Source: Actinospica acidithermotolerans (GTDB lineage: Bacteria; Actinomycetota; Actinomycetes; Streptomycetales; Catenulisporaceae). From it: a stretch of 51,319 nucleotides of DNA. Location: assembly GCF_018139625.1 (NCBI RefSeq), contig NZ_JAGSOH010000045.1:1-51319 (forward strand). The letters are read 5' to 3'. The position numbers were made by a program, and so were the translations under genes. The notes under the pieces were generated by a model. It was not told where the DNA came from. It searched no databases and saw only the letters and a program-made list of their open reading frames with translations. Below, in pieces: positions 1 through 51,319 of this stretch. The number at the start of each line of letters is the position of its first letter. Within the stretch, counting starts at the first letter, position 1.

Positions 1-120
1 GCTGTCGCCCTGGCGATCAACAATCGGCCCCGCAAGATCCTCGGCTGGCGAACCCCGGCCGAAGTCTTCGAAGAACAACTATACTCGGTATCAGCAACCG
101 GTGTTGCAACGACCCCTTGA
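1..120 (+). pseudogene. IS30-family transposase, C-terminal end (cut by window edge)
   Basis: An open frame enters from the window edge and ends at TGA 118-120. Its last residues include NNRPRKILGWRTPAEVFEE, the characteristic C-terminus of IS30-family DDE transposases. Only this tail is visible, so it cannot be said whether the gene is intact upstream. The stop lies about 10 bp before sequence from inside an IS3-type transposase, so the IS30 copy appears to have inserted into, or recombined with, an older IS3 element. The family call is from motif recognition and the truncation is seen directly. Confidence 0.75.
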
Positions 121-128
121 ACCCAAGC

Positions 129-433
129 AATATACGAGTTTTCGCCTCGCGGCCCACCTGGCCGGGGAGCACATCGCCGCCTCGATCGGCACCGTCGGCG
201 ACGCGTTGGACAACGCGCTGATGGAGTCCACGATCGGCCTGTACAAGACCGAGCTGATCAAGCGGCGCGGCCCGTGCCGCACCCTGACCGACGTCGAGCT
301 CGGCACCGCCGAGTGGATCGACTGGTACAACAACCGACGCCTGCACGGTGAGATAGGACACGTCCCACCCGTCGAGTACGAAACAGCCTTCTACCTCAGC
401 CAGCCAAACCTGCAGCTGGAAGCCCAACCCTAG
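129..433 (+). pseudogene. IS3-family OrfB transposase, C-terminal remnant
   Basis: The frame reads from QYTSFRLAAHLAGEHIAASI through GDALDNALMESTIGLYKTEL to WIDWYNNRRLHGEIGHVPPV. This is the end of the rve integrase core of IS3-family OrfB, including the ALMES glutamate region. Everything upstream of the QYTSF segment, including OrfA and the first catalytic aspartates, is missing and replaced by the IS30 tail. The remnant cannot encode an active enzyme. The terminal repeat of the old element probably lies just after the stop, around 434-460, inferred from its position next to an interrupted host gene. Confidence 0.8.
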
Positions 434-460
434 AGTCTGGCGGGAAGCCGGAGCGGTTCA

Positions 461-789
461 ACGCCGAGGTCGCCCAGCAGTTGGTCAACGCCAGCGATGG
501 CATCAACAAGCAGGTCGCAGACGAGATTTCCGGTGCCGCGCGTGATCCCGCGCAGTTCAACATCACAGGCCTGCAATCCGTGGTGGGGCAACTTGGCGAG
601 GTTCTCACCGAGGTCACCGCCGCGGTCGCGGTCCTTCGAAGCGACACCGGCCGCACCGACACCGCCCCCACACCCCCGGCCCGAGGAGCGGCGGCAGCCG
701 CCAAGACGGTGTTCTACGCATTCTTGTGGGGAGTTGTGGCTGGCGCAATCGCGTGGGCCTACCTCGCGCACCACCTCGCCCAACGCTGA
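461..789 (+). pseudogene. Truncated small tail-anchored membrane protein
   Basis: Past the presumed IS3 end, an open frame continues to a stop at 787-789. There is no plausible ATG, and the first possible start is TTG at 481. The protein is hydrophilic and helical for about 75 residues, has an Ala/Pro linker, and ends in one hydrophobic segment (FYAFLWGVVAGAIAWAYLAH) followed by a short HLAQR tail, which is a C-terminal membrane anchor. I do not recognise the family. The frame stays open back into the IS3 end, so the original 5' part was probably lost when the IS inserted. The 790-930 stretch shows no convincing gene. Confidence 0.5.
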
Positions 790-1020
790 ACTGCGCCCGG
801 ACTGCGCCGCCGGCGTCGAGACGGCGCTCAACCAGTTGACCGGCAAGATGGAGCCGAACGCTTACGCTTCGTGGTTTCGCGCATCCCAGGTCTGATCGCT
901 CGGGCTGACGTAGAGGTGGCTTTCAGCTACCTCGGCTTTCGTCGTTCTGGCAGGGGTGTGAGGGGTAGCCGGATCGGGTGGTTTGGGGCTGATTGGCGGC
1001 CGGTTGCGCCCAGCAGCAGA

Positions 1021-1071
1021 GAAGCATCGGCGGTGTATATCACCTCGGGTGAGGGGATCCGCCGATGCTTC
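1021..1071 (+). promoter_or_regulatory. Hairpin enclosing the transposase ribosome-binding site and start codon
   Basis: GAAGCATCGGCGG (1021-1033) and CCGCCGATGCTTC (1059-1071) are perfect 13-bp inverted repeats. The ATG start (1065-1067) sits in the 3' stem, and the GAGGGG Shine-Dalgarno (1051-1056) is in the loop just before it. A transcript started outside the element would fold and hide the start. A transcript started inside the loop would not. IS10 and IS50 use comparable hairpins to block read-through expression; applying that to this element is inference. Confidence 0.65.
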
Positions 1072-2387
1072 CGGACTTGACGTTACCCGCATCGCTGCTC
1101 GCGGTGCTGGAGAATCTGCGTGGTTCGTTCACCGCGCCGACGTTCGCCACCTTCGCCGCCATGGTCACCGGCCTGATCGCGCAGACCGGCAAGGGCACGG
1201 TGACCGGGATGCTCACCGGCGCCGGGCTGGCCCGGGCCTGGTCGCACGATCGGGCCCACGCTTTCTTCTCCCGGTCGGCGTGGAACGCCGAGATCCTCGG
1301 GATCGTGCTCGCGCATCTGATCGTTCGAACCCTGCTGCCATCCGGGGCGGTGGTGACGGTGGCGGTGGACGACACGCTGTTCAAGCGGCGCGGGAAGAAG
1401 GTGTTCGGCGCCGCGTGGCAGCATGACGGTGCTGCGACCGGCGAGAAGCAGGTCGGGCGGGGCACCTGCTTCGTGGTGGTCGGGATCATCGTGGAGCTGC
1501 CGTTTCTCACCCGGCCGGTGTGCCTGCCGGTGATGGCCCGGCTGTGGCGCCCGAAGACCGGGCCATCGAAGGTCGAGCTGGCGGCATCGATGATCCGGTT
1601 GCTCTCGGTGTGCCTGAACCGGCCGCTGCACGTGGTGGCCGATGCCGCCTACCACGGCAAAGCCCTGCGGCACCTACCCGCCTCGATCACGGTGACCACC
1701 CGGCTGCCGAAGTCCGCCGTGCTCTACGACCTCGCGCCGCCGCCCACCGGCAAGCGCGGCCGTCCCGCGCTCAAGGGTGAACGGCTGGGCACTGCGGCCC
1801 AGTCGGCGGCCACTGCGCACTTCACCACCGCGCAGGTCAACCGGTACGGCCGCACCGACGCGGTGCGCATCGCCGAGATCAGATGCTTGTGGTACGGGTC
1901 CTTCCACACCCAGGTGGTGCGCGTGATCCTGCTGCGCGAGCCCGGCACCGACACCGGCTACGACCTGGCCCTGGTCAGCACCGATCTGCACAGCCCGGCC
2001 GCAGCGCTGATCACCCGCTATGCCTGGCGATGGTCGATCGAGGTGACCTTCTCCGAGGCCCGCGAGCACCTCGGCGCCGGCCAGGCCCGCAACCGGACCG
2101 AGAACGCGGTGCGCCGCACCGTCCCGTTCGGCCTGTACTGCTACACCATCACCGTCATCTGGTACACCCTGCACGGCCACCACCCCGCCGACGCCGCCGC
2201 CCGCCGCGAACAGTCACCCTGGTACACCAGCAAGACCGAGCCCGCCTTCGCCGACATGGCCGCCAAGCTCCAACGCGTGATCGTCGCCGCCCGATTTTCC
2301 GCTATCAGCCCAGGCAGGCCCACAGAGGCCGAAATCCGCGCCGTCCAGAACGCCTGGGCCCAAGCAGGACTCGATCTCGCGGCTTGA
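1065..2387 (+). CDS. DDE transposase, IS701-like (DDE_5 type)
   Basis: A 440-residue transposase and the only gene in the element. VTVAVDDTLFKRRGKKVFGA carries the first catalytic aspartate, VVADAAYHGKALRHLP the second, and the segment around RYAWRWSIEVTFSEAREHLG the catalytic glutamate, so the DDE triad looks complete. This pattern is typical of actinobacterial DDE_5/IS701-like transposases. The ATG at 1065 has a GAGGGG ribosome-binding site and lies within a start-sequestering hairpin. Length and motifs suggest an intact protein. It should cut and paste the 1491-bp element through its 24-bp ends. The family call is from motif recognition, not a database search. Confidence 0.88.
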   Translation: MLPDLTLPASLLAVLENLRGSFTAPTFATFAAMVTGLIAQTGKGTVTGMLTGAGLARAWSHDRAHAFFSRSAWNAEILGIVLAHLIVRTLLPSGAVVTVAVDDTLFKRRGKKVFGAAWQHDGAATGEKQVGRGTCFVVVGIIVELPFLTRPVCLPVMARLWRPKTGPSKVELAASMIRLLSVCLNRPLHVVADAAYHGKALRHLPASITVTTRLPKSAVLYDLAPPPTGKRGRPALKGERLGTAAQSAATAHFTTAQVNRYGRTDAVRIAEIRCLWYGSFHTQVVRVILLREPGTDTGYDLALVSTDLHSPAAALITRYAWRWSIEVTFSEAREHLGAGQARNRTENAVRRTVPFGLYCYTITVIWYTLHGHHPADAAARREQSPWYTSKTEPAFADMAAKLQRVIVAARFSAISPGRPTEAEIRAVQNAWAQAGLDLAA

Positions 2388-2510
2388 TCAGCCCAAGCCT
2401 GCCAGAACGGCGAAAGTCGAGAGCTACTGATTTGGCCCCATTTCATCCGGCGGATCCAGCTGTGGCCCCGGCGGCTTCGATGATGTGGGCGATGGTCATC
2501 GTCCGTTCTC

Positions 2511-3183
2511 TCATGCGGCTCCGTCGTCTGCGGTGCTCCAGCGGGCCGGTCCGGCGGGCCCCTGGCCATCCATGAGCAGGGCGGCGGCACGTTCGGGATC
2601 GCGCATGTGTGTTCGGTACGTCAGCGCCCGAGTGACAATGTGCACCGCAGTGCGATCAACATCCTGATCGCCGAGGGCGGGGAGCAGCAGGAGCAGGCGG
2701 GCGTGCGGATCTGCGGTGGTGCCGCCGGGTAGGCCGTTGGACGCGGCCGCCTCGAGTTCGCGCCAGGAGAGCCCAGGTCCGGCGAAGTGGCCGTCGTCGC
2801 TCGCCAGTGTCTCCGCGTGATCCCAGCCCGGGTGGTGAAGGAGGTAGTCGACGCCGTGGTCCTCCGGACTCGTGCGGTAGACGATGTAGAGCCGATGGCT
2901 GCGGGGGAGTGGAAGGGAGAAAACGACGGCCACTGTACGGACGCCATCAGTTCACTGTGGAACTGCTCGGCTGCGTCGTAAGCGTCGCCGAACAGCGCTT
3001 CCTCGGCCTCCTCGCTGTGCACGCACCCGTGAGGTGGGCCAGGATGAACAGCGGCTCGTCGGGCAGTTCTGGCCGGTGGATGAACGGGCCGCCCTCGTAG
3101 CCGGGGATGTGCGCCGGTATCGCTCCGGCCGACTGGTGGTTCACGGCTTGCCCTACCGCTTCGTCACAGGGGCCTCGGACCAT
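2511..3183 (-). pseudogene. Frameshifted hypothetical gene, two frameshifts
   Basis: Three overlapping reading frames on the minus strand join into one sensible protein. The first runs MVRGPCDEAVGQAVNHQSAG to EPLFILAHLTG. The second continues HSEEAEEALFGDAYDAAEQF to ELMASVQ. The third runs PLPRSHRLYIVYRTSPEDHG to ARLLLLLPALGDQD. Switch points lie near 3020 and 2935. Each piece has coding character only in its own frame, so either the gene has two indels or the sequence has two errors. I do not recognise the family. It lies just upstream of, and on the same strand as, the DUF6928-like gene but is separated from it by only 11 bp. Confidence 0.6.
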
Positions 3184-3194
3184 GACCCGTCGGG

Positions 3195-3929
3195 TTATAG
3201 GTAGAGCGAGCGGCGTGGCGGCATCCGCGCGATCAGCGCGAGGCGCTCGGCATCGCGCTCTTCCCTGGTCGGGCCTGCCGGGTCACGTAGTTCGAAGCCG
3301 TGGACGGGGATAGCGGAGGCGTCGATGTCGCCCGGCTCGCGTCGACCTTCGATCACGAACCCGGCCAGCGCCCGCAGCGCGGCCTCTCCGAGCGCGAGCG
3401 GGTGGAACGGCAGCGGGTACCGGTCACCGCCAGGTGGGCCCAGCGTCGGGCGGACCGGGTGCTCACCTGCCCAATAGGCTTCCTCGAACCCCAGGCGATT
3501 GCCGAGGTCCTCGGCGATCCCGCCGTGCGGCGAGATGCTAAGCGAGCGCCCCAGTAACCCCTCCTTCCACACGGCGAAGGCCAGTGTGTCGCTCGCGCTG
3601 TGCATCGCGTGCAGAATGACGGTGCTGCTCTGGCCGGCGTCGAGGTAACGCTGCGGCAGCCGGGAGGGGTAATCGGTCATGACATTCCGGTCGCACAGGA
3701 TCTGGAGGCCGGGGAAACAGGCGACGTAGGCGACGTCCTGCGGCGGGTACACCGATTCGGAGAGGTCGACGACCGCATCGGGGGCCTCGTACGGCTCGAT
3801 CTGCCAATCCGGATAGATCCTGCGCAGCAGCGCCTCGGCGGTCTCACGCCCCGATTCGATAGGACGAGTGCGCAGGGGCTGGGCCGCGTCGTGCGCAGCG
3901 TAGATCAACAGAGCCGTCTTCGCCCCCAC
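3195..3929 (-). CDS. DUF6928-like protein
   Basis: A soluble protein of about 244 residues with the features of the actinobacterial DUF6928 family: the start VGAKTALLIYA, then VYPPQDVAYVACFPGLQILC, ILHAMHSASDTLAFAVWKEG, SISPHGGIAEDLGNRLGFEE and PLPFHPLALGEAALRALAGF. The function of the family is unknown to me. I place the start at GTG 3929 because the family normally begins at this VGAKTA segment, with a weak purine stretch (AAAGGCAGG) upstream. The open frame extends 17 codons further, to 3980, but that extension is basic and not family-like. It sits among frameshifted small genes of the degraded left flank. Confidence 0.7.
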   Translation of the reverse strand: MGAKTALLIYAAHDAAQPLRTRPIESGRETAEALLRRIYPDWQIEPYEAPDAVVDLSESVYPPQDVAYVACFPGLQILCDRNVMTDYPSRLPQRYLDAGQSSTVILHAMHSASDTLAFAVWKEGLLGRSLSISPHGGIAEDLGNRLGFEEAYWAGEHPVRPTLGPPGGDRYPLPFHPLALGEAALRALAGFVIEGRREPGDIDASAIPVHGFELRDPAGPTREERDAERLALIARMPPRRSLYL

Positions 3930-4029
3930 CAGTGCGCCTGCCTTTCGCGTACGCGCCTTGTCGCGCATGGGAGCGTACACCGGGCCGATGACAGCCGCTC
4001 ACCTGCGTGTCGGTTGCCATGCCGAGTGT

Positions 4030-4654
4030 TCAGTACCACTGCATTACGCCGATGGCTCCGAGACCGCGGGCCTCCGCTTCGCACAGGACGCCAAGAGGGC
4101 CGCTCAGAAGCGTCAGCGGCTCGAGATTCGGTTCGTCGGCCATGACCGAAATCCACGCCGCGCATCGTGCAACGAAGTCTAGCTGGGCAAGACCGGGTCC
4201 CTGGAGGAGGGCTTCGAGTTCATTCATGGAGGAGCGCACCGCGGTCGCATCGAGCAGGAAGCAGCCGAAGCGTCCCGGGAGGCGGCGTGCCGCGGAGAAG
4301 CCTAAGCCGTAGCAGAGGGCGGCGACGGGATCGCCGCCCTCTGCGCATGCCGACGTGGAAGATCTCCGGGGTGCTTGCTGAGTCGAACGCGTCCATACAC
4401 CGGTCGCGGAACTCCGGGTCTGGACGGTGCGCCTCGATCGCGTCGGCGAAGCACAGCGCGGCGTCGGTGGGGCAGTGGCTGCCGTGGCCGTGCTTAGCGG
4501 GCTCAGCCAGGGCGGCATCCTCCATGGTGCGCCACCACGCGAGGTCCGCATCGGCCGGTAGTGGCGTGTACGCGCTCGCGGGAGCAGTTGAGCGCAGTTC
4601 TTCGACGAGGGCGGGCTCGGTTGACCCGATAATCCAATGTCCTGTCACGCTCAC
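4030..4654 (-). pseudogene. Frameshifted hypothetical gene downstream of the HEAT-like gene
   Basis: The first frame gives MSVTGHWIIGSTEPALVEEL through DRCMDAFDSASTPEIFHVGM. Near 4345 the coding character moves to another frame, which reads CAEGGDPVAALCYGLGFSAA to EAEARGLGAIGVMQWY. One indel of one or two bases would restore a protein of about 205 residues. The GTG start (4654) overlaps the TGA of the HEAT-like gene by 4 bp, so the two were translated as an operon. I do not recognise the family. The break may be real decay or a sequencing error, as several neighbours are broken the same way. Confidence 0.6.
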
Positions 4655-6033
4655 TCGCTGTTCCCCCTCGTGTGGGGAGCGGATATCAGCCTCTGGATGG
4701 CTCGGCGGAGGTTGTCGTCGCTGCGGACGCTTGCCGTTTCCAGACCTGCGGACAGAATCCGGCGTTCCCGCTCGGCCAGTGCGTGTAGGCGTGCTTGGAT
4801 CGGTGGGGGAAGCGGAGTGCTGAGGTGTGCGAGCACGTCGACGGCGCGGTGCTGCGCGGGGAAGGAGGTGCCGTTCTCGATTGCCTCGGTCAGGTATGCG
4901 GCGAGTTCGTGCCGGCTCTCCCCGCCCCAGCGTTGCGGGTTGATTCTCAGCAACGCGTGCGCGGCCGCGGGGCAGGTGGTCGGGTGGCTCAGTAGCCTCT
5001 CAAGGTCGGGCAGCAGGTTCTGCGCGTCGGCGGCGAGGTGGGCGGCGACGTCGGCGGCTGCGACTGCGGTCCACTGGGTGTGGTCGTGCTCTGCTGCCCA
5101 GTCGAGCGTGCTGCGCACGGCGGGCAGGACGAGGTCCGTGTCACCGGTGTGCTGCCAGTGGGCATGGGCTGCGTGAAGACGGGCCTCGACGTCTGGCTTG
5201 GTCCGCCCGGCCGCCGTGCTCGCGCGTAGAGCGCGATCGAGGTTGGCGCCGAGTTCGGTGTCCGGGCCGGGCAGTTCCATAGCCGCGATCGCCGCGGCGG
5301 CGAGTTCGGCGCGCTGGCGGCCGAGGCCGACGATGACGGCCTCGCGCAGGGCCGTGGTCTCGCCCGTGAGTATCTGGAGTGCGCGCCCGATGGCCAGGCG
5401 GTCGGCGATCGTGCCGCTCCCGGGCGCCTCGCGCAGTCGCTCGAGGCTGTCGGGGGAGAGGTGGGCGAGCGCGGCGAGCGCGTCGGCGGCCTGGATCGGG
5501 TGGTGGGGCAGGAGCTTGGCGAGTTCCGCTTGCGCTCCGGCGGCGCCCGGGCCCCAGGCGCGCAGGATCCCGGCGAGGTAGATCGGCTCGTTATGGCCCT
5601 GGAGGCGCTCGATCAGCCCGGACGGGCTCCCTCCCGTCGGCACGGCGAGGTCGCATAAGCGTTGGCGTATCGCCTCAAGCAGATGCTGGTCAAACCTGAT
5701 CGGTGCCCGGTACGGGTCTCGTGTGTGGTCGAACGCGGCCTGCAGAGCGAGCGGCCGTGCCGCGATCTCCTGCGCCAGTAGTTGGAGGGCTCGCGGGTCC
5801 TCCCATTCGATCAGGCATGCCAGGGCGCGATCGGCGATCGGGGTCTCGGTGTTGGAAGCCAGCTGCAGGATTGGCGCTGTGGCCTCCGGTGCTGCTTCGG
5901 GGCCGATCAACCGCAGAAGGCTGAGAGCGTCATTGCGGTCGTCCGGCCGGTCGAGGAGACGGGTCAGCGGCCGTATGAGGGTGGCGGCCGTGCCGGGGTA
6001 GGTGCGCACGAGATGGCGTGCCGCTGCTCTCAA
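4651..6033 (-). CDS. HEAT-like helical-repeat protein, probably lacking its N-terminus
   Basis: A 460-residue Ala/Leu-rich protein made of repeated helical pairs (for example APILQLASNTETPIADRALA, ADALAALAHLSPDSLERLRE and AAAHALLRINPQRWGGESRH), as in HEAT/armadillo solenoids that act as protein-binding scaffolds. No catalytic motif, signal peptide or membrane segment is visible. The apparent start at 6033 falls exactly where an unrelated DUF2716-like fragment begins on the opposite strand. The original 5' end was therefore probably deleted, and this start may be accidental. It overlaps the next minus-strand gene by 4 bp. The solenoid call is inference from composition and periodicity. Confidence 0.6.
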   Translation of the reverse strand: MRAAARHLVRTYPGTAATLIRPLTRLLDRPDDRNDALSLLRLIGPEAAPEATAPILQLASNTETPIADRALACLIEWEDPRALQLLAQEIAARPLALQAAFDHTRDPYRAPIRFDQHLLEAIRQRLCDLAVPTGGSPSGLIERLQGHNEPIYLAGILRAWGPGAAGAQAELAKLLPHHPIQAADALAALAHLSPDSLERLREAPGSGTIADRLAIGRALQILTGETTALREAVIVGLGRQRAELAAAAIAAMELPGPDTELGANLDRALRASTAAGRTKPDVEARLHAAHAHWQHTGDTDLVLPAVRSTLDWAAEHDHTQWTAVAAADVAAHLAADAQNLLPDLERLLSHPTTCPAAAHALLRINPQRWGGESRHELAAYLTEAIENGTSFPAQHRAVDVLAHLSTPLPPPIQARLHALAERERRILSAGLETASVRSDDNLRRAIQRLISAPHTRGNSE

Positions 6034-6262
6034 CGGTTGGGAGTTCGATCCTCACCGCGTCGGCGCGCCGGGACAGCCGCTCTGGCCCGGTAGAGCCCTT
6101 GCCGACGACGAGTACCAGTTCCTCACCACCTCAGACGCCCGCCTGGGCACGTTCGCCCACTACACGGAGCAGACCCTCGTCGTCTTCGGATACGACCTCA
6201 TCGAGCAGGTGACTGAAGATCTCGATGACCTTCTCGGCGGTGGGACCTGGACGTTCAACTAG
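6020..6262 (+). pseudogene. DUF2716-like protein, C-terminal fragment
   Basis: The plus strand reads AALNGWEFDPHRVGAPGQPL, then GTFAHYTEQTLVVFGYDLIE, and stops at 6260-6262. This matches the C-terminal third of actinobacterial DUF2716 proteins (GWEFDPHRV, then LGTFGHP and TLCVFG in the family). The N-terminal two thirds are absent: upstream of about 6020 the sequence belongs to the HEAT-like gene on the other strand. The fragment marks one side of a deletion or recombination junction. It is unlikely to be functional. Confidence 0.6.
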
Positions 6263-6354
6263 ACAGGCTGCAAGAGGCCAGGTACCGCCGGTGTCGTCGG
6301 GATACGGTTTTCGAGCCCAATGGCGTGTCTGAAGCTGTTGCTAGGGTGACCGCC

Positions 6355-7272
6355 GTGACGAGCCGCAGTTGGACGACGATGCCCTGCCCAGTGGATCTGT
6401 CAGCTCGGTTTCCGCCGCTGGCCGACACGGCGCGCGAGACCATACGCCTGCACCCGCGCCCGGGTGCGCCCGATGCGCGCAGCAGCTCATTGGGCGGGCC
6501 GCTGCTGTGGCCGCCTGGGGAACCGTGGCCTACCTGCGACTCGCCCTGGTGCATGCTCGAGGACTCGCACGCGCCGGAGAAGATCCCGCAGGGGGACTCG
6601 CCGCTGGTTGCGATCCTGCAGATCTTCCGCCGGCACGTGCCGAACCTGCCATTCCCAGACGGCTGCGACGTCCTGCAACTGCTGTGGTGCCCGTTCTCGC
6701 ACCAGGCGTGCGAACCGCTCCCACGCGTCGTCTGGCGGCGTGAGGCGGACCTCGACGACGCGGAGCCGAGCTACGGTACGCCCCACGCCGACGCCCCGCC
6801 CGAGTCCGTGCCCACGCCGTGCACCGTCGCGCCCGAGCGCGTCATCGAGTACAGCTCGGAGGAGCTCAGCCGCGAGCAGATCGGGAAACTCGCCGAACTC
6901 TCGGACGTGCTCAAGGCCGAGACCGGATGGGACGTGTGGTCGGATCTGCTGGTCGCTCCGGGTACGAAGCTGGGCGGTCACCCGTCCTGGGTCCAGGATC
7001 CGGAGTGGCCGGAGTGCGCGTGCGGGGTGCGCATGGAGCATCTGGCAACGATCGCGAGTTGGGAGTACGACGGGGCGTTCAGCCGCCGCTGGGTCCCGCT
7101 CGAAGAGCAGCCCTTGTTCGATCTGGAGGCGACGGCGGGGGAGCTGTTCGCGCAGCATCCTGAGATACGCCGCCCGCACGGGATGATGCTGGGCGACGCG
7201 GGCAACTTCCACGCGTTCGTCTGCGCCACGTGCCCGGACCGGCCGACCGAGCACCGATGGGCGTGCTCGTGA
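6355..7272 (+). CDS. DUF1963-like protein
   Basis: A protein of about 305 residues with the pattern of DUF1963 (YwqG-like) proteins of actinobacteria: GGPLLWPPGEPWPTCDSPWC, LQLLWCPFSHQAC, then GTKLGGHPSWVQDPEWPECA, MEHLATIASWEYDGAFSRRW and MMLGDAGNFHAFVCATCPDR. Paired cysteines (ECACG and CATCP) could bind metal. The family function is not established. The GTG at 6355 is preferred because AGGGTG lies 6-8 bp upstream. An in-frame GTG at 6325 is an alternative. The 3' end overlaps the start of the next gene (ATG 7257), so the two were probably co-translated. Confidence 0.65.
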   Translation: MTSRSWTTMPCPVDLSARFPPLADTARETIRLHPRPGAPDARSSSLGGPLLWPPGEPWPTCDSPWCMLEDSHAPEKIPQGDSPLVAILQIFRRHVPNLPFPDGCDVLQLLWCPFSHQACEPLPRVVWRREADLDDAEPSYGTPHADAPPESVPTPCTVAPERVIEYSSEELSREQIGKLAELSDVLKAETGWDVWSDLLVAPGTKLGGHPSWVQDPEWPECACGVRMEHLATIASWEYDGAFSRRWVPLEEQPLFDLEATAGELFAQHPEIRRPHGMMLGDAGNFHAFVCATCPDRPTEHRWACS

Positions 7273-7638
7273 ACATCGAGGAGTTCTGGACACTCATCGA
7301 GTACTCCGCGCACGACGGCCGAGTCGGCGACCCGAGGGCACCGGTGGCTCGAGGAGAAGCTCGCGCTGCTGCGCGGGCGTGCGATCGTCGACTTCGAGAT
7401 CCATCTCAAGGAAACACGCCATCGCGCCGACACCTACGACATGTGGGGCGCGGCAGTTCGCATCACCGGCTCCGGCTCCCAGGACGGCTTCTTTCCTTCC
7501 TGGCTCATAGGCCTGGGCCGCGAGGTGTTCGACCGCGTCGTTGCCCATCCCGACGCCCTCGCCGAGGTACCTGTGGTCCGCGTGCTGGCCACACTCCCAC
7601 CAGGTCCTGACCCCCTATGCGGGCGCCGACCAGCGTAA
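7257..7638 (+). pseudogene. DUF4240-like gene with a frameshift
   Basis: It starts MGVLVNIEEFWTLIEYSAHD, the beginning of DUF4240 proteins, overlapping the end of the DUF1963-like gene. Near 7320-7350 the coding frame changes and continues HRWLEEKLALLRGRAIVDFE, then TYDMWGAAVRITGSGSQDGF and FPSWLIGLGREVFDRVVAHP, the family's conserved second half. A single indel separates the halves. It would encode a soluble protein of about 125 residues with unknown function. The split is seen directly; the family assignment is by motif recognition. Confidence 0.6.
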
Positions 7639-8592
7639 ACGCATAGCAGTGCTGGTTAGCAAACGTTATCCATGACGAGGCGAGGTCGAATCTGCAGGTC
7701 AGCGCCGCGTGGCTCGAGCTGGCGCGCCACAACGAACTTTATGCATGACAGTGACTGCGGGGCGGCGCGTAGGTGCAGGTCAAGGCCAGATCTGCCTGCT
7801 GCGCCCACACGTGGCCGCGCATAGCGCTCGTTACGGCCGATGCTGGGCGTACTGGGCTTTGACCTGCGACTTTGTGCTTAATGCAGCCATGTACGGGGCG
7901 AAGCTGGGGAAACGCGCTGATCACTTAGCGCGACATTTGGCCCGTACGTTCGGGCCGACTCAGGTAAATCTCAAGGCTGCGGGCTATGAACTACCAGTTC
8001 AGCGAGCCGCAAGAATGTTCTGTACCTGATTACTCTTCGTTCTCAAACATAATCTCTCTTGTGGCATGTGGGGGTCGGTGACCTGCGAGTATTAATCGGT
8101 CACCGGCTCCCGCCTCGCATTATGCTGCGATCCCGTGCGGTTCTCTGCAGATCTCTGCCATCTGCTGCCGGGTTTCGCTTCGGATCTTCCCCAGATTTTC
8201 CCCACTTCAGAGGTCTGATACATAGCACGCGGGTGATGGCGCCACCTGGGACATTGTAGTCGAGGGCGGCGCAGGGAGTTGAAGTGAGCCGTCGGCGGGA
8301 AGTCCGGCCGGGGACGGAGTCGGCAGCCTCTCCCCTCGGACGCAGACTGAGACCGGAGTGTCTGCGGGTCCGCATTGAGTCGTCAACGGCTCGCGACGCG
8401 GGTGCCCGGACGTGCGCGGCGGCTAGCGCCGGTTCGGCACGCGGTACACCACGGGAGCGCGGTGAGAAGCATGCTGAGTGTCTCCGGTGCAGGAGAGATG
8501 TCCGATCAGGTCCGGTCGGGCAGCTCGTAAAGCCGCCGCAGGTTACCGCTGTGGCCATGCTTGAGTACCACTGCCGTCGCATCTCGATCACC
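7639..8592. other. Gene-free region holding the left boundary repeats
   Basis: No credible gene is seen in this stretch of about 950 bases. It is locally richer in A+T than its surroundings and holds short repeated words (TTATGCATGA, TGACCTGC and its complement), a block that recurs 40.3 kb downstream, phased CTGC steps at 8145, 8155 and 8165, and two TTCCCCA words 11 bp apart. The part from 8221 to 8592 shows nothing recognisable apart from being the leader of the first Crp-type gene. Confidence 0.6.
7657..8220 (+). repeat. Left copy of a diverged ~560-bp direct repeat (candidate island boundary)
   Basis: Landmarks shared with the copy at 47973-48516, in the same order and orientation: TAGCRAACGTTATSCATGA (7657 and 47973), TTATGCATGAC (7739 and 48073), CGTTAYGGCCGAT (7829 and 48126), TGACCTGC (7860 and 48157), ATAATCTCTC (8049 and 48345), GATCTCTGCC (8150 and 48446) and CAGAGnTCTGATA (8208 and 48504). 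From ATAATCTCTC onward most landmarks keep an offset of exactly 40,296 bp; one TGACCTGCG differs by 10. Similarity stops at TCTGATA. In this copy the end is TCAGA-GG-TCTGA, a small inverted repeat. I interpret it as the end of an integrated element. Confidence 0.65.
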
Positions 8593-8598
8593 TATAAT
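8593..8598 (+). promoter_or_regulatory. Candidate -10 box for the first Crp-type gene
   Basis: A perfect TATAAT hexamer, unusual in this GC-rich DNA, sits 31 bp before the GTG at 8629. No convincing -35 hexamer lies 16-18 bp upstream (ACTGCC is the best). This could mean an activator-dependent promoter. The assignment rests on the hexamer alone. Confidence 0.35.
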
Positions 8599-8628
8599 CA
8601 AACTCGTTGATTCCCGACTTCGTCTGCT

Positions 8629-9453
8629 GTGGCCCGAAGGGCGGTGCTCGATGCGGAGGCGCGGCTCCTCGATCTCCTCGGGCGTGCAATGACCGGGCGC
8701 CCACACGCTGCTGGTCCGGGCGTTGGCCTTGCAGCCCGTAGTTGGCCGCCTGGAACCCTGCTGCATGAGCTGCATCCGGCCGGTCGTTTGGCACTGATGC
8801 GATTTGGGGCAGGCCGCAGGTTCCAGGCCGGTGAGACGCTCATCGTCGCAGGCGACCCGCCCGGAGATGTCTTTGTGCTGCAGGACGGCTGGGTTAAGGC
8901 CGTTGGGAGTGCTGTGGACGGGCGTGCGGTTCTGCTTTCGCTGCGGACTACAGGCGATGTGGTGGGCGAGATGGCCGCGCTCGACGGTGGACCCCGCTCG
9001 GCGTCGGTGGTGGCCGCCACCGGGGTGGCCGCTTTCGTCGTTGCCCGTGACCGCTTCTTGGCCATCGTGAACAGCGATCCGGCGGCAGCGATGGCGGTGA
9101 GCCGGTGCGTCACCGCGAAGATGCGCCTGGTGACCCGGCACCGGATTGATGTCACCGGCGCGCCGGTGCTTCAACGCCTGGCCAGGGTCCTCGTATACCT
9201 CGCTGAGTCGTACGCCACGGAGTGCGCCGAAGGCCTGCGCATCGGGGCGCCGCTCAGCCGCGCCGACCTCGCCGCGCTCATTGGCGTCGCGGAACCGAGC
9301 CTTTACCGGGCGCTCGCGTACCTGCGCGACCAGGAAGTTCTGACCACGAACGGACAAATGCAGATCGTGCGCGACTTGACGGCGCTCGACATGATCTCCC
9401 GCGGGACGGGCACCGCGGCGGACGGCCGCAGCGATGAATCGGGCCGTGCATGA
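8629..9453 (+). CDS. Crp/Fnr-type transcriptional regulator (module 1)
   Basis: A protein of up to 274 residues. Residues about 55-140 form a cyclic-nucleotide-binding beta-roll: FQAGETLIVAGDPPGDVFVL and then GEMAALDGGPRSASVVAATG, which keeps the Glu and Arg-Ser of the phosphate-binding cassette. A long helix (VSRCVTAKMRLVTRHRI) leads into a C-terminal winged HTH (about 200-245) with RADLAALIGVAEPSLYRALA as the recognition part. It probably senses a cyclic nucleotide and controls the module. The start is uncertain: GTG 8629 fits a TATAAT just upstream, ATG 8689 is the alternative, and neither has a good ribosome-binding site. It is followed after 122 bp by a cyclase-like gene on the same strand, an arrangement repeated in module 3. 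Confidence 0.85.
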   Translation: MARRAVLDAEARLLDLLGRAMTGRPHAAGPGVGLAARSWPPGTLLHELHPAGRLALMRFGAGRRFQAGETLIVAGDPPGDVFVLQDGWVKAVGSAVDGRAVLLSLRTTGDVVGEMAALDGGPRSASVVAATGVAAFVVARDRFLAIVNSDPAAAMAVSRCVTAKMRLVTRHRIDVTGAPVLQRLARVLVYLAESYATECAEGLRIGAPLSRADLAALIGVAEPSLYRALAYLRDQEVLTTNGQMQIVRDLTALDMISRGTGTAADGRSDESGRA

Positions 9454-9575
9454 TTCCGCAGGATCTCGAACTCGGGTCGGCTTTTTCGCTCATTTGATAG
9501 GTGCCGCCCCTCGGCTTCGACTTATCATCGGGGCAAAGAGAAGAGGCGACGAACTGCCGTGGGAGGGGAGCCCGC

Positions 9576-10523
9576 ATGTCCAGGTCGTACCGGAACCGCC
9601 TTTGCGTGGTGACGGACATCGAAGGCTACAGTTCGCATCCCGGTTCACAGCATGCTGATGCTCAGCGCAGGCTCTCGCAGATCATGAAGTTCGCGTGCCG
9701 GCACGCCGGGTACCCGTGGATCCGGTCGGAGGACCGCCAGGATCGCGGCGACGGCCGGCTCTTCCTGTTGCCGACGCAGATCGATGAGATGGTGGCGATC
9801 CCCGCCCTGGTGATGGGGCTGCGTCACGGGATTTACCTGGCGAATGAGGCGCCGGGGGAGTTCGGCCGGATGCGGATGCGCGTGTCGATGGCGCGCGGTG
9901 CGGTCACGCATGGTGACACCGGCCTTCTGGGGCAGGCACCGATCACCGCCTGTCGGATCCTCGATGCCGAACCCGTCAAGAGGCGCCTGCTGGAGACGCC
10001 GTCGGCTGACATTGTCCTCGCGGTCACCGACGAGATCTACAAGGACGTCATTCGGCAGGAGTTCCCCGGCCTGCCTTCGGCCGGGTTCTCGGGGATCGAC
10101 GTGCGCGTTAAAGAGTTCCACGAGCCGGCGTGGGTCCATCTGCCCGAAGCCGGTCCCACCCTGCTCAGGCGGGCAGACGCTTCGTGGTCGGCGATCGCGG
10201 CGAGTGCCGCTATCGCTCCGGCTGCCGTCGGGATCGGGGGGGCCATGCACCCGGATGGAGAGGGCTGGTGGACCGAGGACGGTGATGAAGTCGACGGAGC
10301 GTGGCCAGACGAGGGAGTCGGAGGTCACGGGGATCACGCGGTCTGCGGCGAGTTCGGTGAGGGAGGCGGGGCGACGGCGGCGGACTGGCTCGGCTTCGGA
10401 CCCGGTCCGGACGACGGGGGCGATCGCGGCGGCGCAGTCGGCTCAGATGAGGTGGATGGCGACACTGACGGCGATCAAGACGGCGATACGTTCGACGACT
10501 ATGGCGCGGAGTTGGTGATCTGA
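9576..10523 (+). CDS. Class III nucleotidyl-cyclase-like protein (module 1)
   Basis: A 315-residue protein whose first 210 residues match a large actinobacterial cyclase-like family. VVTDIEGYSS places a metal-binding Asp at 14, RGDGRLFLLP a second Asp at 59, and APITACRILD carries Arg127. The Asn expected at 123 for transition-state binding is Ile, so activity is doubtful or altered. VKEFHEPAWVHLP closes the domain. The C-terminal ~70 residues are an unusual Gly/Asp/Glu-rich tail. The ATG at 9576 is chosen for the GGAGGGGAG upstream. An inverted TGATA/TATCA pair (9495-9499 and 9523-9527) lies in the 5' gap and might be an operator. Its TGA overlaps the ATG of the membrane-effector gene, so the two are translationally coupled, as in cyclase-effector defence pairs. 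Confidence 0.75.
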   Translation: MSRSYRNRLCVVTDIEGYSSHPGSQHADAQRRLSQIMKFACRHAGYPWIRSEDRQDRGDGRLFLLPTQIDEMVAIPALVMGLRHGIYLANEAPGEFGRMRMRVSMARGAVTHGDTGLLGQAPITACRILDAEPVKRRLLETPSADIVLAVTDEIYKDVIRQEFPGLPSAGFSGIDVRVKEFHEPAWVHLPEAGPTLLRRADASWSAIAASAAIAPAAVGIGGAMHPDGEGWWTEDGDEVDGAWPDEGVGGHGDHAVCGEFGEGGGATAADWLGFGPGPDDGGDRGGAVGSDEVDGDTDGDQDGDTFDDYGAELVI

Positions 10524-11125
10524 TGATCGGTTCCGGTTCCTCGGTCTCGATGCGCAGGCGGTTCCGGCCGTTGGCCGGCCACGAGACCGCGAACAGCGCC
10601 GTAGCACAAGTCGATTCGGCAGCGCCCGGCGAACCCGAGCGGGCTTGGCGGGTATTCGACGCGACTGTGCAGTGGATTGCGCATGCCGATGGAAAGGCCG
10701 GTCTCACACTCGGCAGCGCCGGCGTGGTGGGCGGTGTGCTCTTCAGTATCGTCGGGCGGCAGAGCCGACCAGACGTCGCCCTCGTCTGCATGGCAGGGCT
10801 CTGCGCTGCGGCGGCCGCGGCGGCCTGCCTGTTCGCGACGGTCGCCCTCTGGTCCCGGTTGCAGCCTCCCGTGCAATCGGCGAACCCGATCTTCTTCGGC
10901 GACATCGCATCCGGCTATCCGGACGCGGCGGACCGCGACCGGTACACCGCGTCAGTGCTGGAACTCACCCGAAGCCCGGAGCGGCTCACCCTGCTGATCG
11001 CCGAGCAGGTCTGGGCGAATTCGCACGTCGCGCGCCGAAAGTATCGCTGGGTGAACCTCGCCCTCACCTCCCTCGCGGCGGCGCTGGTCGCCCTCGCCGG
11101 AACGTGTGCCCTCGTGTATCTCTGA
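10523..11125 (+). CDS. Pycsar-effector-like membrane protein (PycTM type)
   Basis: A 200-residue protein with hydrophobic segments at about 59-78, 85-110 and 175-200. The arrangement AWRVFDATVQWIAHADGKAG, two membrane helices, NPIFFGDIA, a helical stretch (LLIAEQVWANSHVARRKYRW) and a last membrane helix is that of the Pycsar effector family (PycTM, PF18967). Those proteins are membrane effectors activated by cyclic pyrimidine nucleotides made by a partner cyclase during phage infection. Here it starts inside the stop codon of a cyclase-like gene, which supports the same partnership. The dynamin-like gene follows after 25 bp. A decayed paralogue lies at 30187-30487. The family call is by motif; activity and ligand are inference. 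Confidence 0.72.
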   Translation: MIGSGSSVSMRRRFRPLAGHETANSAVAQVDSAAPGEPERAWRVFDATVQWIAHADGKAGLTLGSAGVVGGVLFSIVGRQSRPDVALVCMAGLCAAAAAAACLFATVALWSRLQPPVQSANPIFFGDIASGYPDAADRDRYTASVLELTRSPERLTLLIAEQVWANSHVARRKYRWVNLALTSLAAALVALAGTCALVYL

Positions 11126-11150
11126 CCGACCGCACGACGAAGGATGGAGC

Positions 11151-13082
11151 ATGCGCTCTTTCGACCAGTTGCGCGAGATCGTCCTCGCGCTCTTCGATCG
11201 CTTGGACCGGCTCGCCGCGGATCAGCCCGGTGACCGGCCGGTCGGCACGCAGCGCTTCGCCGCGGCACGGGAGCGGCTGGAGGAGGGCCGGCTGGTCACT
11301 GCCGTATGCGGTGAATACAAAGCCGGCAAGTCGACCTTACTGTGCGCGCTGCTCGACGAACCAGGGCTCTTCCCCGCGGACACGCTCCCGGCCACCAACG
11401 CCGTCACCGTGGTGCGCTGGGGTGAGACCGAGCGCGTTACCGTCACGACGCGTATCGGCGACGACCGTACGGAGACGATGCTGATCGACCGGAGTGAGAT
11501 CGCCGACTATGTGACCGAGGGCGGTAATCCGAACAACGAGCGTGAAGTCTTGCTCGTCGAGATCGAGTTGCCGAATCCGAAGCTTGACTCGGGTATGGTC
11601 CTGGTGGACACACCCGGGGTGGGCGGAGTCCAGACCGATCACGAGGCGGCGACGTTCGCGTATCTGCCCGCCGCAGACGCGCTGCTTTTCGTCACCGATG
11701 TGGAGAAGCCGCTTCTGGAGAGCGAGTCGGACTTCCTGCGTCGGGCGATCGGTGCGGCGCAGCTTACTGACGACGCCGACAGCGTGGTCGGCGTCATGAC
11801 GAAGATCGACCAGGGGGGAGAGTATGAAGTCCTGCTGGACGAGATGCGCGCCCGGGTCGCCGAGCTGACCGGACGCGACGTAGACGAGTTGGCCCTCGTC
11901 CCGATCTCCGCCTGGTTGAAGCTCCGATACTTGGAGACCGGGGACGAGGAGTATCTGGCGGAGAGTAACTTCCCCGCACTCGACGAGGCTTTGTGGGCGG
12001 CGCTCGGCCGCAAGCGGTCACGGGTACTGCTCGGCGACGCGTTGCGGGCGCTGTACGACCGTGCGAACGGCTGTCTCGCCCCGATCGCGGCCGCCGAGAA
12101 GGCGGCCAGAGATGAAAGCGGGCAGACGCTCGAGATACTGCGCAAACAGGCAGCCGAGCGGAGCCAGTACCTGGCGAAGCTCGCTGCCGACAGCAAGCTG
12201 TGGCGGCCGAAACTCGAGGAGGAGTTGAAGAAGGCCGCGAAACGCGTCAACGCGAGCGCGAGCGCGCGGCTTGAGGACAACTGGACGGTGTTCCGCGATC
12301 AGTACACAGCCGAGAACAGCGAACTGCTCGACGCGCCCGAGCGGCTCTCCGCGCAGTTGACCGCGGACTTCGCCGCACTGCTGGGTGGCCTGCTCAAACT
12401 CGTGCGCAAGGAGGTGGCGAAGGCTGTCGAGCGTTTCTCCGTCGATCAGGGATTCACGCTCGCGCCGCCGCGGATCTCCGCGCTGCCGGATCTGCCGGAG
12501 CCTAAGCTGCCCAGCGGTTCCTCGATCATCGTGAGCAATACGTATAAGGGTGCCGGCGCGACCAAACTGCGTACCGCAGCCATGGGCGCTGGCATCGGGG
12601 CCGCGATCGGCGGCGGGATCGGCGCCCTGTTCGGGCCTATCGGCATTGCCGTGGGTGGCGCTGTCGGCGCTTGGCTGGGCGCCAGGATCGGCCATGACGA
12701 AGGTCAGTTGGCTGTAGAGGCGAACACGGAGCAGAGTCGGCGAACCGAGATCATCAGGGTCTTCAGCCCGTCCAAGATAGCCCAGGCTACGTACATCCAG
12801 TCGCTGATCACGTTGCAGTTCGACGAGATCCGTCCGAACGCCGTGACCGAGCTCACTAGTCGGCTGGAACAGGAGAAGGAGGCTGCCGAAAACATTCTGG
12901 GGCGCCTGGGTGCGGACCAGCGGGAGGTCGAGAAGGACCTGACCGTGCGGCTGGCCGGGTATGCCGCAGAGCGCAAGCCGTTCGACGATATTCTCATCGA
13001 GCTTGAGACGAGAGCCCGGGACATCGACCTCCTCGGGGTGCGTCCCGAAGCCGGCGTGGGTCCTGATGGCGGTGAGGCGTGA
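11151..13082 (+). CDS. Bacterial dynamin-like GTPase 1, with glycine-zipper segment
   Basis: A 643-residue protein with a complete dynamin-type GTPase: P-loop GEYKAGKST at 54-62, conserved Thr in LPATNAVTVVRW, DTPG in LVDTPGVGG, and TKID as G4. A helical region follows, and residues about 476-510 form a Gly/Ala-rich glycine zipper (AAIGGGIGALFGPIGIAVGG) suited to membrane insertion, then a charged C-terminal coiled coil. Bacterial dynamins remodel or seal membranes, and some are antiphage. The ATG at 11151 has AAGGATGGAG upstream. The 3' end overlaps the next dynamin gene by 4 bp. Next to a Pycsar-like effector, a membrane-surveillance or membrane-damage role is plausible (inference). Confidence 0.85.
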   Translation: MRSFDQLREIVLALFDRLDRLAADQPGDRPVGTQRFAAARERLEEGRLVTAVCGEYKAGKSTLLCALLDEPGLFPADTLPATNAVTVVRWGETERVTVTTRIGDDRTETMLIDRSEIADYVTEGGNPNNEREVLLVEIELPNPKLDSGMVLVDTPGVGGVQTDHEAATFAYLPAADALLFVTDVEKPLLESESDFLRRAIGAAQLTDDADSVVGVMTKIDQGGEYEVLLDEMRARVAELTGRDVDELALVPISAWLKLRYLETGDEEYLAESNFPALDEALWAALGRKRSRVLLGDALRALYDRANGCLAPIAAAEKAARDESGQTLEILRKQAAERSQYLAKLAADSKLWRPKLEEELKKAAKRVNASASARLEDNWTVFRDQYTAENSELLDAPERLSAQLTADFAALLGGLLKLVRKEVAKAVERFSVDQGFTLAPPRISALPDLPEPKLPSGSSIIVSNTYKGAGATKLRTAAMGAGIGAAIGGGIGALFGPIGIAVGGAVGAWLGARIGHDEGQLAVEANTEQSRRTEIIRVFSPSKIAQATYIQSLITLQFDEIRPNAVTELTSRLEQEKEAAENILGRLGADQREVEKDLTVRLAGYAAERKPFDDILIELETRARDIDLLGVRPEAGVGPDGGEA

Positions 13083-14662
13083 CCCTGCGCGAGCGCGCGG
13101 ATGCCGCATTCTCAGCCGCGCTGGCCGAGCTGTGGGCCGACCCCGAACTCGCCTCCGTGCACGACCAGGTCGCTGATCTGCGCGAACTCTACGCGCGGAA
13201 GATGAGCGTCGCGCTGATCGGCCGGGTCAGCTCGGGCAAGTCCACGCTCGCCAACGCCCTGCTCGGCGGCGCCTTCGCGGCGACCGGAATCGAGGAGTTG
13301 ACCTACAATGTCTCCTGGCTTCGCCGTGGAACCCTGCCCGGTGTGACCGTGCATTTCACGGACGCGGACGGCCGCCCTCCCGAGCGGCGGGCGCGAGACG
13401 AGCTGGACTCGCTGGCCACCAGGGCGCATGCCGATGCACGCGCGAGGCAGTACCTCGCCGCGATCTCCTACTTGGATGTCGTCGATCCTTGCCCCGCCCT
13501 CGAGCCCTTCGACCTGATCGACACGCCTGGCCTGGACGCCGTTGCCGGAACAGTGCAGACCCGCAAGACCCTGGGCATCCTCGGGCGCACCGTGCGAGAC
13601 ATGCGCGCCGACACCGTCGCCTTCGCCGCCCGCGCCGACGCGCTCATCCTCGTCTTCCCGAGGGCGATGGCCGGATCGGACGCACAGGTCGTCGACGACT
13701 TTCTGCGCGCCGGCCTCGACACTACGGACCCGATCACCGCCGTAGGCGTGCTCACCCAGATCGAGAAGCACTGGCCCCGGTACGATCCCATGACCAAGGG
13801 GGCTGCGGACGCTCGACGTCTGATGGCCGCGCCGTACGCGCGTCAACTGCTGTTCGAGCTCAAGCCGGTGGCCGGGAAGCTGGCCGCGGGCGCAGCGCTC
13901 CTCGACGAGCGTGACTACGAAGACCTCTGCGCGCTGAGCCGGTATCCACAGGACGAGCTGTTGCGACTGCTGGAGCTCGGCAACAAGTTCCGTGTCGCGG
14001 AATCCGCGAACCTGCCACTCCCGGCGGCTCGGCGCACCGTCCTGTTCGATCAGTTGAGCGGCTACGGCATCCACCTCGCATGTGACCTGGTCCGCGGTGC
14101 CCCCGATGTGCGACAGGCGGCTTCGGTGGAGCAGTTGCGCGAGCGACTGGTTGAAAACACCGGCCTGCCGGACCTGCGTCGCCTGCTGTCCGACCACTTC
14201 GCCCGGCGAGCCGACGTCATCAAGCTACGTCGCGCCATCGGTGACGCGTCGGCGCTGCCCAAGCGACTGCCCTCCGGGCTCGACGAGCGGCAGCGGGATC
14301 GAGTCGGGCGCGCCGCGGCCATGGTGACAGACCTTGAACACGAGCTGGTCTTCCGCGTGCTGAACGCGCTCGGTCACTACCAGCGGGGCGAGCTGGGCTT
14401 CACTGTGGAGGAAGGCGAGGAACTGCTGCGGGTCAGCGGCGAACATGGTGTCGGCCTCGAGGCGCGCCTCGGCCTGCCGACTGGAACCCCGGGGACCGAG
14501 ATGGCCGCGGCGGCCACGGCGAGGCGACGCTACTGGTCTGCCGCCGCGCGCAGCCTGCGATATCAGGGCCCGAGCCACGGCGCGTGTGAGGTCATGCGGC
14601 GCGCGTACGACGGGATCGCCGAAGAAATCCGAGCGCTTGAGACATCGCGGGAGGACCGATGA
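13079..14662 (+). CDS. Bacterial dynamin-like GTPase 2
   Basis: A 527-residue partner of the preceding GTPase. It has P-loop GRVSSGKST at about 48-56, G3 DTPG in LIDTPGLDAVAG, and a diverged G4 (TQIE where TKxD is usual), so guanine selectivity may be reduced. No glycine-zipper or strong membrane segment is visible, unlike GTPase 1. Pairs of unequal dynamins that act as hetero-oligomers are known in bacteria. The GTG start at 13079 overlaps the preceding TGA, and its own stop overlaps the ATG of the Hsp70-WD40 gene, which suggests fixed stoichiometry. The dynamin family call is firm; the membrane role is inferred from family and context. Confidence 0.8.
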   Translation: MTLRERADAAFSAALAELWADPELASVHDQVADLRELYARKMSVALIGRVSSGKSTLANALLGGAFAATGIEELTYNVSWLRRGTLPGVTVHFTDADGRPPERRARDELDSLATRAHADARARQYLAAISYLDVVDPCPALEPFDLIDTPGLDAVAGTVQTRKTLGILGRTVRDMRADTVAFAARADALILVFPRAMAGSDAQVVDDFLRAGLDTTDPITAVGVLTQIEKHWPRYDPMTKGAADARRLMAAPYARQLLFELKPVAGKLAAGAALLDERDYEDLCALSRYPQDELLRLLELGNKFRVAESANLPLPAARRTVLFDQLSGYGIHLACDLVRGAPDVRQAASVEQLRERLVENTGLPDLRRLLSDHFARRADVIKLRRAIGDASALPKRLPSGLDERQRDRVGRAAAMVTDLEHELVFRVLNALGHYQRGELGFTVEEGEELLRVSGEHGVGLEARLGLPTGTPGTEMAAAATARRRYWSAAARSLRYQGPSHGACEVMRRAYDGIAEEIRALETSREDR

Positions 14663-16980
14663 GCGAACGGTTCCGGCTGTGGCAGAACCCGTACTCTGGA
14701 ATCCGGGCGTCCCATCCGGCCGCCCCGGTCCCGGTCCACGAAGAAGAGCCCCGTATGGCAGCTCCCATACTGGCGATCGACTTCGGCACGTCGAACACGT
14801 CCGCAGTGATCGTCGTGGACGGCCGTATGCTGCCGCTACGCAACGCAGAAACCGGCAGGTTCTCCTGGCCCACCGCTGTTTTCCGGGACGGCGACGAGCT
14901 GAAGGCGGGGTCCCAGGCGGAGTGGGCGAAGCTTTCCAGACCTGACCTCTACTGCGACGGCTTCAAGCGCTTTCTGGGGTCGCCGGAGACGGTGGCCCTG
15001 GGCGACGCGGGCTTCCCGATCGTGGATTTGATCGCCAGGATGCTGCGACACCTGCGCGACGAGGCCACCGCGCTAATCGGCCAGCCGATCGGGCGGACCG
15101 TGCTCACCATCCCGTCGAGCTACGGCGAGCACGACCGTCGGCGAACGCTGATGATCGACGCGGGCCTCAAGGCCGGGTTCACCGATGTGGAACTGCTGCC
15201 CGAGGCCGTGGCCGCCGCGCTCGCGCCGCTGGTCCGCGCTCCGCTCGCGCCCGGCAGCCTGGCCCTGGTCTACGACCTGGGCGGAGGTACGTTCGACGCG
15301 GCCCTGGTGCGCATGGCTGACGACGCCGAGGTCACGGTGCTCGACCAAGCCGCGTTGGAGCACAGCGGCGGCCGCGCCGTCGACGAGCGACTGGTGGAGT
15401 ACATCCGAATGCACACGGGACCAGAGGCGGCCGCGATCCTGGACCCCGAGCCGGATCAGGCGCCTGAGGTCGCGGCGCGCGCGGAACTCATGGCTCACGA
15501 TCTTGTGCGCAGGCTCAAGCTCATACTCAGCGGGCAGCAAACGGCGACGGACTACTCGCTGCCCTCCGTGCCCCCGATCCGGCTCGCCCGCGACGAGATG
15601 AACAGCGTCATCGACGACCTACTGGACAACACGGTCGAGTGCTGCAAAACACTGGTCGCCAGGGCCGGCCTGACCTTCGACGACCTGGACGCGGTGATCC
15701 GCGTCGGCGGCAGTTCGCGAATCACCAGGGTCGGCGAAGTACTGGAGCGGCTGGGCCCTCCAGTGTGCGAACCCGAGGACCACGAACTGGCCGTCGTCCA
15801 GGGCGCGGCCCGCTGGGCGGCGCGGGCGGTGCAACGCCGGCTGCCGCACTCGCCCGCCGGACCGGGTGACCGGCCACTGCGCTTCGACCTGCCGGGAGGC
15901 CAGACCGCGCGGCTGACTCGCTGGCTGATGCCGCGCGGCGCCGTCTACCCCGCCGGGTCCGCTCTCGCCGTGGTGCGGCTGCGGGACGGCTCGCTCTGGC
16001 ACTTGTACGACAACGCCGCCTCGCCCGGTCTTCTGCACCACCGGCAGATCGACGCGGGGGATCAGATCGCCTCGGGGGACTGGATCGCCACCGTGCGTCC
16101 GCCCGCGCCGGCCAGCCGCTTCGGCGAGGACGGCGGCGGCGCGACCGAAGCGGCGTTCAGCGCCGACGGAGGCTCGCTTGCGGTGGCTGTCGACGGCACT
16201 GTCAGGATCTGGAAGACAGCGGACGGCACCGAGCCTCAACTGTCCGAGCAGGCTGGCCGCACCGCCCTCGCACGGGGACTGCAGCCGGGTGACGGAATCA
16301 AACTCGTCACATACCACAACGGAACCGTGACCCTCTGGGAGCCGACCGACGGCGCGCAACTGCTGCGCATCGACGCCCCGGAGCCTCTGATCCCGGCCGC
16401 CGCGCATATCGCCAGCGGCCAGATAGCGCTCGTGGCCGGGAACGGTGAGAGCGCCGTGATTCGGCGATCCGACACGTCGGGGCTGGGCGAAATCCGGTAC
16501 TCCGCCCACGTCCAGATTCATGACATCGTTCTGAGCCCGGACGGGAGAGCTGTCCTCGCCGCCGGCGAGGACGGATTCGCCCGGATCTGGAATGTCGAGA
16601 CTGAAGAATCGCTCGCGGCTTTCGAGCACGACTCCGCGGTGGTCACCGCGCGGTACAGCGCCGACGGAGCTCGTGTGGTCACCAACGCTGAGAACTACGT
16701 GGCGCGCGTGTGGGATGTGGCGAGCGGCGAGCCGATCACGGAGTTCCGGTATGGGAACCACCTGCACTGCATCGCGCTGAGCCCGGACGGCACCTTGCTG
16801 GCGGTCGGCGGTTCGGGAGGCGGCGTGCGGCTGTGGGACGTGAATGCCAGCAAGGAGATGCTGGCGCTGCCGGGGTCGGGGTCCGTCAGCGCCCTGGTGT
16901 TCAGTCCCGATGGCAACCGGCTCGCGGTAAGCGCGGCCTCCCGGCCGGTCGAGGTCTACCTCCTCGCCCGGCCGGTGTGA
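14659..16980 (+). CDS. Hsp70-type ATPase fused to WD40 repeats
   Basis: A 773-residue fusion. Residues ~36-395 are an actin/Hsp70 ATPase: phosphate-1 IDFGTSNTSAVIV, phosphate-2 VYDLGGGTFDAALV (~207-215) and the adenosine motif IRVGGSSRITRVGEVLERLG (~350). The peptide-binding domain of DnaK is missing. A linker with a small beta-rich segment (RFDLPGGQTARLTRWLMPRG) leads to about five WD40 blades from ~490 on (VRIWKTADG, VTLWEPTDG, ARIWNVETEE, ARVWDVASGE, VRLWDVNASK). The propeller may replace the substrate domain as the client or sensor surface. It overlaps the second dynamin gene by 4 bp and is the last gene of the operon. It ends 10 bp from a convergent GTPase gene. Confidence 0.85.
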   Translation: MSERFRLWQNPYSGIRASHPAAPVPVHEEEPRMAAPILAIDFGTSNTSAVIVVDGRMLPLRNAETGRFSWPTAVFRDGDELKAGSQAEWAKLSRPDLYCDGFKRFLGSPETVALGDAGFPIVDLIARMLRHLRDEATALIGQPIGRTVLTIPSSYGEHDRRRTLMIDAGLKAGFTDVELLPEAVAAALAPLVRAPLAPGSLALVYDLGGGTFDAALVRMADDAEVTVLDQAALEHSGGRAVDERLVEYIRMHTGPEAAAILDPEPDQAPEVAARAELMAHDLVRRLKLILSGQQTATDYSLPSVPPIRLARDEMNSVIDDLLDNTVECCKTLVARAGLTFDDLDAVIRVGGSSRITRVGEVLERLGPPVCEPEDHELAVVQGAARWAARAVQRRLPHSPAGPGDRPLRFDLPGGQTARLTRWLMPRGAVYPAGSALAVVRLRDGSLWHLYDNAASPGLLHHRQIDAGDQIASGDWIATVRPPAPASRFGEDGGGATEAAFSADGGSLAVAVDGTVRIWKTADGTEPQLSEQAGRTALARGLQPGDGIKLVTYHNGTVTLWEPTDGAQLLRIDAPEPLIPAAAHIASGQIALVAGNGESAVIRRSDTSGLGEIRYSAHVQIHDIVLSPDGRAVLAAGEDGFARIWNVETEESLAAFEHDSAVVTARYSADGARVVTNAENYVARVWDVASGEPITEFRYGNHLHCIALSPDGTLLAVGGSGGGVRLWDVNASKEMLALPGSGSVSALVFSPDGNRLAVSAASRPVEVYLLARPV

Positions 16981-16990
16981 GCGGCGTGGC

Positions 16991-19498
16991 TCAGTGATCG
17001 GTCGCCATGAGCTCCCGCAGGGAGAGGAACACCGGGAGCATGAACGCGTATTCGGACAGTTTCGCGTTCGGCGGATGGCTCAGCCGCGGCTGCCGGACGG
17101 GGTCCGCCCCGTCTTCGGTCGGCTGCCTCTTCGGCGGATTGTCGGAACCCTGCGCCGAGATCGGCAGGAAGTAGACATCCTCCTTGCGGAAGACCGACTC
17201 CAGCCGGTCGATCAGCCGCGATCGGACCAGGTCGGAGAGCGACTGGGTATCCGCGGTGCGCCCGCCCTGCTGATCGGTGGGTTGATGGCCGAGCGCATCG
17301 CCGAGCGCGCCGAGTGCTTCCCTGGCCCGGTCCGAGATGGTTCGGGCCAGCTTCAGCTGCTGCTGGACGACCGGGTGGCCGAGCTCCGCGACCTTGCCTG
17401 CCGCAGCACCGGGGCCGGCGGCCTTCCAGCCGTAGCCCGCGGCGGAGCGGTACGCGGCGATGTCGGCCTCGCCGCCGTCGGCGCGGCCGCCCTTGACCGT
17501 CGCCGAGCGGGCGGAGCGGGCGAGCACGCCGTCCGCGATCAGCGACTCGTAGAAGGCGGTCAGGAACTTGACCTGCGGTTCGCCGGGATGCGCGCCCGTG
17601 CCCAGAGGACCGACGTAGAGGTCTGCCTTCGGGATGATGCAGACCACGTTCGGGCCGCCGCCACGTAGGTCGTCTCCGCGGATCTCGCGCAGATCGGAGA
17701 TCATCCGCTCGAGCAGGTCGAGCTGGCTTACCCGGGCACGGCTGCTCTCGTCCTTGGGCGTCCCGTCGGCGTTCTTTGACGTACGGGCCTCGAGGACTGA
17801 TTCAGTGTTGCGCAGCAGTGCCTGCCACTGTGCGGAATCGTGCGAGTGCTCCAGCTGCTTGAGCACCGCCTGCTCGATGGAGAGGTCGAACAGGAAGACC
17901 AGCGTCTCGGCGTGCTTGAGCACGCCGAGCACGATGGGATCGGCGCCTTCGCCGCGTACGCTGCGCGCGGCCTTCTCGCCGGGGATGTCGGTGAAGACGA
18001 AATTCGCCCCGAGCGAGGGCACCTTGGTCGACTCCACGCGAAGCTGGATGCTGTTGCGGGCGCCGGTGGGCGTCGGGTCGGGGAGGATCCCCTGCCAGTA
18101 GCGGTCGACATAGCTGTCGTATTCGCGCAGATCCTTGTCGGATTGGAAGCCGACCGTCGCGCCGAGGGCCTGTGCGTTGTTGTAGAACTGCAGCAGTCCG
18201 GTGAGCATCAGCGTGGACTTGCTGGTGCCCGGGCTGCCGATGAACACCACCGGGTGGGTCTGTTCGGCCTTCGGATACCAGCCGCAGAAGTCGGGCTCCT
18301 TCGCGGCGTAGTCGGGCGATGTCGCGCCGGGCTGGGCGGACGGGTTGATCGGGCGGCCGGACGGGCCGCGGCAGACGAAGACGACCAGCTTGTGTGTGTC
18401 AGGGCCGAGCAGTTCGACGAACTCCGCCACCGTCGCCGAGACGTCCCCCGGAGCCGGTGCGCCCAGATCGCCCGGCCGGGCCCCGTCGCCGGCGAGCAGG
18501 TTGAAGTAGTCCTCGGACAGCCGCAGCCCGGTCAGATCGGCGGCCGAGGCGGAGACGAACAGAAGCGGCAGCAGCTTCGGAGCCACGACTACCCGCCGCG
18601 GCAGCGTGTACGGGACGTGCGGCTCCACCAGGCCGGGGAACGCGGTCCAGACGTCCGGGCTCTCATGCCCGAGGAGCAGGACGAGCATGAGCCGGACCCG
18701 CCGCAGTTCTCCGAGCATCCGGCCCGCGTTCTCGACCTGCTCCTCGCCTATCAGCTGCCTGATCAGCTCGGGTTTGCCGAGTACGTCTTCGAGTAGGGCC
18801 AGATACCGCGAGAGCGTCGGCGCGATCTGCGGCTTCCCGCATAGAGCCGCGACCTTGTCCTCAGCGGGCCGGGCACCGGGGGAGTCGGGGGCCGTGGCGG
18901 TCAGCCAGCGCCGGATCTGCGGCTGGTCGAATACCAGCGACATGACATGCCCCATCATCCGCAACGGCTCGATCCCGCCGAGCAGCACCTCCACCACGGC
19001 CGCGAAGGGCGGTTCGGCGTCCTCGTAGCCTGACGCGCCGCCCCCGAGGCTCGCCGCGCCGTTCTTCGCGGCCGCGAGCGCGGCCTCCAGCTTCGCGATC
19101 GGCAGGAGGTCCTCGTGGATCAGCCTATGGAACGCGTAATGGTCGAACCGCTCCCACCACTGCTCGCGCACCAGGTCGGCCCCCTTCGTCGTGAAGATGC
19201 CGCGGGTGAAGACCCTCTCGGGGAGGTCGTCGCTGACGCGGTGCGCGTACGGCGCCGTGTCATCCCGAGTGGAACTCGCGATGTTCCGCGACGTCGCCTC
19301 GGCCTCAAAGTGAGCCAGGAAGGCGGCGTACTGCATGATGATCTCGTTGAACTCCTTGCGGGCGTTAATGGTGAGGTTGAGCTCGAACGAGCCGGGATTG
19401 CGCAGGCTCATCGGCACACCACAGGCCGGGCAGGCGAACTCCTGCGCCGAGCCCGGGACGATCGTTCGGAGCAAGTCGGCAGCCGTATTGTCGGGCAT
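16991..19498 (-). CDS. Large TRAFAC-like GTPase (double-GTPase type)
   Basis: An 835-residue protein. The N-terminus has a short zinc-knuckle-like CPACG (residues ~22-26), followed by a long helical region. The P-loop domain starts near residue 418: GSPGTSKSTL, FVFTDIPGEKAARSVRG (G3-like DIPG), and CIIPKADLYVG with PKAD as G4. This resembles the double-GTPase proteins found in bacterial conflict loci; that subfamily call is tentative. ATG 19498 is preferred over the upstream start at 19609 because GGGGGAG sits at ideal spacing and the extra residues are not family-like. A TGTGG-N8-CCACA inverted repeat (19593-19610) lies upstream and could be a Crp-type operator. It is convergent with the Hsp70-WD40 gene. 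Confidence 0.7.
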   Translation of the reverse strand: MPDNTAADLLRTIVPGSAQEFACPACGVPMSLRNPGSFELNLTINARKEFNEIIMQYAAFLAHFEAEATSRNIASSTRDDTAPYAHRVSDDLPERVFTRGIFTTKGADLVREQWWERFDHYAFHRLIHEDLLPIAKLEAALAAAKNGAASLGGGASGYEDAEPPFAAVVEVLLGGIEPLRMMGHVMSLVFDQPQIRRWLTATAPDSPGARPAEDKVAALCGKPQIAPTLSRYLALLEDVLGKPELIRQLIGEEQVENAGRMLGELRRVRLMLVLLLGHESPDVWTAFPGLVEPHVPYTLPRRVVVAPKLLPLLFVSASAADLTGLRLSEDYFNLLAGDGARPGDLGAPAPGDVSATVAEFVELLGPDTHKLVVFVCRGPSGRPINPSAQPGATSPDYAAKEPDFCGWYPKAEQTHPVVFIGSPGTSKSTLMLTGLLQFYNNAQALGATVGFQSDKDLREYDSYVDRYWQGILPDPTPTGARNSIQLRVESTKVPSLGANFVFTDIPGEKAARSVRGEGADPIVLGVLKHAETLVFLFDLSIEQAVLKQLEHSHDSAQWQALLRNTESVLEARTSKNADGTPKDESSRARVSQLDLLERMISDLREIRGDDLRGGGPNVVCIIPKADLYVGPLGTGAHPGEPQVKFLTAFYESLIADGVLARSARSATVKGGRADGGEADIAAYRSAAGYGWKAAGPGAAAGKVAELGHPVVQQQLKLARTISDRAREALGALGDALGHQPTDQQGGRTADTQSLSDLVRSRLIDRLESVFRKEDVYFLPISAQGSDNPPKRQPTEDGADPVRQPRLSHPPNAKLSEYAFMLPVFLSLRELMATDH

Positions 19499-20203
19499 CG
19501 TCTCCCCCAGCAGAAATAGCACGTGTGCGGTCGCGAACCGCGTCCCATCCGCTGCCATCATCGCTGGCGCCAAATGTGTGAGTACTCTGCGTTGTGGGAT
19601 TGTTACCACATCCCTCTCAATTGCGAGCCCGGCAGCCGCGCGAGCCGGCGGGAACAGCTTGGTGCTGCCTCGCTACGCAGTGGCCCAGTGAAGCGGGCTT
19701 GGGGGACGATCTCTGCCCGCGCCACCATGCGCCGCCCGGTTCGGCCGCGCAGTTCGGGCGGCCAGCCCTCCACTTGCGCTCTGGTCGGCGCCGCCGCAGC
19801 CTGGTGATCACCCGGAAGTGGTGGCTCGACGTTGGTTCCGCCAGTCGTGTTGATACAGCCAACGGCCATCGCGAGAGTTTCGCCGCTGCTCGGCGCCGTG
19901 CTCGCCCCGGCCACTGCGACCTGCCCGTGGAAAGGCCGACGGTTCTCCGCCGACTGAGGTTCGGGCGCGTCGATCGCTCCAACCCTCGTCGAACCCACGA
20001 TCGTGGCGGAGATCAGCGCGGCATCTACCGGCACCTGTGAAGTTCCTCCGTGCTCGGGCGGAGCTGCATCCGATTGACGTGCAGCAGTTCGACAAGCCGG
20101 AGGAAAGTACCGGCGATCAGTACGCAAACGAGAAGTCGTAGCGCCTTAACGTGGCCCTTTCTCGAAGCTGGCCGCTCGATGCGTCGTGAGCTGGTATCGA
20201 GGC
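19499..20203. other. Intergenic region between the GTPase gene and the decayed Crp gene
   Basis: About 700 bases with no convincing gene. The part next to 19498 is the leader of the minus-strand GTPase gene and includes the TGTGG-N8-CCACA inverted repeat at 19593-19610. On the minus strand, the frame that carries the C-terminus of the decayed Crp gene stays open to 20025 and passes through a hydrophobic run (VKALRLLVCVLIAGTFLRLV), but nothing supports a separate gene there. Confidence 0.45.
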
Positions 20204-20923
20204 GATGGCGCATCGGCAGCCCTCGCGGGTACGCCAGCTCGCGGAGCGCTTGTAAGTCGCGCACGAGCGGTTTGCGGCTATGGGGTCGATGATGCCTTGG
20301 TCGCGTAGCTGGCTGAGGGCGCGTTGGGCCGCGATCCCGGTGTAGCCGACCATCGTGCCCAGCTCGATCCGGGTCAGATCGACTCCGATGATGACGCCCT
20401 TGTTCGGCAGGGGCTGGCCGTATTCCTCAGTGAGCGCGACGAGCACCCGCGCTAGGCAGACCACTGCTTTGCCGCCGGAGAAGTGGATGTGGCGCTGGGG
20501 CGCCGCGAGGAGTCTGCGTCAGCTGCAACAGCAACCGCGGATGGCGGGCGACCAGCTGGTTGAAACTCTCCAGGTCCACGGCCGCCGTGCGTACCGGCTC
20601 GCGCCCGCAGGCCCGTACCGTGGCGAGCCGCCAGCCGTCGCCGCCGACCCGGATCGCCAGCCACGCGTCCTCGCGATTCGCCAGTTCCGCGGTCACCTTG
20701 ACGTACGTGGAGAGCAGGAAAAAGACGCCCGCGGCGGCGTCCCCTCGTGCATCAGGATCTCGCCGGGTGCGAAGGGGATCGCGCGGGCGGTGTCGAGCAG
20801 GTCCGCGAGCACGGGGACCTGGGTTACGGCCACGAAGCTGTGCGGCGGCCAGCCGCGGTCGGCTCGGCTCGCCCGGTCCCGTGGATCCTCGCTCTCGGCT
20901 CGCGCCACGGGGTGCCTCCACAT
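20204..20923 (-). pseudogene. Decayed Crp/Fnr-type regulator (module 2)
   Basis: Four minus-strand pieces, in alternating frames, line up along the intact module 3 Crp protein. They are: VPVLADLLDTARAIPFAPGE; VFFLLSTYVKVTAELANRED with LAIRVGGDGWRLATVRACGR; LARVLVALTEEYGQPLPNKG with VIIGVDLTRIELGTMVGYTG (the HTH) and LSQLRDQGIIDPIAANR; and VRDLQALRELAYP. Three frameshifts separate them. Relative to module 3, about 10 residues of the phosphate-binding cassette (VGEIAATDGG) are also missing. No functional protein can result. It is transcribed away from the module 2 cyclase gene, unlike modules 1 and 3 where the two genes are co-directional. Confidence 0.75.
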
Positions 20924-21357
20924 CTCGCCGACGAATGTCGGGCGGCTACGAGAGCGGATCCCGCCGTGCTTCGGCCACATCTGCCATCGACAATTCTCGC
21001 CCGCCGCGAATGGCGCTGAACGCTGACTCGCTCGATTTTGCGCCGCCTGTGGGCGTTCGCCGCATCGGTGTTCGAGGAAACGGGCGCCGAATCCCGTCAA
21101 ATGACGGTCGACGTGCCAACGGGGCGCATTATGCCGATACTTGCGTGCGCCGGGTGAGGCGGCGTGTCGGCTTAGGGCAGGGTGTTTCGCGACGTCGGCC
21201 GCGCTGCGCGAGTGGAGCGATGGTGGCACCGCTGACCAGCGCGCGCGAAAAGTAACGAATCGATTGCTGTAAGGATTCAGCTTTCAAAAAGGCCACGCGG
21301 CCGCCACCTGGGCTCAGGAGCCTGGCTGCGGAGGGTCTTTCTGACAGGGGAGGGACG
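20924..21357. other. Divergent intergenic region upstream of the module 2 operon
   Basis: This region separates the decayed Crp gene from the cyclase operon and must hold the operon promoter. The segment 21240-21300 is comparatively A+T-rich and is the likeliest promoter position, but no clean -35/-10 pair can be named. GGCTC-AG-GAGCC (21311-21322) is a short inverted repeat in the leader. The ribosome-binding site AGGGGAGGGACG sits directly before ATG 21358 and is one of the strongest in the window. Confidence 0.4.
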
Positions 21358-22152
21358 ATGGCCGCTGAAGACGCGACCCATCACTCGATTATGGCTTTGG
21401 ATATCGAGGGATTTACCCAACGCGACAATCCAGCCCAGATCTCGCTGCACGACGCCGTATACGGCATCGTCGGCGCCGCCGCGAGCGACGTCGGCATCGA
21501 CCTCGACCAGATCGGGCAGGCCGACACCGGCGACGGGATGCTACTGTTCTTCCCCGCCTCCGTGCCGACCGCGCTCCTGGTGGGCCCGCTGGTGCGGGCG
21601 CTCGGTGATCGATTGGCCGAACGCGCGAAGCAGTCCAGCGCGCAGTACACGCCTCGGCTGCGGATCGCCCTGCACCACGGCCTCGCGCACCGCGGCGAGC
21701 GCGGTTGGACCGGCGACGCCGTGAACTTCACCTGCCGTCTGGTGGACGCGCAGCCGCTGCGGGAGGTGCTGGCCGCGGCGTCGCGGACGAACCTGGTGCT
21801 CATCGCCTCGGACCAGGTCTACGAGGCGGTCATCCGGCACGACTACCGGGCGGCGGATCCCGCGACATATCGCGCCGTCACCTTCAGTGTAAAGCAGCTT
21901 AAGAACATCAGGGCTTGGATCTATGCCCCGGGCTATCCGAATCCTCCGGGTCTGCCGTCCGAGCCGCTTGGGCCTGCCGCGGCCGACGCCGGTGCCGACG
22001 AAGCCGACGTCGACGCCGGTGAGGTCGGCGCGCGGCTCGGCGCGGCCGCGGAGACCGTGGTGCGCAACCAGCCGCAGGCCGACACAGTCGAGGGCAACCA
22101 GATCGGCGAGATGCACGTCACGATCCACAATCCCGGGTCGGTACGTCTGTGA
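21358..22152 (+). CDS. Class III nucleotidyl-cyclase-like protein with intact catalytic residues (module 2)
   Basis: A 264-residue protein. MALDIEGFT gives metal-binding Asp15, ADTGDGMLLFF gives Asp59, and GDAVNFTCRLVD keeps the transition-state Asn123 and Arg127. All four key residues of class III cyclases are therefore present, which is not true of the other two copies. FSVKQLKNIRAWIYAP ends the domain. A Pro/Ala/Asp-rich linker leads to EGNQIGEMHVTIHNPGSVRL. It may make a cyclic nucleotide; which one cannot be read from sequence. ATG 21358 is fixed by a strong Shine-Dalgarno. The TGA overlaps the GTG of the STAND-like gene, so it opens a six-gene coupled operon. Confidence 0.78.
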   Translation: MAAEDATHHSIMALDIEGFTQRDNPAQISLHDAVYGIVGAAASDVGIDLDQIGQADTGDGMLLFFPASVPTALLVGPLVRALGDRLAERAKQSSAQYTPRLRIALHHGLAHRGERGWTGDAVNFTCRLVDAQPLREVLAAASRTNLVLIASDQVYEAVIRHDYRAADPATYRAVTFSVKQLKNIRAWIYAPGYPNPPGLPSEPLGPAAADAGADEADVDAGEVGARLGAAAETVVRNQPQADTVEGNQIGEMHVTIHNPGSVRL

Positions 22153-24437
22153 CCACGCCGAAGGCCGCGCCGTCGACCGCGCCGGCCGCCCCGCCCCCCG
22201 CAACCGCTGCCAAGCTGGCCGAGCCCGGTTGGCGTCAGCCGATATCTCCGACAGTCCTGAGTCAGGATCCACCCGCGTCCGACGTACCGGACGCCGCGCC
22301 GGTGTCGTCGGATCAGGATTCGACCACCGATAAGACCTCGACCTCGACCACGGACGATGACGCGCAGGCGGCCACCTCGCGGCCGGGTCAGGGCACGCGA
22401 CGGCGTGAGTATCTCGATCACGCGGACCGTTTCATCGTCGAAGGTGACGCCGTGGGACACAAGCACATCTACCTGGTCGGCGGCGCACGCAGCGCGCGGC
22501 TGCGCCTGCTCTCCCCGCTGATGCGCGAACCCGTGCGCCACGCGTTCGTGAATCCGGAGGGCTGGGACGACGTGCGGGCCGGCTTTGCCAAGAAGCGCAC
22601 CACGATCCTGCGCGGCCCCTCCGGCAGCGGCAAGATGGCCGCCGCGATCCGGCTGCTCCAGGGGGCGGACCGGCTCTACCACCTGAGCGACGCGACCGAC
22701 CTGAATCGCCTGGCGGAGTCGCTGGAGTTGGATGCGGACGAGCGTGGCGGGATCGAACGCAACGCGGGTTTCGTGCTCAACCGGCCCGTCGCTTTCTCCG
22801 CGCTGCGCGGTTCGAGCCTGCTGGGGCTCGACGAGGCGCTGCTGCGCGCGGACGCCAGGCTCGTGCTGACCGTGGACAGCGAGGACTCGATCCCCGATGA
22901 CGACCTGGTGGACTACCTGGTCACGATTCCGCGCGGGCCGGCCTATGCCGACGTCGTGGCCAGCCACTTGAGGTGGCGGCTCGACGAGCATGCCGCCGAG
23001 CGGATTCTCGGTCTCGACCTCACGAAGGAGGTGATCGCCGAGCAGTTGGAGCGCCGTACGACCTGCCACATGGCCGCGCGGCTCGCCCAGGTGATCGCCG
23101 ACGGATACGAGGCGAACCCCGGGGCAGCGCTCGATGCCGGCTGGATCAGGGATCGAGTATCCCGGCACGGCGCCGAGGATTTCGAGATCTGGTTCACGTC
23201 GCTCGGCGACTCGGAGACACGCTACTTTGCGGTGGCCCTGGCCGTCCTCAACGGGCTCGCGCACGAACGCGTCGCCGACGCCGCCCGCGCGCTCCACCGC
23301 CGGCTCGACAAGGGCCGCAACCTGGTGCTCGCCTCGCCGCTCGACGGCCCCTGGGAGGGGGACAGCCCGTTCCGGCTCACCCGCGCGGAGCGGCTGCACA
23401 AGCTCAGGGCACTGAGTCGGCCGGCGGACGTGCGCGGCCAGTTCGGCCGCAGCACCGCGCAGGTCGTCGAGTACCAGGACGCCGACTACGCCCGCATGGT
23501 CATCCGGCACGTGTGGAACCAGTACCAGATCCACGACGTGCTGGCCGACTGGCTCGGTGCGCTGGCCGACGACGCCGACGACCAGGTCCGGGTGTGCGCG
23601 GGCACCGCTCTCGGGCTGATCGCGGTCGACTCCTTCGAGTACGTGACGCGGCACATCCTGGGCCCGTGGGCGGCCAGCCCACGCCCGTCGCGCCGCGACG
23701 CGGTGGCCTACGCGTTGCGGGTGGTCGCCGCCGAGCCGGACCTCGTGGACAACGTGCGGCAGTTGGCGAGCGGCTGGTACGCCAGCCGGAACACGCCGGA
23801 ACTGCAGGCCACGGCGGCACGGGTGCACGGGATCAGCCTCGCCTCCGCCGACCTGGACGCAGCGGTCGAGGCTCTGGACCGGCTGTCGGTCATCGACGAC
23901 ATCAGGGTGGCGGTTGCGATCGGTGACAGCCTGGCCGACCTTCTGGTGGACGGGAACGTCGACCTGGCCGCGCGGATCCTGCCGCAGTTGGAGGACGCGC
24001 TCGGCGTCCGCGAACGCACGGTCACGGCTCAGCTCTCCTTCCTCATCCTCGCCGATTCGCTGATGACCGACGCCGACGAGCCCGACGGCACCGGGCCGGA
24101 GGTGCCCTGGCCCTCGCTGCTCTGGCTGGCGAATCAGCATTCCGCAGTCCGCAATCCGCTCGCGTTGCTGTGGCGGCGCGTGATCAACGAAGGGGTCTTC
24201 CACGCCGAGGCGGAGAAGATCATGACCAACTGGGCGGCCCTGGCCGAGCCCGACGACGCGATGCGCGACGTCCTGCTCCGGCTACTGCGGGCCGTCATGC
24301 GCGGCGACGACCGCTCGGTGCGCATCCTCGAGCGCTACGCGGACCATTGGGTCGCGGAGGAGAACCTCGCGCCGCTTCCGTTGATCAGCACCGCGCTGCG
24401 GTCCGTCATCGCCGTCGAGAAGGAGTATCTGCCGTGA
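22149..24437 (+). CDS. STAND-like P-loop protein with helical repeats
   Basis: A 762-residue protein. An N-terminal Ala/Pro/Thr-rich disordered region (~1-75) precedes a segment with AVGHKHIYLVGGARSARLRL. The P-loop follows at ~155-162 (TTILRGPSGSGKMAAAIRLL), with Met in place of the usual Thr/Ser after Lys, and a possible Walker B is ARLVLTVDSEDS. The second half (~430-760) consists of helical repeats without catalytic motifs. This is the shape of signal-transduction ATPases that sense through repeats and relay through oligomerisation. The weakened P-loop may bind but poorly hydrolyse nucleotide. It overlaps both neighbours by 4 bp, so it probably works in a complex with the cyclase and the vWA proteins. 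Confidence 0.65.
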   Translation: MTTPKAAPSTAPAAPPPATAAKLAEPGWRQPISPTVLSQDPPASDVPDAAPVSSDQDSTTDKTSTSTTDDDAQAATSRPGQGTRRREYLDHADRFIVEGDAVGHKHIYLVGGARSARLRLLSPLMREPVRHAFVNPEGWDDVRAGFAKKRTTILRGPSGSGKMAAAIRLLQGADRLYHLSDATDLNRLAESLELDADERGGIERNAGFVLNRPVAFSALRGSSLLGLDEALLRADARLVLTVDSEDSIPDDDLVDYLVTIPRGPAYADVVASHLRWRLDEHAAERILGLDLTKEVIAEQLERRTTCHMAARLAQVIADGYEANPGAALDAGWIRDRVSRHGAEDFEIWFTSLGDSETRYFAVALAVLNGLAHERVADAARALHRRLDKGRNLVLASPLDGPWEGDSPFRLTRAERLHKLRALSRPADVRGQFGRSTAQVVEYQDADYARMVIRHVWNQYQIHDVLADWLGALADDADDQVRVCAGTALGLIAVDSFEYVTRHILGPWAASPRPSRRDAVAYALRVVAAEPDLVDNVRQLASGWYASRNTPELQATAARVHGISLASADLDAAVEALDRLSVIDDIRVAVAIGDSLADLLVDGNVDLAARILPQLEDALGVRERTVTAQLSFLILADSLMTDADEPDGTGPEVPWPSLLWLANQHSAVRNPLALLWRRVINEGVFHAEAEKIMTNWAALAEPDDAMRDVLLRLLRAVMRGDDRSVRILERYADHWVAEENLAPLPLISTALRSVIAVEKEYLP

Positions 24438-26203
24438 CCGCCACGCTCCCGCTGATCCTGAGTTCCGAACCGGTCCAGCGCGGCCTGCTGGCGCCGGCGA
24501 AGCCGTCGCGGCCCAACGTCGCGGTGGTCTATGCGACCGGCTTCGGCGAGGTCGCCTGCTTCGACGGACGGCCGTTGAGCCGATCCCAGCAGCTGATGTC
24601 GAAGTACCGCATCCGCTACGAGGTCGATCTGAGCGATCATCGGCGCACGGCCAAGCTGGAGAGTTCCCCGCTGCCCGCGCTCGGCGACGCGTACTACTTC
24701 GAAACAGTCGTGGACGTGGGCTTCCGCGTGGTCGACCCGGAGGCCGTGGTGCGTCGCAACGTCGACGACGCTCTCATCATCGTCTACAGCTTTCTGATCG
24801 AGTGCCTGCGTCCAATCACGCGGCGGCACGATATCCAGGACGCGCAGGGCGCCGAGGACGAGGCGAACGGGCTCTTCCGGCAGCCGGCCCGGCTGCCCGA
24901 GGGCATCGAGATTTATCGCTGCGTCGCGCGGGTGAGTCCCGACGCGGCGGCCCGCCGGCACATCCAGTCGCTGGTCGACGCGCAGCGGCAGAGCGCGGTC
25001 GGCAGCGCCCAGCATTCCCTGGCCGTGGCCAGCACCCAGCACGAGCAGCAGATTAGCGCGATGCAGCAGCAGGCCAGGCTGCGGGCCGAGGAGCGCGAGC
25101 AGGCCGCGATGGCCGACCGGCCGCTGGATCTGCCCGGGCTGATCACCATGCACCTAGCCAAGCACCCGGACGAGACCTCGTACGCGCTCGAGCTGCTCTC
25201 CCGGCACCAGCAGGCGCAGCAGGATCAGCGGAACATCGACGACCAGCGTTCGATGGACCTCGTCCGGTTCATGATGGAACGGGACCTGATCCAGGCCGTG
25301 GACGTGGACCGGCTGCGCAACCAGACGCTGACCCGCGTTCAGGAGATCGCCACCACGCGCCCTGCCTCGCTCCCGCCCGCCGACTGGGACGACGACCTGC
25401 CGGCGGCCGTGCCCGGGAGGGTGATTCGCGGGGCGGCCGAGTCCGACGACGCCATCGCGCTAGCACCCGCGTCCGCGCCGCGCCAGGTGGAGTCCTCCCC
25501 ACCGACTCAGGCAGCTCCGACGGACACCGCGTTGCCCGTCTATCTCGCGATCGACGAGTCCGCGGCGGACCCGGCCTACTCGGCCGCGCTCAACAACGCG
25601 ATCCAAGGCATGATTGCGCAGCTGGCCGGCTCGCCCGCGGTGGTCGGCGCCCTTCGGGTCGCGATCCTCGGATTCGCGGGTGATGTGGCGGTCCGGATGC
25701 CCATGACGACGGTCGGCGTCGGCGGCTACGTGCCGACGATCGAACCGCGCGATGGCGGAGCCGGCATCGGCAGGCTGTTCGACTACCTGATCGACACCAT
25801 TCCCACCGACATCGAAAGGCTCAAGGGCCGCGGTCTGACGGTGAGTCGGCCGATGCTCTATCTACTCGCCGCGAACACGGTGCCGGACGGCGACGACTGG
25901 CGGCAGGCGCACCAGCGGCTGACCGACCGCGCCGTGTTCCGCTATGCGCCGAACATCGTCGCCTGCGGCATCGGTTCGGCCGAGGCAGCGATGATCGCCG
26001 AGGTCACCAGCCGACCCGAGCTCGGCTTCACGGCTCCCGCCGAGATGCCGATCCTGCAGGCGGTCGCTCAGTATGCCGCGTTCCTCGCCTCAGCCATCTC
26101 CCAACGAGGCCTCGCACAGCTCACGGGTCGACCCGAAGCAGTGCTGCAACAGCCAGCGGGCTTCCGCCGCATCACCGAAACGATGACAAGGGACACCAAC
26201 TGA
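24434..26203 (+). CDS. Band-7/SPFH-like plus degenerate vWA protein
   Basis: A 589-residue protein. Residues ~30-185 (YEVDLSDHRRTAKLESSPLP, YFETVVDVGFRVVDPEAVVR, GIEIYRCVARVSPDAAARRH) resemble an SPFH/band-7 domain. A Gln/Glu-rich coiled segment follows (~185-310, HEQQISAMQQQARLRAEERE). Residues ~369-570 are a von Willebrand A fold clearly related to the next gene (PVYLAIDESAADPAYSAALN, VAILGFAGDVAVRMPMT), but its metal site is lost: the DxSxS motif reads DESAA and the later Asp in FLSDG is replaced (LAANT). It probably serves as scaffold for the active vWA partner. The GTG at 24434 overlaps the previous stop; longer in-frame starts lie inside the STAND-like gene and are unlikely. Confidence 0.65.
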   Translation: MTATLPLILSSEPVQRGLLAPAKPSRPNVAVVYATGFGEVACFDGRPLSRSQQLMSKYRIRYEVDLSDHRRTAKLESSPLPALGDAYYFETVVDVGFRVVDPEAVVRRNVDDALIIVYSFLIECLRPITRRHDIQDAQGAEDEANGLFRQPARLPEGIEIYRCVARVSPDAAARRHIQSLVDAQRQSAVGSAQHSLAVASTQHEQQISAMQQQARLRAEEREQAAMADRPLDLPGLITMHLAKHPDETSYALELLSRHQQAQQDQRNIDDQRSMDLVRFMMERDLIQAVDVDRLRNQTLTRVQEIATTRPASLPPADWDDDLPAAVPGRVIRGAAESDDAIALAPASAPRQVESSPPTQAAPTDTALPVYLAIDESAADPAYSAALNNAIQGMIAQLAGSPAVVGALRVAILGFAGDVAVRMPMTTVGVGGYVPTIEPRDGGAGIGRLFDYLIDTIPTDIERLKGRGLTVSRPMLYLLAANTVPDGDDWRQAHQRLTDRAVFRYAPNIVACGIGSAEAAMIAEVTSRPELGFTAPAEMPILQAVAQYAAFLASAISQRGLAQLTGRPEAVLQQPAGFRRITETMTRDTN

Positions 26204-26889
26204 TGGCCGACAACAGGGGCGTACTGCTGCCCGTTTACATCCTCGCGGACGAGTCATTTTCGATGAAGTCCTTGGAGAAGGACCTTAACGAGGGGCTGGC
26301 CTCACTGCACGAGTCGCTGCGCACCGAACCGATGACCGCGGCGAAGGTGCGTGTCGCGGTGCTCGGCTTCTCCGACGACGTGGCGGTTCGGATGAAGCTG
26401 ACCGATGTGCGCACCGAGCGAGAGCTGCCGCGAGTCGCCATTCGCGGAGGGACCAGCTATGCCGCCGCGTTCCAAGACCTGCTCACCCGGATCCCCGGTG
26501 ATGTGGCGTACCTCAAGGGCGAGGGATATAAGGTGCACCGGCCGACGGTGTTCTTCCTGAGCGACGGCCAGCCGACCGACGGCGAGGGCTCGTGGCAGAT
26601 CCCGCACCAGCAGCTCATCGACAAGTCACGGACGCCGGTCGCGCCGAACGTCATCGCGTTCGGCCTCGGCCAGGCGCTGGCCGAGACGATCCTCGCCGTC
26701 GCCACCCGACCGGACTTCGCGTTCATGGCGGTGCCCGGGGTGAATCTGGGCGAGGCGATCAGGAAGTTCTTCGAAACGCTGACCTCTAGCGTCGTCGAGT
26801 CCGGCCGGGCCATCGCCAACGGAGACCCCGAGGTCGTGATCGAACGGCCGGATCCGGACGTCGTCCGGATGGCGATCGACTTCGTGTGA
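26203..26889 (+). CDS. vWA-domain protein, TerY-like
   Basis: A 228-residue single vWA domain with a complete metal-ion-dependent adhesion site: DESFS at 16-20, Thr84 in RGGTSYAAAF, and Asp121 in VFFLSDGQPTDGEG. TerY-like vWA proteins occur together with a PP2C phosphatase and a kinase in the so-called TerY-P triad, and the next two genes are exactly those, so the triad is complete here. The vWA is usually taken as the partner or substrate whose phosphorylation is switched. The ATG lies in the TGATG overlap with the preceding gene, and its own TGA overlaps the PP2C start. It is a paralogue of the C-terminal half of the preceding protein. Confidence 0.82.
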   Translation: MADNRGVLLPVYILADESFSMKSLEKDLNEGLASLHESLRTEPMTAAKVRVAVLGFSDDVAVRMKLTDVRTERELPRVAIRGGTSYAAAFQDLLTRIPGDVAYLKGEGYKVHRPTVFFLSDGQPTDGEGSWQIPHQQLIDKSRTPVAPNVIAFGLGQALAETILAVATRPDFAFMAVPGVNLGEAIRKFFETLTSSVVESGRAIANGDPEVVIERPDPDVVRMAIDFV

Positions 26890-28058
26890 GTGACGGCATG
26901 CCCTTCTGGAAGAGCAGGGAAGATCAGATCGCGGAGTCCGGCGAGGCTCCGCCGTCCGAGGCGGCACACCGATCGGGTGGTCGCGTGCTGGGCGACGGTG
27001 CCTCGATGGTGGGACACGAAGAACAGCTCTCGCAGCACGAGCAGCGTCACCTCGCGGCACGGGAGACGGGGCGGCGGCCTTGGCGTTCGCCCGGAGAACC
27101 GGCCCCGGGACGGCACGCGGAGCCACCGCAGCCGCGACCCGAGGCACCCGGCATCGGAATCCGATACCCCGTCAGAGACTGGACGCCCATTGTGGTGGAC
27201 AGGGCGATCAGCAAGTTCGAACCCCAGCCTCCGATCCGGACCGGACTCAATCGCGCCGATACCGAATTCGACGGCTGGAGCAGTCCCGAACTGACCCTGC
27301 GTTCGGCCTCGGTCCGTGGCTACCTACACCGGCACAACGGCAAGCCGCGGCAGGACGCCGTCGAGACGGCCTACCACCCCAGGACCAGGACCGTCGTGTT
27401 CGCCGTGGCCGACGGGGTCTCGAGCGCCCCGCGGGCCGAACTCGGCGCGGTGGTGGCCTGCCAGGCCTTTGTTGCCAACCTTATCCACCAGTTGGACCTA
27501 GGACAGGTCATCGAATGGCAGCAGGCAGTTGACTCCACGGTCGACGCCCTGCTCGTCGAGGGTTCCCGTCTGCCCGGTGTGACGGCCGGAGATCCATCAC
27601 AGATCGAGCGGCAGCTCGCCACGACGCTGGTGGCGGGGACGATCTGGCCGACCGACGACGGCATGCTGCTGACGGTGCTGCAGATCGGGGATTCCACAGC
27701 GTGGATTCTCGACCGGGAGGGCTACCATCCGTTGCTCGCCTCGAAGAACGAGCGGCCGGGCGGTGTGGTTTCGAACGCGGTCTCGCCGCTGCCGCGCCGT
27801 CCGCAGGGTCCCATCGCCCAGGCCCGGTTGAACCTCACGCCCGGCCAGGTCCTGCTTGTGGGCACGGACGGTTTCGGAGACCCGCTGGGCGACGGCGACG
27901 GGCTGGTGGGCGAGCTGTTCCGCCACCATCTGCTCCCCGGTCCGCCTCCGGCCGTGGGCCTCGCCCACCTGCTTGACTTCTCCAGGGAGCTCTTCGACGA
28001 CGACAGGACCCTGCTCGCGCTATGGCCGCTCGCGCAAGCCCGGGGGAGTTCGGGATGA
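26886..28058 (+). CDS. PP2C-family protein phosphatase
   Basis: A 390-residue protein. The first ~130 residues are charged and Pro/Arg-rich, probably disordered. The PP2C domain (~135-370) shows KPRQDAVE, VFAVADGVSSAPRAELGAVV, LQIGDSTAWILDREG, VLLVGTDGFGDPLGDGDG and LFDDDRTLLALWPL, giving the metal-binding aspartates. It should dephosphorylate Ser/Thr residues, most likely those put on by the kinase encoded directly downstream, completing a phosphorylation switch with the vWA protein. The GTG at 26886 overlaps the previous stop by 4 bp, and its stop overlaps the ATG of the kinase gene. No membrane segment is seen. Confidence 0.85.
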   Translation: MSDGMPFWKSREDQIAESGEAPPSEAAHRSGGRVLGDGASMVGHEEQLSQHEQRHLAARETGRRPWRSPGEPAPGRHAEPPQPRPEAPGIGIRYPVRDWTPIVVDRAISKFEPQPPIRTGLNRADTEFDGWSSPELTLRSASVRGYLHRHNGKPRQDAVETAYHPRTRTVVFAVADGVSSAPRAELGAVVACQAFVANLIHQLDLGQVIEWQQAVDSTVDALLVEGSRLPGVTAGDPSQIERQLATTLVAGTIWPTDDGMLLTVLQIGDSTAWILDREGYHPLLASKNERPGGVVSNAVSPLPRRPQGPIAQARLNLTPGQVLLVGTDGFGDPLGDGDGLVGELFRHHLLPGPPPAVGLAHLLDFSRELFDDDRTLLALWPLAQARGSSG

Positions 28059-29698
28059 TGCCGCTGCGGCTCGCCGATCTGAACCTCGGCAGCGTGCTGG
28101 GCAGGGGCGGTCAGGGGGTCGTCTACGCGGTGCGGAACCTGCGCATCGACCAGTGCTGGGACGCCGTGTACAAGGAGTACAAGCCGTCCGTGCTGGCCGC
28201 GGCGGATCTCGTCGCCCTGGAGCAGGTGGTCGAGGCGCTCCCGGCATTCGCGACCACGGACGCCGCTTGGCTACGGGACAACAGCGCGTGGCCCGCAGGC
28301 CTAGTGCAGGACGGCGGCCGGATCACCGGCTTCCTGATGCGCGCAGTGCCGCCGGACTTCTTCTTCACGCCGCTCTCGCTCAGTTCGACGACACAGAACA
28401 AACCGAAGCTGTCCGCCTTCGAGTTCCTGTTCAACGATGAGTCGTACATGGCTGACATCGGTCTTCGGATTACCGACCACGACCGGCTTATGCTGCTGGC
28501 CTTCCTCGCCGGTTCGCTGCATCGGATGCATCGACTCGGCATCGCGATCGGCGATCTGTCGCCGAAGAACCTGCTGTTTCGGGTCGGCGCTAGGCCCGCC
28601 TGCTTCTTCATCGACTGCGACGCGATGCGGGTGGCGGGGAGCAGCGTCCTGCCACAGGTGGAGACACCTGACTGGGAGCTGCCCACCGGCGAGGAACTCG
28701 CGACCCCGGCTGGCGACGTCTACAAGCTGGGGCTGCTCGCCATCCGGCTCTTCGACCGGAATCAGAACTCGAAAGACCTATGCGCGCTCGAAGCCATCTC
28801 GAAAGAACTCGGTGAACTGGCGATGCGCAGCCTCGACGACAATCCCGCCAGGCGCCCGCTGCCGGTGGAATGGCTCGAGTCGCTCTACCCTGCGGCGCAG
28901 GCGCTACCGACCGCACCGGTAAGTTCGGCGACCACCGCTACCAACGCCGCGCAGACCACGCGGATGCCGGTCGCCGCTGGTATGTACGGTCCGGGCCCGC
29001 AGCAGTTCACTCCGGCTCCGGGACAGCAGCCGGTCGGCGTCGGACCCGCTCGACCCGGCAACGCGGGCCTTCGCGCGTTCGGCGCCACACTCGCAGCTGC
29101 GGCCGTCCTCGCAGGTCTGATCGCCGCGGGCGTCGGAATCGACCACGCCGTGCGCGACAGTCAGCGGGCTGCGGCCACGGGCGCCGTGTCGTCGACACCT
29201 ACTGACACTGGTAATGCCGCCGTGATGCCGACTTCCGACAGTCCCACCGCCGCGCCCGCCACGACGGCGCCCACCAGTGTGGGCATCGTTCAGATTGCCC
29301 CGTCCCTCGCCTCGGATCCTCGGGCCGAGCAGGTGGCGGGCATGTTCAACACCTACTTCCAAGGAATCGACACGAAGAATTACGCGCAGGCCGTCAACGA
29401 GTACGACCCGTCCGGAGTGGTGGATCCGACCAACTCGACGCAGGTGAGCGACTTCGAGAAGGGCGTATCCACCAGCAACGATTCCCAGATCGACCTGCTC
29501 GCCCTCGCGCCCTCGGGCAGTGGTGCGGCGGCAACCGCGCAGTTGACGTTCCAGAGTCATCAGTCACCCGGATACGGGCCGCAGGGCAACACCGACGAGA
29601 CCTGCACGGACTGGAACCTGACCTACACGCTGTCGCAATCCTCTGCGGGAGTCTACCTGATCCTGGGGACCCAGTCCGCAAGCGATTCGGCCTGTTGA
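28055..29698 (+). CDS. Membrane-anchored Ser/Thr protein kinase with extracytoplasmic domain
   Basis: A 547-residue protein. The kinase domain has Gly-loop LGRGGQGVVYAV (~15-26), Lys in AVYKEYKP, catalytic loop GIAIGDLSPKNLLF (Asp in place of HRD context) and metal-binding FFIDCDAM instead of DFG, the pattern of the kinases found with PP2C and vWA partners. A Pro/Thr-rich linker leads to one membrane helix near residue 342 (ATLAAAAVLAGLIAAGVGI). The outer part ends in a ~125-residue NTF2-like domain (VAGMFNTYFQGIDTKNYAQA to SDSAC) with two cysteines that may pair. It may sense an outside cue and phosphorylate the vWA proteins. ATG 28055 follows GGGGGAG; ATG 28058 is equally possible. It ends the operon. 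Confidence 0.8.
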   Translation: MMPLRLADLNLGSVLGRGGQGVVYAVRNLRIDQCWDAVYKEYKPSVLAAADLVALEQVVEALPAFATTDAAWLRDNSAWPAGLVQDGGRITGFLMRAVPPDFFFTPLSLSSTTQNKPKLSAFEFLFNDESYMADIGLRITDHDRLMLLAFLAGSLHRMHRLGIAIGDLSPKNLLFRVGARPACFFIDCDAMRVAGSSVLPQVETPDWELPTGEELATPAGDVYKLGLLAIRLFDRNQNSKDLCALEAISKELGELAMRSLDDNPARRPLPVEWLESLYPAAQALPTAPVSSATTATNAAQTTRMPVAAGMYGPGPQQFTPAPGQQPVGVGPARPGNAGLRAFGATLAAAAVLAGLIAAGVGIDHAVRDSQRAAATGAVSSTPTDTGNAAVMPTSDSPTAAPATTAPTSVGIVQIAPSLASDPRAEQVAGMFNTYFQGIDTKNYAQAVNEYDPSGVVDPTNSTQVSDFEKGVSTSNDSQIDLLALAPSGSGAAATAQLTFQSHQSPGYGPQGNTDETCTDWNLTYTLSQSSAGVYLILGTQSASDSAC

Positions 29699-29699
29699 A

Positions 29700-29960
29700 C
29701 GCCGCCCGCGACCTCGCTACCACGGCTGTGCCGGAGTTGTTGTAAAGGTAAGTCGAGAACTGATTGATCGGCGCCGTCGGGATGTCGTCCACGCCACTTA
29801 TCTGAAAGCTGATGTGGCTCTTCGGCCCGAGCTTGCCCTTCGCGGTGCGGGTTCCGTTGCGCGTGTCCAGCAGCCGGGTCGGCCGCCGTCTGGCCCACCG
29901 AGAAGTTGAGGTTCGACGTGCCGGGTAACTGCGTGTGTGCGCCCGACACGACCTCGGCCG
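29700..29960 (-). pseudogene. Fragment of a cell-surface repeat protein
   Basis: On the minus strand, one frame reads QLPGTSNLNFSVGQTAADPA. The next frame then reads RLLDTRNGTRTAKGKLGPKS, HISFQISGVDDIPTAPINQF and YLYNNSGTAVVARS. LDTRNGT followed by KGKLGPKSHISFQISGVDxI, and SNLNFSVGQT, are signature pieces of beta-rich repeats in large secreted actinobacterial proteins. Only about one repeat survives, in at least two frames, next to a decayed membrane-effector gene. It is debris from an older gene, not a functional unit. The family identification is by recognition of the repeat words. Confidence 0.5.
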
Positions 29961-30186
29961 AGCCTCCGCGGCTGTGCTCTTCTTCGTGGTCTGCTGGGCG
30001 CGTGTGTGCGCCGTGGTCGTGCTCGCCTCGGACGCCGCCGCCGCTGCGGATGCCCGTAGTGGTCGATAATTCGGCCACCGGTCTTGACCTGCTGCTTTGG
30101 CGGCGTGGTGGTCAGCGCTCGTGTGTGTCTCGTTGGTGTACCGGGCGATGGTCACGGTGCTGTCGTGGTTGGTGCTGTTGGCCTGG

Positions 30187-30487
30187 CCAACGTCGTGGCA
30201 GCACTCCCATGCCGGCGCAGAGCGCGCAGGCCAGCAGTTGCGCGGCACAGACGATCGCTACGACCACGGTCCAGGCTGTCGGTGTATGCGTGCCGTGCAC
30301 GATACTGAACAACGCGCCACTCGCCACACCCGCTGCTCCCAGGATGAGGCCCGCCTTGGCGTCGGCTTCGCCGTTTCGAACTTCCGGTGCATTCGAGCAG
30401 GCGCCAAGCCTGGTCCCGCGACGGCGGGATCGGCGGCGGCGCGCCCGGGCGCGCCTCGCTCCGAACTTGCCGAAGCGCACGTGTCAT
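30187..30487 (-). pseudogene. Decayed Pycsar-effector-like membrane gene (module 3)
   Basis: One minus-strand frame reads RDQAWRLLECT, matching PERAWRVFDAT of the intact module 1 effector. After a frame change near 30386 another reads NGEADAKAGLILGAAGVASG, ALFSIVHGTHTPTAW and VAIVCAAQLLACALCAGMGV, matching ADGKAGLTLGSAGVVGGVLF and the second membrane helix. The NPIFFGDIA motif and the C-terminal helix are gone. It is transcribed away from the module 3 Crp gene, whereas in module 1 the effector is co-directional with the cyclase. It shows that module 3 once carried, or was next to, the same effector type. Confidence 0.6.
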
Positions 30488-30706
30488 CGCGCATCCCCCC
30501 TCCCCGTCCAGTCAGCCGCGGACGCGACGGCGATCGATCGCGCACGGCGCGCGCTGCGGGGCGCACACGGCGCGCGCCCCGCCGTGTTCCGCGCTCCGAG
30601 TGCCGTGTGTATTTCCACCCCCACCCTGTGAAAGCACGGACGCGGCGAAACGCGGCAGGTCAGAATCGGGGGAATGTCCGATCCTCCCACGACAACGGAG
30701 GAAAGC
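30488..30706. promoter_or_regulatory. Upstream region of the module 3 Crp gene
   Basis: About 220 bases between the decayed effector (minus) and the Crp gene (plus), so it is a divergent control region. No clean -10 box is visible. The sequence just before ATG 30707 contains GGAGGAA at good spacing. That decides the start: an upstream in-frame ATG at 30674 has its purine run touching the start codon and is a poor site. Confidence 0.4.
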
Positions 30707-31456
30707 ATGGGGAGTGCTTTCGATCAGGATGTGCGGGCTCTGATCGACTCGTGTCAAGCCGATTGGCTGCCGTCCAGTTTCCTGGGCCGGCTGCCACGGC
30801 CGGCGCTCGACGCGTTCCAGGCCGCAGGAACGCTCGTCCGCTTCAGGCCCAAGGAGATCCTGATCACCGAGGACGACGCGGAGACCGACGTCTTCCTGCT
30901 GCTGTCGTCCTGTGTGAAGGTCACCGCCGCGCTCGACGCCGACGGCCACGCGCTGCTAGCCATCCGGGTGGGCGGCGACATCGTCGGCGAGATCGCGGCG
31001 ACGGACGGGGGACGGCGTGTTGCCACGGTCCGGGCCTGCGGGCGAGAACCCGTCTACGCGATCCGGCTGGCCCAAGCCGACTTCCACCGCGAAGCCTCGG
31101 CCTACCCGGACGTGCTCCTACGCCTGTCGGGGGCGATCGGCCGCAAACTGCGCACGGCTACGCGACGGCGCGTGGACTACTCGGGCCAGCCCCCGCTGAT
31201 CCGCCTGGCCCGCGTTCTGGTCGAACTCGCCGACGACTACGGGCAGCCGCTCGGCGGCAAGAGCATCATGATCGGTGTCGATCTGACCAAACTCGAACTG
31301 GGCACGCTGGTCGGAGTCACTCAGACCACTGCGGAGCGGGCTCTGCGCACGATGCGCGAACAAGGGCTGATCGACACGCGCGGCCGTCGGCCGATCGTCC
31401 GGGACGCAGAAGCGATGCGAGCCCTCGCCCGGCCGCTCTCCCAGACCGACAAATGA
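30707..31456 (+). CDS. Crp/Fnr-type transcriptional regulator (module 3)
   Basis: A 249-residue intact protein. The cyclic-nucleotide-binding roll spans ~40-125: FRPKEILITEDDAETDVFLL and GGDIVGEIAATDGGRRVATV. The Arg of the phosphate-binding cassette is kept, but the usual Ser/Thr after it is Val, which may change ligand preference. A C-terminal winged HTH follows, with LTKLELGTLVGVTQTTAERA and LRTMREQGLIDTRGRRPIVR. It is the closest intact relative of the decayed module 2 regulator. The start at 30707 is set by GGAGGAA. The cyclase-like gene follows on the same strand after 127 bp that contain a repeated CTGCGTAC. It is likely a local regulator of the module (inference from position). Confidence 0.85.
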   Translation: MGSAFDQDVRALIDSCQADWLPSSFLGRLPRPALDAFQAAGTLVRFRPKEILITEDDAETDVFLLLSSCVKVTAALDADGHALLAIRVGGDIVGEIAATDGGRRVATVRACGREPVYAIRLAQADFHREASAYPDVLLRLSGAIGRKLRTATRRRVDYSGQPPLIRLARVLVELADDYGQPLGGKSIMIGVDLTKLELGTLVGVTQTTAERALRTMREQGLIDTRGRRPIVRDAEAMRALARPLSQTDK

Positions 31457-31492
31457 CGGTTTAACAGAACTCTCGGACCGAACCGGCCGATA

Positions 31493-31516
31493 CTGCGTAC
31501 CTACGTATCTGCGTAC
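31493..31516 (+). promoter_or_regulatory. Candidate operator: CTGCGTAC repeat
   Basis: CTGCGTAC occurs at 31493-31500 and again at 31509-31516, a 16-bp period. Between the copies lies CTACGTAT, so a TACGTA-like core is reiterated. It sits in the short gap between the Crp and cyclase-like genes of module 3, where a binding site for the regulator would be expected. Function is inferred from position and repetition. Confidence 0.35.
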
Positions 31517-31583
31517 TCGGACGGTCTGCCTCGCCGAGCGGGAGGGGGCGGTCCGGCCTCGCTGCGACCGTCGGGAGAGCCCG

Positions 31584-32331
31584 TTGCGCCACTCAGTGTC
31601 CGACCGCGTACGTCGGTTGATAACTTTCGACGACATCCGCGGATACCACAACCACAGCACGACCGCGCAGCAACTGCTGCTGATGTCGGTCGACGCCGCG
31701 CGACGGCGCGCCGCGCAGAATGTCGGCCTCGATCGCGGAGCAGCGGACATCCAGTCGCACGGCGACGGGGAGATGGTCCGGTGGCCCGAGGACGTCACGG
31801 CCGTCGCGGTGTTGAACGACTATGTCCGAGAACTGTGTTCCGAGTTGGCCTCGCTCAACCGGGAGAGGCCCGAAGGCCGACCGATCCAGTTACGCATGGC
31901 CGTGGTCGACGGATACTCCGCGCTGGAGGGCGACAACCTCGCCGGCCGTGGGCCCGTCACCGCATCGCGACTGCTCGACGCCAAGCGGTTGCGCGAGGCG
32001 CTCGCGCTCGCGCCGGGCCACCCTCTCGCTGTGATCACCACGGACGAGATCTACCAGAATATCGTCGCGGACCCGTACCGCCAACTGCAGCCCGAGGACT
32101 ATGTCCGGGTTCTGGTACGCAACGACCGCAAGGACTTCGCACAGACCGCCTGGCTGACCGTGCGCCAGCCGGGCCGAGCAAGACCGACGGGCCGCGCACC
32201 GATCCCCGACCCGAAAGCGGCCCGCCCGCAGGCAGCCGGTATGTCCAGCACAACACGCCCGGCGCCGGCGGCATCGTCTTCGCCTCGCAGGGCGGCGTCC
32301 AGAACAACACCATCGAGAAGGGTGCCGATCG
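31584..32331 (+). pseudogene. Class III nucleotidyl-cyclase-like gene, frameshifted and 3'-truncated (module 3)
   Basis: The frame from TTG 31584 (GGGAGAG just upstream) gives LITFDDIRGYHNH with Asp16/17, HGDGEMVRWPEDV with Asp61, and GPVTASRLLDA with Arg129. The transition-state Asn is Val, as in module 1 where it is Ile. LVRNDRKDFAQTAWLTVRQP closes the domain. Near 32220 coding character moves to another frame, which reads SRYVQHNTPGAGGIVFASQG, a typical tail of this family. At about 32331 the gene meets a transposase remnant on the other strand and is lost. The N-terminal 200 residues could still be made. The frameshift may be real or a sequencing error. Confidence 0.65.
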
Positions 32332-32739
32332 GCCATACTCCCGGTTCTTGCCGGAGTACCACGCGTCGATCTCGCGGCCCTTCTTCGAAACTTTCGTCTC
32401 GGCCAGTCGATCGGTCGCCATCAGTGTGCCGTCCAGGATCAGATAAGCGCATCTCGCGGCTTTCGCCGCTTCCAGCGCCTCCTGCAGATCAGGGGCCTCA
32501 TCCGAGAGGACCTCAAGAACCTCGTCGCGGTAGCGATACGCGGTGGTGCGCGAGAGGCCGAAGCCGGCCCCGAGCCGCTTGACGTCGCACCGATCGCGCA
32601 GCCACGTGGGGGAGTGGTGGGCGCGCTGGAGTTGTACCCGCAGCAGCATCGGCGCGATGTCGGTCCGCGTAGGGATCGCGCATCGACGTGCCCTGAGGAA
32701 ATTTCTCATTTTGCGTGTCTGCGGCATGCTGCGGTGCAA
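32332..32739 (-). pseudogene. IS5-family-like transposase, N-terminal remnant
   Basis: The minus strand encodes about 136 residues: MLLRVQLQRAHHSPTWLRDR, LGAGFGLSRTTAYRYRDEVL (an HTH), AYLILDGTLMATDRLAETKV (carrying the first catalytic Asp) and DAWYSGKNREYG. These are the N-terminal and first DDE parts of IS5-like (DDE_Tnp_4) transposases. After REYG the frame no longer resembles the family and enters the 3' end of the cyclase-like gene. The catalytic core is therefore truncated and the element is dead. The remnant separates the module 3 cyclase from the STAND genes. Confidence 0.7.
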
Positions 32740-32822
32740 CTATGAGATTTGGAGGTTCGCCGTGTCCGCGTCGCGTTCGAGGGGGATGAGTTGCTTTCAT
32801 CGACGTCGCCACTGGCCGCACG

Positions 32823-35201
32823 GTGATTCGAGTGCTGAGATTCCTCGCCAGGACGGGACCGTTCACATTCGTTCTTCTGGCAGCGGCGGTCTGCGCAGTC
32901 GTGGTCTTTCACGAGAGCTGGACTTTCGTGATTGGCCCGGTCGCAGCCTATGTCGTCGTCCTGGCCTGCGCGGGTGCATGGTATGGCCAGAGTGGTAGGC
33001 ATTCTTCGTCGGCGGCTCTCGTCCCGCCGGGATTCAGCCCGCCTGCACAGCTTCCACCGTTGCCCCTGTTCGTCGGCCGGGGTGACGAGCTTGAGCGCTC
33101 ATTGGCGGCCTTGCACGATGAGCGGCGGGGGACGAGAAGAGATCCGCGGATTGTCCTGGTGACCGGGCATCCCGGGATCGGAAAGACCGCCTTCGCCGTC
33201 CGACTGGCCCACGCCGTCGCCAGCGCGTGCCCAGATGGCAGCCTGTTCAGTCGAGTCGGTCGTGCGACGGTACTGCCCGGATCGACGGAGGACGAGCAGC
33301 CCGAATACGTCCAGGCGCTGATCTCAGCGCTGCGGGAAGCGCATGCAGTCGACCCGGGTGGTCATGCCTCGCTCGGAGAGTTGACGCAGGGCAAAAGGCT
33401 CTTGTTTCTCATCGACGATGTCAGCGACGAGTCAGACCTGGAGCCGCTGCTCGACGTATCGCCAGGCTGCATCGTCATCGTCACCTCGCGAAGCCGCTTA
33501 GCGCGTCTTGCGTGGACGCACGAGGTGGAACTCGGCCCTTTGACGGACACCGAGGCGGTGGATCTGCTCACCGTGATGCTCGGCGCGGACGGCGTCGACC
33601 AGGTCGCTGAGAGCAGCGGAGCCCCCGAGGAGGTCGTTCGCGCCGCCGGCAGATTCCCCTTGGCCGTGCGCATGGCGGGCATCGCCCTGGCGAACGGCCC
33701 GTTCGCCTCGCTATCCAGTGCCCTCGAACGGATCAACGAATTCCAGCCCCGGCCTGCCGTCGAGCCGTCCGACGGGCTCGACGTCGGCTACGCCTTGCTT
33801 GCCGATGAAGAGCGCACCGCGATTGATGTCATCGGGACGCTCGACGGCCAGATCCTCGCGCCGTGGACGCTGGCCGCGCTCTTGGACGCGACCGCACGAG
33901 CATCGACCTACGATGACGAATCCGCGCAGCGCATCCTCGACGCCCTTGTGCGCGTGCGCTTCCTCGAACGGTTCAGCACCGACGGCGCCAGCGTCCCGCT
34001 GTTCCGCGTGCACGACCTGATCATGGTCTATGCGCGGCGCAGAGCGGAACGACTCGGCCCGGACCACGTCGCAGCGTGCCAGCGCTCTCTCGAACTGTCA
34101 CGCTTGGCGCGCAGCGATCTTGGACTCGAACGTTCGGTCGTCCACGACGCGCTGGACGCAATGGGAAGCGGCGATTTCGACAGGGCACTGCGGCTTGCGC
34201 GTGAGAGCGTCGCGCTGGGGCGCGAGAACCGCAACCCAGCGGTCGAAACGATCGGACTGGTCACGCTCGCCGAGATTCAGATTGAGCTCGGCGGGACCCG
34301 TCAAGCGAAGGAACTCGTCCAGGCGGCGGGCCGCGTCGAGATCGAGGGCCCCTCGCCACAGGCGCTGCGCTGTATCGGGAAGATCGATCGCAGGCTCCGC
34401 AAGCTCGATCAGGCGGCCGCCGAACTTCGAGAAGCAGTGCAGTGCGCGAAAGCCGTGCATGACGACCACGAAACGGTGCATGCGCTGCGTGAACTCGCAG
34501 TCGTGTACTCCGAAGCCGACCGTCCAGACCAGGCACGCGAGGCGACCGCACAAGCGACCGAGATAGCCCGATCACTCGGCGACGCCGGCGACAGGCTCCT
34601 GGCCGGTGTGCTGTGGGCGCTCGGGCGGATACACCGCCGCGCAGGCGACTTTACCAAGGCCCTCGACGCGCTCTTAGACGCCGACGTCGTGGCCCAGCAG
34701 ACAGGCGCCCGCCTGTGGCAGGCATGGATCCGGTACGAGACCGGCAGAACACGCCTCGCGCAGGGCGCCGCCGACCAGGCATTGACCGACGGAGCAGCGG
34801 CGTTACGCCTGTTCACGGGTATGCGCCACGAATACGGCGCTGCATACTGCGAAACGCTGCTCGGTGAAGCGATGATCGACAGCTCGCAAGAGCCCACCGA
34901 GGCTGCCCGGATCCTTGAGCACGCCCTCACCACATACCAGCGATGCGGTGATCCGTGGATCGAAGCTGAGACCGCACGCATCGCAGCCGCAGTCCGCATC
35001 ATCCAAGGACGGCACGCCGAAGCCGCGCGGCTGCTTGAGACGGCCGCCGCGGCGTTCGACGACGTCGGCGACCACGGGCGTGCGGAGGCCGTCCGCAGAC
35101 AGCACCTTGCGAATCCCTGGGCGCGGCGCGGCGGCGTACGTGCTCTGCTCGGTCGCCGACGCGGCGTACTGACCGAATTGCGCCAACCGGCCGGACGATA
35201 A
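32823..35201 (+). CDS. Membrane-anchored STAND (NB-ARC-like) ATPase with TPR repeats, copy 1
   Basis: A 792-residue protein. Two membrane helices sit at ~12-29 and ~34-54. FVGRGDELERSLAAL (~83) marks the entry to an NB-ARC-type ATPase: Walker A VTGHPGIGKTAF at 114-123, Walker B RLLFLIDDV (~195-203) and sensor-like IVIVTSRSRLARL. The winged-helix part ends near HDLIMVYARRRAERLG. TPR-like helices fill ~430-760. Proteins of this design sense via the repeats and oligomerise; the N-terminus is usually the effector, here a bare membrane anchor that could form or gate a pore (inference). GTG 32823 lacks a clear ribosome-binding site and the start is uncertain. Only 12 bp separate it from its paralogue downstream. 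Confidence 0.78.
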   Translation: MIRVLRFLARTGPFTFVLLAAAVCAVVVFHESWTFVIGPVAAYVVVLACAGAWYGQSGRHSSSAALVPPGFSPPAQLPPLPLFVGRGDELERSLAALHDERRGTRRDPRIVLVTGHPGIGKTAFAVRLAHAVASACPDGSLFSRVGRATVLPGSTEDEQPEYVQALISALREAHAVDPGGHASLGELTQGKRLLFLIDDVSDESDLEPLLDVSPGCIVIVTSRSRLARLAWTHEVELGPLTDTEAVDLLTVMLGADGVDQVAESSGAPEEVVRAAGRFPLAVRMAGIALANGPFASLSSALERINEFQPRPAVEPSDGLDVGYALLADEERTAIDVIGTLDGQILAPWTLAALLDATARASTYDDESAQRILDALVRVRFLERFSTDGASVPLFRVHDLIMVYARRRAERLGPDHVAACQRSLELSRLARSDLGLERSVVHDALDAMGSGDFDRALRLARESVALGRENRNPAVETIGLVTLAEIQIELGGTRQAKELVQAAGRVEIEGPSPQALRCIGKIDRRLRKLDQAAAELREAVQCAKAVHDDHETVHALRELAVVYSEADRPDQAREATAQATEIARSLGDAGDRLLAGVLWALGRIHRRAGDFTKALDALLDADVVAQQTGARLWQAWIRYETGRTRLAQGAADQALTDGAAALRLFTGMRHEYGAAYCETLLGEAMIDSSQEPTEAARILEHALTTYQRCGDPWIEAETARIAAAVRIIQGRHAEAARLLETAAAAFDDVGDHGRAEAVRRQHLANPWARRGGVRALLGRRRGVLTELRQPAGR

Positions 35202-35213
35202 GCGGCCTGCGAC

Positions 35214-38000
35214 ATGCGACGACTCCGCCGTAAGATCAGCAGGCGTGCGCGCCTGATCGCGCTGGCGATCACCGGATTCGCCTTGATCAGCGTGGCGCCG
35301 CTCGGCGGCCTCTTCGCTACGTGGACCACGGCCAAGTCTCTGCAGGTGTACGCGACGCTCGGCGGCGGAGTCCTGGCAGCGGTCGCCGCCATGATGGCTA
35401 CGAAGGACGAGCCGCGCGGCCAGATCCCGAGGCGCCTGCCTAAAGGGGCCGAGGTGTTCATCGGCCGCGAGCGCGACCTTGAGAAACTGCACGCGCTCTA
35501 CGCGGAGCAGACGGTCGCGGGACCGAGCCGCTCTGCCGCCTCCGTGAGCTCCGGTCATTCCGCGCGCGCCCGCACGATCCTGATTCACGGCCAGCCAGGG
35601 GTCGGCAAACGCGAGTTGGCCCGAGCATTCGCGGCGAGCATCGAAGCCGACCACCCGGACGGATCACTCTACTTCGACCTGGCTACCGCGACCGTGCCCA
35701 AAGGGCCGGGCGAGGTGCTCGGCGCGATGCTGCTGGCGCTCGGGGTGGAGCCCGGGGCAACGACCGAGGAGAGGATACGGCAGTTCCTGACGCGCACCTC
35801 CCGCCGTGACGTACTGATCCTGTTGGAAAACGCCACCGACCTCGATCAGGTCAAGAACCTGGTACCGAACCACCCCGGGTGCACGGTCGTGATCACCAGC
35901 CAGCGCACGCTCGGCGGCAGCTTCGGCCCTCGCTCGATACGGATCAGCCTTCCGGATTCGAGCAGCGCCGCGCGCATGCTCTACGCCCACGGTTCACTGC
36001 GGGCGAACACCGACCCGCTTGAGGTCGCCGAAGTCATCGAACTGTGCGGGCGGCTGCCGTCCGCGCTCCACGTCGGGGGTCAGCTCATCGCGGGAGACCC
36101 AACCGCACTCGCTGATCTGCCGGCCCGCCTCGGGCCCGAGCACGGGCGGCTGCGCGCCCTATGCGGCGTGGACGGCCCGGTGGAACAGGAGATTCGCCAG
36201 TCATACGACCGGCTCGGACAGCGGGAACAGCGCGCGCTGCGCCATCTCGCGCTGGTCGACTCGACCACCTTCTTGCCTTGGGTGCTCATTCCATTGCTCG
36301 GCCTCACCTACGACGAGGCCACCGCGGTGATGAAACGGCTCGCCGAGGTGGAGTTGGTCCAGCGCGTCGCCGCTGACAGGCTGCTGGGGATTTACCGGTA
36401 CCGGCTTCACGCCCTCACGCGCAGCTTCGCCCGAACCGAGCTCGACGAACGGGAAACCACTGCAGAGCAGGAAACCGCACGGCAGAACCTCGATACCCGG
36501 TTTTTAGCGGTAACCGAACTGATCCTGGCCCGCCTCGAACCGCAGCCGGCCGGCCTGGGAGCTGTCGGCCCGTTGCCCGTGCCCGGCTTCGAGCACGCGA
36601 TCGTCCAGCTCTCCACCCACCCCGATCATTGGGTTCGCGCCGAGTACGGCAACCTGGTGCGCGGCGTCGAGATTGCTTACCAAGAGAAGAACTGGGCCCT
36701 GTGCTGGCGCATCGGAGCGCGACTCGGCGGCTGCGTGCCCCAGTACGTGGACATGGCCGACTGCCGGCGCGCCTTCACGAAGGCCTACAAGGCCGCGAAC
36801 GCAGACGGCAGCAACTCCGGCGGCATCCGCGTCAAGATCGCCCACGCCGCCTACCTCGGCGCAGTCGAAAATTACGCCGCTGCTCTCAACCTCCTCGCCG
36901 AGGTGGACCAGCTCATCAGCGCGTACACTCCCGCCACGGCAGAAGACCCGAACCCTCACTCCCTGCGCGCCGCACAGCTGCGGACCGAGGGCGAGATCTG
37001 GTTGCAGGCCGCCTGCTACCACCGCGGACAAGCAAGGCTTCACACGGCGCTCGAACAAGCACAGGCCTGTGACGACGAGACAGAGAGGCGCCGCATCGAA
37101 GTGCTGGCCGCCGAAGCGGCCTCCGCGCTCAGCCCGGAGCAATGGCTGACAGAACCCGCCCATGCCGGTCCTGGCCCGACCGACGACAGGGCCCTGTTCC
37201 GCACCTATCTGGCACGCGCGGAATGGGCCCGGCGCAAGATGCGATGGGACGAGGCGCGCACATCACTGACGTCGGCGCGCGATGTCAACCACGGGGACGC
37301 ACGACGGCGTGCAGCAGTCGAGTACCGGTTCGCGAAATTACGGCTCAGCCAATGCCGCGATGCCGAGAGCCCGAACCTCCAGGCCGAGCACGCTGCCGAC
37401 GCCCTCGTCCACGCCGCGACCGCCGCATACCGCTTCAACCGCATGGACAACCACGCCGGCGAGATCCGCGCCAGATGCATGATCGTGCTCGCCTACATCG
37501 AAATCGGCGAGCTCGAAGAGGCCGCGCTCCACAGCGCCCAAGCTCGCCAGAAGCTCGAGACGCTAAGAGCCGTTCCCGGCGATGCCGGCGAGAGCGTGAG
37601 CGCGCTGGGCGCGAGAATCGACCGCGCCGAAGGACTGCTCGAATACTGCTCCAGACAGTTCACCAACGCACGGATGCACCTCAGCCACGCACACCAGGCG
37701 TTCACCGAACTCGGGGACTGGTGGGCGGCAGCGGAGTGCGAGCTCTACCTCGGCCTCGTCATGCACGAACTCGGCGAGACAACCAAGGCCAACGCCCGAC
37801 TCTGGGCCGCACGCGACGCGTTCGAGATCTGCGGGGATGAGTTCAACCTCAGCCGCGTCAAAGATGCGCTGGCCGCCATCGCACTCGACGCCACGCCGAA
37901 CCGGCGTCCTAGGCGCGGCCCTGCGGTGAAGTCCCGGTCCTTGGCGATCTATGCCGGCGCAGGCGCGAGGCGCTCTGGCCGACGGAACAATGCACGCTGA
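35214..38000 (+). CDS. Membrane-anchored STAND-like protein with TPR repeats, copy 2, degenerate ATPase motifs
   Basis: A 928-residue paralogue of the preceding protein, with the same order: basic N-terminus, two membrane helices (~13-32 and ~43-61), VFIGRERDLEKLHALY, a nucleotide-binding domain, winged helix and long TPR region. The ATPase signatures are altered: Walker A is GQPGVGKRE (Thr/Ser after Lys is Arg), and Walker B reads VLILLENATDL without the acidic pair. It may bind but not hydrolyse ATP and work as a partner of the intact copy 1. The TPR part (for example LFRTYLARAEWARRKMRWDE) is ~170 residues longer. The two genes are an adjacent, co-oriented pair, most likely one operon. Confidence 0.76.
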   Translation: MRRLRRKISRRARLIALAITGFALISVAPLGGLFATWTTAKSLQVYATLGGGVLAAVAAMMATKDEPRGQIPRRLPKGAEVFIGRERDLEKLHALYAEQTVAGPSRSAASVSSGHSARARTILIHGQPGVGKRELARAFAASIEADHPDGSLYFDLATATVPKGPGEVLGAMLLALGVEPGATTEERIRQFLTRTSRRDVLILLENATDLDQVKNLVPNHPGCTVVITSQRTLGGSFGPRSIRISLPDSSSAARMLYAHGSLRANTDPLEVAEVIELCGRLPSALHVGGQLIAGDPTALADLPARLGPEHGRLRALCGVDGPVEQEIRQSYDRLGQREQRALRHLALVDSTTFLPWVLIPLLGLTYDEATAVMKRLAEVELVQRVAADRLLGIYRYRLHALTRSFARTELDERETTAEQETARQNLDTRFLAVTELILARLEPQPAGLGAVGPLPVPGFEHAIVQLSTHPDHWVRAEYGNLVRGVEIAYQEKNWALCWRIGARLGGCVPQYVDMADCRRAFTKAYKAANADGSNSGGIRVKIAHAAYLGAVENYAAALNLLAEVDQLISAYTPATAEDPNPHSLRAAQLRTEGEIWLQAACYHRGQARLHTALEQAQACDDETERRRIEVLAAEAASALSPEQWLTEPAHAGPGPTDDRALFRTYLARAEWARRKMRWDEARTSLTSARDVNHGDARRRAAVEYRFAKLRLSQCRDAESPNLQAEHAADALVHAATAAYRFNRMDNHAGEIRARCMIVLAYIEIGELEEAALHSAQARQKLETLRAVPGDAGESVSALGARIDRAEGLLEYCSRQFTNARMHLSHAHQAFTELGDWWAAAECELYLGLVMHELGETTKANARLWAARDAFEICGDEFNLSRVKDALAAIALDATPNRRPRRGPAVKSRSLAIYAGAGARRSGRRNNAR

Positions 38001-38217
38001 GCTGCATGAACAGCCAACCACTACGCAGCGGACGCTCTACCGACAATCTCTATGGCCCTCCCCACGCCATCGCTCTGCCGCGACCTCCGCGCAGCGCGCC
38101 GGGTCAGTGTCCGTGCCGTTCGCCAGAAGGCTCCTGGGTATGCCAGCCCGATCCGCGGCGCAAGCTCACGAGTGAGCCTCTTGACGGGCGTGCGTCCCGC
38201 GTGCCTGCTGCTGGCAG
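38001..38217. other. Short convergent intergenic region
   Basis: It lies between the second STAND gene and the convergent SUKH-like gene. No hairpin strong enough to call a terminator was found, and no gene is seen. Confidence 0.3.
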
Positions 38218-39060
38218 TCAGGTCCAGGCGGGTTCGCCGCGATGCGTCGTGATCTTCAGGACTTCGCAGCCCATGCGCTCGACCGCGTCGAGTATCACCG
38301 CTCGAGCCTTGGCTTCGTCGTCGGGCGGGTAGGCGATGCGGATCTGGTGGCCGTAGGCGGTCTCGTAGGTCAAGCGCCATCCGTGCTCGGGCGCGGCGAA
38401 GTGGTCCTGGTGGACGTCGCCGTTGTCGTAGGCGCGGCGGTCGAGCGTCGGGGCGAGGGCGTTGCGCAAGATGCGTAGCCGCTCGGAATACGGATGCCGG
38501 CCGTAGTCGAGTTTGATGTAGACGTGCTTGAGCTCGCGGTACGGATCGAACCAGGGCGCGGGCTGGTCGGGCTCGCGAGGGCTGAAGACCGTGGTCTCGA
38601 TGCGGCCGGCCAGCCATCCGGCCAGGAACTCGACCGCGCCGACCGGAAAGACGTCGTAGCTCCAGCTCCGCTGGTTCCAGGCGATCGTCGTCCACTGGTC
38701 GGGCTCGCCCTCGGTCAGCCAGCACAGGCGGTCCCCGTTGTCGGTGCCCGCCCATTCCAGCAGGCCGCCTGGTTCGGGGTAGATCGCGTACGGGCTGTCC
38801 TCGGGATTCTCCTCGCGGAACGAGTGCTCGGAATCGAGGATGTCACGGGCGCTTCGCATCAGTAGATCGCGTGAGCCGAAGGGCGTGAGTGGGGTGATGA
38901 AGTCGACGAACTGCCCCAGGCCGTAGGCCTCGATGAGCTGTTTGAAGTCCGCGGGTAGGGCCAGTCCCAGTTCGGCTTCGACACTGTGCCAGTCCCCGCG
39001 TGCGTCAACGGGAGCAGCGGGCGGCGGCACCAGGCGGGTCAGCTCGTCGAATGCGGTCAC
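38218..39060 (-). CDS. SUKH (SMI1/KNR4)-like protein
   Basis: A 280-residue soluble protein. DWHSVEAELGLALPADFKQL followed by IEAYGLGQFVDFITPLTPFG, YPEPGGLLEWAGTDNGDRLC and WLAGRI is the SUKH pattern: a helix with an E-x-x-L-G-x-x-L-P-x-D-y signature, then a beta-rich core. SUKH proteins are often immunity proteins against nuclease-type toxins, and no matching toxin gene is adjacent. The C-terminal ~90 residues (YIKLDYGRHPYSERLRILRN on) are a separate segment I do not recognise. The GTG start is chosen because the SUKH helix begins ~25 residues in. The opposite strand is extensively open here, but its composition marks it as a shadow. Confidence 0.7.
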   Translation of the reverse strand: MTAFDELTRLVPPPAAPVDARGDWHSVEAELGLALPADFKQLIEAYGLGQFVDFITPLTPFGSRDLLMRSARDILDSEHSFREENPEDSPYAIYPEPGGLLEWAGTDNGDRLCWLTEGEPDQWTTIAWNQRSWSYDVFPVGAVEFLAGWLAGRIETTVFSPREPDQPAPWFDPYRELKHVYIKLDYGRHPYSERLRILRNALAPTLDRRAYDNGDVHQDHFAAPEHGWRLTYETAYGHQIRIAYPPDDEAKARAVILDAVERMGCEVLKITTHRGEPAWT

Positions 39061-39127
39061 GCCGCGAGTCTAGGCCCATACATAGCTGGCTCGAGCGTTC
39101 GCCATGAGGTGCGCGGCCTGGGACAGG

Positions 39128-39664
39128 TCACTCCGTTGCAAGGGCGTACCGCGCGGCGTGTTGGAAGGCCTTGTCAGGGCCGCGCTTCGCCTTGGCCGCG
39201 ACCGTGAAGCGTTCCTGCAGGGGCGCGTTCTCGCCGGTGCCGCTGCCGACGGCGGCCTTGGTCCATTCGGTGACGATCATCTCCCATTCCCGCATGGCGG
39301 TGCGCAGGTCCTCGGCGGCGTCGGCCGCGTGGCCTGGCCCTGCGATGGTCACCGCGGCGGTCGCGGCGCTGAAGTGGGTCCAGGCTTCGTGGACCTCGCG
39401 GTATTGCGATTGCCAGTCGGCCGGTGTGCTCTCGGGATCGAGGAGGTGGTCGCTTGCTCGCCAGAGCTCGCGGGCGAGAGCCTTGGTCGTGGTGATCAGA
39501 TCCTGGTAGGCAGCGCGACGCATCTCATCGCGCCAGCGGGTGCGATCGTTGGCGTGCTGCGAACGTTGAGACCTGGCTTGCCCCAGGACTGATACGACGC
39601 CACCGCCGAGGCCTCCGATGGCACCGACCCCTGTTCCGATGATCGCCGCGATGCTCGCATCCAC
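39128..39664 (-). CDS. Small membrane-tethered protein of unknown function
   Basis: A protein of about 178 residues. The N-terminus is Gly/Ala-rich and hydrophobic (ASIAAIIGTGVGAIGGLGGG), then helical and charged (RDEMRRAAYQDLITTTKALA, AWTHFSAATAAVTIAGPGHA). It looks like a cytoplasmic helical bundle tethered by one N-terminal membrane helix, a design common in actinobacteria, and no specific family is named. The GTG at 39664 is preferred because the membrane segment starts right there. TTATAT 10 bp upstream could be a -10 for a leaderless mRNA, and an in-frame start at 39688 is the alternative. It runs in the same direction as the SUKH-like gene, 67 bp upstream of it. Confidence 0.5.
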   Translation of the reverse strand: MDASIAAIIGTGVGAIGGLGGGVVSVLGQARSQRSQHANDRTRWRDEMRRAAYQDLITTTKALARELWRASDHLLDPESTPADWQSQYREVHEAWTHFSAATAAVTIAGPGHAADAAEDLRTAMREWEMIVTEWTKAAVGSGTGENAPLQERFTVAAKAKRGPDKAFQHAARYALATE

Positions 39665-39820
39665 CCAGTGGATATAACAGACACGCAAGACACTGGTCCA
39701 CGGCGCGCGGGGGTTGTGCGGGCGCTACGGGGTCCCCAGGGCTGCTCGCGATTCGCCTCAGTTTGTTGGTATTCGAAGGGCTGGGCCGGGGTTGAGCCGT
39801 GTGTGGTCGTTGCGACTCGG

Positions 39821-40621
39821 TTAGCTCGGCGCTATACGACTGAGTGACCAGCGGCGGGCGGGGAAGTCGAAGAGCCAGTTCGCCTGGCGGATGGTCGGGT
39901 AGCCGAGGATGAGGTCCATGGGCAGGTCGAGGGTCGCGTTCACGGGTGAGAGGTCGATCGCGGCGACTGTGTGGGCGGTGAACTGTGCGCCACCGATCAC
40001 CGGTCCTGTCATCAGGAATATCGGTGTCTGGAAGGAGGCGCCGGTGGCGTCGGTTCCGGTGGAGGTTCCGGCGGGCTCGAACAGCCGGGGGTGTTTGTCG
40101 ATAAACGTCTGGTCGACGATGGTCAGTCCGGCTCCGGTATCGAAGCATGCCTGGGCTTGGGCGTCGGTCCAGTCGAGTTCGACGTAGCAGTGCTTGCGTT
40201 CGTCCATGACCAGTGGCAGCGCGGCGTCCGGGTGGGGGGAAGCCTCGATGCGTAGCTGCTGATGAGCGAGGTCGAAGCGGCAGCAGGCGCTGGCGAGGAT
40301 GTCCATACCGAGCAGGTCGCGGGCCCCGGGTTGGGCCGCGGCTACCCGGACCACCTCAAGGTCTTGGGCGTGTAGCGGGCCTACGGCCAGTTCCGAGATG
40401 CAGACCAGTTCGTTGCTGGTTTCGGCGACCGCGCCGTAGGAGGCCTCAGTGCGCACCGTCGCCAGGCCCGCCGTGTGTGGATCGGTGAGCAGTTGGCTGC
40501 GTGCTGCCCCGGTGTCCAGGAGAAATCTGCGCGGGCGCCCGTCCACGGTGGCGTCGATGAGGACTTCGGCGGCTTCAGACTCGTCCGGGTCGGGTGCAAT
40601 GATCAGTGGGATGTCCTGCAC
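39821..40621 (-). CDS. Retropepsin-like aspartic protease with two active-site motifs
   Basis: A 266-residue protein with two DTGA motifs: FLLDTGAARS (Asp36) and ACFDTGAGLTIVD (Asp161). Each is followed by the family's second signature, DLLGMDILAS (~103) and MDLILGYPTI. This is the layout of a single-chain, two-lobed aspartyl protease, in contrast to most retropepsins, which have one motif and dimerise. No signal peptide or membrane helix is seen, so it would act in the cytoplasm. The substrate is unknown. The GTG start (40621) puts the first motif at the usual distance. It lies next to the integrase with no obvious operon partner. Confidence 0.75.
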   Translation of the reverse strand: MQDIPLIIAPDPDESEAAEVLIDATVDGRPRRFLLDTGAARSQLLTDPHTAGLATVRTEASYGAVAETSNELVCISELAVGPLHAQDLEVVRVAAAQPGARDLLGMDILASACCRFDLAHQQLRIEASPHPDAALPLVMDERKHCYVELDWTDAQAQACFDTGAGLTIVDQTFIDKHPRLFEPAGTSTGTDATGASFQTPIFLMTGPVIGGAQFTAHTVAAIDLSPVNATLDLPMDLILGYPTIRQANWLFDFPARRWSLSRIAPS

Positions 40622-41044
40622 TCGGCGAGCCTATCGCCGCCGAATCTGGTGTGCCGTTTCTGCCGGTGCGGTGGAGTGGGGTGGCCGGCGGGGCTGTGAG
40701 TAAGGGGCGTCCCCGGCGCTCATCGAGTTGGTGTGAAGAACAACGAGAAGCAGGCCAGGGGCACCGTCCCTCGGCTTAGCCGCTCGCGCCGGGCGGGGGA
40801 GGTGACGCGACCGTTCCCACGGAAGATTAGTGCGTCCCGGTTCCGCGCGAGGCACTTGGGAGCCGCAGCGATCCGCGGCGTCGGCGCCATCCTGAGGTTC
40901 CCACGGCGGAGCTCGCAGGGCGGGGCGCAGGTCGGTGCCCGTAGGCATCACGCTCGCTTGTGCGCCGGAAAGTGCTTCGAGCCTGGCTTTTCGGGCCCTT
41001 CGTGATCATTATGGGGTGTAGGGATCTGTGCGGCTGGTGACGTG
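40622..41044. other. Region upstream of the integrase gene
   Basis: About 420 bases without a convincing gene. A basic open frame at 40733-41005 starts MKNNEKQARGTVPRLSRSRR, the sort of short Arg-rich protein that could be an excisionase. However, it lacks a ribosome-binding site and any HTH pattern, so I do not call it. The end near 41000 (CGTGATCATTATGGGGTGTA) is A+T-rich and may hold the integrase promoter. Confidence 0.35.
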
Positions 41045-42334
41045 ATGGCGTACGTGGAGCGTTGCGGGCGGGTGTGGCGGGGCCGTTGGCTGCTGGCCGA
41101 TGGGCACCGGTACGGGAGCCGGTCCGGTTTCGCGACGAGGCGGGAGGCCAAGCGTTTCGCGGATGCGCGCGAGGTCGGTGAGCGCGCGCTGGCTGAGGCT
41201 CTGGTCGAGGAGCGGGAGACGGCCGTGGAGCCGCTGGTCACGGTCGGGGCGTGGTGGGAGCGGTGGTTCCCGGTGCAGGATCTGGCGCCGAGCACGCTTG
41301 AGACGTACGCGCAGCAGTACCGCCACCACATCGCTCCGCGGTTCGGTGAGGTGCCGGTCGAGCTGGTCACGGGTCTGGATCTGGCGGGTTTCTCGCGCGA
41401 TCTGCGGCGAGGAGGTTTGTCGCCGTCGAGCGTGACGGTGACCATGAGTGTGCTGCGCGACCTGCTGGGCGATGCCGCCGCCGAAGGCGTGATTCCGGCG
41501 GCTCCGAAGATGCCCGGGCGGGGCCGTAGCCGGCGCGCGCCGGTGTCGGTGCGCCCGGGGCGGGTGCTGGATCTCGAGACCGTGCTGCGGGTGTGCGCGC
41601 GTCTGCCCGGGCAGTTCGCGCTGATGGTGGTGGTCGGTGCGTTCACCGGGATGCGCTGGGGTGAGGTGTGCGCGATGCGCTGCGTGTTCCTGCACCTGCC
41701 GCAGACCGGTGACGCGCCCAGTGGGGCGGGTTCGGCGTGGTACGAGGTCCACGCCCGGGTCGGGGCGGTGCACGAGGACGTGCATGCCCGCCGCTACTTC
41801 GGCCCGCCCAAGGGCGGACGCGGGCGTGTCGTGGATCTGCCGCCGTTCCTGGCCGGACTGCTGGCCCGGCACGTCCAGGCGGCCGGCGGGCGGGAGCTGT
41901 TGTTCGTCAACCGGTGTGAGGGGCCGATCCGGCACACCGACTGGCTCCATACCTGGCACGCCGCGTGCGAAGGAGACGGGAGCCGCGCCGGTGGCGAGGG
42001 CGGTGCACTGTGCCCGGGGGCGCGGTTCCATGACCTGCGTCACTCCCACGCCACGATGCTCGCCGAGCTCGGGGTGCCCGAGGCCCTGCGTGATGAGCGG
42101 CTCGGGCACCACCAGCCGGGGGCGCGCTCGATTTACACCCACACCACCCCCGCCATGCGCACCGCGATGATCGCGCAGCTGGAGGCCAGGTGGACGCAAG
42201 CTGTCGCACGGTCCGGCATTGACGTGGAGCGGCTGTTCGCCGACGACGGCCGCGCCCGGATCGCGGAGCACGGCAGGGCAGGGTCCGGCTCCTCCCATGC
42301 TCGGTGCGGACGCGGGGTGGCGGCTGGATCCTGA
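41045..42334 (+). CDS. Tyrosine recombinase / integrase
   Basis: A 429-residue integrase with all parts. An N-terminal arm-binding region (MAYVERCGRVWRGRWLLADG) is followed by a SAM-like core-binding domain (AWWERWFPVQDLAPSTLETY), and a catalytic domain with Arg in AFTGMRWGEVCAMR, HDLRHSH with His-x-x-Arg, LGHHQPG and nucleophile Tyr in RSIYTHTTPAM. It should integrate and excise a mobile element at short att sites. It lies about 6 kb inside the right boundary repeat, and no tRNA gene flanks it. ATG 41045 or GTG 41042 are both possible. There is no adjacent excisionase or relaxase gene, so the island may not be self-transmissible. Confidence 0.88.
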   Translation: MAYVERCGRVWRGRWLLADGHRYGSRSGFATRREAKRFADAREVGERALAEALVEERETAVEPLVTVGAWWERWFPVQDLAPSTLETYAQQYRHHIAPRFGEVPVELVTGLDLAGFSRDLRRGGLSPSSVTVTMSVLRDLLGDAAAEGVIPAAPKMPGRGRSRRAPVSVRPGRVLDLETVLRVCARLPGQFALMVVVGAFTGMRWGEVCAMRCVFLHLPQTGDAPSGAGSAWYEVHARVGAVHEDVHARRYFGPPKGGRGRVVDLPPFLAGLLARHVQAAGGRELLFVNRCEGPIRHTDWLHTWHAACEGDGSRAGGEGGALCPGARFHDLRHSHATMLAELGVPEALRDERLGHHQPGARSIYTHTTPAMRTAMIAQLEARWTQAVARSGIDVERLFADDGRARIAEHGRAGSGSSHARCGRGVAAGS

Positions 42335-42418
42335 GCGGGCAATGCGTTTGCGGGCGCGCGTGGAGTGTGGATGGTCGGGCCGTTCGCGGCGACCGGCCGG
42401 CTAGGGTCTCGGCGGCGG

Positions 42419-42935
42419 TCAGGAGTTCGAGCGGCCGGAGGTGGCTGCTACCACCGGGTGGGCGGAGAAGTCCGTGCACAGGTCGATCGGCAAGCTGAAC
42501 GAGGACGTCTTCGTCGTGTTCGGGGGAGTGATCAGAAGCGAGCCGCCGTCCGCGCCGGGGCAGTTCGCACTGACGGGCGAGGTGCCGTCGGTGGGGTGGT
42601 CGAGCCACTCGATGACGCCCGAGGCGTGCCCTCCCGGGGGAGAGCGTCACCGTCGTCACTCCTGCCGCGCCGCCCTCGTAGCCTGCGAGCGACCGCTTGG
42701 CGTCGAGCACCACCTGGCCGGGCTTGTCGGTGACCGCGGCTCCGGGGTAGTCGGACATTGTGCAGGTGGAGCCGCTGGTGTTGGTGAACAGGAGCACTAG
42801 GCTCTCGTGTCCGGCCGAGGCGTCCGGCATCGTCAACTGGACGCTGAGCTGGCCGTTCGCGCAGACTGCAGTCCCCGAGGCAGCGCCGTTCGCCGAACTG
42901 GCTGCGACGTCCGCGGGCACGCGCAAGCGCCCTGG
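42419..42935 (-). pseudogene. DUF4232-like gene with single-base frameshift
   Basis: The minus strand reads VCANGQLSVQLTMPDASAGH, LVLLFTNTSGSTCTMSDYPG and DAKRSLAGYEGGAAGVTTVT, then after a frame change ASGVIEWLDHPTDGTSPVSA, NCPGADGGSLLITPPNTTKT and IDLCTDFSAHPVVAATSGRS. Together this is a DUF4232 domain with its two Cys pairs. The break coincides with a run of five C (around 42637). Deleting one C restores CTC-TCC-CCG-GGA-GGG and the full frame. Upstream, no signal peptide or start fits, so the N-terminus may also be gone. These domains are normally secreted or lipid-anchored. A homopolymer sequencing error is a real possibility. Confidence 0.65.
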
Positions 42936-43038
42936 TGTGGGACATGAGCCGCTCCAACGATGCCGCCGTTCCTCTGTCCCGGACCCTGGAGTAGAAAACC
43001 GGGCGATGAGACAGCCAATGAAGTGAGACGCTGTCTTC

Positions 43039-44748
43039 GTGGACGTCCAGTCGATCGCCGTGATGAGGGTCCCGTTCGTGTTCACGCAGGACGACCTGCT
43101 TCGCACGGACGAGTTCGTCGATGAGGCGAAGAGCCGCGGATTCGAGGTGGCCCTCGACGACCTGCGCCAGCTTCATGAACTGGGTCTCCTGTGCCCGCTG
43201 TTTCGCGTGGATGACGATCCCGACCCGCGGCTCGTCATCGACGTACCGCCGCCGATGGGAAACGATCCGGGCTACTCCGCCTTGCTCGCCGCGTCGCAGG
43301 GTCGACTGCACGACCCTGCCGCTGAGGGATACTCGGAGGCTTTCCCGTTCGAGATCCCCGAGGGTCTCTCGCCCCGCGAGTGGTGGAACGGCTATCTGTA
43401 CTCCTCCTGGCAGTTGCTCAATCTGTTCGATGCGCTACGCGACCGGGAGTGGATCGAGCAGGGGATCGACCTGGCTGACCGCATGGACGGGGTGAGGCGA
43501 GCTCGAGCGGTGACGTTGGCGCTGGCCGCCTTGGCCCCGCGCTTCATGCCGGGGGTGATCGGCCAACTCTCCCTCCCGCCGTTCGCCGACCAGGAGGCTT
43601 ATTTCGCGTTCCGCCATGAGGCGGGAGCAGCGAAGCTCCTGGAGGCGGTCGGGTATGACCCGGCCCGGCTCCGCCCAGAAGCCGAGCGGCTTCTGGGGTG
43701 GGCCCACACTCGGGACCCTTTGATCGACTGGCTCCCGGTGTTGCGGCACTCCGATCACACGGGATGGTTCAAGCTCAAGTTGCAGGCGCTTCATTGCGCC
43801 TGGGCCCGCGTCGCCGCGGAGGTACTTCTGCGCGCGCACGAGGAACTCGCCGACGCTGGCGCTCTCGAACAGCTGCCGAGCCTCCAGGGGCTGATGTGGC
43901 ACACCGCGCTGCACGACAGGCTCGGCGCCAAGGCCGGCGAGGTCCCTTCGCTCGACCGCGCGCTGGGAAGCTTCGGTCTCTCGCCGCACCCGCGGGTGCT
44001 GATGCTCGTCGAGGGAAAGACCGAGCTCATCCACATTCCGGCTCTGCTCGCCGAACTGGGCTTAGCGAGATCGGACCAGGTCCGCGTGCAGAAATGCGGC
44101 TCGTCTGACATCAACGTACAGCTGATCACCCGCTATGGCATCACGCCACGGCTGGGCCAGAAGATCGGCGACGTGCAGCTTCTCGATCGCATCCCCACGG
44201 CCCTTGTCGTGGTGATGGATCCCGAGCACCAGTGGACGACCCAAGCCACGCGAGACAATGTGCGGCGCATCCTGCGAGATGCGATCCGCGAGGAGGTCGA
44301 GCTCCAGGGCGGCGAGATCGGCGACAGCGATCTCGACTGGCTGGTCAACATCCACGTGTGGGGCGAAGACAAATACGAGCTCGCGAACTTCACTAACGAC
44401 GAGCTCGTTCCCAAGATCACGGAGATCGCCCTATCCCGCGGCAACCCTCTCGCGAGCACAGACGGCTGGGAACCAGAACTCCGTGCCAAGCTCGAAGCGG
44501 CACGGCAGAATCACCACGACATCAAGGTGCCCCTAGGGCAGATGCGCATAGGAGACATCAAGACGGCGCTGGCTACCGCGCTGTGGCCGGTCCTGCTGGC
44601 AAAGTGCGAGCTGGAATTGGCGTCAGGCAAGATCACGACACCTGTGCTCGAGCGCGTACTCGAAGTCAGGCAGATCGTCGCACGACTCAGCGGCACGGGA
44701 TATGCGCTGCAGCGGCCACCGTATGACGAAACTCATGCCGGAGAATGA
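43039..44748 (+). CDS. TOPRIM-domain protein
   Basis: A 569-residue protein. The C-terminal half has a TOPRIM domain: PRVLMLVEGKTELIHIPALL with the conserved Glu (~residue 325) and ALVVVMDPEHQW with the acidic Asp (~393). The second acidic residue of the canonical DxD is Glu here. TOPRIM domains cut or join nucleic acids in primases, topoisomerases and OLD nucleases. OLD nucleases also carry an ABC ATPase, and none is visible here. The N-terminal ~310 residues (WWNGYLYSSWQLLNLFDALR) are helical and unrecognised. The start may be GTG 43039 or ATG 43063. The following Mrr-type nuclease gene is convergent. A defence role is plausible from company only. Confidence 0.6.
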   Translation: MDVQSIAVMRVPFVFTQDDLLRTDEFVDEAKSRGFEVALDDLRQLHELGLLCPLFRVDDDPDPRLVIDVPPPMGNDPGYSALLAASQGRLHDPAAEGYSEAFPFEIPEGLSPREWWNGYLYSSWQLLNLFDALRDREWIEQGIDLADRMDGVRRARAVTLALAALAPRFMPGVIGQLSLPPFADQEAYFAFRHEAGAAKLLEAVGYDPARLRPEAERLLGWAHTRDPLIDWLPVLRHSDHTGWFKLKLQALHCAWARVAAEVLLRAHEELADAGALEQLPSLQGLMWHTALHDRLGAKAGEVPSLDRALGSFGLSPHPRVLMLVEGKTELIHIPALLAELGLARSDQVRVQKCGSSDINVQLITRYGITPRLGQKIGDVQLLDRIPTALVVVMDPEHQWTTQATRDNVRRILRDAIREEVELQGGEIGDSDLDWLVNIHVWGEDKYELANFTNDELVPKITEIALSRGNPLASTDGWEPELRAKLEAARQNHHDIKVPLGQMRIGDIKTALATALWPVLLAKCELELASGKITTPVLERVLEVRQIVARLSGTGYALQRPPYDETHAGE

Positions 44749-44923
44749 ATCTGTACCAGGAAGGCTTTCGACCCCGCCCTCAACAACGTCCCCGGAGCAT
44801 AGACGTAACCCATGTAGCGGCCATCGCGGTGAAGCGCGCGGTCTTCCAGTTGACTTCTCCGCGCCTGACACGGAGGCTAGACGCCTCACGCGCCAAGCAC
44901 GCCCGACACAGTGTTGGTGTCCT
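44749..44923. other. Convergent intergenic region
   Basis: About 175 bases between the TOPRIM gene and the minus-strand nuclease gene. No gene or strong hairpin was seen. Confidence 0.3.
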
Positions 44924-46510
44924 TTAGCAAGTCTGAACCGAGCCGATGTGCCCGGGAAGCCCTTGCTCGCGGAGCAACTGGACAAGCTCGGGGCCGTCAA
45001 TCAGCTTCAGTGGAAGTTCGTCTGCGAAGCTGCGTGAGTCCGGTCCGAAGCCTGAGGTCGTGACCAGGATTCCCTTGGCGGCTCCATGGGCGATGACGGT
45101 TCCGTACAGTTCGCGTACGACGGCGGGGTTTACCGTCTTGCGGTATCGCTTGACCTGGATGGCGATCTTCCCGCCGGTCAGCGGGTCGCGGTCGACGGCG
45201 AACACGTCGACGCCGCTGTCGCCGCTGCGGCTGGTGGTCATCACGTCGTAGCCGCGGCATTTGAACAGCGTCGCGACGAGCTTCTCGAATTCGAGTGGAT
45301 CCATCTCGAGCAGATCGATGTCGTCGCCTTCCCCGTCGCGCAACTGCCCGCCGCGTACGGATTCCGGCAGCCGATGCGGGACGATGACCTGGAGTTGGTC
45401 AGGCTTCGCCGCGAGTCGGCCGCCGAATTCTTCGACGCAGCTGACGGGATCGGCGTGCCGCAGGTCCACGGCCGCCAGGGCGTCTCGCTGTATCGCGACC
45501 GAGACGAGCGGAAACTCCGCTTCGCGCCCTGTCACCGGGTCCACGGCCCGGATGAAACCGGTGAACACCAGGGACTTAAGACGCTGTGCGTAGTCCGCAG
45601 AGAAGAAGCGGTAGGCGGTACGCAGCGCGCACTGCGCGAGCAGATCGCGGTACAGGACGCGGCGCTCCGCAGCCGGCCGGTCGATCGATTTTTCCTGGTC
45701 GGTGCTCTTCACGTACCGGAATCGGCTCGATTCCGGTACGACCTGCATGCCCGGCAATTGCCAGGCCACGACCAGTTCGCCGCGCGCCGCGTCCCAGGCG
45801 GCGCGCCGTTGGATCGGGAAGGACTCCGGCCAACGGTCGTTGGAGGCGACCACGGAGAAGAACTGGAGCACCCCGTCGTCGTCGCCGTAGCCGTAACGGG
45901 CGGCGACATCGTCCATCGCCCGATTGTGCTCCTCGACACGAGCCTGCTCCCGACTGACCCACTGCTGAAATTCGCTGTGATACGCGGCCAGTTTCTGCAG
46001 GCGATCGCTCTCGAGCTGAGAAGCTCGGTGCCAGTCGGCTTCGTAAGCGGCCCGCGCCCGGGCGAGCGCCGCCTCGTGCTCAGCTCGTGCCTTGGGCGTG
46101 CGCGCCATGATCCCCGTCAGCGCCGGCACCTGGTAGTCCGAGGGCTTAGGCTCCACAACCGGCATACCGAGCGGCCCCGGATTAAAGCGCGGGGGATCGA
46201 AGGCCGTCTTGCACTGATAGATGCGGAAGGGGCCGGCGTTCACCGCGGTCGACAGGACGCTGCGCAGCGTGGCGAGGTCGTCCTCGATGAGCCGATTGCG
46301 CGCGGCGACATCCGCCTCCCGACCCTGCTGGTAGCTCTGCAGCGCCTCTCGGCTTCGCTGCGCCTGGGCCCGCTCGGCCGCGCGCTGCGCGCGGGCCTGC
46401 TCCAATTGCATCCGGCGCCACTGCCGAGCCTGAGCCTCCTGCGCGCGTCGAGCACGCTGCTGAGACTCGAGATACGCCGACACGATCTGTGAGCTAACGC
46501 TGCGCGCCAC
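44924..46510 (-). CDS. Mrr-type restriction endonuclease with coiled-coil N-terminus
   Basis: A 528-residue protein. The first ~75 residues form a basic coiled coil rich in Gln/Arg/Ala (LESQQRARRAQEAQARQWRR). A middle region without known motifs (VLQFFSVVASNDRWPESFPI) follows. The C-terminal ~110 residues are an Mrr-like PD-(D/E)xK nuclease: DPLEFEKLVATLFKCRGYDV, TSRSGDSGVDVFAVDRDPLT with catalytic Asp, KIAIQVKRYRKTVN with Gln-x-Lys, and ELYGTVIAHGAAKGILVTTS. Mrr-type enzymes cut modified or foreign DNA. No methyltransferase is adjacent, so it is probably modification-dependent or context-regulated. The neighbours do not show how it is switched on. Confidence 0.8.
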   Translation of the reverse strand: MARSVSSQIVSAYLESQQRARRAQEAQARQWRRMQLEQARAQRAAERAQAQRSREALQSYQQGREADVAARNRLIEDDLATLRSVLSTAVNAGPFRIYQCKTAFDPPRFNPGPLGMPVVEPKPSDYQVPALTGIMARTPKARAEHEAALARARAAYEADWHRASQLESDRLQKLAAYHSEFQQWVSREQARVEEHNRAMDDVAARYGYGDDDGVLQFFSVVASNDRWPESFPIQRRAAWDAARGELVVAWQLPGMQVVPESSRFRYVKSTDQEKSIDRPAAERRVLYRDLLAQCALRTAYRFFSADYAQRLKSLVFTGFIRAVDPVTGREAEFPLVSVAIQRDALAAVDLRHADPVSCVEEFGGRLAAKPDQLQVIVPHRLPESVRGGQLRDGEGDDIDLLEMDPLEFEKLVATLFKCRGYDVMTTSRSGDSGVDVFAVDRDPLTGGKIAIQVKRYRKTVNPAVVRELYGTVIAHGAAKGILVTTSGFGPDSRSFADELPLKLIDGPELVQLLREQGLPGHIGSVQTC

Positions 46511-46699
46511 AAACCCACCTCTGCTGTCCCACCGCGGCCGCCTACCGCTACGTTGCTAAGAGTATTGTCACCGTTCAGGGGGTCGTTCACCACAGCAGGG
46601 GGCCCGATCGGCCAAGTGCCCGTTCCCACCTTGTGACCAGCGGGCGGGGTGCCGTTCGATGCAATGCCGTCCCACGCTGACGATCAAGCATCGGCCTGG
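46511..46699. other. Intergenic region between nuclease and membrane-anchored genes
   Basis: The nuclease gene is read leftward from 46510, so its promoter should lie here; ATTGTCA (46563-46569) is A+T-richer than its surroundings. No gene was found. Confidence 0.3.
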
Positions 46700-47521
46700 C
46701 TAGCTGGTGCATGACCACGTGCCGGAGATGGTCAGCTCGGTCGCACCCGCCTGGTCCGCGTCGAGAGTGACATTCAGGGTGCCCGATTCGAGCGAGGGGT
46801 TGATGGTGGCGAAGTAGGTGGTGGTCGGCTTCATGTAGTACTCGTACGAGCTGGAACCGTTCGACAGGTAGTCGGCGACCGCTTGCTGGGATTGCACGTC
46901 GAGCGATACGGCGCCGTCCGGGACCTGGCCGGGGTACGAGTTCCCGATGAGTTGGTGTCGGCCGGGGGAGGGGTCGCCGATAGTCTGGCCGGAGGAGAGC
47001 GAGATCTGCCACTCGTTGCCCGGCGTCCTGACCGTGACCTGGGCGTCCCATGCCGCTGTGCTGCCGGGAGCCGCCATCCGGCACTCGGTCGTGAAGGCGT
47101 CCGGGCTCGTGTCGTACGACGCGGCGGTCTGAACCGGCCGATCATCGACGGTCCCGGTCGCGCTAGCGACGACAGCGCCGGTGAACACCAGATTCGTGCC
47201 CGGGGCTGTCTGCTTCGGCTTCGAGGCCGCAGTCGTTGTCGGAGGCTTCGAGGCGACAGTTGGCACCGCCGCGGCGACATGCGCCGGCCCCGAGGACCTC
47301 GAAGCTGCAGGGGAGGGCCGTGTTGAGAGCAAGCCCGTCTTGGGCGCCGCCAGCGTCTTATCGATTACAGCCGACCCACTGCTCGCGGTCGTTCCCGCGC
47401 CCATAACGACACCCACCACACCGACGAGGATCAGAAAACAGAGTACGGCGCCCACGCAGATCAACACGATCAGCGCAGGGTGAAGCTTGCGCGGCGGACG
47501 CGTCGGCGGCGGCTGGTACAC
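46700..47521 (-). CDS. Membrane-anchored extracytoplasmic protein
   Basis: A protein of about 273 residues with one N-terminal membrane helix (ALIVLICVGAVLCFLILVGV) after a Pro/Arg-rich cytoplasmic tip (VYQPPPTRPPRKLHP). A Ser/Thr/Ala linker and a beta-rich domain follow (EWQISLSSGQTIGDPSPGRH, SLESGTLNVTLDADQAGATE, LTISGTWSC) with two cysteines that could pair. It is a type II-like anchored protein facing outward. I do not recognise the outer domain. GTG 47521 is preferred because AAGGGA lies 10 bp upstream; an in-frame GTG at 47557 exists. The next gene on that strand is the nuclease, 190 bp downstream. Confidence 0.6.
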   Translation of the reverse strand: MYQPPPTRPPRKLHPALIVLICVGAVLCFLILVGVVGVVMGAGTTASSGSAVIDKTLAAPKTGLLSTRPSPAASRSSGPAHVAAAVPTVASKPPTTTAASKPKQTAPGTNLVFTGAVVASATGTVDDRPVQTAASYDTSPDAFTTECRMAAPGSTAAWDAQVTVRTPGNEWQISLSSGQTIGDPSPGRHQLIGNSYPGQVPDGAVSLDVQSQQAVADYLSNGSSSYEYYMKPTTTYFATINPSLESGTLNVTLDADQAGATELTISGTWSCTS

Positions 47522-47914
47522 GCCCGATTCCCTTCGGCTGGTGACAGTGCACTTCACGCTAGCTTCGCGTTACGCATCCGTCAGAGGCGTGATTCAGTTG
47601 TGGTCGGATCGAGACGTGCAAGAGCAGGGGAGGTGCGCGACTTCCAGGGGCTCGCGCGGCACGCACACCCCCAGGCCGATGCATGGTGAGGCCGGGCTCC
47701 ACGGAGGCCACCTCGATACAGTCAAACCCCGCGAGCAGACAGGCGCCGACCTCGTCCGCCAATCCGTCGCACAGCGGACGCGACCGATGCAACAACGTGG
47801 CGTTAAGCAGGCTGTGCGTCATGCGGACCGCAACAGCCCTAAGCCTCTGGTTTGCCGTCACCGCACCTGGCGGCAGCCTGAGCGGGTGTTTAGATCCAAA
47901 GGTTGACCTAGATG

Positions 47915-48083
47915 TTATGCATGGATGAAGGAGATGGCACCCTGACCTGCGGGAACACGGGAAGGTGCAGAATAGCGAACGTTATGCATGATTCCATCCA
48001 GCTCCGGCCTGCACGCGTGCGGCAGCACCGCTCTGACCTGCGGGTATCGCGGCGACTCGTGGTTAGACAACATTATGCATGAC
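47915..48083 (+). repeat. Array of TTATGCATG words with fixed-spaced TGACCTGC partners
   Basis: TTATGCATG occurs at 47915, 47982 and 48073. TGACCTGCGGG begins 39 bp before two of them (47943 to 47982, and 48034 to 48073), so a two-part unit recurs with identical internal spacing and a 91-bp period. Related words occur at the left boundary (TTATCCATGA 7666, TTATGCATGA 7739), there with the TGACCTGC partner in the opposite orientation. A DNA-binding protein with a composite site is likely. Confidence 0.55.
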
Positions 48084-48516
48084 GGCGGCCGCAGGCAGCG
48101 CCACGGCGCGGTCCGACGCAGGGTCCGTTATGGCCGATCCGGACGGTGCGGGGCCCTGACCTGCCATTTCGCGTTGCGCGCGGGTGTGCGGGCGGTGGAA
48201 GCGGGGAACTCTGACGGTCACGCAACGTAGCATTCGTCCGGGCATGCGAGCCCGTCACGGCAGACTTTCTGGTCATTTCTGGCAAAGATGCAGTTCAGTG
48301 GGCCAATGTGAGGTCAAGAGGCTGACTACGGATCGTTGACACGCATAATCTCTCGTCTGACCCCCCATATGCATTGACCTGCGCGTATGCGGAGGCTGAT
48401 GGGTGTGACCTCGCAGTTTGCCGCCAGCGCCTGCCGATCACTGCCGATCTCTGCCGTTGGCTGCCGAAAACGGCACCACTTTCGGTCCAATCTGGGTCCA
48501 ACACAGAGTTCTGATA
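47973..48516 (+). repeat. Right copy of the ~560-bp direct repeat (candidate island boundary)
   Basis: This is the counterpart of the copy at 7657-8220, with the same orientation and the landmarks listed there. The last shared word, CAGAGTTCTGATA (48504-48516), matches CAGAGGTCTGATA on the left at 12 of 13 positions. Beyond it the two flanks are unrelated. The distance from the left end to this end is 40,296 bp. The sequence has diverged widely between landmarks, so it is not a recent duplication. Two related elements integrated side by side would give this pattern (inference). Confidence 0.6.
48431..48470 (+). repeat. Four CTGCCG iterons at exact 10-bp period
   Basis: CTGCCG begins at 48431, 48441, 48451 and 48461, each followed by four variable bases. 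The period equals one DNA helical turn, so bound proteins would line up on one face. The left boundary keeps CTGCAG, CTGCCA and CTGCCG at 8145, 8155 and 8165, the same three register positions at the 40,296-bp offset. Conservation of phase between diverged copies argues for function. Confidence 0.65.
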
Positions 48517-48597
48517 GGCGCGAAACGCCGGTGTCGTTGACCAGGTGTGGGAGGCGGGACGGGCCCGGCTTTGGACCGCGTTGGACCAACTTGGACC
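48484..48597 (+). repeat. Inverted iteron groups GGTCCAA / TTGGACC
   Basis: GGTCCAA lies at 48484 and 48495 (11 bp apart). Its complement TTGGACC lies at 48571, 48581 and 48591 (10 bp apart). The two groups face each other across about 70 bp that include the end of the boundary repeat. This resembles the arm sites of a recombinase or the operators of its regulator. At the left boundary the positions of the first two words carry TTCCCCA instead, again twice. Confidence 0.6.
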
Positions 48598-48858
48598 CCG
48601 CACCGCTGGCCGGGCTGGCGCCGATCGAGCGATCATGAATGTCTATTGCGGATTCCGTGGCGGTGAGTCGTGGCCTTTGTCGAGCGGTGCTGGAAGTGTG
48701 GCGAACTCACTGGCTGCTGTCCTACGGGCGCCGGACGGGGGTCACGGCTTCAGTAGTCACGACGGTGTAGAGATTCATCAGGACACGCCCGGTGCGGACC
48801 GCCGCCCGACCTCGGCGAACCTGTTCGTCGACGATGCGGATGCGTTCGGTGTGTAGTG

Positions 48859-48878
48859 GCCTCGGCGGGCGCCGAGGC
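48859..48878 (-). terminator. Stem-loop downstream of the large nuclease-domain gene
   Basis: GCCTCGGC-GGGC-GCCGAGGC is a perfect 8-bp stem with a 4-base loop, 35-54 bp past the stop of the minus-strand gene. There is no clear T-run, so it is either a weak intrinsic terminator or an mRNA 3'-end stabiliser. Confidence 0.45.
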
Positions 48879-48912
48879 TTGTGGCAGCCGTCGACGAGTC
48901 CTCCGCGGAATG

Positions 48913-51319
48913 TCACGCCTTGTTTGCGCTGGGGTCCCTGCGCTCAAGGTTCAGGACGAAGGCTCTGATGTCGCATCCCGTTCGGGCGCTCTCGACCTCG
49001 ATCTGGGCGTTCAGCCTGGCTTCGAGCTGGTCGCGGTCGAGCCTGCTTGCCGGTTTGTCGCGGCGGTAGTCGTCAGGGTCCCATTCATCCTGGGGGTACC
49101 AGCTGGCGAGGTAGATGCCGTGTTCAGTCTTGGCGGCGCGCATGTACTCGGTGAGCTGAGTGCGCACGCCGGTGTCGATGTCCTTGTTCCAGGGCCCCTT
49201 AATTTCGATCACGACGCGGCAGGGTTCGCGGTAGGGCGCCCGTCCTTCCGGGGTGCTGACTTGGCAGAGCAGGTCGATGCGTTCCCCGACGGCGCTCGGG
49301 TTCGTGCTGGTGCGCCCTACCTGGACCTCGCGGTCGGTGAATACGCCACGGGCTTCCAGATGATCGCGAAGGTGGCGGGCGATGTAGTCGGAGACGTCGG
49401 GTTCGTGTTTCGGCCGCCAGTGCGAGGGGCCGTCCTTGCTGCGCTGCTCGTCCCAGAGGAACCTCGCCTCGGCGGGCATGCCGTGCATGGCCTTCTGAAG
49501 CTCGCCGATCTCGTCGAGGACCAGTTCGAGCAGGTCGGTGCTGTCGCGGATGATGCGGCGACCGTTCGCGCGCACGAGGGCGTGCAGTTCGGCGGGGCTG
49601 GGCGTGTAGTGGGTGGCGGTTGTCTGGATGGCTTCCTGGGCTTCGACGAGTGCGCGGCGCATCCACCGGCGCTGCGGGTTGTCGCGTACGAGGGCGGTGA
49701 CTTCCCGCAGTGCGCTGGGCATCGCTCGGTCGACGAGCATACGAAGCGAGCGCTCGCGCCAGAATTCGAGTTCGTGGCTGTTGTGGAACGGGTTGACCGT
49801 CTGCTCTTCCCAGGAGTCCTCCTCCGGCGGGACGTATTGCAGGCACCATCGGTAGAGCTCGGCGAGTTGGGCGTCGGCGAGCGAGGCGAGGATGGCAGTG
49901 GAGGAGTCGGAGCGTGCGAGCCGGAGTGCCAGAGTCCGACCCCATGCAGGGTCCGCGTGCATCGCGCGGAGCACACTCGGCCATGCGTCCTGGGGTTGGC
50001 CGGCGAGGAGTATGGCCGCGATCCCCGCGCGGTCGCCCGTGTTGGCGTCGGCGCGGTCGTCGTCGAGACGCGCGCACAGCTGGTCGAATGTCGCCTGATG
50101 GCGTTGGCAAAGCAGGAGGTGCGAGACGAGCTGGAAGTTGTTGGGCTCGGTTCGCCACGTGAGCGTGTCGAGTCTCTCCGCGAGCGCTGCGGCGAACTCC
50201 TCACTCCAGTACTCGGCGGCGAACCCGATCTCGTGTGCGGTGCGTCCCGCGGATTCGGCCGCGATCAGCATTCGCAGCGCTGAGTCCTGTGCCGTCTGGA
50301 GGGCGGTGCGGGCGAGGACGCGCAGCAGCGTGGTCTTTACCGGGACGGCGTCGGGCGATCCGCCGGCGACACTGTGGGCGACGATCGCGGGTGCCCATGT
50401 CTCCCAGATGCGCGGTGGGAGGCGGTCGAGGTCACCGGGCCGGTAGCGCAGCAGCGCGGCGAACGAGACGTAGCCAGTGCTCGCGGCGCGGTGCCATGTG
50501 CCAGGCGCGTCGATCCACTCGTCGGTGTGCGGGTGCTGGCCCTTGACGAACGCGGCGGCCGCGTCGAGGAGCCTGGGTATCGCGGTCTGATCGTCTTCTA
50601 GCAGGGCTTTGAATCCCGGGGTGAGAGTCAGATCGTCGCCGGGTACGTCCCATAGGAACGTCGGTGCAGGATCGGGCGGGGCCGACTGTAGGAGGACACA
50701 CAGCCGCGGGAACGAGTCGGCAGCTCCTGAGCCGGCCGCGGTCAGGAGTTCGGCGAGCGAGGCGATGGCCGCTTCGCGGGCAGCCGGGTCGGGTTGGAGG
50801 TGGGGTTCCTCGGCGGTCACGGCCTGATGCGTCGCTGCACGCGATGGGATAAGGCGGTTCGCGGGTGCGCCGGCGAGGAGGGGTTCGAGTACGCGTGCGG
50901 CGCGGGAGTCAGGGGATTGGGTGGCGAGTTGCCTGTGCTGCGCGTTGCTCGGGTCGAAGACGGAGCGCAGGAGCGAATGCCAGAGGGCGGCGTGGGCTTC
51001 GTCGGCGGCCTGCTCCTGCTCGAGCATCCAGGCGAGGTCTTCGGTGCGTGTGAGACCGAGGCTGGTGGATATCGGGCTGTGGGCGAGGCGTGCCGCCTCC
51101 ACAGTGGTGGCCAGGTCGTTGATGACGAGCGTTAGCAGGGTGCGACGGTCTCGTGTGTCGCGCGGCTCGTCGGGGATGCGCCCGGGCCAACTGCTGCCGT
51201 GGTCGGTGAAGATCTGCGCGTGAATCAGTTCGGCCAGTGCGGGCAGCAGGGGCTCGCGGTCGGCGGCGCGCCAGGCGCGGGAGACGAGCCTGTTGGTGAT
51301 CTCGCGGGAGGGTCGGGTG
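48913..51319 (-). CDS. Large helical protein with C-terminal PD-(D/E)xK-like nuclease domain (5' end beyond window)
   Basis: At least 801 residues; the reading frame is open to the window edge (it reads TRPSREITNRLVSRAWRAAD upstream of the internal GTG at 51102), so the true start lies outside. Most of the protein is helical with no known motif (EEFAAALAERLDTLTWRTEP, LARSDSSTAILASLADAQLA). The C-terminal ~170 residues contain AVGERIDLLCQVSTPEG, CRVVIEIKGPWNKDIDTGVR and TQLTEYMRAAKTEHGIYLAS. The spaced Asp and Glu-Ile-Lys are the core of a PD-(D/E)xK nuclease fold. It resembles the large defence-associated proteins with a helical sensor region and a nuclease tail. The function is inferred. The gene lies outside the proposed 40.3-kb island. 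Confidence 0.6.
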   Translation of the reverse strand, partial: TRPSREITNRLVSRAWRAADREPLLPALAELIHAQIFTDHGSSWPGRIPDEPRDTRDRRTLLTLVINDLATTVEAARLAHSPISTSLGLTRTEDLAWMLEQEQAADEAHAALWHSLLRSVFDPSNAQHRQLATQSPDSRAARVLEPLLAGAPANRLIPSRAATHQAVTAEEPHLQPDPAAREAAIASLAELLTAAGSGAADSFPRLCVLLQSAPPDPAPTFLWDVPGDDLTLTPGFKALLEDDQTAIPRLLDAAAAFVKGQHPHTDEWIDAPGTWHRAASTGYVSFAALLRYRPGDLDRLPPRIWETWAPAIVAHSVAGGSPDAVPVKTTLLRVLARTALQTAQDSALRMLIAAESAGRTAHEIGFAAEYWSEEFAAALAERLDTLTWRTEPNNFQLVSHLLLCQRHQATFDQLCARLDDDRADANTGDRAGIAAILLAGQPQDAWPSVLRAMHADPAWGRTLALRLARSDSSTAILASLADAQLAELYRWCLQYVPPEEDSWEEQTVNPFHNSHELEFWRERSLRMLVDRAMPSALREVTALVRDNPQRRWMRRALVEAQEAIQTTATHYTPSPAELHALVRANGRRIIRDSTDLLELVLDEIGELQKAMHGMPAEARFLWDEQRSKDGPSHWRPKHEPDVSDYIARHLRDHLEARGVFTDREVQVGRTSTNPSAVGERIDLLCQVSTPEGRAPYREPCRVVIEIKGPWNKDIDTGVRTQLTEYMRAAKTEHGIYLASWYPQDEWDPDDYRRDKPASRLDRDQLEARLNAQIEVESARTGCDIRAFVLNLERRDPSANKA

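Follow-up and report, generated by a model that had tools for sequence, protein, structure and literature searches.

What kind of signalling system would bring together, in one series of overlapping genes, a nucleotide cyclase, a STAND-like protein and a set of phosphorylation proteins? The question is posed by a stretch of 51,319 nucleotides from Actinospica acidithermotolerans (contig NZ_JAGSOH010000045.1), here called the window, in which six genes of this kind are packed end to end. The answer that we favour, and hold to be somewhat probable, is an actinobacterial immunity-type operon in which a STAND receptor would switch the cyclase on by homotypic templating, with the resulting cyclic nucleotide feeding a Crp-type regulator and the membrane protein PycTM.

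Gene content of the six-gene array

The six open frames form one compact array on the plus strand (21358–29698). From the first gene to the sixth, adjacent frames overlap by 4, 4, 1, 4 and 4 bp, as claimed in the original prediction, which had every junction overlapping by 1–4 bp; gene 3 and gene 6 could each begin further upstream, at the mechanical starts 24170 and 28022, respectively. The frames look coding, given that GC at the third codon position is 0.81–0.90 in all six genes. A simple pattern scan revealed no upstream Crp box or palindrome common to the 17 relatives described below, and a sigma-70 promoter scan, which is uninformative for this organism, found no promoter.

The first protein, P1 (21358–22152, +), consists of a cyclase domain (residues 1 to ~200) and a disordered C-terminal tail. 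The window copy is given no cyclase name by Pfam, NCBIfam or PADLOC, and the Pfam Guanylate_cyc model weakly matches two of nine P1 relatives (best 0.092). A profile of these nine relatives matches solved class III cyclases, the best being Ma1120 (1e-7), and the AlphaFold model of P1 (mean pLDDT 82.9, falling below 50 at residues 223–264) matches solved class III cyclases in Foldseek (7e-8) and superimposes on Ma1120 with a Z score of 17.6 over 156 residues at 2.2 Å. By its predicted fold, P1 is a class III nucleotide cyclase. Asp15, Asp59, Asn123 and Arg127 are conserved in all 18 aligned copies (the window and 17 loci); we take the two aspartates to be the metal residues, and Asn123 and Arg127 are presumably catalytic likewise, which together with the predicted fold agrees with the claim that the cyclase is catalytically complete. 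Adenylyl cyclases carry Lys at the position equivalent to D59-4; in P1 this residue is Ala in the window and, across the 24 rows of alignment A6, most often Glu, with Lys in one. The PycC models of PADLOC do not match P1, and PycC structures are absent among the 50 listed fold matches, which excludes nothing.

The second protein, P2 (22149–24437, +), has the STAND-like organization of a P-loop NTPase core followed by helical repeats, as had been proposed, the likeness being weak by sequence and the P-loop partly degenerate in the family. The nSTAND3 model weakly matches six of the nine members of the P2 alignment (best 0.0012) and gives no match in the window copy. In the predicted model of P2 (mean pLDDT 79.1), the P-loop part is joined to a long region of helical repeats; its best fold match is Orc1/AAA+, and NLRP7, NLRC4 and Avs4 are matched too, all with low TM-scores. 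The key P-loop position is Lys in 15 of 18 copies and Arg in three, the window sequence being GPSGSGKM. A seeming P1–P2 gene fusion in one relative (L036, 1042-aa ORF) was rejected, for the P2 frame there reads through P1 DNA and P1 itself lies in another frame.

P3 (24434–26203, +) combines an SPFH/Band-7-type domain with a C-terminal degenerate vWA domain, an assignment that goes beyond the original prediction, as do the usual Crp and frequent PycTM companions of the operon and the matched motif of P1 and P2 described below. Band_7 matches four of eight P3 family members (best 3.3e-7) and does not match the window copy which, like P2, is left unnamed by PADLOC, NCBIfam and Pfam. The C-terminal part of the window P3 shares 30–36% identity with TerY vWAs and is related to P4. 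It has lost the DxSxS metal motif; of 16 aligned copies, 14 lack this motif and two retain it.

The last three genes encode, as had been recognized at the outset, a TerY-P-type triad, namely, a TerY-like vWA protein, a PP2C phosphatase and a kinase. P4 (26203–26889, +; VWA_2, 5e-7, with TerY-annotated relatives) has intact MIDAS residues, retained in 18/18 aligned copies, and the Asp motifs of P5 (26886–28058, +; PP2C_2, 1.7e-19) are retained in 17/17. P6 (28055–29698, +) comprises a Ser/Thr-kinase-like domain, a hydrophobic stretch visible by eye and a C-terminal domain without an assigned fold. The kinase domain falls below the Pfam cut-off and has remote kinase-type matches in PADLOC and NCBIfam; its Lys, catalytic Asp/Asn and metal Asp are retained in all 17 aligned copies. 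Pfam matches neither a zinc ribbon nor an OB-fold in P6.

Neighbouring Crp, PycTM and sister modules

The array is flanked by remains of a Crp gene and a PycTM gene. On its upstream side lies a decayed Crp-family regulator gene (20285–20851, −), broken over frames and similar to the window Crp at 30674–31453 (4e-24); on the other side is a PycTM remnant (30175–30369, −; 45% identity over 65 aa, 7e-7, to the PycTM at 10523–11122). The next module has an intact gene for a Crp-family regulator (30674–31456, +; HTH_Crp_2, 2.8e-14; cNMP_binding, 9e-11), a possible reader of the operon's signal. Pfam detects no cyclic-nucleotide-binding domain in P2–P6. The intact Crp genes of the two sister modules (8629–9453 and 30674–31456) lie within 13 kb and, since all three P1 matches in this genome fall inside the window, the modules may share readers, or the operon may be partly disabled.

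The first sister module (8629–16980, +) is a single array that encodes a Crp protein, a cyclase and an adjoining PycTM (PF18967, 7e-15), along with an Hsp70–WD40 protein and two dynamin-like GTPases. It is followed by a gene (16991–19609, −) for an 872-aa protein with P-loop and GTPase-like motifs by eye and no Pfam or NCBIfam match. The third module (30674–35201, +) comprises Crp, cyclase and NB-ARC/TPR genes. At the 3' end of its cyclase gene, in another frame, lies a motif-like sequence, GGIVFASQGGVQNNTI, which is overlapped by a frame that by eye is transposase-like (32035–32739, −), so that this module looks damaged. Further downstream are a SUKH-family gene (38218–39060) and, ~3 kb past the modules, an integrase-like frame identified by eye (41042–42334, +). 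Related gene sets occur elsewhere: a plasmid of Streptomyces sp. NBC_00466 (L013, 6393–14002) groups a P1-like cyclase gene with genes for a Crp/Fnr regulator, a TPR protein and a product whose annotation reads Pycsar system effector family, and a core locus of Actinocrinis puniceicyclus (L056, 2–3181) encodes Crp, cyclase and P2, followed by large genes, one with a tubulin-like start by eye.

Conservation in relatives

A scan of named genomes with alignment A5 yielded 29 loci. The 17 closest (L117–L133; Actinocrinis, Streptomyces, Micromonospora and others) each encode P1, P2, P3 and the TerY vWA, a result which, A5 itself having been built from triad-bearing loci, shows that the unit is kept in close relatives and not how frequent it is; the other 12 lack the TerY vWA. 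The PP2C phosphatase and the kinase are present in 16/17 (L119 is cut off by the end of its contig), Crp in 13 and PycTM in seven. As far as the contigs extend, 16 loci retain the gene order of the window, the exception being L133, in which the triad runs PP2C–kinase–vWA; L133 and L117 come from one genome, that of A. puniceicyclus (G003), which is also the source of L036 and L037. In all 17, the P1 and P2 genes share exactly four bases, ATGA or GTGA. Not every junction overlaps in relatives: of 16 loci examined, 15 have the window order and a value for the distance from P3 to TerY (taken to the nearest in-frame start codon), and in 13 of these there is a gap of 13–54 bp.

The wider surveys outline a recurring core. 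A P1-like gene is found in 13 of the 14 genomes of the window's family, its own genome included, and among 25 family cyclase loci a Crp-like gene is present in 23 and PycTM in six, within the stretch fetched. Across the class, the P2 profile matches 51/394 genomes, again counting the window's own. The search yielded 56 loci, with P1 in 40, P3 in 28, Crp in 34, PycTM in 16 and the full triad in nine; the respective numbers for the 21 strongest loci (L061–L081) are 19, 21, 16, 12 and nine. Overall, the core consists of Crp, cyclase, STAND and SPFH proteins, with PycTM optional and the TerY-P triad as a recurrent extension.

This distribution bears on what the operon is for. It might be a housekeeping or developmental system of mycelial actinomycetes, in which a cyclic nucleotide, Crp and the kinase and phosphatase would form a membrane-stress or morphology switch; the SPFH-type protein, the kinase with its hydrophobic stretch and the Crp regulator would all suit such a role. 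However, the patchy occurrence of P2 in the class, the decay of parts of the locus, the presence within one window of three cyclase modules that differ in payload, and the PycTM and STAND-type partners are all reminiscent of defence loci. We regard such a function as unlikely, although by no means negligible.

A second question is whether core and triad act together. Two independent defence modules, the cyclase/STAND/SPFH set and a stand-alone antiphage TerY-P triad, might simply adjoin without a functional link. Among the 21 strongest P2 loci, 11 lack the TerY vWA in the fetched flank, against nine with the full triad (in L063, TerY is followed by the contig end, and L077 is also short); nothing in the stretch examined around a plasmid-borne triad (L007) matches P1, P2 or P3; and TerY-P-like triads act alone elsewhere, as stated in the part of PMC11090510 used here, which cites Gao 2020. 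On the other hand, the 17 closest loci all keep the core with the TerY vWA, 16 with the whole triad (the triad-biased query applies here as well), window-type P3 carries a vWA domain related to P4, and the gene order in which triad and core are joined varies. Functional independence is, in our judgement, distinctly unlikely. The original prediction, that second-messenger and phosphorylation signalling are linked in one unit, holds in that the linkage of cyclase, STAND protein and triad is kept in relatives, and needs amending in that the triad is separable, many related loci carrying the cyclase/STAND/SPFH core without it.

The GAP1-N2 and MoxR-vWA conflict systems, reported in 2020, have a third, actinobacterial theme of kinase, PP2C and vWA proteins; that the operon is one of their forms is very improbable. 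Such a triad, with kinases fused to TM helices among its forms, and the coupling of a cNMP cyclase to Band-7 in the vWA component of MoxR-vWA systems are reported in the part of PMC7159879 drawn on here, and a GTPase-like gene is at hand in the window (16991–19609); yet neither GAP1 nor MoxR is matched in the six genes by Pfam or NCBIfam, and what recurs across loci is the Crp/cyclase/STAND/SPFH core.

A matched motif in P1 and P2

The main new result, and a support of the favoured, immunity-type reading, is a short motif in receptor and cyclase. In the window it is represented by VEGNQIGEMHVTIHNPG near the C-terminus of P1 (22087–22137, +) and by VEGDAVGHKHIYLVGG near the N-terminus of P2 (22437–22484, +), two sites 300 bp apart that have no DNA in common. 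P1 and P2 could be paired in 47 loci, of which 46 were used, L069 being left out on account of its doubtful P1 frame. In the test relied on, low complexity was masked and the C-terminal 60 residues of P1 were scored against the N-terminal 190 of P2; pairings were permuted over 20 draws, each taking a single representative from every one of 24 clusters (formed by single linkage at 40% P2 identity). The own-pair score sums were 872–1007, compared with a permuted mean of 530 (sd 33); own pairing thus exceeded permuted pairing by 11–13 sd, and none of 200,000 permuted pairings reached the observed sum. In 40/46 loci, the own score for the P2 N-terminus exceeded that for P2 residues 190–380. Against all other clusters, the own pair was the strict best match in 22/46 and among the best three in 29/46, and 30/46 pairs passed at 1%, and 34/46 at 5%, when compared with composition-preserving shuffles; conversely, 24/46 were not the strict best match and 12/46 missed the 5% level. 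Two earlier versions of the test are superseded. The first, on full, unmasked tails, was confounded by low complexity (five representatives; 3/120 permutations reached the own sum), and the second, in which the own pair was strictly best in 20/46, 27/46 passed at 1% and 0/5,000 permutations reached the own sum in each of five draws, cut some P2 N-termini too early.

Across the family as a whole, then, the C-terminus of P1 and the N-terminus of P2 share a short motif that, as judged by sequence comparison, co-varies operon by operon. Among the 17 closest loci, one motif pattern matches 11 P1 and 15 P2 proteins and no other examined ORF (family-assigned or at least 150 aa). Examples of pairs are GKGANANVSGRDQTINQ with GKGGNANVSGGDQTINQ (L095) and GDQIGGPSHRADGHGVVNAPGRDQ with GDDIAGASHRATDGGTVNAPGRDQ (L089). 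The closest relatives of the window have a motif of the type V.GD.VGGDK.V, of which the window pair, VEGNQIGEMHV and VEGDAVGHKHI, seems to be a variant. The masked test places this pair first of 42 when it is set against other clusters; taken alone it is weak, its score being reached by 267 of 2,000 shuffles in the unmasked test, and it becomes convincing only through those relatives. Both motif regions are modelled with low confidence beside well-modelled domains, as expected for a signalling motif. That the likeness is merely one of composition, between tails rich in Gly, Val, Asp and Lys without specific pairing, is very improbable, for although these tails are low in complexity and several single pairs were non-significant in the unmasked test, the excess of own over permuted pairing persists after masking and most pairs surpass composition-preserving shuffles at 1%.

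Other cyclases of the family (L051, L052, L057, L059 and L060) end in different motifs, several of the VQxGDxHxH type, which small proteins encoded next to them seem to carry at their ends as well, a hint of more homotypic pairs.

A proposed signalling route

The anatomy of the operon points to P2 as the putative sensor, P1 as the enzyme, Crp and PycTM as readers, P3 as a scaffold and P4–P6 as a phosphorylation switch. When activated, P2 would oligomerise, and its N-terminal motif would template the matching motif at the C-terminus of P1 in a homotypic, probably amyloid-like manner, thereby activating the cyclase. The cyclic nucleotide, presumably a mononucleotide, would then be read by the linked Crp-type regulator and, where present, by the membrane effector PycTM, while P3 may serve as a membrane scaffold and the TerY-P triad as an add-on phosphorylation switch, either setting a threshold or passing the signal on to further targets. 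The operon as a whole may serve in phage defence. In its most general form, the proposal is that actinomycete NLR-type receptors switch on a dedicated cyclase by operon-specific amyloid templating, and that the diffusible nucleotide drives transcription through Crp, the membrane effector PycTM and a kinase/phosphatase threshold switch; this generalization we put forward tentatively, as an attractive possibility.

If the proposal is true, local amyloid nucleation would be amplified into a cell-wide signal. The matched tags on receptor and cyclase suggest a new wiring of immunity-type signalling, and would offer a direct and cheap handle on receptor-driven cyclase activation by homotypic templating, with the divergent motif pairs of the 24 clusters as candidate orthogonal specificities.

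Comparison with known systems

Several of the individual ideas are not new. According to the part of PMC8195603 considered here, a cNMP cyclase coupled by EAD is linked to iSTAND2 through a homotypic folded adaptor, and the coupling of cNMP cyclases to Band-7 proteins, as well as the association of Crp-like regulators with conflict systems, is likewise published (PMC7159879, in the part considered). The EAD/iSTAND2 system resembles the operon in using a homotypic adaptor to connect cyclase and STAND protein. However, that adaptor is a folded EAD or death-like domain in a MoxR-vWA setting, whereas in the operon it would be a short motif in a disordered region, with MoxR unmatched in the six genes. 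In the open-access literature searched, which covered few papers in full, we found neither the variant with a short motif nor its spread or its setting among Crp, PycTM, SPFH and TerY-P genes.

The third theme of GAP1-N2 systems shares with the operon the actinobacterial set of kinase, PP2C and vWA proteins and differs in its GAP1 component, which is unmatched here, where the core consists of cyclase, STAND and SPFH proteins. Compared with TerY-P triads (Anantharaman 2012 and Gao 2020, as cited in PMC11090510), the TerY vWA, PP2C and kinase genes are likewise adjacent and their catalytic residues intact, but P6 lacks a Pfam-detectable zinc ribbon or OB-fold and the operon adds the cyclase/STAND/SPFH genes. 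Pycsar (PycC with PycTM or PycTIR), a system characterized by production of cCMP or cUMP upon infection, also relies on a class III cyclase, and PycTM stands beside several relatives and the sister cyclase; by contrast, P1 is unmatched by the PycC models, the PycTM beside the operon is a remnant, and STAND-like, SPFH, Crp and TerY-P proteins are added.

The layout is that of BASS (bacterial amyloid signalling sequences, with pairs of NLR and effector), in which, as described in the part of PMC7889193 used here, a motif at the N-terminus of the receptor is paired with one at the C-terminus of the effector, the two being encoded by adjacent or overlapping genes, and BELL, CHAT and TIR are named as effectors; the word 'cyclase' is absent from the main texts of PMC7889193 and PMC12261475. 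Gene adjacency or overlap, motif positions, occurrence in filamentous actinobacteria and a STAND-type receptor are common to BASS and the operon, the motif arrangement being found in the family as a whole and weakly in the window pair alone. The output domain, however, is a nucleotide cyclase, and the likeness is one of layout and motif position, the motif of the operon being a putative, probably amyloid-like one. The conserved operon would unite STAND receptors bearing amyloid-type motifs, Pycsar-like cyclic mononucleotide signalling and TerY-P phosphoswitches, three bacterial immune themes that have been studied separately.
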